Of a stretch of 64,000 nucleotides of DNA, positions 1 to 64,000 are shown in pieces (within the stretch, counting starts at the first letter, position 1; every line of letters starts with the position of its first letter). A program made the position numbers and the translations under genes. A model generated the notes under the pieces. The model was not told the origin of the DNA. It worked only from the letters and a program-made list of their open reading frames with translations, and did not search any database. The DNA is from a virus. The stretch spans positions 25,505-89,504 of the IMG/VR virus record IMGVR_UViG_3300009126_000274; one strand, 5' to 3'.

Positions 1-963
1 AAACAAGTCCTCATTGTATGCTCCTATTTGGTCGTATGCCTCGTCAATAGTGGCCTGGATCTCATCTATTTGTATGTCTCTAGTTGCTGAACTCTGACTC
101 TCATTTTCCCTTAACCTGTTTATCTCATCATTAGCTCTGTCTATGTCGCCTTGTGTGGTTTCTCTATATTGTACAATTTGGTTACGATAACCTGCTATTT
201 GTTCCTCAGCATAACGTCTAAGTTCAACTATATCTGCGTCTATCTTTGCTCTTTCCTCTCTTTGGCTCTCTCTTACTTGTAAACCTAATGCCACATTGTC
301 AACAGTCTCGTCTCTTCTAAAAGCTCCTGTGTCTGTTGTCGTAGTACCTTGGTTAGTATAAGATGCAACTATAGCGTCTAAACCGTCAAGTTCTTGTTGT
401 TTTTGTGCTAAATCTGTGTCCAAACTAGCCCTAATTTTGTCTATTTGTTCCTCAGAGTACTCTATGTCGCCTTGTATTCTTTCCCATGCCGTATCTCGTA
501 TCTCTTCCTGTTGACGTATGCTTTCTGTTACATCAAGAGTAGAACCTTGTTGGATTCTTAGTATTCTATCCTCAGCTGCTGCTATTTTGCCATTTTCTCG
601 TTCTATTAGTTGTTCAACGCGCTCTACTTTTGCTTGTGCATCACCTGAAACTGCTGCCTGATCTAAATGTGCTTTAGATAGGAACCCGAATATACCTATT
701 GATGTTATGATGGATAGCACTACGACAGATGTAACCATGTAGCTCTTCATTAAGAGACTGGTGCGTTGCCAATACTGATATATCCATGATGCTGTAACAA
801 GTTTAGCAATTTCTAATACAACACCCATAGATAAAATAGCCATAGGTAGTGCTGAGAATATAGCCATAAGTCCTACGATGGAGAAGTACGCAGCTACTGC
901 TGATACAGCTAGTGCTGAGAATACTGTTCCTATAATAAATGTCATACTTCTAGTCTGAAACAT
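1..963 (-). CDS. Membrane-anchored coiled-coil protein (C-terminal part cut by the window edge)
   Basis: An ATG at 963 opens a frame that stays open to base 1, so at least 321 codons are present and the C-terminus is missing. The first ~110 residues hold four hydrophobic segments (for example FIIGTVFSALAVSAVAAYF, and later AIFSALPMAILSMGVV and VVLSIITSIGIFGFL). The rest is a long Glu/Gln/Arg-rich region with heptad character and almost no Pro, so a coiled coil is likely. The start overlaps the stop of the next gene upstream (TAATG), which suggests translational coupling. I do not recognise a family function. A membrane-bound structural or assembly role is possible but is inference. Confidence 0.75.
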   Translation of the reverse strand, partial: MFQTRSMTFIIGTVFSALAVSAVAAYFSIVGLMAIFSALPMAILSMGVVLEIAKLVTASWIYQYWQRTSLLMKSYMVTSVVVLSIITSIGIFGFLSKAHLDQAAVSGDAQAKVERVEQLIERENGKIAAAEDRILRIQQGSTLDVTESIRQQEEIRDTAWERIQGDIEYSEEQIDKIRASLDTDLAQKQQELDGLDAIVASYTNQGTTTTDTGAFRRDETVDNVALGLQVRESQREERAKIDADIVELRRYAEEQIAGYRNQIVQYRETTQGDIDRANDEINRLRENESQSSATRDIQIDEIQATIDEAYDQIGAYNEDLF

Positions 964-1310
964 TAGTTTACTCCCCAATTTCTCCAAGTGGCCTGGTCTC
1001 TTGTTTTAGGCGACCATTCAATTGGTTGGAAATCTTTTAAGTGGCTGGCTCTTAATCTAACATGTAGCATATCATTAACACAAAACTCATCATCTCTTTG
1101 TTGCCATTGCAATAAAAACTCTTGCATCTTCGCAGGTGCACGTGATGAATATTCTGCTATGATTTCTTTTGTTAATGTCTGCGTACATTCTTTAACAACC
1201 TTTGAACTACCAAAGTATTTCTCAAATAGTTTATCTGTCTTGCAGGAATATCCAATATAATATCTTCCGTCTGGAAAATAAGTACAATATACTCTATGTT
1301 TTTTAGCCAT
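963..1310 (-). CDS. Small GIY-YIG-like nuclease domain protein
   Basis: 115 residues. The N-terminal segment VYCTYFPDGRYYIGYS matches the two-strand core of GIY-YIG nucleases (VYCTY in place of GIY, then YYIG), and it is followed by a FGSSK segment as in phage homing-endonuclease relatives. I chose the ATG at 1310. A longer in-frame start at 1400 would run 30 codons into the cupin gene and adds an unrelated N-terminus. The family cuts DNA, and phage members are often homing enzymes, but no catalytic Arg/Glu pair is assigned with certainty here. The rest of the protein is Arg/Trp-rich. It could be a stand-alone mobile endonuclease or a domesticated domain. Confidence 0.6.
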   Translation of the reverse strand: MAKKHRVYCTYFPDGRYYIGYSCKTDKLFEKYFGSSKVVKECTQTLTKEIIAEYSSRAPAKMQEFLLQWQQRDDEFCVNDMLHVRLRASHLKDFQPIEWSPKTRDQATWRNWGVN

Positions 1311-1314
1311 ATGA

Positions 1315-1647
1315 CTATTTATGTGTTCTTTTACCGTCGAAAACACAGACAAAGTATAGATCTTCAGTACCGTCGTTAATAACTTGATGAAAGTCTCCAT
1401 CCTCTATTAACTTAATATCACCTGCTTTGACTGGCCATTTAGCCTCTTCTATCTTTATTTTGCCTTCGCCTTCCACAAAAATATAAACTTCTTCTTGCCC
1501 AGGATGTGTATGTCCTGTTGTTCGTTTGCCTGGATACAGTCGTGTACTGCTTAATACCAAGTTGTTTAAGTGTGTATTGTCTTTTACTTCATAGGTATCG
1601 TTTGATTTAACGACCACACCACCTACGTCACTAATTGTTTGCTTCAT
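1315..1647 (-). CDS. Single-domain cupin protein
   Basis: 110 residues. Cupin motif 1 is visible as G-HTHPGQEE-YIFVEGEG, with His, His and Glu metal ligands. Motif 2 is visible as PVKAGD followed by FHQVIND, giving the second-motif His. The protein is therefore a small metal-binding beta-barrel. Such proteins may be isomerases, dioxygenases or sugar-binding regulators, and the substrate cannot be read from sequence. I chose the ATG at 1647 because GAGGAA sits 5 nt upstream. An in-frame ATG four codons earlier has no such site. It overlaps the 3' end of the small zinc-ribbon gene upstream. Confidence 0.8.
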   Translation of the reverse strand: MKQTISDVGGVVVKSNDTYEVKDNTHLNNLVLSSTRLYPGKRTTGHTHPGQEEVYIFVEGEGKIKIEEAKWPVKAGDIKLIEDGDFHQVINDGTEDLYFVCVFDGKRTHK

Positions 1648-1810
1648 ATTCTTCCTCATATATATCTTTCATTTCAAATGATTGCTCTTGTTCCAATTCT
1701 TCACCACAAAATGGACAGAACTTTAAGACGTAGAAGTGATGATCGTGATCATTTTCTAAATGACCAACACCCTCACATTTCATACATTCAAATCGATCTC
1801 TACCTTCCAT
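1631..1810 (-). CDS. Small zinc-ribbon protein, 59 aa
   Basis: 59 residues with two CxxC knuckles (CMKC near residue 9 and CPFC near residue 32) separated by an Asp/His-rich stretch, then an acidic tail. This is a likely single zinc-ribbon fold. The ATG lies inside the last codons of nrdB (AATGGAAGGTAG), and the 3' end overlaps the cupin start, so the three genes are translationally linked. The function is unknown; protein or nucleic-acid binding would fit. Confidence 0.65.
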   Translation of the reverse strand: MEGRDRFECMKCEGVGHLENDHDHHFYVLKFCPFCGEELEQEQSFEMKDIYEEEYEANN

Positions 1811-2801
1811 TCTTTGCAGCTCCCCAAACCTCTGACCAATCTCCTGTTAGAGCACCACGAGCATAATCGGTAGCTCTGTTCTCAAAGAAGTTTGTATGAG
1901 TAGGAGCGTTAATCATCTCCTCTACCCACAACAAAGGATTTCTTTTATGTTTAAATATGCCTTTCATTCCCATTGCTATTAGCCTTCTATCTGCTATATA
2001 TCTAATATATTTCTTAACTTCTTCTGGCGTCAAGTTCTCCATTGGACCCATAGCAAATGCTAGATCAATAAACTTATCTTCTAGTTCAACCATCTTCTCT
2101 GCTATGTCGTAAATTTCTTTCTTTAATTTGTCCTTCCACAATTTTCTGTTCTCTTTTATATACTGTCTGAATAGTTTTATCATAGATTCAGCGTGCATTG
2201 TTTCATCTACGATGCTCCATGTTATTATTTGTCCCATGCCCTTCATCTTACCGTGACGTGGAAAGTTTAGTAGCATTATAAAAGATGAGAACAGTTGCAT
2301 GCCTTCAGTAAATGCTGAGAATGCTGCTATATTTGTAGCTACAGACTCTGGTGTGCCGTTAGCATTAGCTAACTCCATGAAGTATTCATGTTTATCCGCC
2401 ATAGATTGATATTCTAAAAACTCACTATAGGTAGACTCAGGCATTCCTAATGTCTCGATTAAGTGACTATAAGCTGCTATATGTAGTGCCTCCCGTGCTG
2501 CAAATCCTGATAACATCATACGAATTTCAGGTTGTGGAAAGTATGGAAGATAATTATTAACGTAACTACCTGCTACATCTATATCTCCTTGTGTAAAGAA
2601 TCTAAATATATTTGTAAGGAAAGCCTTCTCAGGATCTGTTAGTTTGTCCTTCCAGTCCTTTACATCATCTGCCATAGGTACTTCTGTATGTATCCAATGT
2701 GATTGTTCGTGTTTAAGCCATGCTTCATACGCCCAAGGATAATTAAATGGTTTAAAATATGTTCTCTCTTCTGTTAATCTTGCTTTTCTAGGCCGTGCCA
2801 T
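1800..2801 (-). CDS. nrdB: Ribonucleotide reductase class I, small (radical-generating) subunit
   Basis: 333 residues. It supplies the di-iron tyrosyl radical to NrdA for reduction of ribonucleoside diphosphates during phage DNA synthesis. The expected helices are seen: DPEKAFLTNIFRFFTQGD, then EALHIAAYSHLIE, which carries the Glu/His ligands and the radical Tyr, and later DETMHAE with Glu and His ligands. The C-terminus is short. It lies in a run with queC-like and nrdA genes, separated from nrdA by two genes, and overlaps queC by 14 nt. Class assignment is secure from the ligand pattern. Confidence 0.95.
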   Translation of the reverse strand: MARPRKARLTEERTYFKPFNYPWAYEAWLKHEQSHWIHTEVPMADDVKDWKDKLTDPEKAFLTNIFRFFTQGDIDVAGSYVNNYLPYFPQPEIRMMLSGFAAREALHIAAYSHLIETLGMPESTYSEFLEYQSMADKHEYFMELANANGTPESVATNIAAFSAFTEGMQLFSSFIMLLNFPRHGKMKGMGQIITWSIVDETMHAESMIKLFRQYIKENRKLWKDKLKKEIYDIAEKMVELEDKFIDLAFAMGPMENLTPEEVKKYIRYIADRRLIAMGMKGIFKHKRNPLLWVEEMINAPTHTNFFENRATDYARGALTGDWSEVWGAAKNGR

Positions 2802-3441
2802 AGTCTATCTCTCCTGCTTCTTTAAACCCCCATTCTCTTTCCTTACACCAAAAACATTCACCACATCTTCCACGTATTAACTCTACGCAGCTATGTGAGA
2901 AACGACTTATATCATTCAATACATTAAATTCTTTTGCTAATAAGACTATTTGATCTTTAGTTAAGTCTGCAAAAGGTTGTAAATATATCTCACTTATAGG
3001 TGTTCCTTCGTGTTTATAATCAGAATCTCTAGCTAATAGCCTGGGTCCTGGTGTGTGATAAGAACATAAGCTCTTATAATTAGGTGGATATTCATTTACT
3101 CCATTAAATAGAACATCTGCATAGCCATTGACTATTACTTCTTTCATTCCACCTAGTAATTGTTGTTGTACTTCTTCTCCTTGATAATCTTGTTCCCTAT
3201 TCCAGTCTACACCATCTGAGTTTATTACCCAAGGATGCAACTGTTTTGTTCCATAATAATCACAAGACCACTCTAACATTCTAGTAGCGTATGTTAATGC
3301 TCCATCTACTTTAGGTACTGTGAATGGAATACACTCTTGATTTCGTTCTAAACATTCTCCATAGACTATATGCCACAGGATAGAACTATCTAATCCTCCT
3401 GAGACCACAACACCTATCTTTTTATCCCTAGGTATTTGCAT
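2788..3441 (-). CDS. queC: QueC-like 7-cyano-7-deazaguanine (preQ0) synthase
   Basis: 217 residues. The PP-loop SGGLDSS near residue 15 is the ATP-binding signature of the N-type ATP pyrophosphatase family. The C-terminus has SCVELIRGRCGECFWC followed by GFKEAGEIDYGT, matching the QueC zinc site (Cys, CxxC, Cys) and its GFxEAG tail. QueC converts 7-carboxy-7-deazaguanine to preQ0 with ATP and ammonia. The other steps are encoded 51-58 kb away (FolE, QueD, QueE, DpdA), so this gene completes the set. It overlaps nrdB and the sulfotransferase gene by 14 nt each. Family members with other substrates exist, but the tail motif favours QueC. Confidence 0.8.
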   Translation of the reverse strand: MQIPRDKKIGVVVSGGLDSSILWHIVYGECLERNQECIPFTVPKVDGALTYATRMLEWSCDYYGTKQLHPWVINSDGVDWNREQDYQGEEVQQQLLGGMKEVIVNGYADVLFNGVNEYPPNYKSLCSYHTPGPRLLARDSDYKHEGTPISEIYLQPFADLTKDQIVLLAKEFNVLNDISRFSHSCVELIRGRCGECFWCKEREWGFKEAGEIDYGTA

Positions 3442-4057
3442 TTACAAATTTAACTCCTTCAAAATAACTATAATCTTCTTCATAAAAATTCATTACTGAA
3501 TCAACTGTTTCTTCCCATGTCTTATGCAGTAAAAAATTCTCTGGCATACGGTTTAATTTATATTTTAACCAGTCATAAGCTTTCTCATGATCTTCATCTA
3601 CGTAGGCAAATCCTAATTTTTGTTTATACTCTAAAACTCCTGGCTCATGCCACAATTCAGGTTGACTAATAGGATTGATTCTTTTATGACGCCGTAACCA
3701 ATACCTATACATCTTCTCGCCTATTAATATTTCTTCTACGACATTTCTGTTATAAAGATAAACTCTTGCTAACTTCACGTCTATCATACTTACACAATCT
3801 TTCTGAAAGGTAAAGTGAGGGTCTTCAAAACTTTCAGGAATATCATCTGAACCGCTGTCCACAACCATATTAATTGCACTCATCCAACGACTAAATGGAT
3901 CTCTATATATTAAGAAACATTTATGAGAATCTGTTAGTCCTGCATTACCTATCTCATGGTCTTCCATTACATATTTCATGGTCTGTGAAGCATTTTTATA
4001 TATCCATAAAAAATGCTTGTCATAGTGAGGCGAATAGTATGTATTACCATTCATCAT
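3428..4057 (-). CDS. Sulfotransferase-like protein
   Basis: 209 residues. The N-terminal IYKNASQTMKYVM resembles the PAPS 5'-phosphosulfate loop of carbohydrate sulfotransferases (KNAGST type). FLIYRDPFSRWMSAIN matches their RDPxxRxxS PAPS-binding block. These enzymes move sulfate from PAPS to sugars or lipids. In a phage, modification of host surface glycans is a reasonable inference. Two adjacent ATGs are possible (4057 and 4054). The start overlaps the nrdA stop (TAATGATG). Confidence 0.75.
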   Translation of the reverse strand: MMNGNTYYSPHYDKHFLWIYKNASQTMKYVMEDHEIGNAGLTDSHKCFLIYRDPFSRWMSAINMVVDSGSDDIPESFEDPHFTFQKDCVSMIDVKLARVYLYNRNVVEEILIGEKMYRYWLRRHKRINPISQPELWHEPGVLEYKQKLGFAYVDEDHEKAYDWLKYKLNRMPENFLLHKTWEETVDSVMNFYEEDYSYFEGVKFVNANT

Positions 4058-5853
4058 TAACCCTCACAAGCTAGACATTCACCATCAGCCACGTCTCTCA
4101 TATCTAATTCCTGTATTATCTCTCTTTCTATTCGTTTAGAAACTTTATCTGCCTTTCCTAACTTCTCTGAACGGCAATAATATAACGTTTTAATACCTGA
4201 CTTCCATGCTAAAAAGTGAACAGCATGTAGATATGCTATATTTGCGTCAGGCCTGAAGAAAAGATTTAAAGATTGTGCTTGATCTATGTACTCTTGTCTA
4301 TCTGCGCCATGTTCAATTAACCATCGTTGATCTATTTCCATAGATGTTTTAAATAAGCTCTTCTGTTCGTCAGATAATATTTTTAAGTGTTGTACAGAAC
4401 CATCGTTGCTTATGATCGACGACCAAATATCGTCATAATTCGTTCTCGGATGTTTTTCACAATACTCTGTGATGATTGCATCCAGGTATTTATTTTTGTT
4501 GAGGTATGCACCCGATAAGGTATCTTGCCTGTAAGCATTAGCTCTAAACGGTTCAATAGATGGCGAAGTGTTCCCCATAATAATACTACTGGAAGCATTA
4601 GGAGCAATAGCCATAACATGGCTAAAACGAACCCCTCTTCCTTTAGCATCTGGAGCCTCTCCTCTTTCTTTCCCGAGCCTTTTGTTTGCTTCATCTAATT
4701 TTCCTCTAATGTATCTAAATATTCTCAAGTTGGCACCACGTGCTTGTGCACTTTCCCATGCAATACCATTCTTTTGAAGGTAGGCATGAAATCCTAAAGC
4801 TCCAACCCCTATGCTCCTTTCACGACTAGCAGAGTATTGTGCTCTTCTAACCTGTGAGGGTGCGTTATCTATAAAATATTGCAAGACATTATCTAACATC
4901 TCTGCAACATCGTCTAAAAATTTTGGATCTCGAACCCAGGCTGCGTAATGCTCTAGGTTCACAGACGATAAACAACATACTGCTGTCCTTTTTTCGTCTG
5001 TTGGTAAAATAATCTCTGAACAGAGATTACTCTGATTAATTCTTAACCCTAATTCCTTTTGGAATTCAGGCATCTGTCTATTACTTGTATCTATAAAATG
5101 TAGGTATGGTTCCCCTGTTTCCATTCTAAGTTCTAGTATCCTTTGCCATAATCCTCTGGCTGATACTGTTTCTGTTACTGCTCCTGAATGTGGGTCTGTC
5201 AAATTCCAGCCATCATCAGCATCATCATCTACCATACACCGTTCTATTATTTCCATAAAACGATCAGTTATATTAATTCCATGATGAAGGTTAAGACATC
5301 TCATATTAGGATCGCCTGTTGCCTTTCTCATTTCTAAAAACATTAACACATCTGGATGGGAGATATCTAGGTATGTAGCATACGAGCCTCTTCTTGTTTT
5401 GCCCTGTCTATATGCTAAACAGGACGCATCGTATGTTTTTAGGTGGGACATAACTCCTGTTGATTTATCATCAGAACTCCTTATGCCAAATCCTATACCT
5501 ACACCTCCACCTAACATTGACAACCAATTAGTCTCAGACAGGTTTTTTACTAATCCTTCTGCTGTGTCATCAATATAATTTAAGAAGCATGATATAGGCA
5601 TACCACGATTAGAGCGTCCATAGGAAAGAATAGGAGTGCTGTATGAGAGCCAATGCTTACTGGCGTATTCATATAGTCTTTGTGCATGTTCTGGATTGCT
5701 AGCAAACTGTGAACTTACATAAGCAAAACGTTCTTGAGGAGAGGTTTCCTCGTCCTTCATGTAACTTTCTCTTAATCTTTGTAATCCTAACTCATCAAAT
5801 AGAGTATCACGATCCCTGTCAATTTGTATGCCTAAATAATCTTCCCTTGCCAC
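4057..5853 (-). CDS. nrdA: Ribonucleotide reductase class I, large (catalytic) subunit, no ATP-cone
   Basis: 598 residues, much shorter than T4 or E. coli NrdA (about 750-760). It carries the redox Cys in PISCFLN near residue 89, the active-site NLCSE block, the second redox Cys in AVCCLSSVN, the YY pair in LYYCRS, and the C-terminal GECLACEG tail whose CxxC re-reduces the active site. The N-terminus begins directly in the ten-helix barrel region, so the regulatory ATP-cone is absent, meaning overall-activity feedback by dATP is probably lost. The likely start is GTG at 5853, overlapping the preceding gene. The partner NrdB is encoded downstream. Confidence 0.93.
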   Translation of the reverse strand: MAREDYLGIQIDRDRDTLFDELGLQRLRESYMKDEETSPQERFAYVSSQFASNPEHAQRLYEYASKHWLSYSTPILSYGRSNRGMPISCFLNYIDDTAEGLVKNLSETNWLSMLGGGVGIGFGIRSSDDKSTGVMSHLKTYDASCLAYRQGKTRRGSYATYLDISHPDVLMFLEMRKATGDPNMRCLNLHHGINITDRFMEIIERCMVDDDADDGWNLTDPHSGAVTETVSARGLWQRILELRMETGEPYLHFIDTSNRQMPEFQKELGLRINQSNLCSEIILPTDEKRTAVCCLSSVNLEHYAAWVRDPKFLDDVAEMLDNVLQYFIDNAPSQVRRAQYSASRERSIGVGALGFHAYLQKNGIAWESAQARGANLRIFRYIRGKLDEANKRLGKERGEAPDAKGRGVRFSHVMAIAPNASSSIIMGNTSPSIEPFRANAYRQDTLSGAYLNKNKYLDAIITEYCEKHPRTNYDDIWSSIISNDGSVQHLKILSDEQKSLFKTSMEIDQRWLIEHGADRQEYIDQAQSLNLFFRPDANIAYLHAVHFLAWKSGIKTLYYCRSEKLGKADKVSKRIEREIIQELDMRDVADGECLACEG

Positions 5854-6350
5854 TCTTTTATTCCTTGTACTACTTCTTCAAATGTTTTGTCTTTAAATGA
5901 TATCCTGGCCATTACTCTTTGTTTGTCAGGATTCACCCTATGTAATATACTTGTATTCAACACCGCTGCTTCATAAGTAAATTTTCCTTCTTCATACTCT
6001 ACTGCTGTAAATTGTCCTTCTAAAATAATGTTTATTGCACACTTTACACCTTTACGATTATATTGACTTTTTGTTATTTCATTATCAACATGCCAAGGAT
6101 AATCAGATTCTATCCACATATATGCAGTCGTAAACTCACCCCAATCTGTTGGGTAGTGTTCTAAAAAACTCTCTCTAAACTTTGCCAATTCAGGAGTAAA
6201 ATCATTATATGGTAATGCAGTTATTACTCCATAATCCTTGCCTTTATATGTGTAAGGAATTTTATATGCTTTGTCTTTTACGTTGATTGCTTCAGTTCTA
6301 AGCTTTTCAGAGTCCCAAAAGGACTTCAGTAAAGGATAGACTGGGGTCAT
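5832..6350 (-). CDS. 2-oxoglutarate/Fe(II) oxygenase-like protein
   Basis: 172 residues. PWHVDNE gives a HxD pair, SILHRVN a distal His, and RVMARISF an Arg that could bind 2-oxoglutarate. That order is the jelly-roll oxygenase pattern found in several phage proteins. The substrate is unknown. The ATG overlaps the stop of the coiled-coil gene upstream (ATGA), and the 3' end overlaps nrdA, so it sits within the nucleotide-metabolism operon. Hydroxylation of a nucleic acid, protein or metabolite is equally possible. Confidence 0.6.
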   Translation of the reverse strand: MTPVYPLLKSFWDSEKLRTEAINVKDKAYKIPYTYKGKDYGVITALPYNDFTPELAKFRESFLEHYPTDWGEFTTAYMWIESDYPWHVDNEITKSQYNRKGVKCAINIILEGQFTAVEYEEGKFTYEAAVLNTSILHRVNPDKQRVMARISFKDKTFEEVVQGIKEWQGKII

Positions 6351-6571
6351 TTCAACTTCAACTTGTTCTTCAGCTCTGCGTTCTCTGCGTTTAACTCATT
6401 AATGCGTTTATATGCGCTAGTGAGTTGGCCTTGCATAGTATTTACTTCACCTTTAAGTAGGGTAATCATGCCATTTAGGGCTTCATCTATTTGTACTAAC
6501 TTTCGTCTGTACACTTCAGCTTGTCCACCCAGGGAGATAGCATCTTCTTCAGATGTCATTGGTTTAACCAT
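6347..6571 (-). CDS. Small coiled-coil protein, 74 aa
   Basis: A highly helical protein with Leu/Asn heptads toward the C-terminus (INELNAENAELKNKLKLK), typical of a short parallel coiled coil. The ATG at 6571 is chosen because GGAGGAAG lies just upstream and it overlaps the primase stop as TAATG. An upstream in-frame codon would remove that ribosome site. No enzymatic motif is seen and the function is unknown. Confidence 0.65.
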   Translation of the reverse strand: MVKPMTSEEDAISLGGQAEVYRRKLVQIDEALNGMITLLKGEVNTMQGQLTSAYKRINELNAENAELKNKLKLK

Positions 6572-7587
6572 TAACACTTCCTCCAACTAATAAATTTAAG
6601 TTCAGCTTCCAGATTTTGGAACACATTATTACTTATAATATCTTCCATATTGACTGTCTGAACACCAGCCAACACCATTTCATTTATATCTTTTTCCAGA
6701 ATGTTGTCAGGCCATATTACGACCCTTTTACCAGACTTAATATATCTGTCAACGATGTTACAGACTTCTTTATTCTTAGGCTGATTATCTACGATAATAA
6801 TACTATCCTCTGGAAGATTTAATGTTTCTATTTTATTAAACGAAGTGCCTGCGCATGCTATACAATTATCTAAAAACAAACTGTCTAAAGGTCCTTCAAC
6901 AATTTTTACAGGCTTACTTTTACTTATACAATCTAATCCAAAAACTGTTGGACTATCTTCATTTATTTTAACCAATATGTACCTTAATGGTGAGTTACCA
7001 TATGATCTTAATGTGACTGCTGTTAGGATACCTTCTTCATTAAAGAATGGTATTGCCAACCTAGATTCGTCTGACTTTATCCTGTCTTTATATTTAGGAT
7101 TTAACTGACATATATCTTTAATGTTCTCTATGTGATATAACCTGTGCCATTGATCTTTAGGTATCTGTCTTTGGGTACAATACTCTACTGCCATATGACT
7201 AGCATCTAACGTATCAACTCTATCCATAAGTTTGTCAATCAATCTATCAGGAGCACCAAATTCTGGTGTCTTAAATTCAAACTCAGGTTCTTTATTGGCG
7301 CGAGGAGCTGCTACACCCTCTGAATATCTTTCCAGAATGTACTGTTTATGTAATAATGGATCTGTTATTTTTAATAACCCACCAAAGGTCTTACCGGCGT
7401 CACAATTATGACACTTGTAGAACATGTCGTTCTTTTTACGGTAAATATATCCTCGCGCCTTGTTCTTTTTCTTTGAACTGTCGCCACAGATAGGGCAACG
7501 GAAGTTAAATAGGTAATCGTCCTTACGTTTGAATCTATCAAACCGGTGTGAGATCATCATTATATATTTCAAGTCTAAGTGTAGCAT
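6571..7587 (-). CDS. 61: DNA primase (T4 gp61-like)
   Basis: 338 residues, close to T4 gp61 (342). The N-terminus has a zinc-binding module with CPICGD near residue 31 and CHNC near residue 59. The middle has a toprim-type VEGPLDSLF and a later acidic IIVDNQ segment. It synthesises RNA primers for lagging-strand replication with the gp41 helicase, which is encoded at 26.9-28.3 kb. It is preceded by a clear sigma70-like promoter whose -10 is only 9 nt from the ATG, so the mRNA may be almost leaderless. Confidence 0.92.
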   Translation of the reverse strand: MLHLDLKYIMMISHRFDRFKRKDDYLFNFRCPICGDSSKKKNKARGYIYRKKNDMFYKCHNCDAGKTFGGLLKITDPLLHKQYILERYSEGVAAPRANKEPEFEFKTPEFGAPDRLIDKLMDRVDTLDASHMAVEYCTQRQIPKDQWHRLYHIENIKDICQLNPKYKDRIKSDESRLAIPFFNEEGILTAVTLRSYGNSPLRYILVKINEDSPTVFGLDCISKSKPVKIVEGPLDSLFLDNCIACAGTSFNKIETLNLPEDSIIIVDNQPKNKEVCNIVDRYIKSGKRVVIWPDNILEKDINEMVLAGVQTVNMEDIISNNVFQNLEAELKFISWRKC

Positions 7588-7596
7588 ATAGTCATA

Positions 7597-7625
7597 ATTA
7601 TAGTAGATCCCGAACCTGGAATCAA
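7597..7625 (-). promoter_or_regulatory. Sigma70-like early promoter for primase
   Basis: On the minus strand, TTGATT (7625-7620) is followed after 17 bp by TATAAT (7602-7597). The ATG of the primase is 9 nt past the -10, leaving a leader of about 2-3 nt. Spacer sequence CCAGGTTCGGG resembles the GGTTC seen in other promoters of this genome. Confidence 0.7.
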
Positions 7626-7654
7626 ATAGAATTATACCGTTTTGGTGTTCTTTA

Positions 7655-8113
7655 CTACTGTGCTAATAAAGACACAATCTTACCCATATTGGGGAAGAGT
7701 GCAGATCCAGCGATCAAGGCTCCTAATAAGACCCATTTCCACTTCTCAAGTTGATCTATACGTTTTTCCAGATGTGCTTGTTCTTTATCTATATGTGTGC
7801 GAAGTTTTTCAATAGCTAATAATATCTTTTCGTTATGGTCTTTTAATGAGTCGGCTGTTTCCCTGGATGCGGTTGTAATTCTAGAGTGTAACTCTTTCAC
7901 TACTGCGTCTGATTCTTTTCTTCTTTCCATTCGATCTCTTTCCGATGTGTCAAGGCGTTCTTCATGCACTGCAATAGTTGCTGCTATCACCGAACTTGCC
8001 TCTCCAATTTTATCCAAAGTATTATCTAATTTACCAAGCATATGGCCTAATGAGGCGATGTCTGCTTTGATAGTAGCTATTTCTCTGTCAGTTTTACTTG
8101 CTGCTGCTGGCAT
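7655..8113 (-). CDS. Coiled-coil protein with C-terminal membrane anchor
   Basis: 152 residues. Residues ~10-125 are a long charged helix with heptads. Residues ~129-150 form one hydrophobic segment (WVLLGALIAGSALFP) and a short tail. The overall design, a coiled coil followed by one C-terminal transmembrane helix, resembles small phage hemolysin/XhlA-type or holin-accessory proteins, but no specific match can be claimed. The 5' end overlaps the preceding structural-type gene by 20 nt. Confidence 0.65.
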   Translation of the reverse strand: MPAAASKTDREIATIKADIASLGHMLGKLDNTLDKIGEASSVIAATIAVHEERLDTSERDRMERRKESDAVVKELHSRITTASRETADSLKDHNEKILLAIEKLRTHIDKEQAHLEKRIDQLEKWKWVLLGALIAGSALFPNMGKIVSLLAQ

Positions 8114-8669
8114 TTTTCTTTATCTTCTTATTTATTTTCGCTTTCCGTCTAAATAAACTAGGCATTCCGATACCTGGATATGGCCATTTTGCCAATGTTC
8201 TTACACCTGGCTCACCTCTAGGGCCTATTCCGATAGCGTCAATACCACCATGTCCTACAGCATTAGCTGCTACTTCTTCTGTAAAATAATCTTTAAATGA
8301 TATAAGATTATGCTCTAATAACTTTGCGTTCTGTTGAACGTGTTCATCGTTCATATAAAGTTCTAACAATGTTGCTACATCTTCAAAAGTGTCTTGTTCT
8401 TCATACTCCCTCATCAGTGCTAACGCTGAGGCAAAAGATAATAATCTTTTACCCTGATAGTTAGCTGAATGATTAAGAGCATGTTGTACTTTATATACGA
8501 ATTTCTGAAGCATTGAATACATGTTTAACTCTTGTGTTCCTGATGGTTCACGAAGTTTCTTTCCTGTCTTATCTACAATGCCTGCTTTAAACGCTTCCGA
8601 CTTTTCAATCGGTGTGGCCATCATCTTTAAGATTCTTAATGCTACTATTGCGTCTAATGCTCTGGACAT
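8094..8669 (-). CDS. Conserved phage protein of unknown function, 191 aa
   Basis: The N-terminus (IVALRILKMMATPIEKSEAF) followed by AGIVDKTGKKLREP is a pattern I associate with a conserved protein near structural genes of marine T4-like phages, but I cannot assign a role. The C-terminus is Gly/Pro-rich then strongly basic (FRRKAKINKKIKKN). The start follows immediately after the upstream stop (TAAATG). A virion or internal-head role is an inference from its basic tail and neighbours. Confidence 0.6.
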   Translation of the reverse strand: MSRALDAIVALRILKMMATPIEKSEAFKAGIVDKTGKKLREPSGTQELNMYSMLQKFVYKVQHALNHSANYQGKRLLSFASALALMREYEEQDTFEDVATLLELYMNDEHVQQNAKLLEHNLISFKDYFTEEVAANAVGHGGIDAIGIGPRGEPGVRTLAKWPYPGIGMPSLFRRKAKINKKIKKNASSSK

Positions 8670-9056
8670 TTATATTTTCCTTAAAACTTCTATTAACTCA
8701 TCATTCAATGGAACATCTGTTTCTATATTCTTTGGTAGGTTAGCGGAATAAACTACTTCCTCTGGAATCCTATCTAAAAATACTAAAAACGTTTTCAAAT
8801 TACTCCAATATTTTTCCTCTAGTTTGAAAAACAACATTTCTGTCGTTGCATTTCCAAACACATTATATAAAAGAACGAGATGATTTATAATCAACCTTTC
8901 ATTTGGATCGCCTGTCTTTTCATATCTGTTAAACAAGCGTTTCAAATATTTAAATCGTTTTAAATCATCTTCTAATTCCGACATTCCCGTACATGACGGG
9001 TTGTCGTAATGTTTAATGGCAAAAATCAAAAAATTATCATTATTTAGTTCAGTCAT
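8670..9056 (-). CDS. Conserved phage protein of unknown function, 128 aa
   Basis: Starts at the ATG at 9056, which overlaps the stop of the gene upstream; a longer start would read 13 codons into that gene. The N-terminal block IFAIKHYDNPSCTGMSE followed by DLKRFKYLKRLFNRY is characteristic of a conserved small protein in T4-like phages. No catalytic residues are evident. It is probably helical and may be structural, given the genes on both sides. Confidence 0.65.
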   Translation of the reverse strand: MTELNNDNFLIFAIKHYDNPSCTGMSELEDDLKRFKYLKRLFNRYEKTGDPNERLIINHLVLLYNVFGNATTEMLFFKLEEKYWSNLKTFLVFLDRIPEEVVYSANLPKNIETDVPLNDELIEVLRKI

Positions 9057-9058
9057 TA

Positions 9059-9505
9059 TTAAGCCACGGTTGCTGTCCCTCCAATGAAGTACCATTTTGC
9101 TAACCCTGTATCATATAATAATGTGGCTGAGTGTCCAGCCTGGCTAAAAGATATACTATTAGCCGTATTTGAATTTGCTAAGGTTACTGTATGGCCACCG
9201 GCATTGGAAGACATTATAATAATTTTTATCTGTCCATCCGATCCAGCAGCTAGAGTACATTCTCCTGCTGCTGAAACATCATTGATCCATGTAACATTAG
9301 TGGTTAATTGTATAGCTGCTGCTGCAGTAATTGTATCGTGATCTCCTATTGAAATCTTATCATTAAATACTGCGGGAGTTGCTATGTTTCCAAATAATGC
9401 TGCATTTGTAAGTGATTTAGAGTCTGTACCCTGAACCAAATACAATTTATCGGCAGCGGCTGCATTTGTTGCAGCCGTAAGATCTGATACTTTACTATCT
9501 GCCAT
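9059..9505 (-). CDS. Probable virion structural protein, Ala/Thr/Ser-rich
   Basis: 148 residues. The N-terminus (KVSDLTAATNAAAADKLYLVQG) is typical of phage fibre or decoration proteins, and the remainder is a low-charge beta-rich sequence ending in LLYDTGLAKWYFIGG, a common end of viral fibre domains. No Cys clusters or enzyme motifs. It sits next to another beta-rich structural protein, with a good ribosome site (AGGAGTTACTA) ahead of the ATG. Confidence 0.65.
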   Translation of the reverse strand: MADSKVSDLTAATNAAAADKLYLVQGTDSKSLTNAALFGNIATPAVFNDKISIGDHDTITAAAAIQLTTNVTWINDVSAAGECTLAAGSDGQIKIIIMSSNAGGHTVTLANSNTANSISFSQAGHSATLLYDTGLAKWYFIGGTATVA

Positions 9506-9517
9506 TAGTAACTCCTA

Positions 9518-10102
9518 TTACGCTACGACTGTTATTGTACCAGCTGCTGTACCTATACTTGCTGCACTTGTGATAGTGGAAGCTGTGTTAGTTCCATTAT
9601 CTTTAATTGTGCCTGAATTTAATGCAAGTGGATTGGCTCCAAAGCTTAATACGTCATTGGCGTTTGTAGCTGCGTTTGCTGCTGCAATAACAAGTGAGAA
9701 CACTAATTCATTGGTACCTGTACCACTAGCGTATGATAATACATGTGGTCCACGGCCTGAACCAGAACCTTGGTTACCATTGGTAACTGATAGTTGTGGT
9801 GTTCCTGTTACTGCTACTTCTTCATTGAATCTTACTCTAGCTGAAAGCGTAAAGCCTGCTGACTTATCTGCTGCTGTTGTAATCCATTCAATTTCTGTTA
9901 TATCTGCTGCTCCAAGATTAGTTGTTAGAGAAGACATGGCTACTAGAACTTCTGGATCAGCGCCTGTACGGCCATTTCCTGTCATAGTAGATCCTGCTTC
10001 AACTACCCAACCTTGAGTGCTAGCATATACTTCTTTTTTCTGAGCAGTTGTTAACCATTTAGGCTTACTTTCATCTGCGTCTGTTGCTCCCCAATTTGGC
10101 AT
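9518..10102 (-). CDS. Virion structural protein with Ig-like/SwmB-type beta domain
   Basis: 194 residues. It begins MPNWGATDADESKPKW, a start I associate with structural proteins of marine T4-like phages. The middle reads RVRFNEEVAVTGTPQLSV followed later by SYASGTGTNELVFSLVI, which resembles repeat domains of bacterial surface adhesins (SwmB-like). Composition is Ala/Thr/Gly-rich. Preceded by AGGAG. It probably forms a fibre, decoration or neck component; the exact location in the virion cannot be read. Confidence 0.65.
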   Translation of the reverse strand: MPNWGATDADESKPKWLTTAQKKEVYASTQGWVVEAGSTMTGNGRTGADPEVLVAMSSLTTNLGAADITEIEWITTAADKSAGFTLSARVRFNEEVAVTGTPQLSVTNGNQGSGSGRGPHVLSYASGTGTNELVFSLVIAAANAATNANDVLSFGANPLALNSGTIKDNGTNTASTITSAASIGTAAGTITVVA

Positions 10103-10112
10103 TTTTTTTCTC

Positions 10113-12071
10113 CTATTCTACGTGTTTTTTAAAATTGTCATGTGATGCATGAGCGTGATCTTGCATCTTTAGTTTATCTGCCGGCTTGTGCTTCATATAT
10201 CTATCTAAAAATTTATGTGCATGTGCCGAACTCACTTTATGAGTCTTTCCGTCTTTAAACTTGACTCCATCGTGCTTATCACCTAATGATACTGCCTTTC
10301 TCATTTGAGCGACAATATGTTCTGGGCCTTTATTCTCAGAACCATCATGTTTACTTTTTCCAGGCTTTGGGTCCTTTTTAACAGGAGCCATTCCTCTACC
10401 CGAATCTTGTTTAATATCTCTTAAGGCATCCTGTTTGGCGCCTTCTTGGACATCGTTATATAATCTGTCTGTTTCCTTTTGAAGTTCTACATTAGGATCT
10501 ATTACTAAAGGATCAGGACTTAATACGTCTCTAACTGTTTTGTGAACATCTCTAATCGCCTGATTAGGTGTCTTAGGCAATGGATTTTCCTCTTCGCCAT
10601 CTGTTTCTGTTTCTTCTCTTGTGTATGTAGTCTTTCCGCCGTATCCTGTAACTTTGCCGTCTTTGTTTTTAGAAACAAATCGTTGGCTAGATTTGACTTT
10701 AAGCCCCATACTCTTTTCCATAGACTTGACTGCTTTTGAAGCGTCTTTTAATTTAACTGCTCCACCAATTCCACCTTCTTCTAACTCGGATTCTTTTAGT
10801 TTAAGTTTTTTCTCTGCTCTTTCCAAATTCTTCGTATCTTTAGGCCATTGAACATTGGCATTGCCAATTCTTTCTTGTTTAGCCTTCTTATAACTCTTTA
10901 AAGTCTTTGGTGAAAGTTCAGTCAAATCCTGTTCTTTAACTACCTTCTTTTTCTTAGCATAAGAAATAGTTTTCTTACTAGCTGCTTGTTTAGACAACCA
11001 GTTAGGATCTTTTCTCTTTGCTCTACCTTCACTGCTGTCATCAAAGTATCCATGACCTAAAGCATAATCTTTAAGTCTACCTTCTTCTAAAGGATGTTCT
11101 AATTCTTCGTTGGCATGTTTTAGATGTTTCTGAGCTTCCGGATGATCTGATAGGCCTTTCTTAACCTTTTCCATTGCTTTGGCTGCTCCGGAATAATTAC
11201 CACCTTTGTATCTCTTATCAAAAGCTATACCCTTTGCCATCTTAAGATGTTTTTTGGTTATTGTTTCATCTAAATCGTTAAAAAATTCTTTTTTCTCTTC
11301 TTGAGGAATATCTCTGATGTTCTCGACGCCTTTATCTTCTAATGACTTATTAAGGTGCTCTTTGTAAGCCGCGTTAAACGCTAAAATATCTTTGGTTATT
11401 TCAGACTCTCTTACACTTGACTTCTCTTTTTCTTTTCTCAGAGACTTAGGTAGGTCTGATAAATCACGTTTCCTACGTTTAAATTTCTTATCAATTAAAC
11501 CTTCTCCAAGTTTTGGCCTCTTGTCTGTTCCTTTAGTCTCTTCTACATCAGGTTTGCCTGACTGTTTAGGACCATCGGTAATTTCTGGGACTACTGAACC
11601 GCCTTGTTTAGGTGACTCTTTATCTCCCTCATGTTTGTCTGCTGGGCGATTAGCGCCTCTTGCATGTTCTTCTTTCATGTCTTCTTCCTCTGCATTAGAT
11701 TGGCCGAGTCCATTTGTGTCTTTAAGTTTTTTGCCAGAAGCTTTCTTTTTGACCTTCTTGTCTCTTTTAGCTTCTTGCTCATCTTTGTTGCCATCATATA
11801 TGATGACATCTTCTTCACTTATCACGCCTGTTTCCTCGGTCTGATATTTAGTCTTTTGAGTGTGTAACCTAGCTCTATTATATGTAATGTCGTCTCCAAA
11901 TTGAAACCCCATCATTGAATCGAGCAACTGTCTCAAAGCTTGTCTTTCATAAGGTGTTAAAACCTTACCCATTTTAATACTCGCCAAAGCTCTGTGTAAT
12001 ATGGGTAACTGTCTAGCTGGCATCATGCCTTGCCTAATCAGTCTATCTAGTCTTTGATTAATACTTTCCAC
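10113..12071 (-). CDS. Large Lys/Glu-rich probable virion protein
   Basis: 652 residues, extremely charged. The N-terminal ~55 residues (QRLDRLIRQGMMPARQLPIL, then a helix ending RQALRQLLDSMMG) look folded. The centre is a long low-complexity Lys/Glu/Asp region, and the C-terminal ~70 residues are His-rich. It carries the motif LTELSPKTLKSY, which recurs as LQELSPATLKRY in the 16.5-17.6 kb gene. A TATAAATA late box lies 22 nt upstream. Late expression and composition favour an internal or packaged protein, but this is inference and no enzyme domain is seen. Confidence 0.65.
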   Translation of the reverse strand: MESINQRLDRLIRQGMMPARQLPILHRALASIKMGKVLTPYERQALRQLLDSMMGFQFGDDITYNRARLHTQKTKYQTEETGVISEEDVIIYDGNKDEQEAKRDKKVKKKASGKKLKDTNGLGQSNAEEEDMKEEHARGANRPADKHEGDKESPKQGGSVVPEITDGPKQSGKPDVEETKGTDKRPKLGEGLIDKKFKRRKRDLSDLPKSLRKEKEKSSVRESEITKDILAFNAAYKEHLNKSLEDKGVENIRDIPQEEKKEFFNDLDETITKKHLKMAKGIAFDKRYKGGNYSGAAKAMEKVKKGLSDHPEAQKHLKHANEELEHPLEEGRLKDYALGHGYFDDSSEGRAKRKDPNWLSKQAASKKTISYAKKKKVVKEQDLTELSPKTLKSYKKAKQERIGNANVQWPKDTKNLERAEKKLKLKESELEEGGIGGAVKLKDASKAVKSMEKSMGLKVKSSQRFVSKNKDGKVTGYGGKTTYTREETETDGEEENPLPKTPNQAIRDVHKTVRDVLSPDPLVIDPNVELQKETDRLYNDVQEGAKQDALRDIKQDSGRGMAPVKKDPKPGKSKHDGSENKGPEHIVAQMRKAVSLGDKHDGVKFKDGKTHKVSSAHAHKFLDRYMKHKPADKLKMQDHAHASHDNFKKHVE

Positions 12072-12092
12072 TCATTTTCCTCTTATTACTTG

Positions 12093-12100
12093 TATTTATA
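12093..12100 (-). promoter_or_regulatory. T4-type late promoter box
   Basis: TATAAATA on the minus strand in the 40-bp gap ahead of the 652-residue gene, 21 nt before its ATG. It matches the T4 late consensus read by gp55, which is encoded at 60.7-61.3 kb. Confidence 0.7.
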
Positions 12101-12111
12101 CATTCCGGCCA

Positions 12112-13656
12112 CTAGATAGCCAATTTCTTTTGTTTATACGTTTCTATAAAGTTCTTTGCATATTCACTTGGTATTGGTAACTCGCTTTGTAGTTTGGACA
12201 TATCTTCCCATTTATATTGTGGATCTATTAACCAATTATGATAGCCAAATGGCAATGGTGGCTGATCAGTTCCCGTTGTGTACCACTCATGTTCCAAAAA
12301 GTTTATTACTTCATACAAATCTAGAGTATCTGATTTCCAGTTCATAAAAGATACTTCTTCCTGGAATGTGCTTTCTTCTGTTTTATATACAGTTTTATTA
12401 GGATTTTCTTCTCTTTTCTTAAGAGCTTCATACATTTTGCCATATCTTTTTTGAGGACCATCTTTCCATGTTCTATTGCCTATAATAGTTTCTGTAAATC
12501 CGTATTTTGCTGGGTCTTTTGAAAATCTGCTTTGTTCATCGTATGGTCTTGGGTCACTAGGTATCCACAAAGGATTGATTAAAGCAGTTTGGCCTTGCCA
12601 ATTATTTTCTAACCATCTTTTTGTTTCCCTTAGAGTATCTAAAGTTTCATATGGTAAACCAGCAATTAAATTTATATGTCCCTGAAAAAATCCTTGCTGC
12701 TTAGCCCAATGTTTGTAATTTAAAAGACCATCTTGTAGTTTAACAGTTTCCATGCCCTTTCCTACCGACTTTCCTGAAGGTCTATGGAAAGATTCAATGC
12801 CATAGAATTGAGAATTTAATCCTAAATCATGTATCATTTGCCAGTCATCTGGTTTAGAAACTAATAAATCTCCTCGAATATAACCTGCCATATTAGGTTT
12901 AAAGGGTAGTTTTTTAATTTGATTAGCATATCTGTATAGCTTTTCTGTGTAATCGTTTACTGTTTCGTCTGCTATTGAGTAGTTAGTTACACCCCATTTT
13001 TCATAATTTGTAAGTAATTCATTATATAAATTGTCCTCTGCTCTGCTGTGATCTTCTTTAATTCCTCTATGGGTTAGTGTACAGAAGTGGCAATTAAATA
13101 TACAACCACGGCCAAACTCTACTGTAAGGACCTCCTGTGGCTGGATATGATCCCTATCTTCGTAATAAGTAGATAAGTCTTTTAATTGTGCTGCAGGATA
13201 ATCATGTGTTGCATCTATACGACGGTAAGGATGTCCATTAAGCCACATGTGATCTGAATACTTTGGATTGCCTTTAAGAATAGCAGTTATGGCCAATTCT
13301 CCGTAACCGTGTACCACATAATCAATTGGTAATCCTTCTACATTATATAATGATTGAGAGCCTGCTACGATTAAAACGTCAGGATATTCTTTTTTAAACC
13401 AGGGTACAAATTTATATAGATGTTTAAATCTAATTGAGAATGTAGCGCTTAGGCCTAAGAATTTTGTTTTGTTTGTTACTCGTTGGCGGGAGAACTCTTT
13501 TAACTCATCTAGAGTCCAAGAGTTTACAAAGTCTAGAACTTCTATATCCCAACCTTCTCGTCTTAAGTGTGTTGCTATTTTGTGAGCTCCTGGAGCTCTT
13601 TTGATTGAATCATAATAATAGTCAACCACACCACCCATAATAATACCGTGGTTCAT
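12112..13656 (-). CDS. Radical SAM enzyme with N-terminal cobalamin-binding-like domain
   Basis: 514 residues. Residues ~1-130 look like a B12-binding Rossmann domain (hydrophobic strands, FLGLSATFS, VLIVAGSQS, DYVVHGYGE). The radical SAM core starts near residue 185 with FGRGCIFNCHFCT, giving the CxxxCxxC cluster ligands. The later TIM-barrel part includes GINLIAGLPYET-like sequence. Such enzymes do methylations or rearrangements of lipids, nucleobases or peptides; no substrate can be named. The N-terminal domain lacks a clear DxHxxG base-off motif in the part I checked, so cobalamin binding is uncertain. It lies among virion-type genes. Confidence 0.8.
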   Translation of the reverse strand: MNHGIIMGGVVDYYYDSIKRAPGAHKIATHLRREGWDIEVLDFVNSWTLDELKEFSRQRVTNKTKFLGLSATFSIRFKHLYKFVPWFKKEYPDVLIVAGSQSLYNVEGLPIDYVVHGYGELAITAILKGNPKYSDHMWLNGHPYRRIDATHDYPAAQLKDLSTYYEDRDHIQPQEVLTVEFGRGCIFNCHFCTLTHRGIKEDHSRAEDNLYNELLTNYEKWGVTNYSIADETVNDYTEKLYRYANQIKKLPFKPNMAGYIRGDLLVSKPDDWQMIHDLGLNSQFYGIESFHRPSGKSVGKGMETVKLQDGLLNYKHWAKQQGFFQGHINLIAGLPYETLDTLRETKRWLENNWQGQTALINPLWIPSDPRPYDEQSRFSKDPAKYGFTETIIGNRTWKDGPQKRYGKMYEALKKREENPNKTVYKTEESTFQEEVSFMNWKSDTLDLYEVINFLEHEWYTTGTDQPPLPFGYHNWLIDPQYKWEDMSKLQSELPIPSEYAKNFIETYKQKKLAI

Positions 13657-13667
13657 ATTGTTATTTA

Positions 13668-14537
13668 TTACACTTTTAGAAAACTATATATCATGTCGGC
13701 ATAATCGTCATGTGAGTTCTGGCCAGGGTGGGCATTGTCCATAGGGGCTCTGTCATGCCATTCCCATCTAGGTAATGATACATCAGGATAATCTTTCAGG
13801 AGGCCAAATGATACATCTCTTGCATAACCACCCATTGCCAATTTTATTTTCTTTTGTCTAGCTATTCTTGCTATGTTATCTACATGTTTCCATAAAAATA
13901 ATTGTAATGGCACTCCTTCCTTACCTGCTTTAATTTCATCATTTAGTTCGTCGTATTGTTTCTCATCAAAATTACAAAGTAACTGAACCCACTCCTTACT
14001 GTGCGGAACGATATTTGTTAGTGCTCCTAATACCTTAAACTGCTGATCTCTAAAAGATAATAATTTAATCTCAGGGAATGAAACTATTGCTATATCAATA
14101 TCCATTAAATGAGTTACTAATTGGAATTTCTTGTGTACGACTAACATGTTGGCTCCTGCCGAACCAAAATTATATACACCGTAATTAGGAGGTAGTTTTT
14201 CTTGTAGTCTCTTAGGAAAACTATACTCTACACCCGCTCCCATAACATCACTAGAGCCAAAGCATCCTACCTTAATCTTTCTTTCTAAAGGAAAATCATC
14301 TCTATGATTGTATTTGTTAATTTGATAATTCCAAGGATAATCTTCCCAACCGTATAATGTAGATGTTTCTACAGGGCCTTTAAAATCTTTTAATATACCA
14401 TAGGGTGCTAGATCATCTAATGTTTTAAAGTCTTTGAAATTTTTTGCTATAAATTGTTCACTAGCGTAGTTGTTTTTCAGCGAGTCTTGAGATAAAACCT
14501 TCTTCAACCATCCTGAATAAGTCACTTTGTCTGCCAT
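13668..14537 (-). CDS. SGNH/GDSL hydrolase-like protein
   Basis: 289 residues. Block I is seen as VGCFGSSDVMGAG, block II as NFGSAGAN, and block V as DNAHPGQNSH, which supplies the catalytic Asp and His. This is the order of SGNH esterases, which deacetylate or de-esterify sugars or lipids. A related protein with a similar domain is encoded at 41.2-42.1 kb. In a phage the most likely roles are removal of acyl groups from host polysaccharide or modification of virion glycans; both are inference. The Ser position (SSD) is not the canonical GDS, so activity is not certain. Confidence 0.7.
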   Translation of the reverse strand: MADKVTYSGWLKKVLSQDSLKNNYASEQFIAKNFKDFKTLDDLAPYGILKDFKGPVETSTLYGWEDYPWNYQINKYNHRDDFPLERKIKVGCFGSSDVMGAGVEYSFPKRLQEKLPPNYGVYNFGSAGANMLVVHKKFQLVTHLMDIDIAIVSFPEIKLLSFRDQQFKVLGALTNIVPHSKEWVQLLCNFDEKQYDELNDEIKAGKEGVPLQLFLWKHVDNIARIARQKKIKLAMGGYARDVSFGLLKDYPDVSLPRWEWHDRAPMDNAHPGQNSHDDYADMIYSFLKV

Positions 14538-14541
14538 GATA

Positions 14542-16440
14542 TTAGCCTACTGAGAAACTGAACGCTTTATATGCTTTTGATTTTCCTTTGAGTGTTGGTC
14601 CACCAGTACCAATACGTGATTTGAATTTTTTAGGTTTAGGTGCTTTGTACTTGCCTGGTTTTTTAATTGCGTATTTTTTAGCTTTTTTTCCAGAAGCACC
14701 ACGTATTGGTTTGGCTGCTTTAAATTTCTTACTGACTGTTGCACTTCTTTTGCCTCTATTTTTCATACGATTAATTTCGTTCTTTCTTAACTGAGGCATT
14801 AATTTAACAGAAATACGACTAACTAACGGCTGGAATCTTTTTATCATTCTTTCTAAACGTGCTTTCTCTGCTGGTGGTAGAGTGGATCTGTCCCTGCCTC
14901 TTAATAGACGTTTATAAACCATAAGTCTTGCACCACGTGTTGCCCTACGTTTTAATCTATCTGGAGTAGAGCCACGTCTAAGTGCTATACCACGTGCTAC
15001 TTTTAATTTTTGTCTATTACGTCTAGCAGCAAAACGTCTTTTCATACGTCCTTGTACGGATAATTCTTCCGTAACTGCAATATCATTTAAAGAATCACCA
15101 TCAAAGTCATCATAAGCTAATTCATCTGGATCATATAATCCCATTTTAACTTCTTGATCAAATGTTATGTTCTCTGCTTCTTTATCTAATGCTTTAACAT
15201 CTTCCCAAGTAATTTCTCCACCTTCATATGCTCCTGTAAGGATGCCATCTAAGTTTGATTGCCATTGTGCATTTACTGCATTGTCTTCAGGGTATTTTTC
15301 TTTGGAGTATTCAGCCTGTAATGGATTTATTTGATCTAAATTAAACCCTTTATCTTCTGTTACTTTAACACCCTTCTCATCTTGTGGCTTTCTTGCTTTA
15401 ATGTTTAAGGGTTTAATGGGATCATTTGCTGGATTGTCTTGTCCTGGTGTTAGCTTTTTAAAATAATCTCTTCCAATATCTGTGCCCCACTCATGACTGC
15501 CAGGACCCATTGCTGCTTTATATTCTGCTGTTTCAAAGATCCAACCTATCTTACTATTAATAGAATCGCCTGCTGCTAATGCTTTTTGTCCTATAGACCA
15601 TGCTGGCTTAGGATATCTTTTTAAATTTTTGCCGATCCATTTGCCCTTAGGCTTATCGGATTTTAACGTGTAGGAACCTATTACGTTAGACTTAGGACTT
15701 GAAAAAACAAACGCTCCATCTTTACCGCTGTCTTTTTTCTTAACTTTTTTAACTGGTTTTTTAATAGGACGACCAGAAGCTGCGTCTTCTCTCTGTATCT
15801 GTGGGTGATGACTATCTTGTCCTACTCCCATTGACGGCCCTTTCCTAATCTTTTTTTTTGTCTTTTTAGCATAATGCTTAGCCATTTGATCTAGCTCTTT
15901 ATCTGAAGGTCGTTTACTCCAGCTCTTAGGTGGATCGTAGTCTTTAGGAAATTTAATATCTTCTGCAAACCTAGCTTTTAATGCTGTCCTGGCATGCCTC
16001 ATTTTCATTTCTTTTTTCCAATCACCCTGAGGGCCTGGCTTCAATCCCAATTTCTTTCTAATTTTGTTTTTAATTCTTTGTTTACCTTCTGTATATTCAG
16101 GCTCAAATTGTTGTGTAAAGGTTCCTTCTGCATAGGCCTTTTTGGTTGAATGTTTCCCTTTACCCCACATACTATTTTTAACATCTTTCATAGTGGGTGT
16201 AGGTTTTCTTGTAGACGATATTACTTTTTTACTTAATATTTTTTTACTTAAAGCTTTGGTTGCTTTAATTTGTTTGTGTTTTTGACTCCAGCCCTTGTCT
16301 TGTCTTTCTAGATAATCTGCTGTTTTATAAACTGGATATTGTTCGTTAAAATCTTTCCACGCTGTTGCGTAAGCTATAGATTTTTCTCTTTTGGTGAGTT
16401 TGCCGTCCTTGGCGTAACTCTTTTTGATGTGTTTGACCAT
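14542..16440 (-). CDS. Large basic probable virion protein; may be the -1 frameshift product of the upstream gene
   Basis: 632 residues from the ATG at 16440. The N-terminal RMVKHIKKSYAKDGKLTKRE region and the Arg/Lys-rich C-terminus (QGRMKRRFAARRNRQKLKVA and onward) match a pattern seen in marine T4-like phage structural-region proteins. The middle is charged and low in complexity. The reading frame stays open upstream of the ATG, encoding KKISEVAPPSAKHER. That segment fits the same domain better than a start at Met, and the ATG has no good ribosome site. The frame meets the upstream gene at an A9 run, so the two may form one ~990-residue protein. The function is unknown; nucleic-acid binding inside the head is plausible. 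Confidence 0.65.
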   Translation of the reverse strand: MVKHIKKSYAKDGKLTKREKSIAYATAWKDFNEQYPVYKTADYLERQDKGWSQKHKQIKATKALSKKILSKKVISSTRKPTPTMKDVKNSMWGKGKHSTKKAYAEGTFTQQFEPEYTEGKQRIKNKIRKKLGLKPGPQGDWKKEMKMRHARTALKARFAEDIKFPKDYDPPKSWSKRPSDKELDQMAKHYAKKTKKKIRKGPSMGVGQDSHHPQIQREDAASGRPIKKPVKKVKKKDSGKDGAFVFSSPKSNVIGSYTLKSDKPKGKWIGKNLKRYPKPAWSIGQKALAAGDSINSKIGWIFETAEYKAAMGPGSHEWGTDIGRDYFKKLTPGQDNPANDPIKPLNIKARKPQDEKGVKVTEDKGFNLDQINPLQAEYSKEKYPEDNAVNAQWQSNLDGILTGAYEGGEITWEDVKALDKEAENITFDQEVKMGLYDPDELAYDDFDGDSLNDIAVTEELSVQGRMKRRFAARRNRQKLKVARGIALRRGSTPDRLKRRATRGARLMVYKRLLRGRDRSTLPPAEKARLERMIKRFQPLVSRISVKLMPQLRKNEINRMKNRGKRSATVSKKFKAAKPIRGASGKKAKKYAIKKPGKYKAPKPKKFKSRIGTGGPTLKGKSKAYKAFSFSVG

Positions 16441-16466
16441 ACGCTCGTGTTTAGCGGATGGTGGCG

Positions 16467-17558
16467 CTACTTCGCTAATCTTTTTTTTTGGGGGCGACCA
16501 AAAGAACCTATTTGGCCTATTGGGTTTTTGCTAGCATCTACTGATAACCCTGTACGTTTCTCTGCTGCTTTAATGGATTTTCTTGCTTTTTCTAAACCAC
16601 CAGACATTAATTTGGATAGGCTTTCTACCACTCTTTCTTGTTCATGAACCAAGCCTACAGTCTTGCCTTTCTTGTCTTTTACTGGTTTTCCTGTTTTTGA
16701 ATATTCTTTTTTAAATATTTGCTTACCAGCTCTTCTAATATTCTTCATCTGTTTAGAATCTAACTCATGAGGTGGTGTATCAGAAAGAACTTTATGTGTA
16801 TATCTTTTTAATGTAGCAGGCGATAGTTCTTGTAAATCGTTAAACTCTCTAAAGTGACGTGCATATGGACCATACTTCTTTTTTAATCTTGCTTTAGCTT
16901 TTTTGGCATCAGCATCTGAAATTCTAAATCCGCCTGTATCATGCTTTGCTCTTTCTAACTTTCTTTGTTTTTCGTCTTGTCTTTCTGCTTTTGATTTTTT
17001 AGCTGCGTCCTTGTTACCTTTTAGTAAAAGAGATGATGGGTACTTCTCTTCTTTTTGAACATGATGTCTTTTAGGTGAACCACAGCTTCTACATTGATCA
17101 CTTCTATTTTTCTCTGCGCCACAATCTCCACAGTCCCAACCTGTTTTGGCTGCTCTGCCACCGTCGTACATTTTTCTGGCTTCTCTAATATCTTCTACAA
17201 CATTTTCAGGTATATCTAAATACTCTGCTGTTTCCTTTACAGACCAATTAGTTTTAATACCTTTCTTTTTCATTTCTTTTTCTATTCTTTTATTGTGTAG
17301 CGCCATTGTTTTCTTATCAGTGTCTCCACCTGGGTCTGATTCAATAATGTTTGAAATTCTTTCATAAAGTCCACGATCACCGGAAAGTCTTCCTCGTTTA
17401 CTAACCTTTCTTAAATCGTCTTTTGCCACTCTTCTTGCTCCTTTAGAGCCGGCTCGTTTACTTTGTTTAGCTGCTGCTGGAGAATAACCACCGGAAGTTC
17501 GGCCCCATGTGCCTGCTTTAAGTCTTCCAATTTTTTTGTCAGTATTACTGTTAGTCAT
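16467..17558 (-). CDS. Basic zinc-ribbon protein, probable virion component
   Basis: 363 residues. It has a Lys/Arg-rich N-terminus; a helix near residue 105 (WSVKETAEYLDIPENVV) that looks like a small DNA-binding or helical motif; a zinc ribbon near residue 140 (WDCGDCGAEKN then CRSCGSPK, four Cys); and the motif LQELSPATLKRY, shared with the 10.1-12.1 kb gene. It ends GRPQKKRLAK immediately after an A9 run that could shift ribosomes into the following 632-residue frame. A late box lies 31 nt ahead of the ATG. No enzyme motif is seen. Confidence 0.65.
   Translation of the reverse strand: MTNSNTDKKIGRLKAGTWGRTSGGYSPAAAKQSKRAGSKGARRVAKDDLRKVSKRGRLSGDRGLYERISNIIESDPGGDTDKKTMALHNKRIEKEMKKKGIKTNWSVKETAEYLDIPENVVEDIREARKMYDGGRAAKTGWDCGDCGAEKNRSDQCRSCGSPKRHHVQKEEKYPSSLLLKGNKDAAKKSKAERQDEKQRKLERAKHDTGGFRISDADAKKAKARLKKKYGPYARHFREFNDLQELSPATLKRYTHKVLSDTPPHELDSKQMKNIRRAGKQIFKKEYSKTGKPVKDKKGKTVGLVHEQERVVESLSKLMSGGLEKARKSIKAAEKRTGLSVDASKNPIGQIGSFGRPQKKRLAK
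16481..16490 (-). other. Candidate -1 ribosomal frameshift site (C5 A9 G run)
   Basis: On the minus strand CCCCCAAAAAAAAAG covers the last codons of the 363-residue gene (CCC CAA AAA AAA AGA). A -1 slip on A AAA AAA gives AAG ATT AGC and continues without a stop into the 632-residue gene. A homopolymer sequencing error would give the same picture. Confidence 0.5.
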
Positions 17559-17946
17559 CCTCTACGCCAATTTGTGCCTTATATTCATTATTTATACTTT
17601 TTTCATAGTAGACAATGATAGTTTTCTGCTGTTCTATATATCTTTTTAATTCTCCCATGTTTAGGGATAGATTTTCATAGTCAGGGACACTAATAGCGAA
17701 GAAAACAAAGTCTCCGTAGTCTTTTTCAAATTTTTCTTTAAATTCTTCGAAGTTATCTGCTGTTACAGCATAAAACTGTACAGGATATAGATTAACACCC
17801 TGTGGGTGACCCATTATAGGTATGTTTCTCTCTACAAACTTTGTCTGTACCTGTACTTCTTTTGGTAATAAACTACAGCTACTCAGGCTTATCAGCAGTG
17901 GTAGCAGTAGAATCTTCAAAGTCTTCGAATAACTTTTTTGTTGCAT
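17551..17946 (-). CDS. Lipoprotein, probable outer-membrane spanin
   Basis: 131 residues. A signal peptide with a hydrophobic core ends in a lipobox SLSSCS, so Cys24 should be lipidated. The mature part is ~108 residues with no enzyme motif. The gene begins inside, and out of frame with, the 3' end of the upstream membrane coiled-coil gene, overlapping it by 68 nt. That is the Rz/Rz1 layout, so it is probably the outer-membrane partner that helps fuse membranes at lysis. It is longer and less Pro-rich than classic Rz1, so another lipoprotein function remains possible. Confidence 0.65.
   Translation of the reverse strand: MQQKSYSKTLKILLLPLLISLSSCSLLPKEVQVQTKFVERNIPIMGHPQGVNLYPVQFYAVTADNFEEFKEKFEKDYGDFVFFAISVPDYENLSLNMGELKRYIEQQKTIIVYYEKSINNEYKAQIGVEDD
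17589..17596 (-). promoter_or_regulatory. T4-type late promoter box
   Basis: TATAAATA on the minus strand inside the 3' end of the lipoprotein gene, 30 nt ahead of the ATG at 17558. It is correctly placed to drive the basic structural-type genes downstream. Confidence 0.55.
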
Positions 17947-18259
17947 TATTTACTCTCGTTTCTATTAACCCAGGTTTCCTCAGGGTTAGCATTGTTAAAT
18001 CATGTGATCTTAATTTTTCTTGTAAGGCATCGCCATATTCTTCTGATGCTTGTAATTTTACTTTCAATTCATCGTTGGCTAGTTGGAAAGCTCTATTATC
18101 TAGCGTCATTTGATCTATTGTTTCTTGGTTAGTTGTTGCTGCTATTGCTAATGCAGCATTATTTTCTGTTAGTCTTTCTATCTTTCTTTCTGACATCCAA
18201 TAATAACCGCCAAAAGCTAGTATCATCGCAACTATTATTCCTATGAGTATTTTACTCAT
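17879..18259 (-). CDS. Inner-membrane spanin-like protein (Rz-type)
   Basis: 126 residues. One N-terminal transmembrane helix (ILIGIIVAMILAFGGYYWM) is followed by a coiled coil (residues ~27-85), then a conserved-looking LTMLTLRKPGLIETRVNNAT segment. This is the domain order of i-spanins. The lipoprotein gene overlaps its 3' end. Together they would span the periplasm and disrupt the outer membrane in the final step of lysis. No lysozyme or endolysin gene is adjacent in this window. Confidence 0.65.
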   Translation of the reverse strand: MSKILIGIIVAMILAFGGYYWMSERKIERLTENNAALAIAATTNQETIDQMTLDNRAFQLANDELKVKLQASEEYGDALQEKLRSHDLTMLTLRKPGLIETRVNNATKKLFEDFEDSTATTADKPE

Positions 18260-18491
18260 TTATTTTCCTCTCTAACTCGTCTATCTTGTTTGCGAGTAAG
18301 GGATAGTCCCTTCTCCATTTAACTTCTTTTTTGGCCACTTCTATATCATATTTTTCAGACAAATAATTCATAAATTTATCTACCTTTAACTGAAACCATT
18401 TGCCTGCTTTAGTATTTAAAAACCATTTAGCAAATGCTGTACCAAAGGTAGCAGTTGCCATTGATATTAATAATCTATAAACTATTAACAT
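18252..18491 (-). CDS. Small membrane-associated protein in the lysis cassette, 79 aa
   Basis: An N-terminal hydrophobic or amphipathic stretch (VYRLLISMATATFGTAFAKW) is followed by a basic helix and a charged tail (KKEVKWRRDYPLLANKIDEL). It overlaps the spanin-like gene by 8 nt and the upstream nucleotidyltransferase gene by 7 nt. Its position and small membrane design would suit a holin or accessory protein, but there is only one modest hydrophobic segment, so the role is uncertain. Confidence 0.55.
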   Translation of the reverse strand: MLIVYRLLISMATATFGTAFAKWFLNTKAGKWFQLKVDKFMNYLSEKYDIEVAKKEVKWRRDYPLLANKIDELERKINE

Positions 18492-19111
18492 TTAAATTCT
18501 TCCGCAAGTAGGAATCTTTTAAAGTCTTTATATCCTGTTTCGCCTTCGTTTAACTTCATGCCTTCTCTTGTTGCTTTATATAATTTTTTAGCATGATCGT
18601 CAGCATGGTTAGTATGTAACCCTGCTTTAAACGATTTGTAATCACCATTTCTAGCGTGGTCTCTCATTTTTGTACCACTAATTCCTGCTACACCTGTAGC
18701 ATCAGGGTCTCTTTGGCCTGCTGAAAGTATATGTATTTTCTTATAATTGTATTCTTTTCCATTATACTTTTTAGCTAATGATTTAAAGTCTTTTACTCTA
18801 TCACTACCAACTACCATTGTTGCGTGTGTATGTCCTTCTTGATTAAACTTCTTTAATTGGGCTAAGAAATGTGGGTGATCTTTTGTTGAATGCTCAAAAT
18901 TAACATCTGGATGCACATGTCTTAAAAATTCTTTTTTATGTTCGTGGTGTAAAGGGTCTGCCTTATGATGTTGTTTATGACTCACTATTACAGCATGATT
19001 TGCCCCTATCTTATCTGCATGTGACTTAACTTTATCTACGACTTTGCTATGGCCAGCAGTAGGTGGGTTCATACGGCCGTATGAAAATACAATATGTTTG
19101 TCTTCTGCCAT
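18485..19111 (-). CDS. His-rich nucleotidyltransferase of the NMNAT/cytidylyltransferase fold
   Basis: 208 residues. FSYGRMNPPTAGH near the N-terminus is the nucleotide-binding GxxxPxxxGH signature, and GISGTKMRDHA is the ISSTxxR-type motif near residue 148, as in nicotinamide-nucleotide adenylyltransferases. About 22 of 208 residues are His, far above normal, and the protein is very basic. It ends with a charged tail of the kind seen in phage structural-region proteins. It may act in NAD salvage or transfer a nucleotide to another small molecule. It lies next to a Cys-rich peptide and a ligase-like protein that is also ~10% His. Confidence 0.75.
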   Translation of the reverse strand: MAEDKHIVFSYGRMNPPTAGHSKVVDKVKSHADKIGANHAVIVSHKQHHKADPLHHEHKKEFLRHVHPDVNFEHSTKDHPHFLAQLKKFNQEGHTHATMVVGSDRVKDFKSLAKKYNGKEYNYKKIHILSAGQRDPDATGVAGISGTKMRDHARNGDYKSFKAGLHTNHADDHAKKLYKATREGMKLNEGETGYKDFKRFLLAEEFKC

Positions 19112-19112
19112 A

Positions 19113-19163
19113 TTAATTGCTACAAGTACATGGATCGCATTTACAGCTTTCGCATTTGCACAT
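19113..19163 (-). CDS. 16-residue metallothionein-like Cys-rich peptide
   Basis: ATG at 19163 is preceded by a strong AGGAGG at 6 nt spacing. The peptide is MCKCESCKCDPCTCSN: six Cys in 16 residues with the repeating pattern C-x-C-xx-C-x-C-xx-C-x-C, which is the spacing used by metallothioneins for Cu(I), Zn or Cd clusters. The stop is followed one base later by the ATG of the NMNAT-like gene, so translation may be coupled. The perfect Shine-Dalgarno and regular spacing argue for a real gene despite its size. It could instead act as a leader peptide sensing Cys supply. Confidence 0.6.
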   Translation of the reverse strand: MCKCESCKCDPCTCSN

Positions 19164-19177
19164 GATTGCCTCCTGTT

Positions 19178-19378
19178 TTATTCTTCATCTAATAACTCTT
19201 GTATTTCTTCTTCTAGACGATACCATTCCATACCTTTGGTTACTTCTTGCTGTTTTCTCAATTCTTCTATTCTTTGTTTCTTTCTTCGATACTCTTTTCC
19301 TTCTTCAAGCATCTTGTCAACTACTTTCTGCAACTTTTTAAAGTCTTCGTCCCCCATGGTTAACATATCCCAATACAT
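19178..19378 (-). CDS. Small acidic coiled-coil protein, 66 aa
   Basis: Nearly all helix-forming residues with dense Glu/Lys (for example KMLEEGKEYRRKKQRIEEL) and no Pro. The start at 19378 has AAGGAT just upstream, overlapping the end of the ligase-like gene. It precedes the metallothionein-like peptide by 14 nt. Likely a short oligomeric coiled coil; function unknown. Confidence 0.55.
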   Translation of the reverse strand: MYWDMLTMGDEDFKKLQKVVDKMLEEGKEYRRKKQRIEELRKQQEVTKGMEWYRLEEEIQELLDEE

Positions 19379-19382
19379 ATCC

Positions 19383-20534
19383 TTATCCTTTATTAAAATT
19401 AGCAGCGCTAAATTCTTTTCTGTCTACAAATTTAGAAGGTCTGCCATTTCTTATAGCTACAAATCCTTCTGGTTTACTCTCTGCTCCTGCTATCTCATGC
19501 CCCCATTGTGACTTCTGAGATAGAGTGTTGGTTATAATATTCTTGGCCGATTGCAAATGTTTGTGCATATTCATAGGGCCTTCAAAGTGCTCTTTATTCT
19601 TATTTATGTGATCTATTGTATTATCTTTGGTTGTTTGATGCCTGGCCTTAGCTGCGTCAGTTTTTACACCATCTATTTTCTTTTGATGTGTAGCTGAATG
19701 ATGTTCTACAAAACCTTCGTGGGAATGTTCTGTCCCTGTTCTTACCGTGTGGTTTATATACGTTTTTAAAGCAGTAGAGTGCTTACCTACTGTGTCGTGA
19801 TGTTCGTCTGGTGTGTTTTTAAAGTGTGCTACTGCTTGTTGTAGGTGATGATCTACTTGTTTCCTGTCCTCTAAGGAGTATCTATTTTGAGATGTATCGT
19901 GTGTAGTATCCATCAAATGAACGTCCTTATGCCCCTTAAAATGGCTCATATCAGGGTTATGTACTGCCTTTAATGACTTAATGTCCTTGCCTTCGTACTG
20001 TGTATGTACTGCTAATCCTAGCTTAGCTTTCGATGCTTTTTTACCGTGTTCTGAATCTGCCGGGGCGTGATATGTAATTGTATTAGGTGTAAATTCTACT
20101 CTATTTCCGTTCTGCTTTACCCCTGTGTGCATAACATCTGCTTGATATATGCCTTGTGGTTTAATTTTATGTGCGTGATCTAATGATGCTTTAAGTTTTT
20201 CTACTAAACCTGGCGCATGGCCGTGATTCTTTTCTATATCTTCAGGTGTGTAGTTTATCTTAGGAGTTTTATTGAATGCTGATTTAGATGCTACAAAGAA
20301 CTTCTTTGTTTCAGGATGCTCGCCGAATACAATAGCAGGACTGCCATCGTATTTCATTGTAACAGCTGTGTCCTTACCACCCTTTCCAGATAGCTTTTTG
20401 TGCATATCATTAACGGTGTGAAAGGCATGTCCAAACCCTTTTTTGCCTGCATGTATGACGTGATCTTCGACATGCTCTAGGTGTTTGAGTTTGTCCTCAT
20501 CTTGTTGTTCAGTTAAAAATTCAGTAAACCTCAT
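19383..20534 (-). CDS. His-rich protein with nucleic-acid-ligase/nucleotidyltransferase-like core
   Basis: 383 residues. MKYDGSPAIVFGE near residue 60 resembles the KxDG adenylation motif of ATP ligases (Lys61 would be the nucleotide acceptor). GIYQADVMHT may be motif III. Near the C-terminus KPEGFVAIRNGRPSKFVDR looks like motifs IV-V. It starts MRFTEFLTE, a common start in this structural region. There are 39 His among 383 residues. A late box 6 nt upstream suggests late expression. It may seal nucleic acid or transfer AMP to another target; no OB-fold domain is evident, so classic ligase function is doubtful. Confidence 0.65.
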   Translation of the reverse strand: MRFTEFLTEQQDEDKLKHLEHVEDHVIHAGKKGFGHAFHTVNDMHKKLSGKGGKDTAVTMKYDGSPAIVFGEHPETKKFFVASKSAFNKTPKINYTPEDIEKNHGHAPGLVEKLKASLDHAHKIKPQGIYQADVMHTGVKQNGNRVEFTPNTITYHAPADSEHGKKASKAKLGLAVHTQYEGKDIKSLKAVHNPDMSHFKGHKDVHLMDTTHDTSQNRYSLEDRKQVDHHLQQAVAHFKNTPDEHHDTVGKHSTALKTYINHTVRTGTEHSHEGFVEHHSATHQKKIDGVKTDAAKARHQTTKDNTIDHINKNKEHFEGPMNMHKHLQSAKNIITNTLSQKSQWGHEIAGAESKPEGFVAIRNGRPSKFVDRKEFSAANFNKG

Positions 20535-20539
20535 ACCAG

Positions 20540-20547
20540 TATTTATA
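20540..20547 (-). promoter_or_regulatory. T4-type late promoter box
   Basis: TATAAATA on the minus strand, with the ligase-like gene ATG only 5 nt downstream. If used, it would make a leaderless or nearly leaderless mRNA, so chance occurrence cannot be excluded. Confidence 0.4.
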
Positions 20548-21313
20548 ATAATTTAATGAACGGAAAATTTAATCTCTTCTTTACCGTTCCTTTTAGTTTT
20601 CTAACCTCTGACTCTCTTAAAGGAACATAAAAGAACTCATCATCTATATATTTTGTCTTTGACTCGTCACCTTTTACTATTCCATGTCTCCCTAATCTAT
20701 CTAAAACAATAGAAGTTTCTGTATATGTTACGTCTGCTCCTGTATCTAAAACTCTTTCTATGAATTCCTTATCACCAAAATGGTGGCCTGTGAAAGACTC
20801 ATCATAACCTCCAGCTTCCCAGAACGTTTCTTTACCTATTACAAAGCAATTTCTATGTCCTGGTTGTTGCATTACTGTTTGTTTGGCTGGTACATAAGCA
20901 TGATGATAATATAATTTGCCTTCTTCAAACTTTTTCCTTTTTAATCTAGCAATATCAGGAGCGTACATACGCATATCCATATCAAAAAATGCTATGAAAT
21001 CTGTTTCTGCGTAGTGTGCTATTAAATTTCTACAACCATGTGAGTTGAACCCTAGGTTTCTAGTGCATTTCCATAGCTGTATGGTGGGTCCTGAATCAGG
21101 TATCCAAACATCTTTTAGTATTTCGTATGCTTGAAATATCTCTGAACCATCATCGACGATAAATATATCTATTTGATCTGGCCAAGTCTGCCAAACTTTG
21201 ATTTGTTCTTCTAAACGCTCCGGTTCTTGAAAATAAGTATAACCTGCTGTAAACCTATTCTTCAACCTGGATGTTCGTGATGTCTTCTGCGGGAAAGTCA
21301 ATTGCGTCTCCAT
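20543..21313 (-). CDS. GT-A family glycosyltransferase
   Basis: Up to 256 residues. IDIFIVDDGS is the family 2-like nucleotide-sugar-binding strand, FIAFFDMDMRMY contains the DxD metal motif, and GGYDESFTGHHFGDKEF resembles the acceptor-side loop. It probably transfers a sugar to a polysaccharide, protein or DNA base. The ATG at 21313 overlaps the preceding gene by 59 nt with a weak ribosome site; a TTG at 21265 would reduce the overlap, so the first ~16 residues are uncertain. A cytidylyltransferase is encoded two genes upstream. Confidence 0.8.
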   Translation of the reverse strand: METQLTFPQKTSRTSRLKNRFTAGYTYFQEPERLEEQIKVWQTWPDQIDIFIVDDGSEIFQAYEILKDVWIPDSGPTIQLWKCTRNLGFNSHGCRNLIAHYAETDFIAFFDMDMRMYAPDIARLKRKKFEEGKLYYHHAYVPAKQTVMQQPGHRNCFVIGKETFWEAGGYDESFTGHHFGDKEFIERVLDTGADVTYTETSIVLDRLGRHGIVKGDESKTKYIDDEFFYVPLRESEVRKLKGTVKKRLNFPFIKLL

Positions 21314-21584
21314 ATCTTAACTGGAAATTTTCGTTATGTGTCAAATTATTTTGTTCATAAACTTCATGACCTGTTATAACTTCAATAACTGTGGGAGTAA
21401 TTCTTCCTTCTAATATATGTTGAAGTGAAGTTATCATTGCACCGATTTCCTCTAGTGTAGGAACCTTGTTGGTTCTGCCTACAATGTATTCTCTACTACC
21501 AACTGACTGCCACATAGGAAAGTCTCTACTCTCTCCTTTGGACTCCCAAATGTTAGTGCATGCTACGACCTTCAGTTGAGGCAT
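21255..21584 (-). CDS. Hypothetical protein, 109 aa
   Basis: I do not recognise this protein. It is mildly acidic, with mixed alpha/beta character (KVVACTNIWESKG, then YIVGRTNKVPTLEEIG, then TVIEVITGHEVY), no signal peptide and no metal cluster. It overlaps both neighbours and lies between the glycosyltransferase and a small gene. Its reading frame and codon use look like its neighbours. Confidence 0.55.
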   Translation of the reverse strand: MPQLKVVACTNIWESKGESRDFPMWQSVGSREYIVGRTNKVPTLEEIGAMITSLQHILEGRITPTVIEVITGHEVYEQNNLTHNENFQLRYGDAIDFPAEDITNIQVEE

Positions 21585-21744
21585 CGTATATCTCCAGTTT
21601 ATCTTTTACGTCAGCTATATCTATATTGTTTTTAACAGCTAATGTCTCAGCTGTATGTTTCCAATATGCTCTAAAGCTGGGTTCCATAGTTCTATTTTCT
21701 GCTTTTAAACAGTTAATCACTCTTTGTAGTGCTGTTGTTTTCAT
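21553..21744 (-). CDS. Hypothetical small protein, 63 aa
   Basis: The ATG at 21744 is chosen because AAGGAG lies 5 nt upstream; the longer reading starts two codons earlier at GTG inside that site. The sequence is helical and basic (ALQRVINCLKAENRTMEPSF) with no recognised domain. It overlaps the cytidylyltransferase gene upstream by 32 nt. Confidence 0.55.
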   Translation of the reverse strand: MKTTALQRVINCLKAENRTMEPSFRAYWKHTAETLAVKNNIDIADVKDKLEIYDASTEGRSMH

Positions 21745-22177
21745 TTTCACTCCTTGCGGTTCTACTTCTGAGATCAGTTGTGCTAAACGAATGATCTCTT
21801 TTATTATAAATTATTTCAATTTTTCTTTGATGGCATATTGCCTTTGCTGTAAATTCCTTACTTTTATATTCTTCACCTATAATTCTTACATTTAAAGGTA
21901 AGGTTAAAAATAAGTCCTCTAAGTCTTTTTCAGTATTGTACATGACTATCTCATCTACAAATTTTACACCTGCTAATTGTATTTGTCTTTCTACAATACT
22001 TTGGACAGGATAATTCTTCTCTGATCTATCGATGGTTGGGTCTACTTGTAAAGCTGCTATTAAATAATCACAATGTCTTTTGGCTTCTTCTAACATTACA
22101 ATATGGCCAGCATGTAGAAAATCAAACGTGCTACATGTTATTCCTACCTTGCCAACATCCTTATAATCTAATCGCAT
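21713..22177 (-). CDS. Cytidylyltransferase-like enzyme (TagD/RfaE type)
   Basis: 154 residues. GITCSTFDFLHAGHIVML is the HxGH nucleotide-binding signature of the glycerol-3-phosphate/ADP-heptose type cytidylyltransferases, and STTDLRSR matches the RTxGISTT-type motif near the C-terminus. The family activates an alcohol phosphate with CTP or ATP for envelope polymers. With the nearby glycosyltransferase it suggests glycan work. The substrate cannot be assigned. The C-terminus is short and charged. Confidence 0.85.
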   Translation of the reverse strand: MRLDYKDVGKVGITCSTFDFLHAGHIVMLEEAKRHCDYLIAALQVDPTIDRSEKNYPVQSIVERQIQLAGVKFVDEIVMYNTEKDLEDLFLTLPLNVRIIGEEYKSKEFTAKAICHQRKIEIIYNKRDHSFSTTDLRSRTARSENENNSTTKSD

Positions 22178-22665
22178 ACTTCCTTACCCCATCTCTCGAT
22201 TTCGTCTGTTATATAGTCTGGCAAATCTGAAGGATCACCATCTATTTTATCATGTTCTATTTTAAACCAACCACCACTCTCTTCTCTAATGTCTATATCT
22301 TCATCTCTCCACCAATAGACACCAGCAAAATTATAAAACTCATCCACATAAGTCATGGTTAATTTAATATTTGGATCTAATCCGGATAAGTCTTCTGATA
22401 ATATTCTAAAGAAATTGTTAGGCGAAATCCAGGCGGAAGTAATACTTACTTCTGTTCCCATGAATTCAGTGACGTTAGCTTTTCTAGGACCTATGTTGAA
22501 TTCCATAAATTCAACGTCAGCATATTCATCATCAGGTAAGATGTGAGAATATTCTAGTCCTGTTTCACCGATTTCTTCCAACCAGTTAAATACATCTAGA
22601 AATGCTTCTTCTGACTCTTTGTTGCCTGATACGAATTTTATGGTGCTATAGACGTTGTTTGCCAT
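22168..22665 (-). CDS. Hypothetical protein resembling YubB/Api92 ferredoxin-fold proteins
   Basis: 165 residues, strongly acidic. The N-terminus MANNVYSTIKFVSGNKES followed by an FxxVFxWL helix resembles the start of the ferredoxin-like YubB/Api92 family of phage and plasmid proteins. Several Trp and Tyr occur later (AGVYWWRDEDIDIREESGG). That resemblance is weak and the function of the family is not known. It has a good AGGAAG ribosome site and overlaps both neighbours. Confidence 0.6.
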   Translation of the reverse strand: MANNVYSTIKFVSGNKESEEAFLDVFNWLEEIGETGLEYSHILPDDEYADVEFMEFNIGPRKANVTEFMGTEVSITSAWISPNNFFRILSEDLSGLDPNIKLTMTYVDEFYNFAGVYWWRDEDIDIREESGGWFKIEHDKIDGDPSDLPDYITDEIERWGKEVCD

Positions 22666-22870
22666 TTTTCTTCCTTTGGTTGACGAATTCTTTTGCCATT
22701 TCTTTAGAGTACTCCTCTCCTACTTTTTTATCTGGATTAAATACAAAGTTCGTAAAAACTTCTTCTCCATCTCTAATATATGTTACCTTGTGCATATGTT
22801 CTCCACAGCTTTCTCTACTGTATTCAACATTTGCGCCTAAAAATTCGTCTCCAAAAGAAGCAACTAGCAC
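22646..22870 (-). CDS. Hypothetical protein, 74 aa
   Basis: The start is uncertain. A GTG at 22870 has AAGGA 6 nt upstream; an in-frame TTG at 22876 would overlap the preceding stop. The protein is mixed alpha/beta with a basic tail (FVNQRKKNGKQRL) and no recognised domain. Confidence 0.5.
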   Translation of the reverse strand: MLVASFGDEFLGANVEYSRESCGEHMHKVTYIRDGEEVFTNFVFNPDKKVGEEYSKEMAKEFVNQRKKNGKQRL

Positions 22871-22872
22871 AT

Positions 22873-23079
22873 TCAATCCTTGCGGAAATGTTTATCAATT
22901 GCTAATAGTTTATCTTCTGCCTCAGCAATCTTTATTAATTCTCCATCGATTGCTGCTATAATATCTGGGTGCTCTCCTATTCCTGCTGGATTTGTCAAGT
23001 AGACTATTATGTTAGCTTTGGCAGAGCCTATCTCACCATTGTATTTTGCTACTAAACCTTCTATTAATTGTTGTTTCAT
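22873..23079 (-). CDS. Conserved small phage protein, 68 aa
   Basis: The segment NIIVYLTNPAGIGEHPD followed by a helical AIDGELIKIAEAEDKL is a pattern I associate with a short conserved protein in T4-like marine phages. It is acidic and helical, with no catalytic motif. AGGAAAG lies just before the ATG, and the tRNA-Thr gene ends 14 nt upstream. Confidence 0.6.
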   Translation of the reverse strand: MKQQLIEGLVAKYNGEIGSAKANIIVYLTNPAGIGEHPDIIAAIDGELIKIAEAEDKLLAIDKHFRKD

Positions 23080-23092
23080 ATTCTTTCCTGTC

Positions 23093-23168
23093 TGGAGCTA
23101 GAGATAGGACTTGAACCTACGACCTGAGGTTTACAAAACCCCTGCTCTACCATCTGAGCTACTCTAGC
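23093..23168 (-). tRNA. tRNA-Thr (anticodon UGU)
   Basis: The 76-nt cloverleaf folds with acceptor GCTAGAG/CTCTAGC, a D arm GCTCAGATGGTAGAGC, an anticodon stem GGGGT/ACCTC with loop TTTGTAA (anticodon TGT), and a T arm GTAGG-TTCAAGT-CCTAT. The 3' CCA is encoded. It decodes ACA and wobbles to other ACN codons, useful in an AT-rich phage. It is the only tRNA I find in the window. Confidence 0.93.
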
Positions 23169-23425
23169 ATTTAAATCTAGTAGGCCTTTTATTTTTGTTA
23201 CAGTAGTCACGCATGCGCTTGTTATATACCTAGGACTCTGTTTATTTATCATAGTTTTTTCTCATCATAGTTATTTGTGGTGTTTTAGCACTGACGCAAA
23301 GGCAAACCACATACCTGTCTCACCTATTCTGTTGCCAATCCAGGTGGCAGATCCGAATCTAAGTCAAAATGTGCAGGGATACAGGAAAAAATTATCAAAC
23401 TATATCCCTCCACGGTCAAGCATCC
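23169..23425 (-). other. 257-bp region without a convincing gene, between the HTH gene and tRNA-Thr
   Basis: Stops interrupt all frames. One minus-strand frame (about 23365-23276) reads like protein, with TWIGNRIGETGMWFAFASVL before a stop, but has no usable start except an internal ATG giving 13 residues. Short ATG frames after it are 8 codons or read into the tRNA. GATAAATA near 23240 is one mismatch from the late box. It could be a gene remnant, a leader or a small RNA. Confidence 0.4.
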
Positions 23426-23680
23426 TTATGAAAAGCTAACGTTAGCTGCGTGTGCTGCTGCTACCATAGCTCGACTTGGGGTGCCAAGGCGATAAGTTGT
23501 ATTACCTGCCTTGTTCACGTTGGTATAAATTGCATACCCTGCAGCTCTGAGTTCTGAAACTCTAGCTGGGAGTTGCTGAATACCAAGACGTGATCTAGCT
23601 TGTCCAATAGACAAGCTTTTGCCAGTGTTCAAAAAATTCAAGATTTTTTGAGGCTGACTTACCACTTTACGAGTTCCCAT
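23426..23680 (-). CDS. Small helix-turn-helix protein
   Basis: 84 residues from the ATG at 23680, which has GGAGG 9 nt upstream. PQKILNFLNTGKSLSIGQAR is a helix-turn-helix start, followed by RLGIQQLPARVSELRAAGYA and a YRLG wing, as in phage winged-helix proteins. It probably binds DNA as a regulator, but no operator can be identified. It is followed by 257 bp without genes. Confidence 0.7.
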   Translation of the reverse strand: MGTRKVVSQPQKILNFLNTGKSLSIGQARSRLGIQQLPARVSELRAAGYAIYTNVNKAGNTTYRLGTPSRAMVAAAHAANVSFS

Positions 23681-23706
23681 GTTATAGGCCTCCATATTAT
23701 TGGTTA

Positions 23707-24036
23707 CTAAAGCGTCCCTTCATTTACAATCGTGTCAGATGAAACAGCAGGTGCTGCTACATTAACAGTTCTTGTAGACTTAGGAACATTACGATACACA
23801 ACCTTTTGCAATGCGTCCCTTACTTCAAATTGAGAAGATAACTCCTCATTTTGTAATAAGAATTTGGATGCGTCTTGCTTGGTCATGGCTTCCGGTAATT
23901 CACAAAACCAAGTATCGGTGTTGTCATTAGCCGTAAGTTTTTTAATACGAGAAACCATATCATTACCAAATCTAGCCTTAGTCTGGCCGGATGCTGTAAC
24001 GCTATAGCCTGCGTATGTAAATAATTGTTCAGTCAT
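23707..24036 (-). CDS. Hypothetical early protein, 109 aa
   Basis: The start at 24036 follows GGAG at good spacing. The sequence includes YAGYSVTASGQTKARFGNDM and KKLTANDNTDTWFCELPEAM, with no recognised domain. A strong promoter with TTGACT and TATAAT lies directly upstream, so it should be expressed early. Host takeover is a generic possibility for such a gene but is not shown by sequence. Confidence 0.55.
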   Translation of the reverse strand: MTEQLFTYAGYSVTASGQTKARFGNDMVSRIKKLTANDNTDTWFCELPEAMTKQDASKFLLQNEELSSQFEVRDALQKVVYRNVPKSTRTVNVAAPAVSSDTIVNEGTL

Positions 24037-24062
24037 AACAAATTTCTCCATTTAACATATAC

Positions 24063-24091
24063 ATTATAGACTCATACTAAGTATAAGTCAA
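24063..24091 (-). promoter_or_regulatory. Sigma70-like early promoter
   Basis: TTGACT, 17 bp, TATAAT on the minus strand, with GAGTC immediately before the -10. It drives the 109-residue gene and probably the HTH gene and tRNA. Confidence 0.8.
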
Positions 24092-24115
24092 CTACCAATA
24101 GGACCAAAAAGCTAA

Positions 24116-24493
24116 TTAAGCAGCTTGTCTTAAAAGCCTCTCTATGAGTGGCTCTTTAGAATAAGATATACGATTTTTAAAACAGTAATAACCTGGGTCC
24201 TGGTCTGCATCATTAGCATCCATGTCCCATCTTAAGGCTGTTGGTATATCCCTAGCGCCCATTTGAACAAGTCCACGTAGGTGTGCTTTCCACGCTTTAA
24301 ACGCTTCGGCTTCCATTACCCTTTCTTGCTCAAATATTTCATCGGCTTCTTTGGAAAGTCTATCATATGAGTCTCTGGCGTCTTCAACAGTTTCCCAGTC
24401 AGGGCAAAACCTACTACCATATGCGCTCTTATGTAGATCGCTATAATAGACTTGGATCTGTTCTAACTCTGTTAATTCGTCCCATTCTTTCAT
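24116..24493 (-). CDS. Conserved early phage protein, 125 aa
   Basis: I chose the ATG at 24493, since the longer frame adds 59 unrelated residues that run through a promoter and into the oxygenase gene. The segment QVYYSDLHKSAYGSRFCPDW is a hallmark of a small protein family common in T4-like and other phages. The rest is helical and acidic. Function unknown. A strong promoter precedes it. Confidence 0.65.
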   Translation of the reverse strand: MKEWDELTELEQIQVYYSDLHKSAYGSRFCPDWETVEDARDSYDRLSKEADEIFEQERVMEAEAFKAWKAHLRGLVQMGARDIPTALRWDMDANDADQDPGYYCFKNRISYSKEPLIERLLRQAA

Positions 24494-24524
24494 ATTCTTT
24501 ACCTTTTTTCCAATTTGTACATAC

Positions 24525-24553
24525 ATTATGCACTCTGGCGAACCAAAAGTCAA
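24525..24553 (-). promoter_or_regulatory. Sigma70-like early promoter
   Basis: TTGACT, 17 bp, CATAAT on the minus strand with GGTTC in the spacer and GAGTG before the -10. Very similar to the pair ahead of the CobS-like and CobT-like genes. The -35 overlaps the end of the oxygenase gene. Confidence 0.8.
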
Positions 24554-25146
24554 CCTTTTTCTGGTGTTATATCCTCTTGATTTGATTGTTTTTCTGCATA
24601 ATGTAAGTAGGTAGTTAGTACATATTTGTCTGAATTTGTTGGATTTTTGCACTGATAAGGGTATTCCCACGTGGGTGGAAACACCACAGCTCTCCCTTTT
24701 CTGGGTTCAACTCCAACAGCTTGTCTTGGAAATTCTGTGTTGCCGTCATTATCTGACAGATACACTCTAAATGCTACGGCTCTAATAGAATCTGAATTAT
24801 CCATCACATCTATATGGCCTGCATAACTGTCCTCTGAATTTGCTCGGAACCTGGTAATAAGAATCTCTTCCATTCCCTGGTGAGCTATTAAATTTGGTAT
24901 CTCTAGTTCTTCTAGATATTTGCCATAGAGTTTGGCAATTTGTTCAACTATTCCATTATGAAAGTCTTCTTCAAAATGGTATCTTGTGTATTCATATCCG
25001 GTTGCTGTTAACCCTTGTTCATCTTCAACAGACTTATGAAGGTCTAAATTTAATTTAAATATGTTGATAAGGTCTTCACAGTTAGAGTCTGAAAAGACAC
25101 CATCAAATATTCTAAGGGCTCCTAATCTTGGGTTTGTTTTTTCCAT
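24550..25146 (-). CDS. 2-oxoglutarate/Fe(II) oxygenase-like protein, distal His apparently replaced
   Basis: 198 residues. GHIDVMDNSD supplies HxD. The C-terminal half reads AVGVEPRKGRAVVFPPTWEY then PYQCKNPTNSDKYVLTTYL, which follows the jelly-roll family, where YPH usually gives the distal iron His. Here that position reads YPY. If the alignment holds, the iron site is incomplete and the protein may be inactive or use another ligand. It overlaps the downstream -35 box and the preceding gene. Confidence 0.65.
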   Translation of the reverse strand: MEKTNPRLGALRIFDGVFSDSNCEDLINIFKLNLDLHKSVEDEQGLTATGYEYTRYHFEEDFHNGIVEQIAKLYGKYLEELEIPNLIAHQGMEEILITRFRANSEDSYAGHIDVMDNSDSIRAVAFRVYLSDNDGNTEFPRQAVGVEPRKGRAVVFPPTWEYPYQCKNPTNSDKYVLTTYLHYAEKQSNQEDITPEKG

Positions 25147-25352
25147 ACTATTTTCACTCCACGTCTTACCAATTCATTAACATATTGTTGTCGTTTTTTT
25201 GGCTTTGTGTTATCATTATTTATAGCATCAAATAATGTCTTCTTTGATTGACATTTTAAATAATAGTGTTCTTCAACAGACCTATTTGTTGATCTTCCTG
25301 TTACTGGATCTTTGAGCCATTTCCTTCCACTGGGTTTAAATTTAGCTGGCAT
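25122..25352 (-). CDS. Small basic hypothetical protein, 76 aa
   Basis: ATG at 25352 has AGAAGG upstream. Lys/Arg-rich, with KPSGRKWLKDPVTGRSTNRS and a C-terminal VNELVRRGVKIVW. No recognised domain; binding to nucleic acid is possible from its charge. A TATAAATA late-type box sits inside the gene at 25217-25224 and could serve the oxygenase gene downstream. Confidence 0.55.
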   Translation of the reverse strand: MPAKFKPSGRKWLKDPVTGRSTNRSVEEHYYLKCQSKKTLFDAINNDNTKPKKRQQYVNELVRRGVKIVWKKQTQD

Positions 25353-25437
25353 TATTTTTCCTTCTTTCGTCCCAACGACCAATATAGTATGAAACTATAC
25401 TCACTATTATAAAGTTCATTATCATATAATATTCCAT
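25342..25437 (-). CDS. Micro membrane protein, 31 aa
   Basis: ATG at 25437 with AAGGAG 5 nt upstream. One transmembrane helix (YMIMNFIIVSIVSYYIGRW) is followed by a short charged tail. The ATG overlaps the upstream stop (TGATG), and its own 3' end overlaps the next gene, so it is embedded in the operon. Function unknown. Confidence 0.6.
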   Translation of the reverse strand: MEYYMIMNFIIVSIVSYYIGRWDERRKNNAS

Positions 25438-25844
25438 CACTTCTCCTTCATATTCTTAATTGCATTACCATTCTTTTTAATCTCTTCATCTTGAAGAGCA
25501 TCTATAATTTTCTGTGCCTTCTCTTGTTTGGTATCAACATGTAAGTCCTCGTCAACTATTTTCTCTAATTTGAGAAATGCTATTCTTTCATTCTGTACAT
25601 ATCTCCATGTATAACCGTCTGTTCCATATACACCAAATACCGTTTCTGTAATCCCTATCTTAACTATAAGTGCAGGGCAACCGTCTAATATTACTTTATC
25701 ACCCTCTGCAAATGCTGGACTCATTTTAAATTTAATCCCTTTAACAAAGGACGTAGCCCAATCTCTTAATGCCAGCGCAACAATGAGCGTAAAGACTGCT
25801 CCTAAGAATTCTACATAGAATTGACTTAGTTCTATATCAGGCAT
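25437..25844 (-). CDS. Small membrane protein with MscS-like beta domain
   Basis: 135 residues. One N-terminal transmembrane helix (VEFLGAVFTLIVALALRDW) is followed by PAFAEGDKVILDGCPALIV and GVYGTDGYTWRYVQNERI. This resembles the membrane-proximal beta domain of MscS channels, which have a GD(x)V turn and a VPN end. It is far too short to be a full channel, lacking the other transmembrane helices. It ends in a charged helix. It could assemble with itself or a host channel. Confidence 0.6.
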   Translation of the reverse strand: MPDIELSQFYVEFLGAVFTLIVALALRDWATSFVKGIKFKMSPAFAEGDKVILDGCPALIVKIGITETVFGVYGTDGYTWRYVQNERIAFLKLEKIVDEDLHVDTKQEKAQKIIDALQDEEIKKNGNAIKNMKEK

Positions 25845-26203
25845 TATTTTTTCGTGTGATGTTCTGTTGATGTACTATTAACATATAAGCCAAACCAAGC
25901 TGCTCCTGCTCCTACTAACACTGATATTAAACCAGATTGTGCTACAGTAGGATCTGGCAATGCCATGAACCAATTTGCTGACTGATATAACAAGTAGATA
26001 TACATCGTGATAAACACTCTAGGAAAAATTCTCCATCTACTAAAATATTCTGGTGCAACCCACATCCAGCCTCTCTTGTCAGGCTGTGCCCACCAAGGTC
26101 GTAAGTTGGGATCTGTACCGTCACCGTCTGCAGCAGTTTTCAGTGCATTGTAATCAGCTAAACTTATGCTAACATGATCGTCTGTTCTATTCTGTTCTGC
26201 CAT
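25844..26203 (-). CDS. Two-helix membrane protein, possibly holin-like
   Basis: 119 residues. The soluble N-terminus contains RPWWAQPDKRGWMW. Two hydrophobic helices follow: RVFITMYIYLLYQSANWFM and GLISVLVGAGAAWFGLYV. The sequence between and around them (PDPTVAQSG) is of a type common in marine T4-like phages. A holin role would fit size and topology but is not established. A TATAAATA box lies 70 nt upstream within the preceding gene. Confidence 0.6.
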   Translation of the reverse strand: MAEQNRTDDHVSISLADYNALKTAADGDGTDPNLRPWWAQPDKRGWMWVAPEYFSRWRIFPRVFITMYIYLLYQSANWFMALPDPTVAQSGLISVLVGAGAAWFGLYVNSTSTEHHTKK

Positions 26204-26933
26204 TTGTAAATAACTCCGTATAATTTTTATGTCTAATCTTCACTTTCAATAAATGCTGGATTAGATCACTACTATTTATATTAGTTTTGAGCTTAGCAAA
26301 AGGGATATAACCCAATCTTAACCCTGGATCTTCAAAATCTGGTAAGTCTAACCTATCTTTTAATTTTCTATGAATAATTCTAGCTCTTTTCTTAAATCCT
26401 ATACCATCTATTTCAGGGCCGAGCCAAACATTAAATCCTGTTCTGGCGATAGTTTGTGGATGATATTGTTCTTTTTTAACACTTACATCACCAGAGAATA
26501 CTATCTCTGCAAAATGTTTCCCTACATGTGGATAATTTATATACAAGTAACCAGGCTTCCTTGTTACAGTAAACTCCTCATAATCTGCTGGAAACAATTC
26601 CATAAAACTAGGTCCTGATTCATAACCCCACCTAGGTGGATAACCAGCATCTACCAATTCATAATAATGAATAAGATGATTAAGCCTTGACATTTCTGGA
26701 TCGTCTTCATGATCTGCAAAATATTCATGTAATTTATTGAGATCGTCTGTTGGTTCTTGCCCTAACATGTAGACTATTTTGTCTATTTCACCTTTGATTT
26801 CTTCTTTTGTTTCGCCTAAATAAAAGAACTCTTTGGATTCATGCCTATGATCTTCTAAAAATTTCGTATATCTTTTGGCCACTACTGTTGGAAGTGGTTC
26901 CCATTCAATATCATTTATATTTAAAGTCGTCAT
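26187..26933 (-). CDS. Hypothetical protein, 248 aa
   Basis: ATG at 26933 has GAGGAGAA upstream; the longer frame overlaps the helicase gene without a ribosome site. Tyr/Pro-rich with several conserved-looking blocks (GYPPRWGYESGPSFMELF, LYINYPHVGKHFAEIVFSGD, FNVWLGPEIDGIGFKKR). No domain is recognised. It follows gp41 and could be a replication accessory, from position only. Confidence 0.55.
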   Translation of the reverse strand: MTTLNINDIEWEPLPTVVAKRYTKFLEDHRHESKEFFYLGETKEEIKGEIDKIVYMLGQEPTDDLNKLHEYFADHEDDPEMSRLNHLIHYYELVDAGYPPRWGYESGPSFMELFPADYEEFTVTRKPGYLYINYPHVGKHFAEIVFSGDVSVKKEQYHPQTIARTGFNVWLGPEIDGIGFKKRARIIHRKLKDRLDLPDFEDPGLRLGYIPFAKLKTNINSSDLIQHLLKVKIRHKNYTELFTNGRTE

Positions 26934-28290
26934 ATTTGTTCTCCTCTCTTCCCTTTTCAAATACCGGAACTTCAATGTTTGCATCTGTTAATTGTTGTTG
27001 TGCAGACGGGTCTAAATCAAATAATTTCATTTTTGCTCTGTCTACACCTATCATAAATCTTTTATTTCTTGTGGGGTCTGCATATCTATTTTTTAATTGT
27101 TTAATCATAAACTGGCCCATCTGTTCTAATTCTTCTGTACTTATCATAGCAAACATTAAGTCTGCTGTTGCTGGTAATCCAAAACTTTCTGATGTATCTG
27201 TCAAATCTATATCACTACTAGAAAACCCTGATCTTGTTGTCTGTGTTGCACTAAGAATAGGAACATTTTGTTCTACTGCTAATCCTCTTAATTCTTCTGC
27301 AATACTTTTAATAATAACATAAGTATTGGCCTGACTGCCTGGTCTAAATCTTTGACTCGTACATATATTTAAATAATCTATGAATATGATATCAGGAAAG
27401 AAATTTCTCTTTAACTTTAATTCATTTATTAATGCTTTAAAATGTCCTGTATGTGCTGATGCTGTAGGATATTCTTTTATAATAAGTCTGCCTTCTATCT
27501 TTTTATTAATCTTATCTATCCTGTTATCAAACATCGCCTTGGATAAATCTTTTAACTCCATAATAGGTATATTCATTAGATTAGCGTCTATACGTTCAGC
27601 TATTCTTTCTTCTGCCATTTCTAGGGTAATATAGAGTACATTTTTACCCTTAGAGATGCAACTAGACGCCATATGGCACATAAAAAGGGATTTACCTACA
27701 CCCGTGCCTGCTAATAATATGTTTAATGTTTTATTAGATAACCCGCCTTCTGTTATTCTATTAAACATATCTAAATCAAACTCTACTTTCTCTTCTAACC
27801 TATGATAATAATCATATCTTTTATTTGCGTCTTCTATAAAGTCATGTCCAATATTTGTATCAAATCCTACTGCCAGTGCTTCTGATAATATCTCAGGTAA
27901 CGCATCTCTGCCTTGCTCTTTATTCTTTCCATCAAGTATTTGGATACTATCCATAACACCTAAGTATAATGCTTTATCCTTACAGAACTTTTCTGTTTCA
28001 TCTACTAACCATTTCGTATCAGGCTTATCTTCTGTTAAAGAATTAACTAAATCTAAACAAACTTTATGAGTCTCTTCGTTTAAAGTCTTATCCTCATTTA
28101 AGCTAAGAATTACAGCCTGTTTGTTTGGTGGATTATTATACTTTTCTACAAAATCACGAATAATTGTAAAAACTTTTTGGTCTTCATTATTCATAAAGTA
28201 TTGAGCTTTCAGAAAGGGCATAACCTTCCTGACATACTGTTCAGAATGTATTAGGTTTTCTATTATTACTTGTTCAATTCTGTCCTTCAT
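26911..28290 (-). CDS. 41: Replicative DNA helicase (T4 gp41-like, DnaB family)
   Basis: 459 residues, close to T4 gp41 (475). An N-terminal helical domain is followed by a RecA-type core with Walker A LLAGTGVGKSL near residue 190, the segment ITLEMAEERIAERID, and the Walker B-like FIDYLNIC near residue 305, with a later ATQTTRSGFSSSDI. It unwinds the lagging strand template and recruits primase. Overlaps the small zinc gene upstream, downstream of uvsX. Confidence 0.93.
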   Translation of the reverse strand: MKDRIEQVIIENLIHSEQYVRKVMPFLKAQYFMNNEDQKVFTIIRDFVEKYNNPPNKQAVILSLNEDKTLNEETHKVCLDLVNSLTEDKPDTKWLVDETEKFCKDKALYLGVMDSIQILDGKNKEQGRDALPEILSEALAVGFDTNIGHDFIEDANKRYDYYHRLEEKVEFDLDMFNRITEGGLSNKTLNILLAGTGVGKSLFMCHMASSCISKGKNVLYITLEMAEERIAERIDANLMNIPIMELKDLSKAMFDNRIDKINKKIEGRLIIKEYPTASAHTGHFKALINELKLKRNFFPDIIFIDYLNICTSQRFRPGSQANTYVIIKSIAEELRGLAVEQNVPILSATQTTRSGFSSSDIDLTDTSESFGLPATADLMFAMISTEELEQMGQFMIKQLKNRYADPTRNKRFMIGVDRAKMKLFDLDPSAQQQLTDANIEVPVFEKGREENKYDDFKYK

Positions 28291-28450
28291 CCATTTCCTT
28301 TACATACTCATTATATACTTCTGCTACACAATTTCCACAGATGTATGTCTCCTCCATATCATCATTATGGAAACAATATGCTTTGTCTTCTTCTAGATTT
28401 AGTGCTTTCTCACACCTATCACACTTTGTCGTATTCTTGCTCAATGTCAC
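28274..28450 (-). CDS. Small zinc-ribbon protein, 58 aa
   Basis: Two knuckles (CDRC and, 27 residues later, CGNC) flank an acidic segment, typical of a small zinc ribbon. The start is uncertain: GTG at 28450 is chosen because the only ATG lies 75 nt further upstream deep in uvsX. It overlaps uvsX and gp41 at its two ends. Function unknown. Confidence 0.5.
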   Translation of the reverse strand: MTLSKNTTKCDRCEKALNLEEDKAYCFHNDDMEETYICGNCVAEVYNEYVKEMDEGQN

Positions 28451-29486
28451 TATCTGAAAACTCTTTTTGCATGTCTCCAGCTCCCAAACTATATCTATTT
28501 TCAACCCATTTGTTGAATCCTTCATCCTCTAACAAAGGTATCCAAAAATCACTACCCATGTCTTTAAGTCTAACTTTCACTTCAGGAGCGATTTCTCCTG
28601 TTTCGGGATTCTGTTTTTGATACCATCCAACAGTAGGTTTAATAACATATCCAGATTCTAATCCCATTTCTAATAAACCAGACCAAGGACTAATACCCTC
28701 TTCCCAGGAAACTTGCACAATTATCTTAGACTTCTCTCTAACAAATCTAGACTTTTCAACATTTATTACAAATTCATAACCTGTAACTTCTGTTCCTGTT
28801 TTTTGTTGCCTTCTGCCTATAATATAAATGTTGTCTGCTGAATAATATATACCTGTTCCACCACTTACAACGTCTTTAGGAAACAATCCTATTTCTTTAT
28901 ATGTGTGATTAACCACAATCGCTGGTATATCTTTTATAGTTAAATGAGGTGTAATCATTCTAAACAGTGACTTCATTTGTTTAGCTCTTGTCATATCTGC
29001 TACTGATTTACCCTCTAAAGCATCTTCTACTTCTTTTTTACTTGCCAAGTTACCCACACTATCAACAATAATCATTACATGGTCGTCTCTTTCTAAACCA
29101 TTCAACTGTTGCATAGCATCGTGTTTTAATTGTTCTATGTCTGATATTGGACTGTGGATTACCCTATTGGTGTCTATTTTAAATGTATCAAAATATGCCT
29201 GTGGTGCTCCAAACTCACTATCATAAAACAAAATAACACCATCTTTATATTTGTCTAAATATGCTTTAGCCAACAACATAGCAAATGCTGTTTTAAAATG
29301 TTTACTTGGTCCTGCAAATACAGTTAATCCTGTTGTAAGACCTCCGTCTAATTTTCCACTCAACGCAACATTAACTGCAGGTACAGATGTCTGTATTATA
29401 TCCTGTTCGTTAAAAAATTTGGAATCAGTTAAGACTTCAGATTGTTTAATCGTCGTGTTTTTCTTTAATTTATCTATTAGGTTCAT
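28419..29486 (-). CDS. uvsX: RecA-like strand-exchange protein (T4 UvsX-like)
   Basis: 355 residues. Walker A is FAGPSKHFKT near residue 60, as in UvsX (GPSKxFKS type). IIVDSVGNL is the Walker B region, and FYDSEFGAPQAYF is a conserved UvsX block. It coats single-stranded DNA and drives recombination-dependent replication with UvsY (encoded at 63.2-63.7 kb) and gp41. A promoter lies 53 nt upstream inside the dehydrogenase gene, allowing separate early expression. Confidence 0.95.
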   Translation of the reverse strand: MNLIDKLKKNTTIKQSEVLTDSKFFNEQDIIQTSVPAVNVALSGKLDGGLTTGLTVFAGPSKHFKTAFAMLLAKAYLDKYKDGVILFYDSEFGAPQAYFDTFKIDTNRVIHSPISDIEQLKHDAMQQLNGLERDDHVMIIVDSVGNLASKKEVEDALEGKSVADMTRAKQMKSLFRMITPHLTIKDIPAIVVNHTYKEIGLFPKDVVSGGTGIYYSADNIYIIGRRQQKTGTEVTGYEFVINVEKSRFVREKSKIIVQVSWEEGISPWSGLLEMGLESGYVIKPTVGWYQKQNPETGEIAPEVKVRLKDMGSDFWIPLLEDEGFNKWVENRYSLGAGDMQKEFSDSDIEQEYDKV

Positions 29487-30276
29487 TACCTCTCCTTATT
29501 CTGTTTGCATCTACCGCAACTTTTAAAATATTATCACTATTATAGCACAGCGACGAAGTGTGAGTCAAGTCTTTAGGTAAACAAGTACCACCAAATCCTA
29601 CCTTTCCGTCTGGTCCTGGTACTGCCCAATGTGTTTTACCCAAATTAGGATCATTACTAAAAAAGTCTGAAATCACATCGTAATCCATATCCCAAGCATC
29701 ACATATATTTTTAAATTCATTTGCTAAACCTACTTTAACAGCAAGTGCTGCATTTCTTGCTATTTTTATCATTGCTGCTTCTTCTGGTTTAATATGACAC
29801 CATATATTTTTGTGGCATTCAATAGTTTCTATAAAATGATCCATTTGATACCCACCTACTACCAATGGTAACTCTGGGTTATCAATATCTTCTTTCCAAT
29901 GCCTTTCTCTTAAAAACTCTGGCCATATAATTGCTCCATAACTTTTAGTGTATTGAGCTGTTTGATCAGGACCAATTGTGCTCCTTATAACTATTCTATT
30001 TACTTTTTTATAGACGTTCTTACATACTTCATCTATTATAGAAGTATCTAATTTACTAGGCCAAACTGCTGATCCTGTTTTTTCTTTTTCAGGATCAACC
30101 AACAGATTTGTAGGAACACATATAATAGCATAATCTATGCCCCACCAATCTTCTATTCTTTTATCTAGAGCAGGATCATGAATTAATACACCAGGACTTC
30201 CTTTAACATGATTCTTAAAGAAATACTCTGTAGCTTTACCTACAAAACCATAACCTACTATCGCTATTTTAGCCAT
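29470..30276 (-). CDS. UDP-glucose/GDP-mannose dehydrogenase family protein
   Basis: 268 residues. IAIVGYGFVGKA at the N-terminus is the NAD Rossmann GxGxxG. KVGFGGTCLPKDL carries the catalytic Cys of UDP-glucose dehydrogenases. It is shorter than the usual ~390-450, lacking the C-terminal UDP-binding domain, so the partner or substrate may differ. ATG at 30276 is chosen over a longer start because of the GAAGAATTAAG site and the motif position. It would supply uronic acid precursors for glycans. Confidence 0.82.
   Translation of the reverse strand: MAKIAIVGYGFVGKATEYFFKNHVKGSPGVLIHDPALDKRIEDWWGIDYAIICVPTNLLVDPEKEKTGSAVWPSKLDTSIIDEVCKNVYKKVNRIVIRSTIGPDQTAQYTKSYGAIIWPEFLRERHWKEDIDNPELPLVVGGYQMDHFIETIECHKNIWCHIKPEEAAMIKIARNAALAVKVGLANEFKNICDAWDMDYDVISDFFSNDPNLGKTHWAVPGPDGKVGFGGTCLPKDLTHTSSLCYNSDNILKVAVDANRIRRGNEPNR
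29539..29568 (-). promoter_or_regulatory. Sigma70-like early promoter for uvsX
   Basis: TTGACT, 18 bp, TATAAT on the minus strand, within the coding sequence of the dehydrogenase. The start point would be near 29532, about 46 nt before the uvsX ATG. Confidence 0.7.
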
Positions 30277-30454
30277 TCTTAATTCTTCGTTCAAGTATTT
30301 CAATTTGACTATCCTTTTTCTTTTGCCAGGCGGTCTCATTTCTATCTTTACCGTTACTCATCTTTTTAGCTGTAAATTTGGAAGCTTTTAATCTTTCTAA
30401 AGCTCCTTCTCTTCTTTCCTTACGGCCAAACTTTCTATCTTTTCCGTGTCTCAT
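30269..30454 (-). CDS. Small, very basic hypothetical protein, 61 aa
   Basis: ATG at 30454 follows GGAGAGAAG. Nearly 40% Lys/Arg (GKDRKFGRKERREGALERLK), with a helical C-terminus. Probably binds nucleic acid. It overlaps the membrane micro-gene upstream and the dehydrogenase downstream. Confidence 0.55.
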   Translation of the reverse strand: MRHGKDRKFGRKERREGALERLKASKFTAKKMSNGKDRNETAWQKKKDSQIEILERRIKNG

Positions 30455-30554
30455 CTTCTCTCCAAAAATCATTTTCAAAAGCAACTTGAATACCAACATA
30501 TATCGCCGTATTGACAAGTATTAATACTAAAAACATAACCCAACCTGAAATCAT
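30435..30554 (-). CDS. Micro membrane protein, 39 aa
   Basis: Starts at ATG 30554, overlapping the methyltransferase stop as ATGA. It has one transmembrane helix (GWVMFLVLILVNTAIYVGI) and a charged tail FENDFWREDETRKR. The 3' end overlaps the basic-protein gene. Function unknown, but the same coupled design occurs at 25.4, 31.2, 38.2, 57.8 and 59.8 kb. Confidence 0.6.
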   Translation of the reverse strand: MISGWVMFLVLILVNTAIYVGIQVAFENDFWREDETRKR

Positions 30555-31207
30555 TTAATAAAAACTCCTAACCAAAAATCTTTTTTATCTGACATATCAA
30601 CTCCACCTGCATAAGTTTGTACAATCCAATCATCCATATTTTCTGTTCCTCCGTATCCGCCTATTGGTACCATCTCAGAAAACTCTTCTCGTTTCTTTGA
30701 ATACTCATAAAATTTATCTAATTTCATAGGTGTAGTTTCTATTGCTTTAATAACATCTGCTCCCTTAGGACCACAATTAACCTGAAGAGGATATTCTATG
30801 CCTATATCAGAGTGAGCATTACCTGACATAGCCCAATCTATTTCTAATGATGTACCACTTGTTTCTTTTCTTAAACTTTCCACAATTAATACCTTTGGTT
30901 TAGATATATTGATAATCTGTTCCAACAAATGAAATGGACTATGCAAATGATATAATAATCCCATACACAGAACAACATCAAATTCATGGCCGAGCCATTG
31001 TTTATAATAATCATTAGCTGTGCCATAAAAATCTGGTGTAATATCTCCACTTGGATCATATCTTATATGTGGGTCTACTGTAAATAAACTGTCTGCATAT
31101 TCATTAACAAGTTCTGAGTGAACACCAGTAGAAGCGCCAAATTCAATAACACTTTTATTTGATGCATACTTTTCAAATACCTCTCTCAGAAAAGTAGAAT
31201 ACTTCAT
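30551..31207 (-). CDS. SAM-dependent methyltransferase
   Basis: 218 residues. SVIEFGASTGVHSELV is motif I of class I methyltransferases, FTVDPHI supplies the acidic motif II, and FDVVLCMGLLYHL is the later conserved strand. The substrate is unknown; FkbM-like or glycan O-methylation is possible from neighbouring sugar genes. The ATG at 31207 overlaps the stop of the 25-residue membrane peptide (TATGA), so I prefer it to a GTG five codons earlier. Confidence 0.8.
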   Translation of the reverse strand: MKYSTFLREVFEKYASNKSVIEFGASTGVHSELVNEYADSLFTVDPHIRYDPSGDITPDFYGTANDYYKQWLGHEFDVVLCMGLLYHLHSPFHLLEQIINISKPKVLIVESLRKETSGTSLEIDWAMSGNAHSDIGIEYPLQVNCGPKGADVIKAIETTPMKLDKFYEYSKKREEFSEMVPIGGYGGTENMDDWIVQTYAGGVDMSDKKDFWLGVFIK

Positions 31208-31281
31208 ACTATATAATTCCACACAAGGATTGCAATAAACGCTCCAAACAGTATATTATAAATTATAATATCTAAATTCAT
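31204..31281 (-). CDS. Micro membrane peptide, 25 aa
   Basis: ATG at 31281 overlaps the polymerase stop (GGATGA). Apart from the first few residues it is a single transmembrane helix (IIIYNILFGAFIAILVWNYI). Its stop overlaps the methyltransferase ATG. The tight coupling on both sides favours a real gene; the role is unknown. Confidence 0.5.
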   Translation of the reverse strand: MNLDIIIYNILFGAFIAILVWNYIV

Positions 31282-33773
31282 CCAAATAACTCCTCTAATG
31301 ATGCTTGTGGCTCTGTATGCCAACCCAATGGATTTAAAATATGCTCCAAGGGATCAACAAATGCCTTTTGAAAAATTAAATCATAATCAATATATTTTTC
31401 TAAACCAAATTCTGTAGGGAGTTTTGTAACAAATGCTATCGTATTTTCCTTTAAAGGATTAGGTTCTTTTAAATACAAAAACTTAATTTTATCTCCCTCT
31501 TGGATTTTTTCATATTTTAATCCTAAATCAAGTTTACCTAAATAATGATTATATAATAATCCACCCCTAACATGAATAGGAGTACCTTTACCATATATGT
31601 CTGCTGTACTTCTATATTTACTCATATTATTACAACCCCTAGGGAACGCAATTAGTTCTGCTGACTTAGTGAGAAAGTCCTTTTTGGCGTCTGCTACGTA
31701 GGTTTGTAAAGTATCTTGATCGCTAGTAAGTATTAAACGTACGGCCTCCCTTAGAGACTCTCTAATTACGCCAGGAGTGCTTGATCTCACTATCTCTAAA
31801 CCCATTACCTTTAATTTAGGGGCTTGTAACCGCAATCCTTCATCGTCATATACATTCAAAGCATAACGTTTCTTAGCTACAAATATGCCTTTGTCTGCTA
31901 TTATCTCCCTTTTAAAATCTATTTTCTTTTCAAAAGCATTAGTATAATTAGCTAACCTTTGCATTGCCTGATCTATTGCTGGTTCTATTTTCTCTGATGC
32001 CACCTTGTCTATTAAACTAATAACTTTTTGTCTAGACTTATCAGGGAAAAAGTTTTGAACCATATTGTCTAATGTAACATAACAAGAATCAGTATCACTA
32101 TAAAAAGAATAAGTTTTATCTTCTGTGCCACAGACTTTATTAACATACTTATCAATTTCCTTTGCTGTATCTCTAATTACTAATTGTCCTGTCATTGTAA
32201 TACCTTCTGCAATTCTATCATCATAGAATCTAAAGTATTGGTTTGCCAGGGCACCATATAAACTATTTAATTGGATCTTTCTTGCCATTTGGAAGTTATT
32301 ATATTTACTAACTTCATTCTCATAAACTTTAGCTCCTGTTTCTTGGAACTTCCTCTGAGAATCTTGCATAAGTCTTTTATATCTTAATCTATCATTAAAA
32401 AACTTCTGTACTATCTCAGGAAACAGGCCTTGCTTTTCTCTTGTGTAACAAGATCCATTAGCTGCCATAGCGTAATTCTTTTCTTTTAATTTGTCTAACT
32501 TATACCTATCTAACAAATCATCTACTTTTACTTCATATTGAAAACCAGGAACAATAGTTTCTGGACTCATATTGTATTGCATAAGTATAGAAGGATATAG
32601 ACTTGTGGCATCAAAACTAGCCACCCAATCATAGCCACCTGGTACAGGCTCTTGTACATAAGCCCCTTCGATTGTTCTCTCTTTCCTACCACCACCCTGA
32701 TGTAAGACAATTTTCTTCTCCCACAAATGATTATATAATAAACTATCCCAAGTTCTAACTGCAGAATATACATCGTTATAATTACATTTAGCATCGTATG
32801 CCATTGTAACTGCCAGTTCAATAAGTTTCATCTTATCTTCTAACTCATCAACAAGAACTGTATCAATAATATTATACTCTACAAATCTATTCCAATCTTT
32901 TTCATAAAACTCTTTAAATGTCTCATAACCGCTTTCAAGTTTGTTTTTACCTAACTCTGTTTCAGCAATAAAATCTAATCTATAAGATTCCCTAGTAACA
33001 TAAGTAAATTTTCTATACAAATCTAAATAGTCTAAATTTGCAACACCTGTTATTTCATATGCTGTCACTTCTTTTTGCATAAACCTAACTTTTCTTTTAT
33101 TAACCAAGCCAAATGGAGAAAATCTTTTATGCTCTCCTTCTCCTAATATTCTCTCTGTTCTGGATAGTAAATATGGTATATCAAATAAATTACTATTCCA
33201 ACCTGTAATAATATCTGGACAGTTTTCTTCCCACCACTCTAAAAAGGTTTTAAGAAGATTATATTCGTCTGTACAATTAATATAATCTATATCATAATCT
33301 GCTACTTCTGCTGATGGTGTAAACTCCCCAAGTCCGAAAGTTGTTATCTTCTTGGTGTTGTTGTTTTGAAGTGTGATAACTAAAACTTTCTCGCTTGGAG
33401 AGTCTACGTTAGGAAATCCACCCTCTGATGTTGTTTCAATATCAATAGAGTAGATAGCCATTTTTTTAGCATCCCATTCGATATCTCCAGGATACTTTTC
33501 TGTTATGTATTGATAGGCATAATAGTTCTGTCCAAATATTGGAAAATTAGAAACGTCTTTATACCTATTAAAAAATTCTGTTGCTTCTTTATTAGAATCA
33601 AATTGTATAGGAGATACGGTCTCTCCATAAATGCTTTTGTATTCTGAGGGTTTGTCTGATTTGACAAATAGGGTGGGTCTAAAATTATGTCGTGATGTAA
33701 AACGTTCGCCGTTCTTTACTCCGCGAACTAGAATTTTGTCACCATAGTGACGTGCATAAGTATAAAAATTCAT
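31278..33773 (-). CDS. 43: Family B DNA polymerase (T4 gp43-like)
   Basis: 831 residues (T4 has 898). The 3'-5' exonuclease domain shows Exo I YSIDIETTSEGG near residue 108 and Exo II NSNLFDIPYL. The polymerase domain shows motif A DATSLYPSIL, motif B KIQLNSLYGALAN and motif C YSDTDSCYV. It replicates the phage genome with gp45, gp44, gp62, gp41 and gp61, all encoded here. Its own promoter lies 30 nt upstream. Confidence 0.97.
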   Translation of the reverse strand: MNFYTYARHYGDKILVRGVKNGERFTSRHNFRPTLFVKSDKPSEYKSIYGETVSPIQFDSNKEATEFFNRYKDVSNFPIFGQNYYAYQYITEKYPGDIEWDAKKMAIYSIDIETTSEGGFPNVDSPSEKVLVITLQNNNTKKITTFGLGEFTPSAEVADYDIDYINCTDEYNLLKTFLEWWEENCPDIITGWNSNLFDIPYLLSRTERILGEGEHKRFSPFGLVNKRKVRFMQKEVTAYEITGVANLDYLDLYRKFTYVTRESYRLDFIAETELGKNKLESGYETFKEFYEKDWNRFVEYNIIDTVLVDELEDKMKLIELAVTMAYDAKCNYNDVYSAVRTWDSLLYNHLWEKKIVLHQGGGRKERTIEGAYVQEPVPGGYDWVASFDATSLYPSILMQYNMSPETIVPGFQYEVKVDDLLDRYKLDKLKEKNYAMAANGSCYTREKQGLFPEIVQKFFNDRLRYKRLMQDSQRKFQETGAKVYENEVSKYNNFQMARKIQLNSLYGALANQYFRFYDDRIAEGITMTGQLVIRDTAKEIDKYVNKVCGTEDKTYSFYSDTDSCYVTLDNMVQNFFPDKSRQKVISLIDKVASEKIEPAIDQAMQRLANYTNAFEKKIDFKREIIADKGIFVAKKRYALNVYDDEGLRLQAPKLKVMGLEIVRSSTPGVIRESLREAVRLILTSDQDTLQTYVADAKKDFLTKSAELIAFPRGCNNMSKYRSTADIYGKGTPIHVRGGLLYNHYLGKLDLGLKYEKIQEGDKIKFLYLKEPNPLKENTIAFVTKLPTEFGLEKYIDYDLIFQKAFVDPLEHILNPLGWHTEPQASLEELFG

Positions 33774-33802
33774 TATATATCCAACACCATAATATACTAC
33801 AC

Positions 33803-33831
33803 ATTATAGACTCTTACGAACCTATAATCAA
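33803..33831 (-). promoter_or_regulatory. Sigma70-like early promoter for DNA polymerase
   Basis: TTGATT, 17 bp, TATAAT on the minus strand, with GGTTCG in the spacer and GAGTC before the -10. The leader before the gp43 ATG would be ~23 nt. Confidence 0.78.
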
Positions 33832-34284
33832 CTAATCTTCTTTAAAAAAGGTACGATTAATTAAATGTTCTTCTGCTATTTCTTGTTTTGAACGTCCATG
33901 ATATTTGACTGCATGATGTGTCTCAATCATATACTCATTTACGTTATGCCTATATTTAATAGGTTCAACCGGCGCACCATTAGCATCTGTTCCGCCTTCT
34001 GTTTCTTTTATAGTAATAAACTCACCGAGGATTCTTCCATATTTACCTTTTCCATCAAGCCTCGTTTTGAGTATAGCTCCATTCTTGAGTTGGTCTTTAA
34101 GGAATTCTTTAGCCATGAGTCCGAACTTTTTCTCGTCGAGGTCACGGGTCCTACTCTCGGGAGTATCAATCCCATACAAACGTACTCTCTGCTTTTTGAG
34201 CCAGACACCGAAACCGAGGTCGATATCAACATCTACTGTATCTCCGTCTACTACTCTTACAATTTTACTTCTATATTCGTACAC
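33832..34284 (-). CDS. Thermonuclease-like (SNase family) nuclease
   Basis: 150 residues. RVVDGDTVDVDIDLGFGVW and RVRLYGIDTPESR match the micrococcal nuclease core with its Asp and Arg active-site residues, and GKYGRILGE matches the later conserved block. No signal peptide, so it probably acts inside the cell, perhaps on host DNA or RNA. A late-type box lies inside the preceding gene at 34317-34324. Confidence 0.88.
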   Translation of the reverse strand: MYEYRSKIVRVVDGDTVDVDIDLGFGVWLKKQRVRLYGIDTPESRTRDLDEKKFGLMAKEFLKDQLKNGAILKTRLDGKGKYGRILGEFITIKETEGGTDANGAPVEPIKYRHNVNEYMIETHHAVKYHGRSKQEIAEEHLINRTFFKED

Positions 34285-34623
34285 TTAATTCTTAGTTATT
34301 TCGTTTAGTACCTTTTTATTTATAAAGTCTGGTTGTATAAGACCAGATCCAAACTTAGAATTATAAGCATTTAATAAATTTTTATCAGGATCGTAAACTG
34401 AAATTATATGATTAGGAAATATAGGAACTTTGTGCTGTTTTGCAAAGGGAGCGTAAGGAGCTAGGCCTACACCAAACTCATCTTCACTACCTGGTTTAGG
34501 CATCATTAGGATAACTGCTGGTTTCTCTACAAGTAAAAATGCTTTACCATCTATTTCTGTATCTGAAACCTGCCCTATAATGTCCTCACCTGAGGTTAGT
34601 TTAATAATCTGAACGTTTGCCAT
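34285..34623 (-). CDS. Sm-like (LSm-fold) small protein
   Basis: 112 residues. VQIIKLTSGEDIIGQVSDTE is the Sm1-like pattern of a beta-barrel strand pair, followed by hydrophobic strands and YAPFAKQHKVPIFPNHIISV. A second protein with the same start (VKLMDGSTLVGKIS) is encoded at 61.3-61.7 kb. LSm proteins bind RNA as rings, so an RNA-regulatory role is plausible, but the match is by pattern only. Confidence 0.55.
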   Translation of the reverse strand: MANVQIIKLTSGEDIIGQVSDTEIDGKAFLLVEKPAVILMMPKPGSEDEFGVGLAPYAPFAKQHKVPIFPNHIISVYDPDKNLLNAYNSKFGSGLIQPDFINKKVLNEITKN

Positions 34624-34638
34624 GCTCCTTCTCCTGCA

Positions 34639-35097
34639 TTATTTAGTTTTTATTTCAATTGATTTAGGCTTTTTGGCCTCTGGTATTTCATTTACCAAAG
34701 ATACTGTCAAAACCCCGTCTTTTAACTTGGCACCTTTTACTACTACGGTGTCAGCCAAAGACCAGGAGCGCGTGAATTTACGTTCAGCTATTCCTTTGTG
34801 TATAAAGTTGTCAGGTGTGCCGTCTATGCAGCCCTGAAGTTGATCTCCCTTAATAGTAAGTGTTCCATCCTCTACTGTAACATCTAGATCTTCTTCTTTG
34901 AAACCAGCAAGTGCTAGTTGTATTTCAAATTTCTCGTCATCTATTTTTTGAATGTTAAAAGGTGGAAAGTTATTATTTACCGGCTCAAAGTCCTTTTGAA
35001 GTAAATCAAAGACTCTGTTGAATCCGATAAATTGTCTTTCTATTTGTGGGAAGGTGTGGACGAAATTGTCCCAATTCGCTGTGGTTAGTTTTACCAT
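34639..35097 (-). CDS. Small heat-shock protein, Hsp20/alpha-crystallin family
   Basis: 152 residues. An N-terminal amphipathic arm is followed by the alpha-crystallin domain with LALAGFKEEDLDVTVEDGTL and LADTVVVKGAKLKDGVLTVS, then a short tail ending SIEIKTK. IbpA-like. Such proteins are common in marine T4-like phages and hold unfolding proteins, perhaps virion proteins. A terminator precedes it and AAGGAG lies before the ATG. Confidence 0.93.
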   Translation of the reverse strand: MVKLTTANWDNFVHTFPQIERQFIGFNRVFDLLQKDFEPVNNNFPPFNIQKIDDEKFEIQLALAGFKEEDLDVTVEDGTLTIKGDQLQGCIDGTPDNFIHKGIAERKFTRSWSLADTVVVKGAKLKDGVLTVSLVNEIPEAKKPKSIEIKTK

Positions 35098-35119
35098 TGT
35101 TTTCTCCTTATTAAGCGAG

Positions 35120-35242
35120 TTAAAAAATGGACACCCTTTCGGCGTGTCCTCTTAGGATGATCAGGGGGTGCAGTTTCAAAGTCTTTAGCGTTAAAACTAA
35201 TTCATCTTCAGTTTTCCCCCCATCACAAACTGCTGGTCTCAT
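35120..35242 (-). CDS. Possible small protein, 40 aa, ending in the terminator
   Basis: An ATG at 35242 (overlapping a TGA) opens MRPAVCDGGKTEDELVLTLK and then TLKLHPLIILRGHAERVSIF, stopping just after the terminator hairpin. The first half looks protein-like, but the last residues are forced by the hairpin. Codons such as GGG and CCC are unusual here. It may instead be part of a non-coding late transcript. Confidence 0.3.
   Translation of the reverse strand: MRPAVCDGGKTEDELVLTLKTLKLHPLIILRGHAERVSIF
35122..35149 (-). terminator. Rho-independent terminator
   Basis: On the minus strand GGACAC-GCCGAAAGG-GTGTCC forms a six-base-pair stem capped by a GAAA-type loop with two extra GC pairs, followed by ATTTTTTAA. 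It separates the oxygenase gene (and a late box) from hsp20. Confidence 0.8.
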
Positions 35243-35306
35243 TTCAATCCATCCAGTAGCGCCTGTTTAACCAAGCATTCCTGCGTTGTTTTTCGACTTC
35301 GCATTT

Positions 35307-35975
35307 TTATTTATACGCAGAAGAATTTCTAGACACCATTTTATCCCTAATTTGGTCCTCTATGGGTAAATTTCTGAACCATAAGTTCATTGCGTACTTC
35401 TCTCCTGCTAATACCGGTTGTGCTTGATGCATTGTTTTAGGATCAGGAACCTGTGTTCCTATGACTGTATTGCTAAATACCACACATCTACCTGCTTTGG
35501 GTTTGACCCCCTTACCTAACTCTGTAAATACTGTGGCACCACCATCTGTCACATCATTACAATATAAAAGAACCGTTGCTACTCTATTTCCTTTTGTTCC
35601 ATGTGGTCCTGTGTGGGCTCGTTCTGTATTTATAGGAAAAGCATCTAAGTGGGCATCATATTCCTCTCCTAATTCGTAATGTAATGCTTGCACATTTTCT
35701 GCTTGTGTGTGATGTAATTGTGTTAATTGAGATGCTCTCAATAAAAAGTGAACGGCTGTTACGCTTTTCCTATAATCCAACCAGCCCATTTGATTTGTTC
35801 TTGCATAATGTTCGTAATCATCACCTTCCTTTCCTTGTGTGACTCTGCCACGAGTCCATTCAACATTATCTTCCATATCTTTTATCAGTTGCTTACATTC
35901 AGGCTTACTCATAAAATTATCCCAAACCATAATCGTTGGGTTGAATAAACTAATTACCTGTTTTAATTCTGCCAT
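35307..35975 (-). CDS. Prolyl 4-hydroxylase-like 2OG/Fe(II) oxygenase
   Basis: 222 residues. HYELGEEYDAHLDAF supplies HxD. VATVLLYCNDVTDGGATVF then PKAGRCVVFSNT and, near the C-terminus, TMHQAQPVLAGEKYAMNLWF give the distal His and the Lys that binds 2-oxoglutarate. All ligands are present. The family hydroxylates prolines or other residues. Start ATG 35975 has AGGTGG upstream. It overlaps the radical SAM gene. Confidence 0.85.
   Translation of the reverse strand: MAELKQVISLFNPTIMVWDNFMSKPECKQLIKDMEDNVEWTRGRVTQGKEGDDYEHYARTNQMGWLDYRKSVTAVHFLLRASQLTQLHHTQAENVQALHYELGEEYDAHLDAFPINTERAHTGPHGTKGNRVATVLLYCNDVTDGGATVFTELGKGVKPKAGRCVVFSNTVIGTQVPDPKTMHQAQPVLAGEKYAMNLWFRNLPIEDQIRDKMVSRNSSAYK
35308..35315 (-). 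promoter_or_regulatory. T4-type late promoter box
   Basis: TATAAATA on the minus strand overlapping the stop codon of the prolyl-hydroxylase gene. Only a ~155-bp stretch separates it from the terminator at 35122-35149, so it would drive a very short late transcript. Confidence 0.6.
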
Positions 35976-37263
35976 AAAATCCACCTAGTTCAGGAAAGGT
36001 TTTTATAAAATCTGTTCCCCTTCTCCTGTCATGTTCATCTACAAAGCTAACAAAATCGTTTCTTTGTACTTCTAATTCTTTTCCTTTAAATCTATTTGCT
36101 TTAATCCAATCAACTGTTCTTTTAAATTTCATTATTTCATAAGTTTGATATATATGATCGAAGTCTCGCATAGTTTCTAAACTATTGTCTAACATACTTA
36201 TAACATTATCGTCTGCAATCCTAGCAGTTAGGTGTAATGGTTCAACCATATTAGGCATATCTACTGTAATTAAATCACCATAAGTATTTTTCAATTCTGC
36301 TACTTTAAATATGAACTCATCAAAGTTAGGAATAGATAAGAAACAAAAAGTACACATGATTCCTACAGGTATGCCTGCTGCTAAAACTCTATGTAGGTTC
36401 TGTTCAAACCTATTCATTTTTAAACCATTCCTTATATACTCTGCTTGGTCGCCCCAGCTGTCTATACTGACATAACATTTTTGGCCAGGCAAATCTGCAA
36501 CTAACCTGATGTATTCTAAAACTCTCCTTTCAGTCACCATCAAATTTGTGCTTATTTCGAAAGATAAGTTCTCTTTAGGATGCTCTTTAACATACTCCAA
36601 TAGCTTAAACGTATTATTGTCTAATAAGGGTTCTCCACCCGTCAAGCGTATAGTATTTAGGTGTGGATATGCCTCAGGCAACCACTTCCAAAACTTCTTA
36701 ACGTCGGGGTTCTGTGAGGGTGCTAGAATGTCATTTCTTGTTTGATACTTATCGTGATTTGGCTTGCTTTTTAAGTCATATGTTCCATACTTGTCTAACT
36801 CCTTTTGCCATGTAGAACTCTTTCCTGCCCCACAATAACTACATGACATTTGACATTTATTAGTGAAACTAACCGTCAAATACCTTGGCCATACATCTTC
36901 CTCAGGAGGAATTGATGCTGTTTTTGCTATTAAGTCTGGATCGTCTTTTAAAAACTGTACAGCGAGCATTTGTCTGTCGCTAAAGTTTCCTGTTTTTTCT
37001 ATATTATAACAATAAGCGTCTTCTGCGGGTTTACCGCCTTCTAACATTTCTTGTCTTACTGCTTTGGTATAGGGTGTGTTGTGTAGATCGCTTTGTGAAG
37101 GGATTTTATGTTGGGGACAATGATAGCATGAATGCTTTAGTCCTTCTGCTAAACTCAATTCCAAATAATACCACTTTAATAAACAGAATCCTGGACCTAT
37201 CTCGTCCAAATCATTTTTTATTTTACTTAACCAGTATTCCTGATTATTTAATTTTCTTGCCAA
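35950..37263 (-). CDS. Radical SAM protein with twitch/SPASM-like region
   Basis: 437 residues. The radical SAM cluster motif is FTNKCQMSCSYCG near residue 137. IRLTGGEPLLDNNTF follows at ~210. An N-terminal Cys group (FCLLKW, SCYHCPQ) may bind an extra cluster, and the TIM barrel continues to ~340. These proteins often modify peptides. The neighbouring oxygenase overlaps its 3' end, so a joint modification pathway is conceivable but unproven. The likely start is TTG at 37263, inside the regA 3' end. Confidence 0.85.
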   Translation of the reverse strand: MARKLNNQEYWLSKIKNDLDEIGPGFCLLKWYYLELSLAEGLKHSCYHCPQHKIPSQSDLHNTPYTKAVRQEMLEGGKPAEDAYCYNIEKTGNFSDRQMLAVQFLKDDPDLIAKTASIPPEEDVWPRYLTVSFTNKCQMSCSYCGAGKSSTWQKELDKYGTYDLKSKPNHDKYQTRNDILAPSQNPDVKKFWKWLPEAYPHLNTIRLTGGEPLLDNNTFKLLEYVKEHPKENLSFEISTNLMVTERRVLEYIRLVADLPGQKCYVSIDSWGDQAEYIRNGLKMNRFEQNLHRVLAAGIPVGIMCTFCFLSIPNFDEFIFKVAELKNTYGDLITVDMPNMVEPLHLTARIADDNVISMLDNSLETMRDFDHIYQTYEIMKFKRTVDWIKANRFKGKELEVQRNDFVSFVDEHDRRRGTDFIKTFPELGGFYGRIKTGN

Positions 37264-37663
37264 TGTTGTATTTGGGGATCAATTCCCACTCACCTTTTTC
37301 TTTAAATGATATAATTTTTATCTGACTTAAAGGTGCAAATTCCTTTGGCTCTGTTATTAAAACTACTAAATCCCAATCGGATAGTAATTTAGCTATGGTG
37401 TTTCGTCTCTCTAAGTCGTTGTCTTGGAAGTCTGCCTCCTTGCCATCTAATGCAAACAATTCTTTAAAATGTGTTATAAAGTATCTGCCTTTCTTATGTA
37501 ATATATGGCACGACTGATAAAGGACTTTTTCTTTTTTCGAAGCAACACCTATTCGAGATAGGGTTTCCCTGACTTTCAGGAAATCTTCGGGGTCCTTCAA
37601 AGAAACTTCTAAGGGTGAATACCCAGGATAGTCAATGTTGAAGTAATTGTCTTGATCACTCAT
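37244..37663 (-). CDS. regA: Translational repressor RegA
   Basis: 139 residues (T4 RegA is 122). Strong resemblance across the protein: DPEDFLKVRETLSRIGVAS, VLYQSCHILHKKGRYFITHF, then ERRNTIAKLLSDWDLV, and C-terminal IISFKEKGEWELIPKYNIG. In T4 it binds ribosome sites of early mRNAs and shuts their translation, including gene 44. It lies between gp62 and gp43 as in T4. ATG at 37663 has AAAGG upstream; a late box occurs 46 nt further up. Confidence 0.95.
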   Translation of the reverse strand: MSDQDNYFNIDYPGYSPLEVSLKDPEDFLKVRETLSRIGVASKKEKVLYQSCHILHKKGRYFITHFKELFALDGKEADFQDNDLERRNTIAKLLSDWDLVVLITEPKEFAPLSQIKIISFKEKGEWELIPKYNIGKKIK

Positions 37664-37709
37664 TCTCAATACGCCTTTCGTGTATCATATAAATTATTAG
37701 GTTACCAAT

Positions 37710-37717
37710 TATTTATA
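37710..37717 (-). promoter_or_regulatory. T4-type late box ahead of regA
   Basis: TATAAATA on the minus strand overlapping the gp62 stop, 46 nt before the regA ATG. Could add late regA expression. Confidence 0.5.
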
Positions 37718-38177
37718 CTTTACCGCCTTTAGACGTATTAAGGTATAGTTTTATAACATCAATATCAGTGTCTGATAAAAGTCTTAAAGCTTCTTTTGCT
37801 TTATTAAAACTATATCCAAAAAAGCGCTGTATCGCGTCAATGTTCTCCTCTTCAGATTTTAACCACTTATTATATCTTTTTGCTTTTCGTACTACTTCTC
37901 TTAAGAAATCGTACTGCAATTTTTTATCTAGATGAGATCTAGAATTCATTTCATTGCCTGCAATAACTGTATCAGGCCCCATTCCCATAGCTCTATTTAC
38001 AATAAAAGCATTATATTCATTCTCAGTTCTCTCATCAACTATTAAATCTTCTTTACTAAAATTAATGGAATTCACAAAGTCAAAAGGAGAAATCTTCTTC
38101 AATTTCTCCTGGAATTGATCTTCAACGATCTCCTCTACGGGATCGCCAAACCCTTCTAATATTGCTTTATCAACCAT
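37713..38177 (-). CDS. 62: Clamp-loader small subunit (T4 gp62-like)
   Basis: 154 residues. PFDFVNSINFSKEDLIVDE and a central FIVNRAMGMGPDTV, then REVVRKAKRYNKWLKSEE match the short gp62 found in marine T4-like phages. Sequence divergence from T4 is large, but its place directly between gp44 and regA is the T4 order. With gp44 it loads the gp45 clamp. Confidence 0.88.
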   Translation of the reverse strand: MVDKAILEGFGDPVEEIVEDQFQEKLKKISPFDFVNSINFSKEDLIVDERTENEYNAFIVNRAMGMGPDTVIAGNEMNSRSHLDKKLQYDFLREVVRKAKRYNKWLKSEEENIDAIQRFFGYSFNKAKEALRLLSDTDIDVIKLYLNTSKGGKV

Positions 38178-38251
38178 ACTACTAATTTATAAGTGAAATA
38201 AGCTAATCCACCTATAAAAAACCAAATTGTAAAATTATAAAAAAATTCCAT
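38156..38251 (-). CDS. Micro membrane protein, 31 aa
   Basis: ATG at 38251 overlaps the stop of the small lipoprotein gene (TAATG). It encodes one aromatic-rich transmembrane helix (FFYNFTIWFFIGGLAYFTY) and ends within the first codons of gp62. Its position, coupled to the small lipoprotein gene, suggests the two act together in the envelope, but this is inference. Confidence 0.5.
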   Translation of the reverse strand: MEFFYNFTIWFFIGGLAYFTYKLVVWLIKQY

Positions 38252-38430
38252 TAATCAAATAAAGTTTCTGCTCTACAGACATTATTCCTTCTGCAAATTT
38301 CTAAATTGTGTTGAAATACTACTGGCTCAACCCACTCAAAACGGGGCATACCTTCTTCGTACCAATAAGGAACATAATCTGTCGTACTACACCCTACTAG
38401 GAATGTTATCATTAGCAAATATCTAGTCAT
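38251..38430 (-). CDS. Small lipoprotein, 59 aa
   Basis: The N-terminus RYLLMITFLVGCSTTDY has a short hydrophobic core and a lipobox LVGC, so Cys14 would be lipidated. The mature peptide is ~46 residues and carries two more Cys (ICRRNNVC). It is embedded in the replication gene cluster, between the RHH gene and gp62, and coupled to a membrane peptide. It might alter the host envelope early, for example in superinfection exclusion; nothing more can be shown. Confidence 0.6.
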   Translation of the reverse strand: MTRYLLMITFLVGCSTTDYVPYWYEEGMPRFEWVEPVVFQHNLEICRRNNVCRAETLFD

Positions 38431-38448
38431 TTTGTTTCTCTCTTTCCT

Positions 38449-38622
38449 CTAATTAAATCCAAAATCATTCTCTTTACTCTCTCTGTAACTTTCGAGCAAA
38501 AGCTCTGTTATAGAAATTTTACGTTTTTTGGCTTCTGCCTTTAATTCCTTTTTTAACTCCTCAGGAACACGAATGTCTATTCTGGCAGTTGCCTTTCCTG
38601 CTTCATTATAATCTTTTGTCAT
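38449..38622 (-). CDS. Ribbon-helix-helix DNA-binding protein
   Basis: 57 residues from the ATG at 38622. ARIDIRVPEELKKELKAEA then KRKISITELLLESYRES is the Arc/MetJ/CopG-type strand-helix-helix. It probably dimerises and represses promoters. The start overlaps the gp44 stop. Confidence 0.75.
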   Translation of the reverse strand: MTKDYNEAGKATARIDIRVPEELKKELKAEAKKRKISITELLLESYRESKENDFGFN

Positions 38623-39563
38623 GCAAACTCCACATTTGCCATAATTTCTGTCAAACATGCAGTAAGGTTAATTTCCTGATCTGCCACAAATGCCGCTTTA
38701 TACTGATAATCGGCTATTAACAGAACTAGCTGTGGAATTGACTTAATCTCAGGTAATAGAATATCATATATCTGTCTAAATATACCCTGAGGGTCAGTAT
38801 CCACATTATTGGCTACCCACTGCCTCATCTTCTTCCAATTCTTCTCCCTTAGGCTCTCTATGAGCTGCTTAGCGTTGATTTCTTGGAAGTTACTTAATAC
38901 ACCCTCATCTATTTTTCCTGCTACGGAGTACCTTTGTAGCTCATTTATGACCCTTCTATAGTCAGGAAAATACTTCATTAGGAGCTCCGCTAACACTTTC
39001 TCAGAGTAGTCTATTCCTTCATTACTAAGGATATACTGCATCCTTTGTAAGAACTTAGCAGCGAGCTGAGGACGATCTGAGGGTGCTATCTTAAAGTCCA
39101 CTACCGTTGTTCTACTATGTAACGGTGTTATAATCCTATTTATATAGTTACAAGTAAATATGAACCTACAATTCGACGAAAACGTTTCTATAAACGCCCG
39201 TAATGCTGGTTGAACACTCTCTCTGTTCAAATAGTCAGCCTCATCAAGTATAACTACCTTGGTTTTACCCTCAAAGGATACTGCTGATGCAAAGTTGCGT
39301 ATCTTAGTTCTAAGTGTATCTATTTGTCTACCCTCATCACTACCATTAATAATAATGTAGTCACATCCTAGTTCTTCACATAATGCACGCGCGAGGGTTG
39401 TTTTGCCTGTACCTGCTGATCCAGACAATAGTAAGTTAGGTATCTCCTTTTTAGTAATAAACTGCTGAAATGTAGTTTTTACTTCATCAGGCAATATACA
39501 GTCCTCTATACTATGTGGACGATATTTTTCTACCCATAAAAATTGTTGTGGTTCCATATTCAT
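38619..39563 (-). CDS. 44: Clamp-loader large subunit (T4 gp44-like AAA+)
   Basis: 314 residues (T4 gp44 is 319). WVEKYRPHSIEDCILP, Walker A SGSAGTGKTTLARAL, Walker B VVILDEADYL, sensor IFTCNYINRI and SRTTVVDF are all present. It forms the clamp loader with gp62. The ribosome site lies in a 20-nt leader block that recurs ahead of uvsW, which may be a regulatory target. An in-frame ATG two codons later is also possible. Confidence 0.95.
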   Translation of the reverse strand: MNMEPQQFLWVEKYRPHSIEDCILPDEVKTTFQQFITKKEIPNLLLSGSAGTGKTTLARALCEELGCDYIIINGSDEGRQIDTLRTKIRNFASAVSFEGKTKVVILDEADYLNRESVQPALRAFIETFSSNCRFIFTCNYINRIITPLHSRTTVVDFKIAPSDRPQLAAKFLQRMQYILSNEGIDYSEKVLAELLMKYFPDYRRVINELQRYSVAGKIDEGVLSNFQEINAKQLIESLREKNWKKMRQWVANNVDTDPQGIFRQIYDILLPEIKSIPQLVLLIADYQYKAAFVADQEINLTACLTEIMANVEFA

Positions 39564-39564
39564 T

Positions 39565-39620
39565 TTATCAGAAACTTTTTTTGCTCCAAAATATCTTCGA
39601 TTTTTTTCCGTCGAAAAAAG
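39565..39620 (-). promoter_or_regulatory. gp44 leader with hairpin and shared 20-nt block
   Basis: After the upstream stop, TTTTTTC-GACG-GAAAAAA forms a small A/T hairpin, then the block TTTTGGAGCAAAAAAAGTTT (39591-39572) with the GGAG ribosome site, then CTGATAAAATG. The same 20 bases precede uvsW. In T4 the gp44 site is bound by RegA, which is encoded here, so a translational operator is a fair guess. Confidence 0.5.
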
Positions 39621-39622
39621 GT

Positions 39623-40243
39623 CTAGCCAAATTTCTCCTTTACAGAAGTCGAATCTGAAAAGTTCAACTCTATATTAGTACCGACACTATCATACTCGTC
39701 AGACATTACTGCTACTTCTGTAGCTGCCTCTTGTACATGTTGCATTACATTTTCAGGTGTACTTATGTCGTAAGGATCGTCTTCAGCATTGTCTTGGAAA
39801 CCTTCTTCAACAAATGACTTAACTATTGTTCCGTCAGTTACTATTGCTGCATATCTCCAGGACCTCATTCCAAATCCTAAATTATCTTTTCGGACATCCA
39901 TGCCCATCTTAATTGTAAACTCACCACTACCATCAGGTATCAGTTTAACATTTACAATTTCCTGTTTCTCTTTCCACTCTTCCATAACGAATGTATCATT
40001 AACACTAACACAATAGATATCATCTATGCCTAGTTCTCTAAACTCAGAATATAGCTCTTCAAATCCAGGAAGTTGTTGTCCTGAACATGTAGGAGTAAAT
40101 GCTCCTGGCAAACCAAAAACTATTACTGTCTTATCTTTAAACAGATCATCTGTTGTTAATGTAGTCCATTTAAAACCCTCTGTTGCGTGGGTTATTCTTC
40201 TATGGAATGTTGCTTGTGGAATTTCTTCTGGCAATCTACTCAT
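39623..40243 (-). CDS. Peroxiredoxin-like protein (Prx5 type)
   Basis: 206 residues. TVIVFGLPGAFTPTCSGQQL is the peroxidatic-Cys loop (P-x-x-x-T-x-x-C), and RSWRYAAIVTDGTIVKSFVE is the later strand with the conserved Arg. It reduces peroxides using thiol partners; a glutaredoxin is encoded at 51.6-51.8 kb. The C-terminal ~40 residues are an acidic extension beyond the usual Prx5 length. It lies between gp45 and gp44, an uncommon place for such a gene. Confidence 0.88.
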   Translation of the reverse strand: MSRLPEEIPQATFHRRITHATEGFKWTTLTTDDLFKDKTVIVFGLPGAFTPTCSGQQLPGFEELYSEFRELGIDDIYCVSVNDTFVMEEWKEKQEIVNVKLIPDGSGEFTIKMGMDVRKDNLGFGMRSWRYAAIVTDGTIVKSFVEEGFQDNAEDDPYDISTPENVMQHVQEAATEVAVMSDEYDSVGTNIELNFSDSTSVKEKFG

Positions 40244-40422
40244 TTATCCATCTCCGATTGATTAAATATATCTAAATCACCCTTCATTACTTTCCTAACA
40301 AGTGATATTGCTGGATTTGGACGAGTAAATATATACTCTATGGTTTCCCCAAATTTGTTGAACTCAACAATCCAACCATTTGTGGCCTCTCTTAGAGTTA
40401 CCTCTAAATTTTCTTCGTTCAT
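40240..40422 (-). CDS. Conserved small protein between gp45 and peroxiredoxin, 60 aa
   Basis: 60 residues with TLREATNGWIVEFNKFG and an acidic C-terminus; a beta-rich start then a helix. AGGAG lies 6 nt before the ATG. Such a small gene next to the sliding clamp occurs in other marine T4-like phages, but I cannot name a function. Confidence 0.6.
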   Translation of the reverse strand: MNEENLEVTLREATNGWIVEFNKFGETIEYIFTRPNPAISLVRKVMKGDLDIFNQSEMDK

Positions 40423-40430
40423 AAAAACTC

Positions 40431-41087
40431 CTATATATTTGAAGAACGTTCTAAAGCTAGCCAGTATTTCAAATCACCTTTACTGCTTTCTAAGAACATA
40501 AATTTCTTCTGTGAAAGTGTGACGCTATAACTTCCAGGTATAACCTTAAAGTTTTCTATTGCTAGTCTAGCATCAAACGTTTTGTCAGTTGTTCCTATTG
40601 TTTGCCTAAAGCTATTAGATTTAGGTGTACTAGGATCACTAACTGTTACTACAACATCACTACCGTTGCCAATTATACTTAACATAGGAGCTGCTGTTAT
40701 AGCTGCTGCTTTTAAGATCATATCAACATCATCTTTAGTGAAGTCAAACTGGAAGAAGTTATCTACTTCAATACTTTTATCAGGTGCACTAACTATAATG
40801 TTAGGGTCTGCATAGTAGTATTCAAAAACAGATGTGCCTTTGCTAACTTTTAAACTTTCGTCTTGAAAGTCAACATCAGTATCTTCCATTAGTGTTAATA
40901 GTGAAAGCAAACTATTTAAATCATAGATTGCAAATTCTTTTGGAAAACTCTCGCTAATCTCAGCTTTAGCAAAAATGTTTTTGCCTGTGCTAATTGTGGC
41001 TAAAGAGTTTCCTTGACGAACAAGAATGTTCGTATTAATTGTCGCAAAGTTCTTGAGTACATCAAGAGTCCCTGTGCTTATTTTCAT
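40431..41087 (-). CDS. 45: Sliding clamp (T4 gp45-like)
   Basis: 218 residues (T4 gp45 is 228). Two-domain beta/alpha clamp pattern: LDVLKNFATINTNILVRQGN at the start, FAIYDLNSLLSLLTL in the first linker, and KYWLALERSSNI at the end. The trimeric ring tethers gp43 and, in T4, activates late transcription with gp55. A strong promoter lies 39 nt upstream, so it leads the gp45-44-62-regA-43 operon. Confidence 0.93.
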   Translation of the reverse strand: MKISTGTLDVLKNFATINTNILVRQGNSLATISTGKNIFAKAEISESFPKEFAIYDLNSLLSLLTLMEDTDVDFQDESLKVSKGTSVFEYYYADPNIIVSAPDKSIEVDNFFQFDFTKDDVDMILKAAAITAAPMLSIIGNGSDVVVTVSDPSTPKSNSFRQTIGTTDKTFDARLAIENFKVIPGSYSVTLSQKKFMFLESSKGDLKYWLALERSSNI

Positions 41088-41125
41088 AATATATTACTCC
41101 AAAGATTTATTCTTATATACTGCTT

Positions 41126-41154
41126 ATTATAGACTCTATCCAAGTGAGAGTCAA
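41126..41154 (-). promoter_or_regulatory. Sigma70-like early promoter for gp45 operon
   Basis: TTGACT (41154-41149), 17 bp, TATAAT (41131-41126) on the minus strand, with GAGTC before the -10. The -35 overlaps the stop codon of the SGNH-like gene upstream. Confidence 0.82.
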
Positions 41155-42113
41155 TAGTTAAGAGTACCAAAACCATCTAATTCAAACTCAATTTTATATG
41201 CTAAGTCTTGATGGCATTTAACTCCTGGATGCAACAAATCTCTTCCTACATCATCTAAGCCCAACCCAGGTGGTGGCTCTTTTTCTTGCATAGGTTTTAA
41301 TATTGTTTCACTCATTACTTGTAGAGCCTCTTCAGGATCTGCTGGTAATGTAACACCAACTCCAGGTATGTGTTGGTGTATTAAAGTTAGGTCGTCTGCA
41401 TAATTATATGTAGATTCTTTTGACATGTCTGCTGGGTCGTCAGACGTTCCGTTAATCCATAGTATAGGTATGTTCCAATTCTCTCCTAGTCTAATTATGG
41501 TTTTCATCATTATCATATGTTGCCATTTTGCTACGCCCAAAGATTGATATAAAAAGAGTAGTTCTTTCTCTTTACTGTCTGGTTTGAGTGCCGCTGGTAT
41601 ATAATCTATATTCTTTACACTAACCGGAACATCTGGAATGCCTACAGAAATGCCTGTAGAATTTTGTGAACCAATTAATACCATATGTTTAGGCGGTGTT
41701 TTCCAATACTTACTTAGTTGTAAAAGGTTAAAGGGTAAGTTCTCTAGTCTACCACCATAAGTAGATGCATTATAGAAAGGAATGCCCATTCTTTCTTCTA
41801 AAATTTTGTGATATAAATCTCTGTTATGTAGTCCAGGACCTACACCAATGCATTCTGTAGAACATAAGACCCAATCACCGTCCAAATCTGCCACTTCATG
41901 ATCGGATCTGAAACCCAGAGAGTCAAATTTATAAGTAATGGGATCACTCTCGTTGTCATAATATTTCCACGTAGGTCCATACTTTTCTCTCGCTTTATTA
42001 AACCAGTCCCATGATTCATGTAACAACCACTTATATTCTTCTTTGGGATCTGCTTGGTAAGATATTAAACCGTGTTTTCCTAGGGTTATTTTTTGTAGTG
42101 GAACATTATTCAT
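41151..42113 (-). CDS. SGNH hydrolase-like protein
   Basis: 320 residues. YKFDSLGFRSD at ~65 introduces the domain, VLCSTECIGVGPGL looks like block I with Ser, FYNASTYGGRLENL like block II, and DLLHPGVKCHQDLA like block V (Asp, His). Related in plan to the 13.7-14.5 kb protein. It probably removes or transfers acyl groups. No signal peptide. It overlaps the crotonase gene by 8 nt. Confidence 0.7.
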   Translation of the reverse strand: MNNVPLQKITLGKHGLISYQADPKEEYKWLLHESWDWFNKAREKYGPTWKYYDNESDPITYKFDSLGFRSDHEVADLDGDWVLCSTECIGVGPGLHNRDLYHKILEERMGIPFYNASTYGGRLENLPFNLLQLSKYWKTPPKHMVLIGSQNSTGISVGIPDVPVSVKNIDYIPAALKPDSKEKELLFLYQSLGVAKWQHMIMMKTIIRLGENWNIPILWINGTSDDPADMSKESTYNYADDLTLIHQHIPGVGVTLPADPEEALQVMSETILKPMQEKEPPPGLGLDDVGRDLLHPGVKCHQDLAYKIEFELDGFGTLNY

Positions 42114-42870
42114 TCTTGAATTCAGGGGGCCTCTTTTCTATAAATGAGGCTATGCCTTCTTCTATATCTTTTGACTCTAGACACATGTCCTTAGCCCAAA
42201 GAGCAAAGTCAATGGCTTCATCCATATTAGAGTTTACTGTATGCCATACTGCTCCCTTAGTCCCCCTCACAGCTATTGGTCCACACTCTGTGGCTATACG
42301 ATGTGCAAAGGCTAAAGCTCTCTCATCAACGTCTCCATGGCATACCATATTACATAGTCCTACTCTCTCCAACCACCAAACATCATGCTCGTCACCTGGC
42401 ATCATAAAAGAAATAGCTCTATTAGAACCTATTCTTTGTGTCAATTTAACTTGCATAGTAACAGCATTGAAACCTAATTTAGTTTCAGGACACATGAATC
42501 TGCTAGTCTCATCTGCGAAAACAAAATCACTAGCTAACATCAATCCAAAACCCTCTCCTATACACCAGCCTTTAATTGCTGATATAATTGGTTTAGGTGT
42601 TACCATATCGTTATCTGATAATAGAAAACCCCAACCCTCTTTTAGTCCTTGATGTATTGTCTTAACATCAAAACCTGCTGTAAAATGGTTGGGATTGCCG
42701 GATCGTATGACAAGAACCCTAGCTTCATCGTCATCTCTGAACTGAACTAGGGCGTCATTGTATCCTGCGTAAAAGGGTTTGTCTAAGATATTTAAAGGAC
42801 CGACACCGTTTATTGTTAAAACGGCGACGTGGTCGTTTAAATCGTAAGTGATTCTCTCACCAAATTCCAT
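42106..42870 (-). CDS. Enoyl-CoA hydratase/isomerase (crotonase) family protein
   Basis: 254 residues, full family length. The oxyanion-hole regions are seen as NPNHFTAGFDVK and KGWCIGEGFGLMLASDF, and a helical C-terminal trimerisation part follows. Family members hydrate, isomerise or cleave acyl-CoA thioesters. The usual catalytic Glu pair is not obvious: the second site reads FMCPETKLGFN, with Glu in the right place, so isomerase or hydrolase activity is possible. A full-length crotonase is very rare in phages. GGAG precedes the ATG. Confidence 0.88.
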   Translation of the reverse strand: MEFGERITYDLNDHVAVLTINGVGPLNILDKPFYAGYNDALVQFRDDDEARVLVIRSGNPNHFTAGFDVKTIHQGLKEGWGFLLSDNDMVTPKPIISAIKGWCIGEGFGLMLASDFVFADETSRFMCPETKLGFNAVTMQVKLTQRIGSNRAISFMMPGDEHDVWWLERVGLCNMVCHGDVDERALAFAHRIATECGPIAVRGTKGAVWHTVNSNMDEAIDFALWAKDMCLESKDIEEGIASFIEKRPPEFKNE

Positions 42871-42887
42871 AATATAAACTCCAAAAA

Positions 42888-43220
42888 TTAGAAGCTAGCG
42901 AATGTATTGCCTTCACTATCGTTTATCAATACTGTGATTCCTGCTGCTTCGCATGCTGACTTAACTGCTGCACGCGAGGCCGCTTCATCAGGAAGTGTTT
43001 CTAAATCTGCGTTTAGCTCATCAAAAGTTGCTTTGTCTGTTGCTTCAGCCTCTATTGTAAGCACTAACTCAGCTTCATCCCAAGTGTAAGTCTTAGTCAC
43101 GCCTGCTTCTGCATATTTAGTTCTCCAAACCGTATCGTGATCTGGATGTGAGTCAGCAATCTTAGGTAGTTCCACGCCTGTATTAGGCCTTGTCATTGTT
43201 ACTGTTCTTGTGTACGCCAT
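42888..43220 (-). CDS. Probable small virion or late protein, 110 aa
   Basis: MAYTRTVTMTRPNTGVELP then acidic helices with Ala-rich spacing (TLPDEAASRAAVKSACEAAG). No recognised domain. A late box TATAAATA lies 30 nt upstream and GGAG before the ATG, so late expression is expected. The first 12 residues resemble starts of some phage structural proteins. Confidence 0.55.
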   Translation of the reverse strand: MAYTRTVTMTRPNTGVELPKIADSHPDHDTVWRTKYAEAGVTKTYTWDEAELVLTIEAEATDKATFDELNADLETLPDEAASRAAVKSACEAAGITVLINDSEGNTFASF

Positions 43221-43250
43221 TTATGTCTCCAAAATTGTAAAATATACTCT

Positions 43251-43258
43251 TATTTATA
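43251..43258 (-). promoter_or_regulatory. T4-type late promoter box
   Basis: TATAAATA on the minus strand, directly after a terminator hairpin and 30 nt before the ATG at 43220. The layout of terminator then late promoter separates two transcription units. Confidence 0.75.
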
Positions 43259-43282
43259 AAGAAACGGCCTGCTAAGCAGGCC
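43259..43282 (-). terminator. Hairpin terminator after the DUF3310-like gene
   Basis: GGCCTGC-TTA-GCAGGCC on the minus strand is a perfect seven-bp stem (43282-43266), followed by GTTTCTTT. The U tract is broken, so termination may be partial. Confidence 0.65.
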
Positions 43283-43299
43283 TGATTGGTTGAATAAAT

Positions 43300-43653
43300 T
43301 TAATAACCTTGATCTTGTGGATAATCTTCTGCAAATATATCGCTAGCTACATGCTTTTCATCATGTACATATAAAGCAATAAGAGCATAATGTAAGACCT
43401 TTAGTAAGTCTTTCCTTGCATCTACAATTGATCCTTTCTTTCCATATCTTTGTGCATACTTTAAGATATTTCCTATACAAAATCCTAATCCATGTCCTCC
43501 ATCAACGATAAATTCAGTTGCCTGAAACTTATCTGAGGAGTAATGTCCGTTGCCATATGTTGCATCGATATAACGACGGAGCTCGTCTATGAGCTCCCCT
43601 TCGTTAAACTTATAATTAGGACTATTCGTCGTCTTCGATTTCAAAGTCTTCAT
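43300..43653 (-). CDS. DUF3310-like protein
   Basis: 117 residues from the ATG at 43653 (AGGAG 5 nt upstream). LGFCIGNILKYAQRYGKKG and DARKDLLKVLHYALIALYV match the helical DUF3310 pattern (NILKYxxRxxxK then DLxKaxxYl), a phage family related in context to nucleotide kinases. Activity unknown. It overlaps the CobS-like gene by 32 nt. Confidence 0.75.
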   Translation of the reverse strand: MKTLKSKTTNSPNYKFNEGELIDELRRYIDATYGNGHYSSDKFQATEFIVDGGHGLGFCIGNILKYAQRYGKKGSIVDARKDLLKVLHYALIALYVHDEKHVASDIFAEDYPQDQGY

Positions 43654-44815
43654 GTATCTCCTGTTCTTTAGTTGTATCCTCAGCAAGTTCTACTGTTGGA
43701 TCAACCTTAGTGTACAAATCGATGAATGCTTCTTTAGTATCATCATCAAATCTATTAACACAAAGTTGAACTGCTTTCTTTTTGTCTCCAAAAACTGCAA
43801 AAGCGTTAACGATGTGTTCCAATCTACGAGTTGAAATTAGCTCATCAATAGCTCCTTCGTAGTAAGTTTTTCTTATTACGTCGGACCAAGTAACTAAGTG
43901 AGTTGCAAAACCTTCGTCTACATTATTCACTCTTTCCATTTTCTTGAGAACTATTTTCTTCTCCGTAGCCATTGTAGGGTACTCCTGCTCCACGGTAATT
44001 GCAAACCTTTCTAGGAATGCTTCGTCGAGTATGTTGGCACTTATGAACTTGCCATCATCTGATCCTCGACCTTTAGTATTGGCTGTTGCCACTATATTAA
44101 AGCCTGGAGCAGGAGTTACGGTTTCGCCTGTCTTCTTGTTGAAATAAGGCTTCCCCTCAAGGATGGCTTGTAAGCACATCAACTTGTTTGAACCCCTATC
44201 GATTTCATCAAGGATAAGAACGGCGCCACGCTTCATAGCGGTGAGGACTGGGCCTTCTCTGTACACGACGTTACCGTCAACTAGAGTATTGCCACCAATT
44301 AAATCATCCTCATCAGTTTCAATACTTATGTTTACTCGTATGGCTTCTCTTTTAAGAGCTGCACATACTTGTTCTGCCATTGTGGTTTTACCATTACCTG
44401 ATAACCCACTAATGAATATTGGATAAAACAAGTTGCCTTGTAATACCTTTTTCAAATCTCTGTAAAAACCAAACGGTACGAATGTTTTATCTTTTCCAGG
44501 AATCAGGTCTTCAACTTCAACTTTAAGTTTAGCTTGGACAAGCTCTGCTGGGAGCTGTGTTTCAACTACTTCAAGTGGAACTCTAGGAGCTGCTACTGGA
44601 GCTGTTTGAACATTCAAACCTGAGCCTTGAAACATGGGTGCTAAATTATAAACACCTCTGTCTACTTTAAAGGTTGGTTTGTTAATGAGCCAGGCTGGAA
44701 ATCCTAAACCGATTTCAGTGGCTGTCTCTATGATTTGTTTACGGGTAAAAACACTTGTGCCATTGTCTTTGGCTTCTAGTGCCTCCTGTAATCTTTCTCT
44801 ATCAACTTGTTTCAT
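43622..44815 (-). CDS. CobS/MoxR-type AAA+ ATPase
   Basis: 397 residues. FISGLSGNGKTTMAEQV is Walker A, AVLILDEIDRGSNKLM is Walker B, NIVATANTKGRG is sensor 1, and STRRLEHIVNAF follows as sensor 2 region. The N-terminal ~100 residues are a separate domain with FTRKQIIETATEIGLGFPAW. CobS is one motor subunit of aerobic cobaltochelatase, but the same ATPase type works in MoxR-VWA chaperone pairs. The next gene encodes the VWA partner. A strong promoter precedes it. Confidence 0.88.
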   Translation of the reverse strand: MKQVDRERLQEALEAKDNGTSVFTRKQIIETATEIGLGFPAWLINKPTFKVDRGVYNLAPMFQGSGLNVQTAPVAAPRVPLEVVETQLPAELVQAKLKVEVEDLIPGKDKTFVPFGFYRDLKKVLQGNLFYPIFISGLSGNGKTTMAEQVCAALKREAIRVNISIETDEDDLIGGNTLVDGNVVYREGPVLTAMKRGAVLILDEIDRGSNKLMCLQAILEGKPYFNKKTGETVTPAPGFNIVATANTKGRGSDDGKFISANILDEAFLERFAITVEQEYPTMATEKKIVLKKMERVNNVDEGFATHLVTWSDVIRKTYYEGAIDELISTRRLEHIVNAFAVFGDKKKAVQLCVNRFDDDTKEAFIDLYTKVDPTVELAEDTTKEQEIHEDFEIEDDE

Positions 44816-44852
44816 ATTAAAATCCTCACAATTTTTTATTTAATATACCGTT

Positions 44853-44881
44853 ATTATGCACTCTCGTGAACCAAGAGTCAA
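44853..44881 (-). promoter_or_regulatory. Sigma70-like early promoter for the CobS-like gene
   Basis: TTGACT, 17 bp, CATAAT on the minus strand. The 30 bases 44852-44881 are identical to 47422-47451, the promoter of the next gene upstream. Confidence 0.85.
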
Positions 44882-44898
44882 CCTTTTTTTCAAAAGAT

Positions 44899-47385
44899 TC
44901 ATGCTACTAACTCTATGATTTTGTTAAGGAATAACCTTTGATTTGTTTTTCCTTTGTTAAAATTTCTAAATCCTCTCATCAAATCGCCTTTTTTATTGGA
45001 TTTTACTTCCAATTCTTTGGTCTCAATCTTAAGATCATCTCTGCCTTTGATTAGGAATCTTTGATCAAATCCATATTTGTCTTCAACTATCATAAACTTG
45101 TTCTTCAAACAGTCCTTCCATTCATTTGAACACCATTCAAAAGAAGGGCTCCAATAGTGGTCTACGTCCATGCCATCCATCCAAACATTCTTATTCCACT
45201 CTTTCCAAAAGTGGTTTCTTTTGCCTTCAATAATGTGGAAGTTAATCATTCTAGAACCTGTGGTTTGTTGGTACCACTCTAGTAATGTTGGAGTAGCAAA
45301 TTCATTTCTTGAGTACCTCTCTGCCTTGGCTTCAATAACCACTGTTGCACTACCGTCTTTAATTGCTACCTTCTCATCGTAAATACTTTTACTTCTAGCT
45401 GAGACCTCTTTGTCGTCCCAACCTTTCCTGGTTATGTAACATAAGTTATCTGTTGCACCACCATCTGTTAAAAATATTGTGCTTAATATTTCAACATTAT
45501 ATCTTTTTCTAAATATTTTTGCCACTTCTTTACCAACAATAATTGCTGAGTTAAGAGGTGTGCTACCTAAAGCAAAGTGAGGATTCTTAATGTAACCCCA
45601 ACACTCTCCATTGTCACCATAGTCATTGTAATATCTTCTGTGATCAAAGCCACACTTCATAACACTCAAATACTTCATTGCATTTATGTATTCGTTCTTT
45701 GAACACATGGAAGACAACATATGAACCAAGCAAAAACTGCTGTTATCAACTATCATTTGACCGTCTTCCAGAGTTTCAATTGCTTCTTTTTGTTTTGTCC
45801 ACCAGTGGTTTTTTCTATCTTCTTCAGTTAATCCTTTGTTACCTGCTGAGCTAAAACCATATACATCAAATGGAATGTTTACTTTCCTACAAAATGCTGC
45901 CACGTTCATCATTTGATCTATTGTTCCTGACATGTTTCTATACATACTTCCTGATAAGTCTACGAACATTAGGATACCGTGGTTTTTACCATCAGGTACT
46001 ATTAAAGCCCTTTGGAATAAATCTTCTGTCAATTTGTAAGCCCAAAGCTTATCCTCATTTAACTTACCAATTTTGGCTATTGAGGACTTCTTATAAGCAG
46101 TTGCTGCTTTTCTAAGTTCAAATTGTTGTGCCATGCTATTAATAATTGGAGTCTGTGTTCTGTTCCACTTCTCATATATCTTAGTAGCTACGTCATATAC
46201 TTCATGACCTGGAATGTTTCTTTCTGTCCAGTGGCCGTCCTTATCTCTAGACGCTTGTTGTAATTCAATGGAAAGATCCCAATTATAAAGTTCATTCATT
46301 GGGACTATATAATCTTTTGGATCTAACTTAGGAGCTTTAACATAAATTAAATCTGCTGCGTCTTGATCTACTAATGTTTTTTCATTATCTCTAAAAGCAT
46401 TATCTGAAAATGATTCATTGTTGTCTAAAGCTTTTTGTAAATCATCTAATTTTTCTTTAAGCTCTTGGTCTTTTTTGGCCTGTTCAGCTGCTGCTTTTTT
46501 GGCATCTTCTTCAGCCTGTCTTTCTTCAGGAGTTAGCTTCAACCATCTTTGATATTCTTCTTCTTCCTTTTTAGCTCTTTCTTCTCGCTCTGCTTCTTCT
46601 CTGGCTTCTGCCTCTGCTTCAGTTTCTTCTCTGTCATATTCATCAGGGTCTATTGGGTTACCAAAACTGTCTGATTCTACTTCATTAATATCAGGCTTTG
46701 CCTCGTCATCCCCAGCTTGTGCTTCTCCGTTATCCACATCCTCACTGGCTGAATCTGAGGCATCACCCTTAAATCTTTGTGGCATCATCTTTTCGATCAT
46801 GCTTTCTAATTCGTCTTTCTTTTCATCTACATCTTTAGCATTAGCTGCAAACAATTCATTGGCTAAACGTTCAACGTCTTCCCAAGTCTCTGCTTTGGCA
46901 ATCCTATCTACTAAATCTTTTTCTTCTGTAGTAAACTTGACACCCATCATATGACCTACTTTATAATGTAAGTTCACTCTATCAATTAATGGGAGTTTGT
47001 TGATGTCTAAATCTTTTATTCCAAAAAAGTCTCCATCAACTAATTCTTTATAACCTTTGAAAAAGCTACTAACTAATCCAGGATATCTTTCTTTAACCTT
47101 ACGTTCAATCCTTACGTCTTCTACTACGTTAAGAAAGTTTTTCTTAGCCCTGTCATCACATACTGCGTCATGCCATCCTTCAGCTGGTGTTTCATGTGCG
47201 TGTCCTACTTCATGGCCTATGAATAAGTCATAAAGTGAGGGTGACATTTTCTTCCAGAGTGGAAGGTATAAAGTTCTAGCCTTTACATCAAATGCTGCTG
47301 TTGGAGCTTTAGGATCATGTACTATTGAAATGTCTTCTGTTGCTAAACATTTTGCTAGTATTGATTTGGATTCTATTCTGTTCAA
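44899..47385 (-). CDS. CobT-like protein: N-terminal zincin-like domain, acidic linker, C-terminal VWA domain
   Basis: 828 residues. FIGHEVGHAHET (residues ~56-67) contains HExxH, followed by NVVEDVRIE, a possible third Glu ligand, so the N-terminus looks like a zinc peptidase. Residues ~215-320 are very acidic and coiled. FVDLSGSMYRNMSG near 475 is the DxSxS MIDAS metal site of a VWA domain, which continues to the end. CobT in cobaltochelatase has a VWA but the peptidase-like head is different, so a protein-remodelling or processing machine with the AAA+ partner is likelier. The likely start is TTG at 47385. Confidence 0.85.
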   Translation of the reverse strand: MNRIESKSILAKCLATEDISIVHDPKAPTAAFDVKARTLYLPLWKKMSPSLYDLFIGHEVGHAHETPAEGWHDAVCDDRAKKNFLNVVEDVRIERKVKERYPGLVSSFFKGYKELVDGDFFGIKDLDINKLPLIDRVNLHYKVGHMMGVKFTTEEKDLVDRIAKAETWEDVERLANELFAANAKDVDEKKDELESMIEKMMPQRFKGDASDSASEDVDNGEAQAGDDEAKPDINEVESDSFGNPIDPDEYDREETEAEAEAREEAEREERAKKEEEEYQRWLKLTPEERQAEEDAKKAAAEQAKKDQELKEKLDDLQKALDNNESFSDNAFRDNEKTLVDQDAADLIYVKAPKLDPKDYIVPMNELYNWDLSIELQQASRDKDGHWTERNIPGHEVYDVATKIYEKWNRTQTPIINSMAQQFELRKAATAYKKSSIAKIGKLNEDKLWAYKLTEDLFQRALIVPDGKNHGILMFVDLSGSMYRNMSGTIDQMMNVAAFCRKVNIPFDVYGFSSAGNKGLTEEDRKNHWWTKQKEAIETLEDGQMIVDNSSFCLVHMLSSMCSKNEYINAMKYLSVMKCGFDHRRYYNDYGDNGECWGYIKNPHFALGSTPLNSAIIVGKEVAKIFRKRYNVEILSTIFLTDGGATDNLCYITRKGWDDKEVSARSKSIYDEKVAIKDGSATVVIEAKAERYSRNEFATPTLLEWYQQTTGSRMINFHIIEGKRNHFWKEWNKNVWMDGMDVDHYWSPSFEWCSNEWKDCLKNKFMIVEDKYGFDQRFLIKGRDDLKIETKELEVKSNKKGDLMRGFRNFNKGKTNQRLFLNKIIELVA

Positions 47386-47422
47386 TTAACTTTTCTCACT
47401 AAGTTATTTAATTTATATATGT

Positions 47423-47451
47423 ATTATGCACTCTCGTGAACCAAGAGTCAA
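47423..47451 (-). promoter_or_regulatory. Sigma70-like early promoter for the CobT-like gene
   Basis: TTGACT, 17 bp, CATAAT on the minus strand, a 30-base perfect copy of the CobS promoter. The 112-bp gap also contains a hairpin (TTAGCAA-AAAGA-TTGCTAA) after the receptor gene without a U tract. Confidence 0.85.
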
Positions 47452-47497
47452 GCACTTTTCCGGTAGATTTAGCAATCTTTTTGCTAAAATCAAGGAC

Positions 47498-49063
47498 TTA
47501 GATGCTTAAGTCAAAAGAAATGAGGAATTCTCGTCCGCCAGCAGCATATTCTGGCAGAATTTCGAATTTTTTATTGAAAATGTCCCTGATCTGTAACCCT
47601 ATCCTGTACCTGGGTCCTAGGTAGTAACCTAGAGTTAGGTCTAAGGTTGATACATCATCTATAGGCCGGTTGGCATAATCCAAACCCTTTTCAAACTCAC
47701 CTATATAGACTATTCCATAGTCAATTTTGCCAAACGTATTTGAATAACTTAGTTTGGTCTTATACTTGGGTGATTGAAGTTTATCTGTATCTGTATATTG
47801 AACTAATATACTATAATTTTCATATGATTTATTGAACTTAAACCCTGAGGATTCATAACTGCCTGTATTGATATATTGATAGTCAGCAAAATTAAAATCT
47901 ATTCCGTCGCTAAACTCGTAATGCCAAATTGTAATGCCCTTCCATCCTACTTCTAAACCTACACCCTTTTCAGGATTTAAAAGTGAATTAGGTTTAACCA
48001 TTTGGTCTCCAAACCTTTCATATAAATTAGGAAGTCTATAACTATTCCCTAATGAAAATCTAAAATCTTTTACTTCAACACCTGTTCTTATTGTTTGAGC
48101 GTCATCTTCGTAACGATATCCTATCCCAAATTTATATGGAACGACAGATGTTCTTACTTTAGCTTCTTGTTCTTTAAACCAGTTAAAATAGACTCCTGTT
48201 CTCCAAGCCTGATATCTTGTAGGGACTGGAGATCTAAAATAGTAATCATAATCTTCTTGTTGTGCTGTTACGCCTGTTAAGAAATTTTTATATTTGTACT
48301 TTGCGTCTGCAAATATACGAGAACTTTTAACACCCCAACCTGTATTATGTTTTGCACTATTTAAATTGTATCCTAGGGTGAACCAATCATTCCTAATAGA
48401 TATATCTGTTTTATAACCTGATTGATTACAATCATTATATTCTATCGTAGAAGGTAAGCAATCATCATAATCGTAACTGTAATCTTGAGACACCATAACA
48501 ACATCAAACCCTGCAAAATTCGATTTTGTTTTAAGTGTTGTATTATCATACCAATCTTCTTCACTATTTGTTGTCTTAACAGAGCCTATTGAACCTTTGA
48601 ATCTAGATATTTGGAACCACTCATTACCCCCTGAGATCATTTGTTGTGCATCTCCTCCTTTATAAAATACATGTTTATCAAATGTATCTTCTATAAGGAT
48701 TGTTCCTGCCATTGAAGAGCTACCAAACAATGCACTATTAGGTCCTGAAATTTTTTGATACTCTTGAAACGTAGGTAAATCTATTCCAAAATCATACCAC
48801 CCTGACGAAGGATCATTAACAGGTATGCCGTTTCTATATACTGTTGTGTGTTTTGTGTCTGTCCCGTGTAGTCCTGCTCCAATAAATCCACCAGGGCCTC
48901 CTGGAGCATATACTTTTGTTCCTTCTACTGCTTCTATTGCTGAATTATCGTGTGCTGGATCTGAATATCCTGTAGTAATCTTTGATCCTACTACTAACGT
49001 TTCTTCTACTTCTCCAAATGCTACTGTAGGTAGTAGCATTAACATTATAACGAACTTTCTCAT
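47498..49063 (-). CDS. BtuB-like TonB-dependent outer-membrane receptor
   Basis: 521 residues. It has a signal peptide (MRKFVIMLMLLPTVAFG), then a TonB-box-like EETLVVGS. The plug has GLHGTDTKHTTVYRNGIPVN and ISGPNSALFGSSSMAGTILI, matching the BtuB plug signatures (VxIDGVRLN and GPxSAxYGxxAxGGVV). The rest alternates short beta strands with Tyr/Trp girdles and ends in FLISFDLSI, as a 22-strand barrel does. Substrate by resemblance is vitamin B12 or another cofactor, but this is only inferred. It overlaps no gene and sits between a secreted protein and the CobT-like gene. Confidence 0.85.
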   Translation of the reverse strand: MRKFVIMLMLLPTVAFGEVEETLVVGSKITTGYSDPAHDNSAIEAVEGTKVYAPGGPGGFIGAGLHGTDTKHTTVYRNGIPVNDPSSGWYDFGIDLPTFQEYQKISGPNSALFGSSSMAGTILIEDTFDKHVFYKGGDAQQMISGGNEWFQISRFKGSIGSVKTTNSEEDWYDNTTLKTKSNFAGFDVVMVSQDYSYDYDDCLPSTIEYNDCNQSGYKTDISIRNDWFTLGYNLNSAKHNTGWGVKSSRIFADAKYKYKNFLTGVTAQQEDYDYYFRSPVPTRYQAWRTGVYFNWFKEQEAKVRTSVVPYKFGIGYRYEDDAQTIRTGVEVKDFRFSLGNSYRLPNLYERFGDQMVKPNSLLNPEKGVGLEVGWKGITIWHYEFSDGIDFNFADYQYINTGSYESSGFKFNKSYENYSILVQYTDTDKLQSPKYKTKLSYSNTFGKIDYGIVYIGEFEKGLDYANRPIDDVSTLDLTLGYYLGPRYRIGLQIRDIFNKKFEILPEYAAGGREFLISFDLSI

Positions 49064-49067
49064 TTTA

Positions 49068-49454
49068 TTAAGGGTTATAAAGCCCTCCGTATGGTAAGCT
49101 CCAATTAGGGCATACTGGATACACTATTTTTCCGGTTGGGCCTCCTGGATATGCTGGAGGTATTGATTTTATTCCTGATCTTGCACAAGGCGGTTCTTTC
49201 TTTTTCTTATTTTTTTTAGAAGTGATTGGTGTTAAAACTAAGGTTCCGTCTGGTGTTATGTATGCCACTTCATATTGTGATATGTCTAACGTTAGGCCAG
49301 ATCCTCCATCTTTTTTGTCAATATTCATTCCTAAAGCAATGCCTCCTACAATACCTATTATTACATCAGAGGTATCTGCTGCTCTTGCTGACTGTGAAAA
49401 TAGTATTAAGCCTGCAACAAGCAATACTATTATTGTCCATTTAAATCTTTTCAT
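49068..49454 (-). CDS. Secreted or periplasmic protein of unknown function
   Basis: 128 residues from the ATG at 49454, with AGGAG 6 nt upstream. MKRFKWTIIVLLVAGLILFS then QSARA is a signal peptide with an AxA cleavage site. The mature part has a Gly-rich start, a Lys-rich run (KKNKKKKEPPC) and a Pro/Gly-rich end with two Cys. The same frame extends 36 codons upstream to a GTG at 49562, adding an acidic, coding-like segment (EEEYKRHFQEDDTTEFLNDA), so a longer form without an N-terminal signal is possible. It precedes the TonB-dependent receptor gene by 4 nt and may act with it. Confidence 0.65.
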   Translation of the reverse strand: MKRFKWTIIVLLVAGLILFSQSARAADTSDVIIGIVGGIALGMNIDKKDGGSGLTLDISQYEVAYITPDGTLVLTPITSKKNKKKKEPPCARSGIKSIPPAYPGGPTGKIVYPVCPNWSLPYGGLYNP

Positions 49455-49545
49455 GTTTTTCTCCTGTGGTGGTATGGGAAATTCTAAATCATATTGCGCT
49501 GCATCATTTAAAAATTCTGTTGTATCGTCTTCTTGAAAGTGTCTT

Positions 49546-50151
49546 TTATACTCTTCTTCCACGCTTTTTACCTACTAAATGTTTTGATTTCTTTTTAACC
49601 TTACTATTTCTCTTTTCTAATCTTTTCTTAACTTCTGATGGGTCCATCCAAAAGTCTTTGCCTTCTATCATCTCATTTATTTCTTTAGGCTCTAAAAATC
49701 CTTTATAAACCTCAGTAAATAAATGTCTTGCCCACTTATCGTCTGCAATAACTGATGCTAATTGTTCATTTCCTTTACCCCAATTACCTGAACTGTAAGT
49801 ATGGAACATGAAGTGACTATGATCTGAGACTTCACATACATCTGCACATAAAAATATTAACGTTGCTGCTGACATACACATACCTTCTACTGATGCTATA
49901 ACAGTTGCTGGACTTTCAGCCATTGTTCTCATCAATTGAATTGCTGTAAATATATCTCCGCCACTAGAATTTATGTGTAATATTACTGCATCATTTTCAG
50001 TTGCATTTCTCATCAACTGATTCCAGACCGTATAGTCTTTTGCTTCTTTTATATCACCTGAGATATAAAAGTCTAAGATACGAGCAACGGGCTTTTCAAA
50101 AGCATCATTCGCAATCTGTGGTGGTTGTTGTATTGGTTTAGATTCGCTCAT
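49546..50151 (-). CDS. clpP: ClpP-like serine protease
   Basis: 201 residues. ILHINSSGGDIFTAIQL gives the oxyanion and catalytic framework. EGMCMSAATLIFLCAD holds the nucleophile Ser, and HSHFMFHTYS the catalytic His. The C-terminus is very basic (KKRGRRV). In marine phages ClpP may act in host protein turnover or prohead maturation; without an unfoldase in the window this is open. Overlaps both neighbours. Confidence 0.88.
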   Translation of the reverse strand: MSESKPIQQPPQIANDAFEKPVARILDFYISGDIKEAKDYTVWNQLMRNATENDAVILHINSSGGDIFTAIQLMRTMAESPATVIASVEGMCMSAATLIFLCADVCEVSDHSHFMFHTYSSGNWGKGNEQLASVIADDKWARHLFTEVYKGFLEPKEINEMIEGKDFWMDPSEVKKRLEKRNSKVKKKSKHLVGKKRGRRV

Positions 50152-50491
50152 AATATCTTGTAACTACCTTTATCTTTTCAATTTGTTTGTCAATGATTGC
50201 CGTTCTATTAGGCCAATGTATATATTCCTTTTCAGGATTCTTTTGCAAATTGTAAAGTAGAGGGAGTACAAGATCTTCTACATCACGAAGTTTGGTTGAT
50301 ACATCATTTTCAATTAACGTTCTATGTTCGTTTACCATTCCAGAGTTATCTGCATTTAAAATTTTAGCTTCTAGTTCTGCCAATTTATCCATTATCTTAT
50401 CTTCGTCGATGGAGGGAGCGCTTGGCTGAGCAGGTGCCTCGGAAGGTACCTCATCTACAGCCGTAAAACCGAAATCAAAATCGTTTGCCAT
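50138..50491 (-). CDS. Conserved marine phage protein, 117 aa
   Basis: It begins MANDFDFGFTAVDE, then an acidic/Pro-rich segment, then a helical region (DKIMDKLAELEAKILNADN) and HWPNRTAIIDKQIEKI. The NDFDFGFTAVDE start is a recurring motif in T4-like marine phages. Function unknown. Late box 17 nt before its ATG, so late expression is likely. Confidence 0.65.
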   Translation of the reverse strand: MANDFDFGFTAVDEVPSEAPAQPSAPSIDEDKIMDKLAELEAKILNADNSGMVNEHRTLIENDVSTKLRDVEDLVLPLLYNLQKNPEKEYIHWPNRTAIIDKQIEKIKVVTRYYERI

Positions 50492-50508
50492 ATTTCTCTC
50501 CTTTCTAT

Positions 50509-50516
50509 TATTTATA
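50509..50516 (-). promoter_or_regulatory. T4-type late promoter box
   Basis: TATAAATA on the minus strand in the 35-bp gap after the peptide deformylase gene, 17 nt before the ATG at 50491. Probably also reads into clpP and the secreted protein. Confidence 0.72.
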
Positions 50517-50526
50517 TTAGATAAAA

Positions 50527-51273
50527 CTAACGACTCTGCCTTTGGTGTTTCTTAACTTTCTTCTGCAGCGCTTTCAATGCACGCTCCAATTTAACTCTTG
50601 AAACTCTCATAGTAAAGTTTTGACCTAACATGTGATCGTACTCATGTAATATTACACGAGCAGACACTCCTTGATATTCTTCTACTATCTCTTCTCCTTC
50701 TTCATCGAAGTATTGTATAGCACATTTGGTTGGTCTTTTAACCATTAAATATAGTCCAGGAAAAGATAAACAACCTTCTCTAATTGATTCTTGTTCTTCT
50801 CCTACTCCTATTATTTTAGGATTAATAAAAATCTTTTCAAAGTTAGAGGCCTTATCTCCCATTACAAAAACAGCAGCATTTATGCCTACTTGATTAGCTG
50901 ATAATCCCACTCCGCCATCACGATACATAACCTCTAACAGTCTTTCTTTTAACTCTGTGGCATTAAACCCGCCATGCTGGTCCATATCTTCGAAACGAAA
51001 AGGTGCTGGAACCCTTTGCAAAAAGGGATCATTAAATTTTAATAAGTGTAAGTCCTTTGCTTCTCTGATCTCAGGAGACTTATATCTTTCTATGCCATTG
51101 CCATCTAAAAGATCTGTCTCAATACCTTTGGCCAGTTCCAAGTCATCAGATTCATCTTGTAAGTCTCTAACAATAGGCTCTAATTCATCCTGCATCTGTT
51201 CCGATACAGACATAGGTTCCATCTCATTTGGCTTTGTCTTCGTCCGCGAGGGCGTTGATTGCTTCTTGTTCAT
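50527..51273 (-). CDS. def: Peptide deformylase with a charged N-terminal extension
   Basis: 248 residues. The three deformylase motifs are present: GGVGLSANQVG near residue 120, REGCLSFPG near 166, and ILHEYDHMLGQ near 208 (Cys and two His bind the metal). The motif I Ala-Ala is Ser-Ala, as in some phage enzymes. Residues ~1-65 are an acidic extension not needed for catalysis. The enzyme removes formyl groups from new proteins. The start may be the ATG at 51222, which follows the upstream stop; 51273 overlaps by 50 nt. Confidence 0.92.
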   Translation of the reverse strand: MNKKQSTPSRTKTKPNEMEPMSVSEQMQDELEPIVRDLQDESDDLELAKGIETDLLDGNGIERYKSPEIREAKDLHLLKFNDPFLQRVPAPFRFEDMDQHGGFNATELKERLLEVMYRDGGVGLSANQVGINAAVFVMGDKASNFEKIFINPKIIGVGEEQESIREGCLSFPGLYLMVKRPTKCAIQYFDEEGEEIVEEYQGVSARVILHEYDHMLGQNFTMRVSRVKLERALKALQKKVKKHQRQSR

Positions 51274-51616
51274 ATCTTAATAATAACTCCTCTCCTGCTT
51301 TAATTGTTTCCTTAGTAAAGAAATGTGTCCTAGGTCCTTCAACCTCTGCGATTACGTTTGGTGTTTCACTATGATTTACAAAGCCTCCTAGTGGAGTTCG
51401 TTGCCAATACTTAGTGCCCCAAACTTTGCCATCCCAATCGTGCATTACAAACACATGAGACAAACCTAAGTCTGTGCCTTTGGGTATGTCTTCTTTCGCA
51501 AACAAACCCTGTCCATGAACATCACTATCTCCTATTCGTAAACTTGATAGCAAAGGTAAGTAAGAGTTCTCATCAAACGTTACTTTCTTTGCTTCATCTG
51601 TTACCATTTCACCCAT
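51224..51616 (-). CDS. SET-domain protein, putative lysine methyltransferase
   Basis: 130 residues, a minimal SET domain. DVHGQGLFAKEDIPKG is the N-terminal SET strand pair, GGFVNHSETPN is the NHS cofactor motif, and IKAGEELLLRYEQ ends with the catalytic-site Tyr. The family uses SAM to methylate protein lysines. No pre- or post-SET zinc segments. A phage SET protein probably targets a host or virion protein, but the target is unknown. Confidence 0.85.
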   Translation of the reverse strand: MGEMVTDEAKKVTFDENSYLPLLSSLRIGDSDVHGQGLFAKEDIPKGTDLGLSHVFVMHDWDGKVWGTKYWQRTPLGGFVNHSETPNVIAEVEGPRTHFFTKETIKAGEELLLRYEQEAINALADEDKAK

Positions 51617-51846
51617 TATCCTGCTCCTTGTTGTACTAGATTTTTGAGTTCGTTAAACCCACCTATGGGTTTATCGTTTATGAATACCTGAGGAAATGTT
51701 TTTGCCTCTGGTACTAATTCAAATAATTCTTCTGCTGTATAGTCTGCATCTAATAACTTGTATTCGTATTCTAAATTTAATCGTTCACATAAAGCCTTTG
51801 CACTTGTGCAAAAACCACATCTTGGTTTTCCATATATTACTATCAT
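51616..51846 (-). CDS. Glutaredoxin
   Basis: 76 residues. KPRCGFCTSA is the CxxC active site, KTFPQVFINDKPIGG the cis-Pro and glutathione-binding region. It probably re-reduces NrdA or the peroxiredoxin. Overlaps gp46 and the SET gene (TAATG). Confidence 0.93.
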   Translation of the reverse strand: MIVIYGKPRCGFCTSAKALCERLNLEYEYKLLDADYTAEELFELVPEAKTFPQVFINDKPIGGFNELKNLVQQGAG

Positions 51847-53513
51847 ACTATTATACTATAATTTTGTTTCTTCTCGAACTTAACTACTGATCTAAACTTA
51901 TCAAATAGTTGGTCTCCTTTGTGAGATATTACGAATACATTCGTGTCGTTGCCAATAGTTTCTAATAATTGCATAACATATTGGGTTCCGTCTGTGTCTA
52001 ACGAACTATCAAACACCTCATCTAATAATAAGATATTTGTACTAGCGCTATTCTTCATCTTGGCTATTGTTCTCCAAGTAAATACTAACGCTAAGTCTAT
52101 TCTTTGTTTCTCTCCTTCACTAAACGATGCGTAACTAAATTTATCTCTGAACCTGGACTTAATTGTTTCTTTAAACGTCTCATCTAAATCAAACTGTACA
52201 AAGAAGTCCATCGCTGCTAAGTATTTATTAACCAATTTGTTAATTATTGGCAAATAGGCTTTAATAATCTTAGTTTTAATACCAGAATCTTTTAATAAAG
52301 ATTGAGCTACATCATAATAGTGGCTGTCTTCTGTTAATTTTATTTTGTTTTTTTGTTTGCCTAAAGCATCTTTAGCTAATTTTTTTAATTTTGTTCTCTC
52401 TTTTGTTATATCGCCTACTTTATCTTGTGTGTCAGCAAGTTCTAGCTGTAGTCGTTGTAAGATTTTCTGTTGTGTAATACTTTCATTATTGTGATCCATT
52501 ATTTTTTGATCTAACTCAAGTACCTTTTCAACAAGTGTTTCTACTTCAACATACTTTTCTTCTAATTCATCTAAAGCTGTTTGTAATTCATCAATCTTTT
52601 CTTTATCTCTGGCAGTCATCACTTCCTTGTGATCATGCGCTATCCCTTGCTGACACGTGGGGCATTCGTCATTGTCATGAAAGAAGTCTAAGTCTTTTCT
52701 GTGGGTGTTGATTTGGTGTGTGAATTTTCTTTTAAATTCTTCGAGTCTTCTTTTCTTCTCATGGACATCACCCATTGCCGTCTTCTCGCCTGTTGTCGCC
52801 TTCGCAAATTCCCTAGCCGTCTCGATCGCATCTTCTGCCTCCTTAATTGCTGTTGCTATTGTTTCTACTTTAGACTTTTTATCATCTTCTAATGTCTTTA
52901 TATATGATTCTTGTAACTCCGCCTTTTGCTTAGCCACTTCTATATCACCTTCCAATAATCTAATCTGGTTTTCTAAAAGTGTTATTTTATCTTTAAGAAC
53001 TTTATTCATAGAAGTGAATATAGTAATGTCTAATATATCTTCTATAATCTCTCGCCTAGCTCCTAAATGTAACTGCATAAACGGTGTAAAAGACGCACTA
53101 CCTAACATCACAATCTGTGTGAATGATTTGTAATTAAGTTTTAATATGTTCTCCTCTAAATACTTTTGGAAATCTCTTATGTTGGCATCTTTATCTAACT
53201 TAATACCATTAACTTCTATCTCAAATATCTTAGGCAATTCCCCACGTCGTATTAAATAGTTTCTTTTGCCAATAGAAAAATTAATTTCAACCATTAATTG
53301 TTTTCTATTGATTGAATTAACCAACTGTGGTTTAGATACATTTCTAAATGGCTTATTGAATAGGGCAAAGGTTAGTGCATCTAACATTGTAGACTTACCA
53401 CTACCATTCTCTCCAACGATTAATGTGCTAGGTGATTTGTCAAACTGTATTTCTGTCCATACGTTTCCTGTAGACAGAAAATTTTTCCACCTTATGTTTT
53501 TAAAATGAATCAT
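51843..53513 (-). CDS. 46: Recombination nuclease subunit gp46 (Rad50/SbcC family)
   Basis: 556 residues. Walker A VGENGSGKST at ~33, a zinc hook CPTC near residue 285 flanked by long coiled coils, the ABC signature SFSEGEKQRIDL near 480, and Walker B NILLLDEVFD. Pairs with gp47 to resect ends for recombination-dependent replication and host DNA degradation in T4. It overlaps gp47 by 4 nt. Confidence 0.95.
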   Translation of the reverse strand: MIHFKNIRWKNFLSTGNVWTEIQFDKSPSTLIVGENGSGKSTMLDALTFALFNKPFRNVSKPQLVNSINRKQLMVEINFSIGKRNYLIRRGELPKIFEIEVNGIKLDKDANIRDFQKYLEENILKLNYKSFTQIVMLGSASFTPFMQLHLGARREIIEDILDITIFTSMNKVLKDKITLLENQIRLLEGDIEVAKQKAELQESYIKTLEDDKKSKVETIATAIKEAEDAIETAREFAKATTGEKTAMGDVHEKKRRLEEFKRKFTHQINTHRKDLDFFHDNDECPTCQQGIAHDHKEVMTARDKEKIDELQTALDELEEKYVEVETLVEKVLELDQKIMDHNNESITQQKILQRLQLELADTQDKVGDITKERTKLKKLAKDALGKQKNKIKLTEDSHYYDVAQSLLKDSGIKTKIIKAYLPIINKLVNKYLAAMDFFVQFDLDETFKETIKSRFRDKFSYASFSEGEKQRIDLALVFTWRTIAKMKNSASTNILLLDEVFDSSLDTDGTQYVMQLLETIGNDTNVFVISHKGDQLFDKFRSVVKFEKKQNYSIIV

Positions 53514-54571
53514 GTAGTATCTTGAGCTTCAATATAGAGGCTTTGTAATAAATTTTTAATCCTTTGTTTACTTAAATCGGTTTCTACAGCGTCAACATAT
53601 TCTTTTAATAATGTCATGGTGTCTTCTAGATTTACATCCTCACCTATAGCTTCGTCCTCAAACTCTGAAAAGTCTTCTATAATTTTTAGGCTTATCAAAC
53701 CACATTGATATAATTTGTCTACGAAATGATCAAACCGTTTGAAGTCTGTCTTCTTACTTACAATAAGCTTTACACAACCACCAGCAATAGAATTGAAGTC
53801 AAAATTACTGATGTCATTAACACCTTCAAAATGGGAGTCGTCGTAATAGATTTTATAGAAAAGTCTAAATGGGTTATCGTGGTACGCCAAAGCTCTTTTA
53901 CTCGTGTCGTAAATAGCGAAACCTCTGGGGTCGTTGTAGTCAGACCAAGTGATTTCATAAGGGTTTCCCATATAAGTAACGTTGCCTCTACTATGGCGAT
54001 GATGAAAGTGCCCACTAACAACAAGGTCAAATTCACTAAAAATATCAGCGTCCATACCGTGAAGGTTAGGCATTCCAGGAACCATGAGGTAGCCTGTGAG
54101 TTCCAAATGTGAGAAGCATGTCGTTGCGTCTGTTGTTTTAATTGTTTCCAATGTGTGTTCATAATTTTCTGTGCATATCCATGGCAAAAACAATACCTTC
54201 TCCCTATCAAGTTGTACTTCTGTGGGTTCTTCGTATATTGTTATGTTATTATATTCCCCTAACAATAAGCTAGGAGAATTTACTTCATTTGTATTTTTAA
54301 AATAAGTATCATGATTGCCTGGTATCATATGTATTTCAATACCTGCATCACGCGCTTTATCGAAAAAATACTTCTTACAAGACTGAAGTATATTATAATT
54401 AATATACTTTCGTCTATCAAATACGTCACCTAAATGACATATAGTTTTAATTCCTTCTTTTTCTAAGTGTGGAAAGAAAAATTCATCATAAAATTTAGCA
54501 AAGTATTGATCAAATGCTAAATTGTCTGACCTGGCACCAAAGTGGGTGTCTGTAACTAGAGCTACTCTCAT
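53510..54571 (-). CDS. 47: Recombination nuclease subunit gp47 (Mre11/SbcD family)
   Basis: 353 residues. The calcineurin-like phosphoesterase motifs are all present: VTDTHFGARSDN, HLGDVFDRR, IPGNHDTYF and VSGHFHHRHS, with metal ligands in each. Works with gp46, whose gene follows. Confidence 0.95.
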   Translation of the reverse strand: MRVALVTDTHFGARSDNLAFDQYFAKFYDEFFFPHLEKEGIKTICHLGDVFDRRKYINYNILQSCKKYFFDKARDAGIEIHMIPGNHDTYFKNTNEVNSPSLLLGEYNNITIYEEPTEVQLDREKVLFLPWICTENYEHTLETIKTTDATTCFSHLELTGYLMVPGMPNLHGMDADIFSEFDLVVSGHFHHRHSRGNVTYMGNPYEITWSDYNDPRGFAIYDTSKRALAYHDNPFRLFYKIYYDDSHFEGVNDISNFDFNSIAGGCVKLIVSKKTDFKRFDHFVDKLYQCGLISLKIIEDFSEFEDEAIGEDVNLEDTMTLLKEYVDAVETDLSKQRIKNLLQSLYIEAQDTT

Positions 54572-54573
54572 AA

Positions 54574-55041
54574 TTAGCCTTCGTAAATCGCTGAATTTGC
54601 TCCATGTTCCCTACACTCACAAGAGACACAATAACATCTGCCTCCTGATATTTCTTTTACCAAATCATTAGCAAAGTGGAATGCTTGTTCTGCAAACTTT
54701 TCACAGCCTACACCATTCATCACTACCACCTCTGCTAAACCTAATTCTTGTAAGTCTAAAATCTTATCTAGTTGTGGATCTTTTTTATCCACTGCAACCT
54801 TGTGATCAAAGTTATCTTTTAACCACTGTTTTAGATCTTTAAGTCCACCAAAATCTATCACCCAATTTTTATTATCTAATTGTTCACAACCAAATTTAAA
54901 ACTAAAAGACAATGCGTAACCATGTAATAATTGACAATGACTATGCGTTGCTTTTGGTTGACGAAAAACTGCTGACAGACCTTGTTCGTGTCCATAAGTT
55001 TTAGTTGAAAAGTATTTGTAATCTATGTATGGGTCTATCAT
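54574..55041 (-). CDS. queD: QueD-like 6-carboxytetrahydropterin synthase
   Basis: 155 residues. HSHCQLLHGYALSFSF carries the His ligands of the PTPS/QueD T-fold, WVIDFGGLKDLKQWLKDN is the DFG-xLK block, and FDHKVAV the later catalytic His region. The enzyme converts dihydroneopterin triphosphate, made by FolE, to 6-carboxytetrahydropterin. A Cys-rich C-terminus (CYCVSCECREHG) is an extra feature. Part of the preQ0 cassette with folE, queE and queC. Confidence 0.85.
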   Translation of the reverse strand: MIDPYIDYKYFSTKTYGHEQGLSAVFRQPKATHSHCQLLHGYALSFSFKFGCEQLDNKNWVIDFGGLKDLKQWLKDNFDHKVAVDKKDPQLDKILDLQELGLAEVVVMNGVGCEKFAEQAFHFANDLVKEISGGRCYCVSCECREHGANSAIYEG

Positions 55042-56108
55042 ACTAACTCCTTATATAAATTTGTAGCTGAAAAATATTGTTCTGCTAATTTTCTTTTATT
55101 AGACTCTAATGCATCTTGAATTTCATTACTATTATGATTCTCCATTAAATATCTAATCCTGTTTTTTAAATTCTCTTTATTGGCTTGATACTGTTCCCAA
55201 TTCTCTGTCCACTCTGAAGGATATTTAAAAGTGTCATCATACATTTCCATATATGAAAGCCTATTTGGAACAAAGGGTACACCACCTGCTATCATAATTT
55301 CATAACAGGATATGCCTAATGTTTCTTGCAAGTTAGCACTGAATACCATCTTTGCCTTTCCTAATAACTCATGATAGTCTACTTTCTTTAAGTCATAGTC
55401 TGCACAATTTTCAAATTCATATTCAGGAAGTTCATATGCTAAGTCTTTAAAAATTTCTAATTGCTTTTCAGGTGCATTTCTATGTGGAAACAATATTAAA
55501 TTCTGTTTTTCAAAAATAGATATAATATCATCTCCAATAACTCCATCTAAATATTCCATTGGCCAGCCAGTTCTAACAATTTTATTCTGTAAATACTCTT
55601 GTTGTTCAGAACCAGGTGCCATAACAGTAGCAAACATACCTATATGAAACTGACTAGCAAAATAATTCTTATCATACGCATCAAACATTGCTAACTCTGC
55701 ATACCTTACCCAGGGTTTGGGTCCTATTTGTCTACCTAAAAAATCATTTGCATCATAACTTCCTGCATGCCATAGTCCATGTGTAGTAATCTTAACATTT
55801 AATAGCTCGGCCATATACTTTAAGTTTAAAATACCTGGATGCCAGGCATCAGCAAATACAAAATGATCTCCGTCTTTTACTTTACCTTCTGCAAAGAACT
55901 GTGCCATCCATTGTGTTTGTACTGACTTGTAGATATTGGTAGTAGCAAAATCTAAAAATGATCCTGAGGAAACATCAGACTCTATAACAGGTCCTTCTAT
56001 AACTGTAATGTCTTGTCCTGTTTGGTCTGCTAATGACTGTGGAAACTCTGTTTTCCATTGTGATGTATATCGTGTCTCGACATACTCAAGATCAATTAAA
56101 TAAATCAT
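55038..56108 (-). CDS. GT-B family glycosyltransferase between QueD and the T-fold gene
   Basis: 356 residues from ATG 56108; a longer frame overlaps the T-fold gene further. FVFADAWHPGILNLKYMAEL and TTHGLWHAGSYDAND belong to the N-terminal Rossmann half. LILFPHRNAPEKQ starts the donor half, and LQETLGISCYEIMIAGGVPF matches the family 1/4 donor-binding Glu region (EGxxxxxxEAMAxGxP). The acceptor is unknown. Being inside the 7-deazaguanine cassette, it could glycosylate the modified base, but a glycan or protein acceptor is equally possible. Confidence 0.72.
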   Translation of the reverse strand: MIYLIDLEYVETRYTSQWKTEFPQSLADQTGQDITVIEGPVIESDVSSGSFLDFATTNIYKSVQTQWMAQFFAEGKVKDGDHFVFADAWHPGILNLKYMAELLNVKITTHGLWHAGSYDANDFLGRQIGPKPWVRYAELAMFDAYDKNYFASQFHIGMFATVMAPGSEQQEYLQNKIVRTGWPMEYLDGVIGDDIISIFEKQNLILFPHRNAPEKQLEIFKDLAYELPEYEFENCADYDLKKVDYHELLGKAKMVFSANLQETLGISCYEIMIAGGVPFVPNRLSYMEMYDDTFKYPSEWTENWEQYQANKENLKNRIRYLMENHNSNEIQDALESNKRKLAEQYFSATNLYKELV

Positions 56109-56445
56109 TCTGTACGATTGCCCCATTTTCATTATCCTCATACACTTCTACTTGAGTAGCTCTATCAGGATAATATTCTTCTATATAATTTATAAGACTT
56201 TCTGCCATCATCTCACATGACTGGTAGTCTAGTTGTAATGTTCCAATATCATATTGCTTTTCTAATTCTCTTTTAAATAAAATGAATTCTACTTCTCTGT
56301 TGTCGTGCATGACTTCTAACGTAACATAGAAGTAAAAGATATGTCTGTGTGGATGTTGTAAAAACTCTACACCCGGTACATCTTTTGCATCAGGCCAACA
56401 ATGTATTCCTTCTTTCTGAAAACTAACTTTAATAAACTTCTTCAT
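56092..56445 (-). CDS. Divergent T-fold (QueD-like) protein paired with DpdA
   Basis: 117 residues. FLQHPHRHIFYFYVTLEV resembles the QueD HGHxYxVxVxxE strand; REVEFILFKREL resembles DFGxLKxxL; SCEMMAESLINYIEEYYP then VEVYEDNENGA resembles the PTxExxAxxI helix and C-terminal VxVxET. Key QueD catalytic residues (Cys and the downstream His-Asp) are not clearly kept, so a different reaction is likely. The ATG overlaps the dpdA stop (ATGA), so both are coupled. A second T-fold next to dpdA is unusual. Confidence 0.6.
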   Translation of the reverse strand: MKKFIKVSFQKEGIHCWPDAKDVPGVEFLQHPHRHIFYFYVTLEVMHDNREVEFILFKRELEKQYDIGTLQLDYQSCEMMAESLINYIEEYYPDRATQVEVYEDNENGAIVQNDLFN

Positions 56446-57710
56446 TCAAACATATCCTCCAAACTAACTGGCATTTCTTTAGCTACTGCCATTGACTTCA
56501 TCGCTCCACCTAAATATTGATTCGTTTCCCAAGCCATATAATCACTTTTACTTTTTACATTATAGAGATTCCTGAACTGTCCGTCAAGTTTCATCTTACC
56601 AGTAAACTTTAAAAGGTCCTCCTTGTTCAACATCATTTGTTCTAAGTGTTGCATGAAGTTTCTAATTGACATTAATATAAAAGCTGTTCTAACATAAAGC
56701 CACTTGTTCAAATTGCCGTATTTATCTTTAGCTTTTAAGCTAGGAGTATTTAATAACGTATGAAATTCGTCTAATTCTACGCCTAAATTGATCGTTTCCA
56801 TGCAGTTTTGATACATTTCGCGATATAAATTAGACATCTGCCTACTAAACTTAGTTGTACCCTCACCTTGATAGAAAAGACCTGTCTCAACCGCCCTGCT
56901 GTGTGTAGTAGAGTCATAAGATATTTCTACATTATCATATAAACCATTTTGTACAAAGACCAAGTAAGGAATAATACGTCTTATAGAACCTACTCCCAAT
57001 ATATGTAAGTGCATCTTATCTCGTGGCCACATCTTTGCTATTTCTGATGCAATAAATGATCTTTTAACATCTTCTAAAGGACCTGTTCCAAGAGCAGCTG
57101 CTCCCATTGCTACGCCACCGATCCTAGTGTGCCATTCACTTGGTATCTCATTCATTAAAGCTTCATACCATCTTAAATAGGTCTCTACATCGTTACCTTG
57201 TAAGATAATATATGGCTCACAGCTACTCTCTTCTTCATCAAATATTTCTAGTTGTCTTTTAACATTTTGGCCAGTTTTTTTAGCATAGTCTAAATAGTTT
57301 TCGTGATCAAAGATTCTGCCTTTAACATCGTTTCTTTCTGAACGGTCTCCTGTTAGTATTACAGGTATTTCATCAAAGCACATACCTACATTGGCTCCTT
57401 TAGCCTGATTCCTATATACTTTTTCTTTAAGTTCGTCTGTAATGTTCAATCCAAGTGTAACCATTTGAAGTCCACCTGAATCAGCATGGATACTATGTAC
57501 TGCATCGTGATATGGTTTAAATCTCTCACCAAAAGAATGTTCTGTATGTGCATTATAAAGTAATGAAAACTTATGACTGAATTGATCTTGTACTAATTTG
57601 TTTATTAGCATTGAAACAATACCAGTATTCGTATCATCAAGAGCAATATTAGGATTACTCAAACGCATGTAAGAGGTTCCTGATACTACATAATCTAAAG
57701 TATGTTTCAT
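56442..57710 (-). CDS. dpdA: DpdA-like tRNA-guanine transglycosylase homologue acting on DNA
   Basis: 422 residues from the ATG at 57710. HADSGGLQMV near residue 75 matches the TGT DSGGFQ base-binding loop with its Asp. GGVAMG near 198 and HILGVGS near 236 match the GGLxxG and MGVG strands. EISYDSTTHSRAVETG near 266 holds the nucleophile Asp (the FDC-xPTRxxRxG block). TGT family members swap guanine for 7-deazaguanines in tRNA, and phage DpdA versions do so in DNA. The start overlaps the stop of the micro membrane gene, supporting 57710 over a TTG 19 codons earlier. FolE, QueD and QueE neighbours confirm its pathway. Confidence 0.82.
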   Translation of the reverse strand: MKHTLDYVVSGTSYMRLSNPNIALDDTNTGIVSMLINKLVQDQFSHKFSLLYNAHTEHSFGERFKPYHDAVHSIHADSGGLQMVTLGLNITDELKEKVYRNQAKGANVGMCFDEIPVILTGDRSERNDVKGRIFDHENYLDYAKKTGQNVKRQLEIFDEEESSCEPYIILQGNDVETYLRWYEALMNEIPSEWHTRIGGVAMGAAALGTGPLEDVKRSFIASEIAKMWPRDKMHLHILGVGSIRRIIPYLVFVQNGLYDNVEISYDSTTHSRAVETGLFYQGEGTTKFSRQMSNLYREMYQNCMETINLGVELDEFHTLLNTPSLKAKDKYGNLNKWLYVRTAFILMSIRNFMQHLEQMMLNKEDLLKFTGKMKLDGQFRNLYNVKSKSDYMAWETNQYLGGAMKSMAVAKEMPVSLEDMFE

Positions 57711-57823
57711 GTTATCTGTGTATATAATGCGTACACCAAGAGCATTAGAATAATTGTCAAAGCCCAAAAGATATATTGTATTGGGAATGAAGTGTATAGT
57801 ATTTTGTTTATTAATTTTCTCAT
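57707..57823 (-). CDS. Micro membrane protein, 38 aa
   Basis: ATG at 57823 overlaps the exonuclease gene; one transmembrane helix (FWALTIILMLLVYALY) with a basic N-terminus. Its stop overlaps the dpdA ATG (ATGA), so it might gate dpdA translation. Function unknown. Confidence 0.55.
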   Translation of the reverse strand: MRKLINKILYTSFPIQYIFWALTIILMLLVYALYTQIT

Positions 57824-58347
57824 GTTTTTAATATCTCAATAAGTGTTTCTGCCTCAGCTTTAGCATCATCTAAAGCATTATGGTTATTTGATTTGGGTAA
57901 ACGTTTATCTAAAACATTCATTAAAGTTCTTAAACAATAAATATCCCAAAACTTCCAAGGGTATTTGTCCCTGGCATCTCTGTTAGCATTCCAACCAGAT
58001 AGTGTCATAGCGTTTTCCATTATAACAACATCAAAGTTGGCCCCTAGTCCCCAAATATTTCCTTCTTTAAAAAATGTAACGAATTTATCTATAGCTTCAT
58101 CTAAAGGTAAAGGGTCTACTGTTAGTGCCTGTCTTGCTTGCATGTCTTGTTCTGCCCACCACTCTACTGTTAGTGGATCTATATGTAGGCCTGCTTCTTT
58201 ACATGTCTTTGCATCTACATTCACATAAAACTCATCTACTATTTCTAAATTCTCAATAGCTACTGCACCAATTGATACAATAGCTGCATTGGATCTAGTA
58301 GAAAGTGTTTCTAAATCTAATACTACTTGTCTGCTATAAATGTCCAC
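57820..58347 (-). CDS. DEDDh-type 3'-5' exonuclease
   Basis: 175 residues. VVLDLETLSTRSNAAIVSIG gives Asp and Glu of motif I, GLGANFDVVIMENA motif II, and NHNALDDAKAEAETL motif III (His and Asp). It resembles RNase T/DexA exonucleases. T4 DexA is larger, so this may act on DNA or RNA. Overlaps folE by 14 nt. Confidence 0.88.
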   Translation of the reverse strand: MDIYSRQVVLDLETLSTRSNAAIVSIGAVAIENLEIVDEFYVNVDAKTCKEAGLHIDPLTVEWWAEQDMQARQALTVDPLPLDEAIDKFVTFFKEGNIWGLGANFDVVIMENAMTLSGWNANRDARDKYPWKFWDIYCLRTLMNVLDKRLPKSNNHNALDDAKAEAETLIEILKT

Positions 58348-59017
58348 CGTTCATCTCCTGCAACTTAATGTTGTCCATGAACTCCTCTTTTAATGAAGGA
58401 TTCGTTTTTAATTCACCTTTTAAAACTGTTGTCTGTGTGCTACTATTACTAGCTTTGATGCCTCTATTTTCACAACACCCATGTCTTGCCTTAATATAAA
58501 CACCTACCGCCTTAGACTTTGTAAGTTTCTCAATTCTGTATGCTATCATTTCACATAATTCTTCTTGTAAGTGACCTCGTGATGCTAAATGCTGTGCCAC
58601 TCTAGTATATTTAGACAGTCCAATTACTTCTTCTCCTGGCATACACGCCACATAACATACACCACTGACAGGTTGATGATGGTGTGAACACATACTCTTA
58701 ATATCCATTCTAACTACAATCAATTGATCATACTTTCCATCATTAGGAAATGCTGTTATCCTAGGATCGTTATCATATCTACCACCCATGATTTCTAATA
58801 TATACATTTTTGCTAAACGTCTAGCTGTGTCTATACTATTAGGATCATTTTGCCTATCAATAATTAATGTATCTAAAACACCTTCAAACTTTTCAGTCAG
58901 TTCATCTATTAAGTCTGACTTTTCAGTTGGACTAAGGTATTTTGATATGTTATCAGCTGCGTAATAGCGTTTACCGTCTACTTCCAGCCTCTGCCTTATT
59001 TTTTCACTTGTACTCAT
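58334..59017 (-). CDS. folE: GTP cyclohydrolase I
   Basis: 227 residues from the ATG at 59017 (GGGAGAAG just upstream). MCSHHHQPVSG with zinc Cys/His, GLSKYTRVAQ and RHGCCENRGI are present, matching the FolE zinc site (Cys, His, Cys) and the active-site region. It opens GTP to dihydroneopterin triphosphate, the first step of 7-deazaguanine and folate synthesis. Its own promoter lies inside the phosphoribosyltransferase gene. Confidence 0.9.
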   Translation of the reverse strand: MSTSEKIRQRLEVDGKRYYAADNISKYLSPTEKSDLIDELTEKFEGVLDTLIIDRQNDPNSIDTARRLAKMYILEIMGGRYDNDPRITAFPNDGKYDQLIVVRMDIKSMCSHHHQPVSGVCYVACMPGEEVIGLSKYTRVAQHLASRGHLQEELCEMIAYRIEKLTKSKAVGVYIKARHGCCENRGIKASNSSTQTTVLKGELKTNPSLKEEFMDNIKLQEMNGGHL

Positions 59018-59436
59018 TTCTTCTCCCATGGAAATACTAACCATCTACTATCATTATAGAGTCTTTCGCCTTCAAAGTCAATACCCATGTCACCCTTTTT
59101 GGAGTAAAGTACAGCCCATTGACTTTCTGGAAAGACATTTCTAATTTGTTTTATTGTTAAACCACTATCACATATATCATCTACAAATAAAATATCGTTT
59201 GGATCTTCTGTTGACATTAATGCTACTGATAGGGTATCTTTATTGTGGCCATCTCTAGTTTGCCATTGTAAAGGTTCAAAAGGAATGTCTAATGCCTGGG
59301 ATAATATAACTCCTGGAACAAGGCCGCCCCTGCTGATACCTACAATTTTTTTATAATTTCTCTCACTAATTCTTGCTGCTAAAAGGATACATATTTTGTG
59401 CATTTCCTTCCAACCTATATAAATTTTGTCTGTCAT
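59014..59436 (-). CDS. Purine phosphoribosyltransferase-like protein
   Basis: 140 residues. IVGISRGGLVPGVILSQALD is the N-terminal flexible-loop region, and ILFVDDICDSGLTIKQI is the PRPP-binding motif. Resembles xanthine-guanine or hypoxanthine phosphoribosyltransferases. It may recycle the guanine released when DpdA exchanges bases in DNA, an attractive but unproven link. Start ATG overlaps the preceding stop. Confidence 0.85.
   Translation of the reverse strand: MTDKIYIGWKEMHKICILLAARISERNYKKIVGISRGGLVPGVILSQALDIPFEPLQWQTRDGHNKDTLSVALMSTEDPNDILFVDDICDSGLTIKQIRNVFPESQWAVLYSKKGDMGIDFEGERLYNDSRWLVFPWEKK
59053..59081 (-). promoter_or_regulatory. Sigma70-like early promoter for folE/dpdA region
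   Basis: TTGACT, 17 bp, TATAAT on the minus strand, inside the phosphoribosyltransferase gene near its 3' end, 36 nt before the folE ATG. Near-perfect consensus. Confidence 0.78.
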
Positions 59437-59645
59437 TTTGTAAACCACATTCTAATAGCGAAAACTCTAATAATTGCAATACATGTAAAACAACCTGTTA
59501 ATAATATTGATACTGTAAAGGTTGATAAAGCTAATACATCAATAAAAAGATATAAAAGCATCACACTAATAGGCCAATTAATTACTAACCCTGTAAAAAC
59601 TGTAACCAACGATTCTTTAAGTGCTTGCTTCTGTCTCTTATTCAT
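59433..59645 (-). CDS. Small two-helix membrane protein, 70 aa
   Basis: Two transmembrane helices: TVFTGLVINWPISVMLLYLF and TVSILLTGCFTCIAIIRVFA, with a charged N-terminus. This small-protein type (LVxTVxGxVINW start) is widespread in phages and has no known function. Overlaps both neighbours by 4 nt. Confidence 0.65.
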   Translation of the reverse strand: MNKRQKQALKESLVTVFTGLVINWPISVMLLYLFIDVLALSTFTVSILLTGCFTCIAIIRVFAIRMWFTK

Positions 59646-59809
59646 AATTTAATTGCTAAAACCATTAGTATTGCTATCAATAAAATATTTGTTAAAAATA
59701 TTTCAAAAGCAAGTATTGTATGATACCATACCCATCTGCTTTGATAGATTTCACTTTCCGTTGTGCCTCCTGCCTTTTTATCCATCCATTCTAATAATTT
59801 ATTCTTCAT
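59642..59809 (-). CDS. Small membrane protein, 55 aa
   Basis: ATG at 59809, right after the queE stop. A charged N-terminal half (LLEWMDKKAGGTTESEIYQS) is followed by one transmembrane helix (LTNILLIAILMVLAIKL). Stop overlaps the next ATG. Function unknown. Confidence 0.55.
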   Translation of the reverse strand: MKNKLLEWMDKKAGGTTESEIYQSRWVWYHTILAFEIFLTNILLIAILMVLAIKL

Positions 59810-60688
59810 CTATGTGCCCCATGCGTTACCAAATAATGTTATGTGTAGTCTAGGGCTAAACTTATACCCTGTTTGCATACATGCTTCAGCAACATCTCTT
59901 TCTGTTAATGTTTGTTGTTCTAATGTAGCTCCTTCTGGCATACAATAAACAGCGTCTAACTTAACTCCTGCTTCTGTATATGCCTGAACAAACTCATCTA
60001 CTTCTTTAAAGTCATCCATATCTCTGACTACAAATTTATTATATAAATGACTGTTATAAACCTTCTGCATTCCTAATAAAACCTCTGGAACCAATGCATC
60101 AAACTGCTCTTCACCTGACAAACTTAATTTAGGTGATGTACTCCATGTCACATGTATATCCTCGCTTGTTTCATTAAAATAATCTATTAATTGTTGTTGT
60201 AAATCTTGTGTCCCGTTAGTTTCAAAAGTAACATTTTTTAAACCAACTCCTTTACACATCTCTAATAGGGCTGGCCAACACCTTTGCCAACCCAATAGAG
60301 GTTCTCCACCTGTTATGACTAAATGGATGTCGTTCGCCTCATCAAACCTGCCGTTAGGTAATAGTTTAACAATACGATCAAAAACTTCTTCTAGTGTCTC
60401 TGTTAATTGTAAATGTTTATATTTCATAGCCCAGCTCGCAGAACTATCACACCCTACAGGTGTAACAGGTAATTCTTCTATGGCTTTGTATGCTTCTGGG
60501 TGGTTTTTATCTGCCCTAGGATCTGTAAAGTATGGCATTTCCTCTACAGGTATTATGTTATCTCTTTCTTGTCCGAAACCTCTACATTCAAAGTTGCAAC
60601 CAAAGACTCGTAAGAATATACTAGGAACACCTACGAATCTTCCTTCACCTTGTATGCTATAAAATACTTCCGAATATCTAAGTTTCAT
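59810..60688 (-). CDS. queE: QueE-like 7-carboxy-7-deazaguanine synthase (radical SAM)
   Basis: 292 residues. SEVFYSIQGEGRFVGVPSIF is the QueE N-terminal signature, with C31 and C35 in CNFECRGFG. The third cluster Cys sits far off at C80 (VGCDSSASW), so the CxxxCxxC loop is widely split, as in a phage and proteobacterial QueE subgroup. ITGGEPLLGW and FETNGTQDL follow. It makes 7-carboxy-7-deazaguanine from 6-carboxytetrahydropterin. A promoter -10 lies 8 nt from its ATG. Confidence 0.9.
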   Translation of the reverse strand: MKLRYSEVFYSIQGEGRFVGVPSIFLRVFGCNFECRGFGQERDNIIPVEEMPYFTDPRADKNHPEAYKAIEELPVTPVGCDSSASWAMKYKHLQLTETLEEVFDRIVKLLPNGRFDEANDIHLVITGGEPLLGWQRCWPALLEMCKGVGLKNVTFETNGTQDLQQQLIDYFNETSEDIHVTWSTSPKLSLSGEEQFDALVPEVLLGMQKVYNSHLYNKFVVRDMDDFKEVDEFVQAYTEAGVKLDAVYCMPEGATLEQQTLTERDVAEACMQTGYKFSPRLHITLFGNAWGT

Positions 60689-60696
60689 TATGTGAT

Positions 60697-60726
60697 ATTA
60701 TATATGATCAAACAACCAATTGTCAA
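60697..60726 (-). promoter_or_regulatory. Sigma70-like early promoter for queE
   Basis: TTGACA, 18 bp, TATAAT on the minus strand; only 8 nt separate the -10 from the queE ATG, so the mRNA would be nearly leaderless. The -35 overlaps the gp55 stop (TAAGTAAT...). Confidence 0.72.
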
Positions 60727-61323
60727 TTACTTACTTGCCCGTTTTGCCTTTTCTTCTTCTTCCCTAATTTTTTTGTCTAAATATTTTGGACGACGTGGTG
60801 TAACCTTTTTACCTTCTTGGGCTTTATCTGCCTTTACATTGTCTGCTTCAAGCTGTTCAATAATTCCTCTCATATAACTAAGATATTCGTTGGAATGTTC
60901 TGAACCATCAGCGCCTTGTGCTAAAATTTGTTCTATATCTAGACTCTTAATGTATTTAAATTTAGTTTCCATTTGACGTTTCTCTTTTTGGATACGTCTA
61001 ATGAAAGCGTAGTATGTGATTTGTGTAAAGTACGCAAAAGGGTTTTTAGATTTAGCTGGATCAAAGTTGTCCATATATGTAAGACAATTTTCAATACCAT
61101 CTAGAATCATTTCATCTCTAAATGTGTAGTTTACAAAGTTTGATTTGAAGGCCAAGTGGTTTGCTATTTTAACAAAGCACTCACCTATATAGTTTGTGAC
61201 TTGTGGTTTTGGTTCCCCACATGCCTCAGCTTCTAATCTCTTTTCTCTATACGCGCTTATCTTTTCAAGGAATTCCTTGTTGTTTATATAGTGAGCCGAG
61301 TTAGGGTCTCTCCTTTTTGCCAT
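60727..61323 (-). CDS. 55: Late-transcription sigma factor (T4 gp55-like)
   Basis: 198 residues (T4 gp55 is 185). YTFRDEMILDGIENCLTYMD and NPFAYFTQITYYAFIRRIQKEK form a region-2-like helix set that binds the -10, and the C-terminus is very basic. It reads TATAAATA late boxes together with gp45. Such boxes are found through the window. Confidence 0.9.
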   Translation of the reverse strand: MAKRRDPNSAHYINNKEFLEKISAYREKRLEAEACGEPKPQVTNYIGECFVKIANHLAFKSNFVNYTFRDEMILDGIENCLTYMDNFDPAKSKNPFAYFTQITYYAFIRRIQKEKRQMETKFKYIKSLDIEQILAQGADGSEHSNEYLSYMRGIIEQLEADNVKADKAQEGKKVTPRRPKYLDKKIREEEEKAKRASK

Positions 61324-61332
61324 AATATACTC

Positions 61333-61743
61333 CTAATGTATTTTCTTTTCAAGAACAGCGTTAGCTAATTCCTCCAATAATTCTAAGTCTAATTCAGGTT
61401 CCTCTCTGGATTCTATAGGATCTTCTTCTATAAAGTCCCCTCTCCAGTCCGGTGTATTAAAATATATAGACTTAACCATTCTATAATAACCAGGAACAAA
61501 ATTTTCTTGTAAGTTTGCTACTGTAATAACATTTCTTTTTTCTATAGAAAATATTTGCTCTTCTGATACTGCTATCCATGGACGTAAATTAATAGACTCT
61601 CCCAATATACCTTGTGGTGTAGGCATAATTTGTGGTACTAGCTCTATAGGATGTTCTATATTCACTACGTCATCTCCATAACTAATTTTGCCAACAAGAG
61701 TTGATCCATCCATTAGTTTAACGATACTTATTTGTTCAGACAT
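61333..61743 (-). CDS. Sm-like protein with acidic C-terminal tail
   Basis: 136 residues. ISIVKLMDGSTLVGKISYGD resembles the LSm start (as at 34.3-34.6 kb), followed by beta strands and YYRMVKSIYFNTPDWRG. The last ~40 residues are acidic (SREEPELDLELLEELA). Possibly RNA-binding. It lies between uvsW and gp55, whose gene follows, and overlaps uvsW by 8 nt. Confidence 0.55.
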   Translation of the reverse strand: MSEQISIVKLMDGSTLVGKISYGDDVVNIEHPIELVPQIMPTPQGILGESINLRPWIAVSEEQIFSIEKRNVITVANLQENFVPGYYRMVKSIYFNTPDWRGDFIEEDPIESREEPELDLELLEELANAVLEKKIH

Positions 61744-63193
61744 TTATTTTAACCAATTTATAATTAAACCCTTCTTCGTTATAAAGTTTAATCCTTTCTA
61801 TTAAATGATTTAATGTATAGTTCTTGTGAGACTTCCATGATAAATCGTCTCCAATATCAAACAAGTTACATACAACCTTTTTGTCTCCTTTACGAAGTCC
61901 TCTACCTATTGACTGTAAGTTTCTAATTCTACTTTTGCTTGGTGAGGCAAAGACAATATTATGTAGGTTCCTTATATTTATACCCGTAGAAAATGTGCCA
62001 TATGAGGCAATTATAATTGCGTTTTCTTCTTTTTCTGTTAATGCTCTTATTTCTTCTCTAGTTTCTGTGTCAGTGCCTCCATGGACAAAGAACACAGAAC
62101 GATCTTCATCTTTTAGCATGTTGTATAACACCTGTCCATGCTTTTCTACGAACTGAAATAGTAATAATGTATTGCCGTCTTGTGCTTTGGTTAGGTTTTT
62201 AATAATTTCATTACGTTCAGGGTTAGTAACAAGCCAATCTATCTCTTCTTGATATGTTTTCTTTTTCATATCTTTCTTTTCAGCATCTTTATAATTTAAT
62301 GTACAACAAACAATTTTTAAGTTAGCTAATTGGTTATCATCCATTAATTTTTTAGTTGTAGTAACCTTATGTACTGGTCCAAATGTTCCTTCCAATACTA
62401 ATTTATGAGTCTTTGTGCCGTCTAGTGTACCCGTAGTCCCGATCCTATAGGGTGTGTTAGTACATTTATTCATTAAAGTTGTAAGGGATTTAGCCTTAAA
62501 TAAATGAGCCTCATCGCCATAGAATACATCAAAGTCTTTGAACCATGCTTTTGGATACTTGTATATTGATTGCCATGTACTAATAGTTATTGGCCATTCA
62601 TTAGTCTTATCTTTGCCACCATATATTCTATGACAGTTTTCTGAAACTTTCCACGGGTCTGCACTAGCATAGTCCTCAAAATCACCATACATCTGTTCTA
62701 CTAATGATGTTGTTGGTACTACAATAAGTTGCTTACGTCCTCTTGCTTGGTGATACCTTACAAGAGAATATATAATAAGAGACTTACCACTAGCAGTGGG
62801 AGAAAGAAGTAAAGATCTACCTTGTTTAATACAATGATCAACTGCGTCCCTCTGATAGTCCCTAATTTGAATCGCTTTTCCATTAGCATGTAACCTTAAT
62901 GAGTCTGTTAATAATTTTACGTCTGTTTGTTCGCCAATTTTATCTATGTCTAATTCTATATCATATTCTAATGTGTTGGCAAACTCTTTTAAGTAAGGTA
63001 GTAACCCTACATATAATTCCTTGGTGTATAAACTATATAGTCTTGCTTTACCGTCCCACATTCTGTTTCTATATAGTGGCATAAACCTAGCGCCTGGAAC
63101 ATCAAAAGTAAAGAAGTCACATATCTCTTGATCAGTACTCATGTCTGTATCTATTTTTAAATATACTGAATCCTTTTGTCTTACTTTTATCAA
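61736..63193 (-). CDS. uvsW: RNA-DNA and DNA helicase UvsW
   Basis: 485 residues (T4 UvsW is 502). An N-terminal domain starts IKVRQKDSVYLKID and contains RNRMWDGKARLY; then Walker A SPTASGKSLIIY near 133, DEAH-type FYGDEAHLFKA, SAT-like motif III as GTTGTLDGT, and QSIGRGLRKG motif VI. In T4 it remodels recombination intermediates and removes R-loops to end early replication. The start is TTG at 63193; homology reaches the first residues so I keep it. Its leader shares 20 nt with gp44. Confidence 0.93.
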   Translation of the reverse strand: MIKVRQKDSVYLKIDTDMSTDQEICDFFTFDVPGARFMPLYRNRMWDGKARLYSLYTKELYVGLLPYLKEFANTLEYDIELDIDKIGEQTDVKLLTDSLRLHANGKAIQIRDYQRDAVDHCIKQGRSLLLSPTASGKSLIIYSLVRYHQARGRKQLIVVPTTSLVEQMYGDFEDYASADPWKVSENCHRIYGGKDKTNEWPITISTWQSIYKYPKAWFKDFDVFYGDEAHLFKAKSLTTLMNKCTNTPYRIGTTGTLDGTKTHKLVLEGTFGPVHKVTTTKKLMDDNQLANLKIVCCTLNYKDAEKKDMKKKTYQEEIDWLVTNPERNEIIKNLTKAQDGNTLLLFQFVEKHGQVLYNMLKDEDRSVFFVHGGTDTETREEIRALTEKEENAIIIASYGTFSTGINIRNLHNIVFASPSKSRIRNLQSIGRGLRKGDKKVVCNLFDIGDDLSWKSHKNYTLNHLIERIKLYNEEGFNYKLVKINV

Positions 63194-63232
63194 AACTTTT
63201 TTTGCTCCAAAAAGGTCGTCATTTTTTTCTCA
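63194..63232 (-). promoter_or_regulatory. uvsW leader with the shared 20-nt block
   Basis: GAGAAAAAAATGACGACC, then TTTTGGAGCAAAAAAAGTTT (63212-63193), then TGATAAAA, between the uvsY stop and the uvsW TTG start. The 20 bases equal those ahead of gp44. Confidence 0.5.
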
Positions 63233-63676
63233 CTATAAAAGGCCGTTAGTAAACTTGGTCCATTCAATAGCGTTTTTAATATCGAAGGAACGGCTATTTA
63301 AGGACCTCATAACACCCTCTAATAGGGTTATACAAGTGTCTATATACTCTACTTTATCTGTTAATGTTATAACATCTGGATCTGTATCTAAGAAGTCATT
63401 CATTTGATTATTTAAAGGAGCATTGCCTAGGTACTGATCCCAACCAAACTCATTAAGTTCTTGTTGAGTCAATTCTCCTCGATAATATCTCCACTTGAGA
63501 CGTCTTAGGGTTAATAGGTTTGATTTGTTTTTTCGTAACTGTAATTTGAACGTGGATAACATACCTAAATACTTGGAATGTAGTTCTGGTATTTTAGTAG
63601 ACTCTTGACCCAGATTTAACTCATCAATTTTGCAGTCTTCCTGCCACATTTCTTGTATTTCATTTAATTTAATCAT
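63233..63676 (-). CDS. uvsY: Recombination mediator UvsY
   Basis: 147 residues (T4 UvsY is 137). IPELHSKYLGMLSTFKLQL then LRRLKWRYYRGELT and C-terminal LNSRSFDIKNAIEWTKFTNG match the T4 protein, which loads UvsX on gp32-coated DNA. The -10 of its promoter ends only 6 nt before the ATG, so the transcript may start at the AUG. Confidence 0.9.
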   Translation of the reverse strand: MIKLNEIQEMWQEDCKIDELNLGQESTKIPELHSKYLGMLSTFKLQLRKNKSNLLTLRRLKWRYYRGELTQQELNEFGWDQYLGNAPLNNQMNDFLDTDPDVITLTDKVEYIDTCITLLEGVMRSLNSRSFDIKNAIEWTKFTNGLL

Positions 63677-63682
63677 AACATA

Positions 63683-63711
63683 AGTATAGAGTATTTCTAA
63701 CTAAGAATCAA
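63683..63711 (-). promoter_or_regulatory. Sigma70-like early promoter for uvsY
   Basis: TTGATT (63711-63706), 17 bp, TATACT (63688-63683) on the minus strand in the 50-bp gap after the cadherin-type gene. Confidence 0.65.
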
Positions 63712-63726
63712 GTAATAATAATACCG

Positions 63727-64000
63727 TTATGCGCCGGAAACGTCAGTAATTGTAATATTAATGTCTTGTTTTACTGTTGTTGTGCCATCTGTGACGCTAA
63801 CTGTTGTTGTATAACTGTTCTTAGTTTCATAATCTGGTGCTGAGCTGAATATTAATACTCCTGTTGATGAATTTATACTCATGGAGCTTGCATCACCTCC
63901 AGCTATACTATAAGTTAGGGTATTATTTTCAGGATCGGTAGCTACAATGGTACCAATTGCTGTTTGGTTCTCTGCTGCCCAGAAATAAGCAGACGATGTA
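63727..64000 (-). CDS. C-terminal end of a cadherin-like repeat protein (5' end outside the window)
   Basis: 90 complete codons before the stop at 63727. AAENQTAIGTIVATDPENN, then LTYSIAGGDASSMSINSSTG and FSSAPDYETKNSYTTTVSVT, is one cadherin/CADG-type beta domain with the DPE and SxTG calcium-loop pattern. Large proteins with such repeats are usually adhesion or fibre components in marine phages. No hairpin terminator is evident after it. Confidence 0.75.
   Translation of the reverse strand, partial: TSSAYFWAAENQTAIGTIVATDPENNTLTYSIAGGDASSMSINSSTGVLIFSSAPDYETKNSYTTTVSVTDGTTTVKQDINITITDVSGA

Follow-up and report, generated by a model that had tools for sequence, protein, structure and literature searches.

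The receptor locus

The window, by which we mean the whole stretch of 64,000 nucleotides analyzed here, belongs to an 89.5-kb IMG/VR virus record. This record is that of a T4-like myovirus: its DNA polymerase shares 48% identity with the polymerases of T4-like phages of Synechococcus, and it has RecA-like, primase, clamp-loader, gp46/47, NrdAB and CobS genes. At positions 47498-49063 of the window, on the minus strand, an open reading frame with an ATG start encodes a BtuB-like protein of 521 amino acids (Table 1). The initial annotation, which had proposed a BtuB-like TonB-dependent outer-membrane receptor at this locus, gave the exact limits of the frame and left its strand unstated; the strand is the minus one, the plus strand being full of stops. 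The motifs quoted in support of that proposal are all present, namely a signal peptide, EETLVVGS (residues 20-27), GIPVN (residues 79-83), GPNSALFGSSSMAGTILI (residues 107-124) and the C-terminal FLISFDLSI, and the codon pattern is as normal as had been claimed (distance of 0.238, with 0.161-0.349 for other window genes; GC3 of 0.23, in a range of 0.21-0.35).

Table 1. Features of the receptor locus and of the proposed cofactor consumer (window coordinates)
Feature	Position	Strand	Evidence or remark
gp46-like recombination endonuclease subunit	51843..53513	-	Core landmark upstream of the slot
Putative T4-type late promoter TATAAATA	50509..50516	-	Heads the receptor operon
First operon gene, 117 aa, no assigned function	50138..50491	-	
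ClpP-like protease	49546..50151	-	Same operon as receptor; PF00574 E 2.6e-10
164-aa gene, no assigned function	49068..49562	-	Ends 4 nt before receptor start
Receptor CDS, BtuB-like, TonB-dependent, 521 aa	47498..49063	-	ORF, Pfam, TIGR01779, PDB profile, AF2, Foldseek
Signal peptide MRKFVIMLMLLPTVAFG, residues 1-18	49010..49063	-	By inspection
TonB box EETLVVG, residues 20-26	48986..49006	-	Family conservation; aligned to E. coli BtuB DTLVVTA
Plug deletion site, 17-21 residues, family-wide, opposite BtuB ~22-38	48955..48966	-	Spacing counts
Plug core, residues 42-126, motif NGxPxND...GWYDFG	48686..48940	-	PF07715 positions 28-107; invariant columns
Extracellular-loop region YSYDYDDC...NDC, residues 195-212	48428..48481	-	Calcium-ligand equivalents Y199/D200; cysteine pair C202/C212
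22-stranded beta barrel, residues 131-520	47504..48673	-	AF2 secondary structure
phrog_459 'peptidase', marine T4-like core gene	44899..47385	-	Next downstream of receptor; E 1.9e-172
CobS-like AAA+ protein	43622..44815	-	phrog_249 E 4.4e-111; TIGR01650 below cut-off; 54% to HTVC008M CobS
Predicted cobalamin-binding radical-SAM enzyme, proposed consumer	12112..13656	-	PF04055, PF02310, PDB profile, Foldseek

In the lineage of the window phage, the slot is arranged in the order gp46, def, ClpP, receptor, phrog_459 and CobS. The surrounding gene order is the same as in the Pelagibacter phage HTVC008M (gp55, gp47, gp46, slot, peptidase, CobS, gp45, gp44, gp62, RegA and gp43), in which the slot is occupied by three unrelated genes and no receptor, whereas in the window it holds def, ClpP and the receptor. 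The cargo of T4-like cyanophages and pelagiphages (cobS, the phrog_459 peptidase, def and nrdAB) likewise provides a genome frame that is common to the window phage. The concern of the initial annotation that the gene might stem from a chimeric assembly is answered by related contigs, since the neighbors of the receptor are the same in independent contigs at protein identities of 79-81% and approximately 50%, and the order matches that of HTVC008M; a 170-kb contig, G448, keeps these neighbors too. This contig (IMGVR_UViG_3300020472_001862, L254; G448:C1:98000-117000) is the longest relative, has two genes of the B12-type radical-SAM kind besides that of the receptor, and constitutes a good reference genome for the phage lineage.

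The initial annotation also named SAR11-type bacteria among conceivable marine Gram-negative hosts, and nothing was found in support of a SAR11-type host. No psbA gene was detected in 34 records, which argues against a cyanobacterial host and does not settle the matter, and dependence on TonB would require a Gram-negative host possessing TonB.

Several other genes of the window deserve mention. Genes for a QueC-like protein (2788-3441), GTP cyclohydrolase I (58334-59044), a QueE-like protein (59810-60688) and a tRNA-guanine-transglycosylase-like protein (phrog_10773; 56442-57767) together suggest a putative 7-deazaguanine DNA-modification pathway in the phage. A full-length enoyl-CoA hydratase (crotonase) gene lies near CobS (42106-42870), has relatives with approximately 69-76% identity in related phage contigs and represents unusual phage cargo, and a second radical-SAM gene, of the 'twitch' type (NF033640 above cut-off; 35950-37263), is flanked by the clamp-loader genes and by the gene for the DNA polymerase.

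The receptor appears to belong to an operon under late control. The heptamer ATAAATA, which is the core of TATAAATA, lies 25-29 nt before the ATG of the 117-aa gene that heads the operon in all 17 loci in which the receptor occupies the gp46-CobS slot (context A, below). Among 19 other homologous gene starts used for comparison, the heptamer was found in no locus for 18 and in eight of ten loci for the remaining one (42888). The motif is not enriched across the window (13 observed, 10.9 expected), so that the evidence for a late promoter is its positional conservation, from which late transcription of the receptor operon may be proposed. The exception among the compared starts, the gene at 42888-43220, follows CobS and has a second conserved late-promoter-like ATAAATA upstream.

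Predicted structure and conserved residues of the receptor

The Pfam Plug domain (PF07715) is found in the receptor with 27.1 bits, above the curated cut-off of 23.9, over profile positions 28-107 only, and it also exceeds the cut-off in relatives from nine of nine other contigs. Two stretches of the protein align with the BtuB model TIGR01779 (E 1.4e-15), at a score far short of the equivalog cut-off (56.9 vs 599.7 bits), so that the cargo of the receptor cannot be read from family membership. When a profile of 46 phage relatives was compared with the PDB, the best match was E. coli BtuB (E 3e-26), and the next chain was a Bacteroides B12 transporter (7.6e-4). The AlphaFold2 model (pLDDT 87.7, pTM 0.87) predicts a plug followed by 22 barrel strands, with the plug core kept and modeled with good confidence. 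As had been anticipated, the predicted fold is of the TonB-dependent receptor type and nearest to BtuB: the top nine Foldseek matches in the PDB are all E. coli BtuB, and the matches listed are TonB receptors throughout. That a genuine BtuB-like receptor is encoded by this phage can be taken as practically certain.

The phage receptor has in common with E. coli BtuB (1nqe, 1nqh, 2gsk) the plug, the 22-strand barrel, of which the C-terminal part is readily alignable, and the TonB box. It is shorter (521 vs 614 residues, with approximately 24% identity) and differs in lacking residues ~22-38 of the BtuB plug, in an invariant cysteine pair, in a GWYDFG plug motif and in being phage-encoded. After the plug glycine G67 the phage barrels extend for 428-463 residues, against at least 507 in bacterial BtuB, and they end in SI, SM, TL or RP, the last residue being non-aromatic in most members, whereas that of BtuB is F. 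The Bacteroides BtuB-BtuG systems (8bmx, 8blw, 8p98) are also TonB-dependent corrinoid barrels and match weakly both by profile and by fold; they are larger and have a surface lipoprotein partner, while no such partner could be recognized beside the phage genes.

The signal peptide evolves fast across the family (mean conservation 0.39). The TonB box, on the other hand, follows the pattern EE[IVT][VIL]VVG in 46 sequences and aligns with the LVVTA of BtuB; E20 is present in all 46, E21 in 43, V24 in 44 and G26 in 45, and the mean conservation of residues 19-27 (0.74) is matched by that of the plug core (0.73). From the TonB-box valine to G67 the distance is 39-43 residues in each of 32 phage proteins and 58-60 in each of 28 bacterial ones. 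The missing stretch of 17-21 residues thus corresponds to BtuB ~22-38, which lies essentially within BtuB residues 23-73, the mechanically weak subdomain of the plug that is unfolded by TonB for opening (PMC5413942). Since these residues are gone from the segment that TonB unfolds, gating of the phage receptor may differ from that of BtuB.

A second group of conserved residues lies at what we take to be the calcium-cage positions of BtuB (D179, D193, D195, Y229, D230 and D241). In the 32 phage receptors D195 and D230 are aspartate without exception, Y229 is always Y or F and D193 is always replaced conservatively by E, with Y229, D230 and D195 identical in the receptor of the window. D241 corresponds to N or D in 29 receptors (N in most) and D179 to S in 31. 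In BtuB itself the calcium cage comprises five aspartates (PMC7360065). The cysteines C202 and C212, which are invariant in the phage receptors and absent from bacterial relatives, probably pin the neighboring loop. Close receptor pairs yield dN/dS values of 0.13-0.19, indicating that the protein is maintained by purifying selection.

Distribution and ancestry of the receptor family

TonB receptors had been described as very rarely phage-encoded, a view at odds with the relatives that two short peptide patterns detected in approximately 140 IMG/VR contigs; further relatives adjoin CobS. In the 80 contigs kept for gene-context sorting, the receptor occurs in four contexts: in the gp46-CobS slot (A), after nrdAB and the gene found at 1-987 of the window (B), beside a gp32-like gene (C) and ahead of a UvsW-like helicase, with a RecA-like gene nearby (D). 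In context D, as seen at L043, the receptor is directly preceded by an AAA-type ATPase gene (5691-6731) and a family-less 382-aa gene that overlaps the receptor start (6796-7944), both of them possible partners. No receptor was found among the cultured phages of INPHARED, where the few matches are deposited bacterial contigs.

A maximum-likelihood tree was built with 32 phage proteins, 26 bacterial BtuB-like proteins (including E. coli BtuB), CirA and FepA. The phage receptors form one side of a branch of length 1.28 with a support of 100/100 and no bacterial row inside, some bacterial long branches elsewhere in the tree being uncertain, and sampling of approximately 700 bacterial genomes yielded no member of the phage clade. 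The phage-receptor profile scores full phage members at 600-750 bits, bacterial proteins at 124 bits or less and CirA at 18.7 bits, and does not detect FepA. Close relatives in SAR11-type or other marine Gram-negative hosts, which the initial annotation had suggested looking for, did not materialize, no useful bacterial match being obtained by homology search. Recent theft from a host was considered and rejected, given the single deep clade of the phage proteins and the low scores of their bacterial relatives. The receptor family is phage-only, widespread and shortened in its plug throughout, three properties that are absent from the initial annotation.

The sole further viral protein with a clear structural match to the receptor is a SusC-like TonB receptor (UniProt A0A8D9FQQ5), encoded on a record that is annotated as an uncultured marine phage. 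It is a protein of 805 residues, named as SusC type and with 12% identity to the phage receptor, and presumably represents a separate acquisition; with it, viral TonB receptors were already represented in the databases before the BtuB-like family. No relevant study of phage-encoded TonB receptors was found in the open-licence literature, which is weak evidence of absence. TonB receptors are well known, and what is new in this family is that its members form a clade restricted to phages and have a trimmed plug.

A predicted cobalamin-type radical-SAM enzyme and its link to the receptor

The product of the gene at 12112-13656 matches the radical-SAM family PF04055 above cut-off and, at its N-terminus, the B12-binding-type PF02310 below cut-off. 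The cysteines of its CxxxCxxC motif (C185, C189 and C192) are invariant. A profile search of the PDB returned only TokK and CysS, two cobalamin-dependent radical-SAM methylases, and the best Foldseek matches of its AlphaFold2 model (pLDDT 85) are TokK, CysS, MgmA and TsrM, with AprD4 also among the matches. The model resembles enzymes solved with cobalamin; given the match to AprD4, a relative of the same fold, use of this cofactor is likely rather than certain. Eighteen loci of marine viruses have genes of this type, which also occur as paralogues in the CobS cassette and are absent from cultured phages.

In three contigs (L013, L015 and L018) the receptor is followed after 11 bp by the start of a B12-type radical-SAM gene, and the 170-kb contig has two copies, one of them the fourth gene after the receptor in the receptor-CobS cassette. 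Besides this contig, such genes are present in nine of 44 receptor contigs, mostly short fragments. When only receptor contigs above 37 kb are considered, nearly all of which are partial, the gene is found in eight of 20 and not found in the other 12, against none of four receptor-less CobS contigs, a difference that is not significant. The counts are few, the contigs are not independent of one another and the radical-SAM gene was itself the means by which one of them was detected, so that the co-occurrence is suggestive only.

Two further links to B12 were considered and set aside. The ribonucleotide reductase of the window is of class I (NrdA/NrdB), and no B12-dependent class II enzyme was found that could act as a consumer. 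CobS cannot serve as proof of a B12 role, as it belongs to the core of T4-like cyanophages and pelagiphages and the receptor lies elsewhere in contexts B-D.

Function of the receptor

Among the roles raised by the initial annotation, import of a cofactor is favored on account of the TonB box, the retention of most calcium ligands and the linkage, in the genome, to a radical-SAM enzyme that is predicted to depend on B12. The TonB box and the retained ligand-site residues argue for energized uptake, and the kinship with BtuB together with the radical-SAM linkage argues for a corrinoid cargo. In the mechanism that we infer, the receptor gene would be transcribed from the late promoter and its product exported to the outer membrane of the infected Gram-negative cell and inserted there, and calcium-ordered loops would bind vitamin B12 or a related corrinoid. 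Through its conserved TonB box the receptor would be coupled to the TonB-ExbBD complex of the host, which would pull out the shortened N-terminal plug segment and release the ligand into the periplasm; import would then be completed by the host's own inner-membrane system, and the cofactor would serve B12-dependent enzymes during infection, including the phage radical-SAM protein where present. To the complete reading of the receptor as a late-expressed, TonB-powered corrinoid importer we would give an even chance. The points that count against it are the score below the BtuB equivalog cut-off, the substitutions at D179 and D241, the trimmed plug, the non-aromatic last residue, the 12 long receptor contigs in which no B12-type radical-SAM gene was found and the class I type of the ribonucleotide reductase.

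Uptake might instead be TonB-dependent and directed at a different scarce ligand (another cofactor, a metal complex or a tetrapyrrole) through a BtuB-derived barrel with a diverged pocket. The low identity to E. coli BtuB and the many receptor contigs without a B12-type enzyme are in line with this possibility, as is the fact that substrates often change within TonB-receptor subfamilies. We nevertheless regard it as rather unlikely, because the receptors for other substrates, CirA and FepA, match the phage profile far less than BtuB, because the next solved structure is again a B12 transporter, and because the calcium-ligand positions are mostly kept.

It is also conceivable, and in our judgment unlikely, that the protein acts in superinfection control, with TonB coupling being incidental: the phage barrel would compete with, replace or act as a decoy for a host receptor, misdirecting rivals or progeny that re-adsorb on debris. 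The exclusion factors known so far are as a rule small proteins made early that obstruct a receptor, and not new receptors themselves, and a decoy would need neither a TonB box conserved like the plug core nor the kept calcium-ligand positions; the linkage to a cobalamin-type enzyme would also be left unexplained. In favor of such a role, TonB receptors serve as receptors for phages and colicins (PMC11658791), the phage barrel is shorter than that of bacterial BtuB, and expression looks late, when debris and rivals count.

A leaky or ungated pore, in which the short plug would permeabilize the outer membrane late in infection and help nutrient entry or lysis, could draw on the absence of 17-21 residues of the weak half of the plug in all members, on late expression and on the observation that a destabilized BtuB plug renders the outer membrane permeable to bulky molecules (PMC5413942). 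The lost piece, however, is part of the opening segment, while the retained core is among the most conserved and well modeled regions, and an ungated pore would require no TonB box and no ligand site, which makes this reading very improbable. Finally, BtuB-type receptors are otherwise bacterial and no cultured phage has one, but an assembly chimera or misclassified bacterial DNA, in which a btuB gene of bacterial origin would have been fused to that of a phage, is scarcely credible in view of the four separate phage contexts, the fully supported phage-only clade and the codon use like that of neighboring genes, and the synteny shared by independent contigs, the 170-kb contig among them, rules out an assembly join for practical purposes.

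Implications for marine T4-like viruses

Known phage cargo genes are, to our knowledge, mostly intracellular enzymes. An energized outer-membrane nutrient transporter maintained by selection in several marine myovirus lineages would mean that viruses reprogram the imports of the infected cell. Enhanced uptake of B12 during infection by B12-dependent virioplankton was put forward as an open possibility in a 2023 study (PMC10547690), and the receptor family provides a concrete candidate gene for it. The family also constitutes a natural experiment on TonB gating, in which approximately one third of the TonB-unfolded segment of BtuB-type receptors (residues 23-73, PMC5413942) has been removed and the TonB box retained. 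It may tentatively be postulated that a virus-only lineage of TonB transporters, with a trimmed force-gated plug, imports corrinoids to feed phage cobalamin enzymes late in infection, and that marine T4-like viruses would in this manner control the vitamin acquisition of their hosts. The family itself suggests that phages may manage the uptake of scarce vitamins by the cells they infect.
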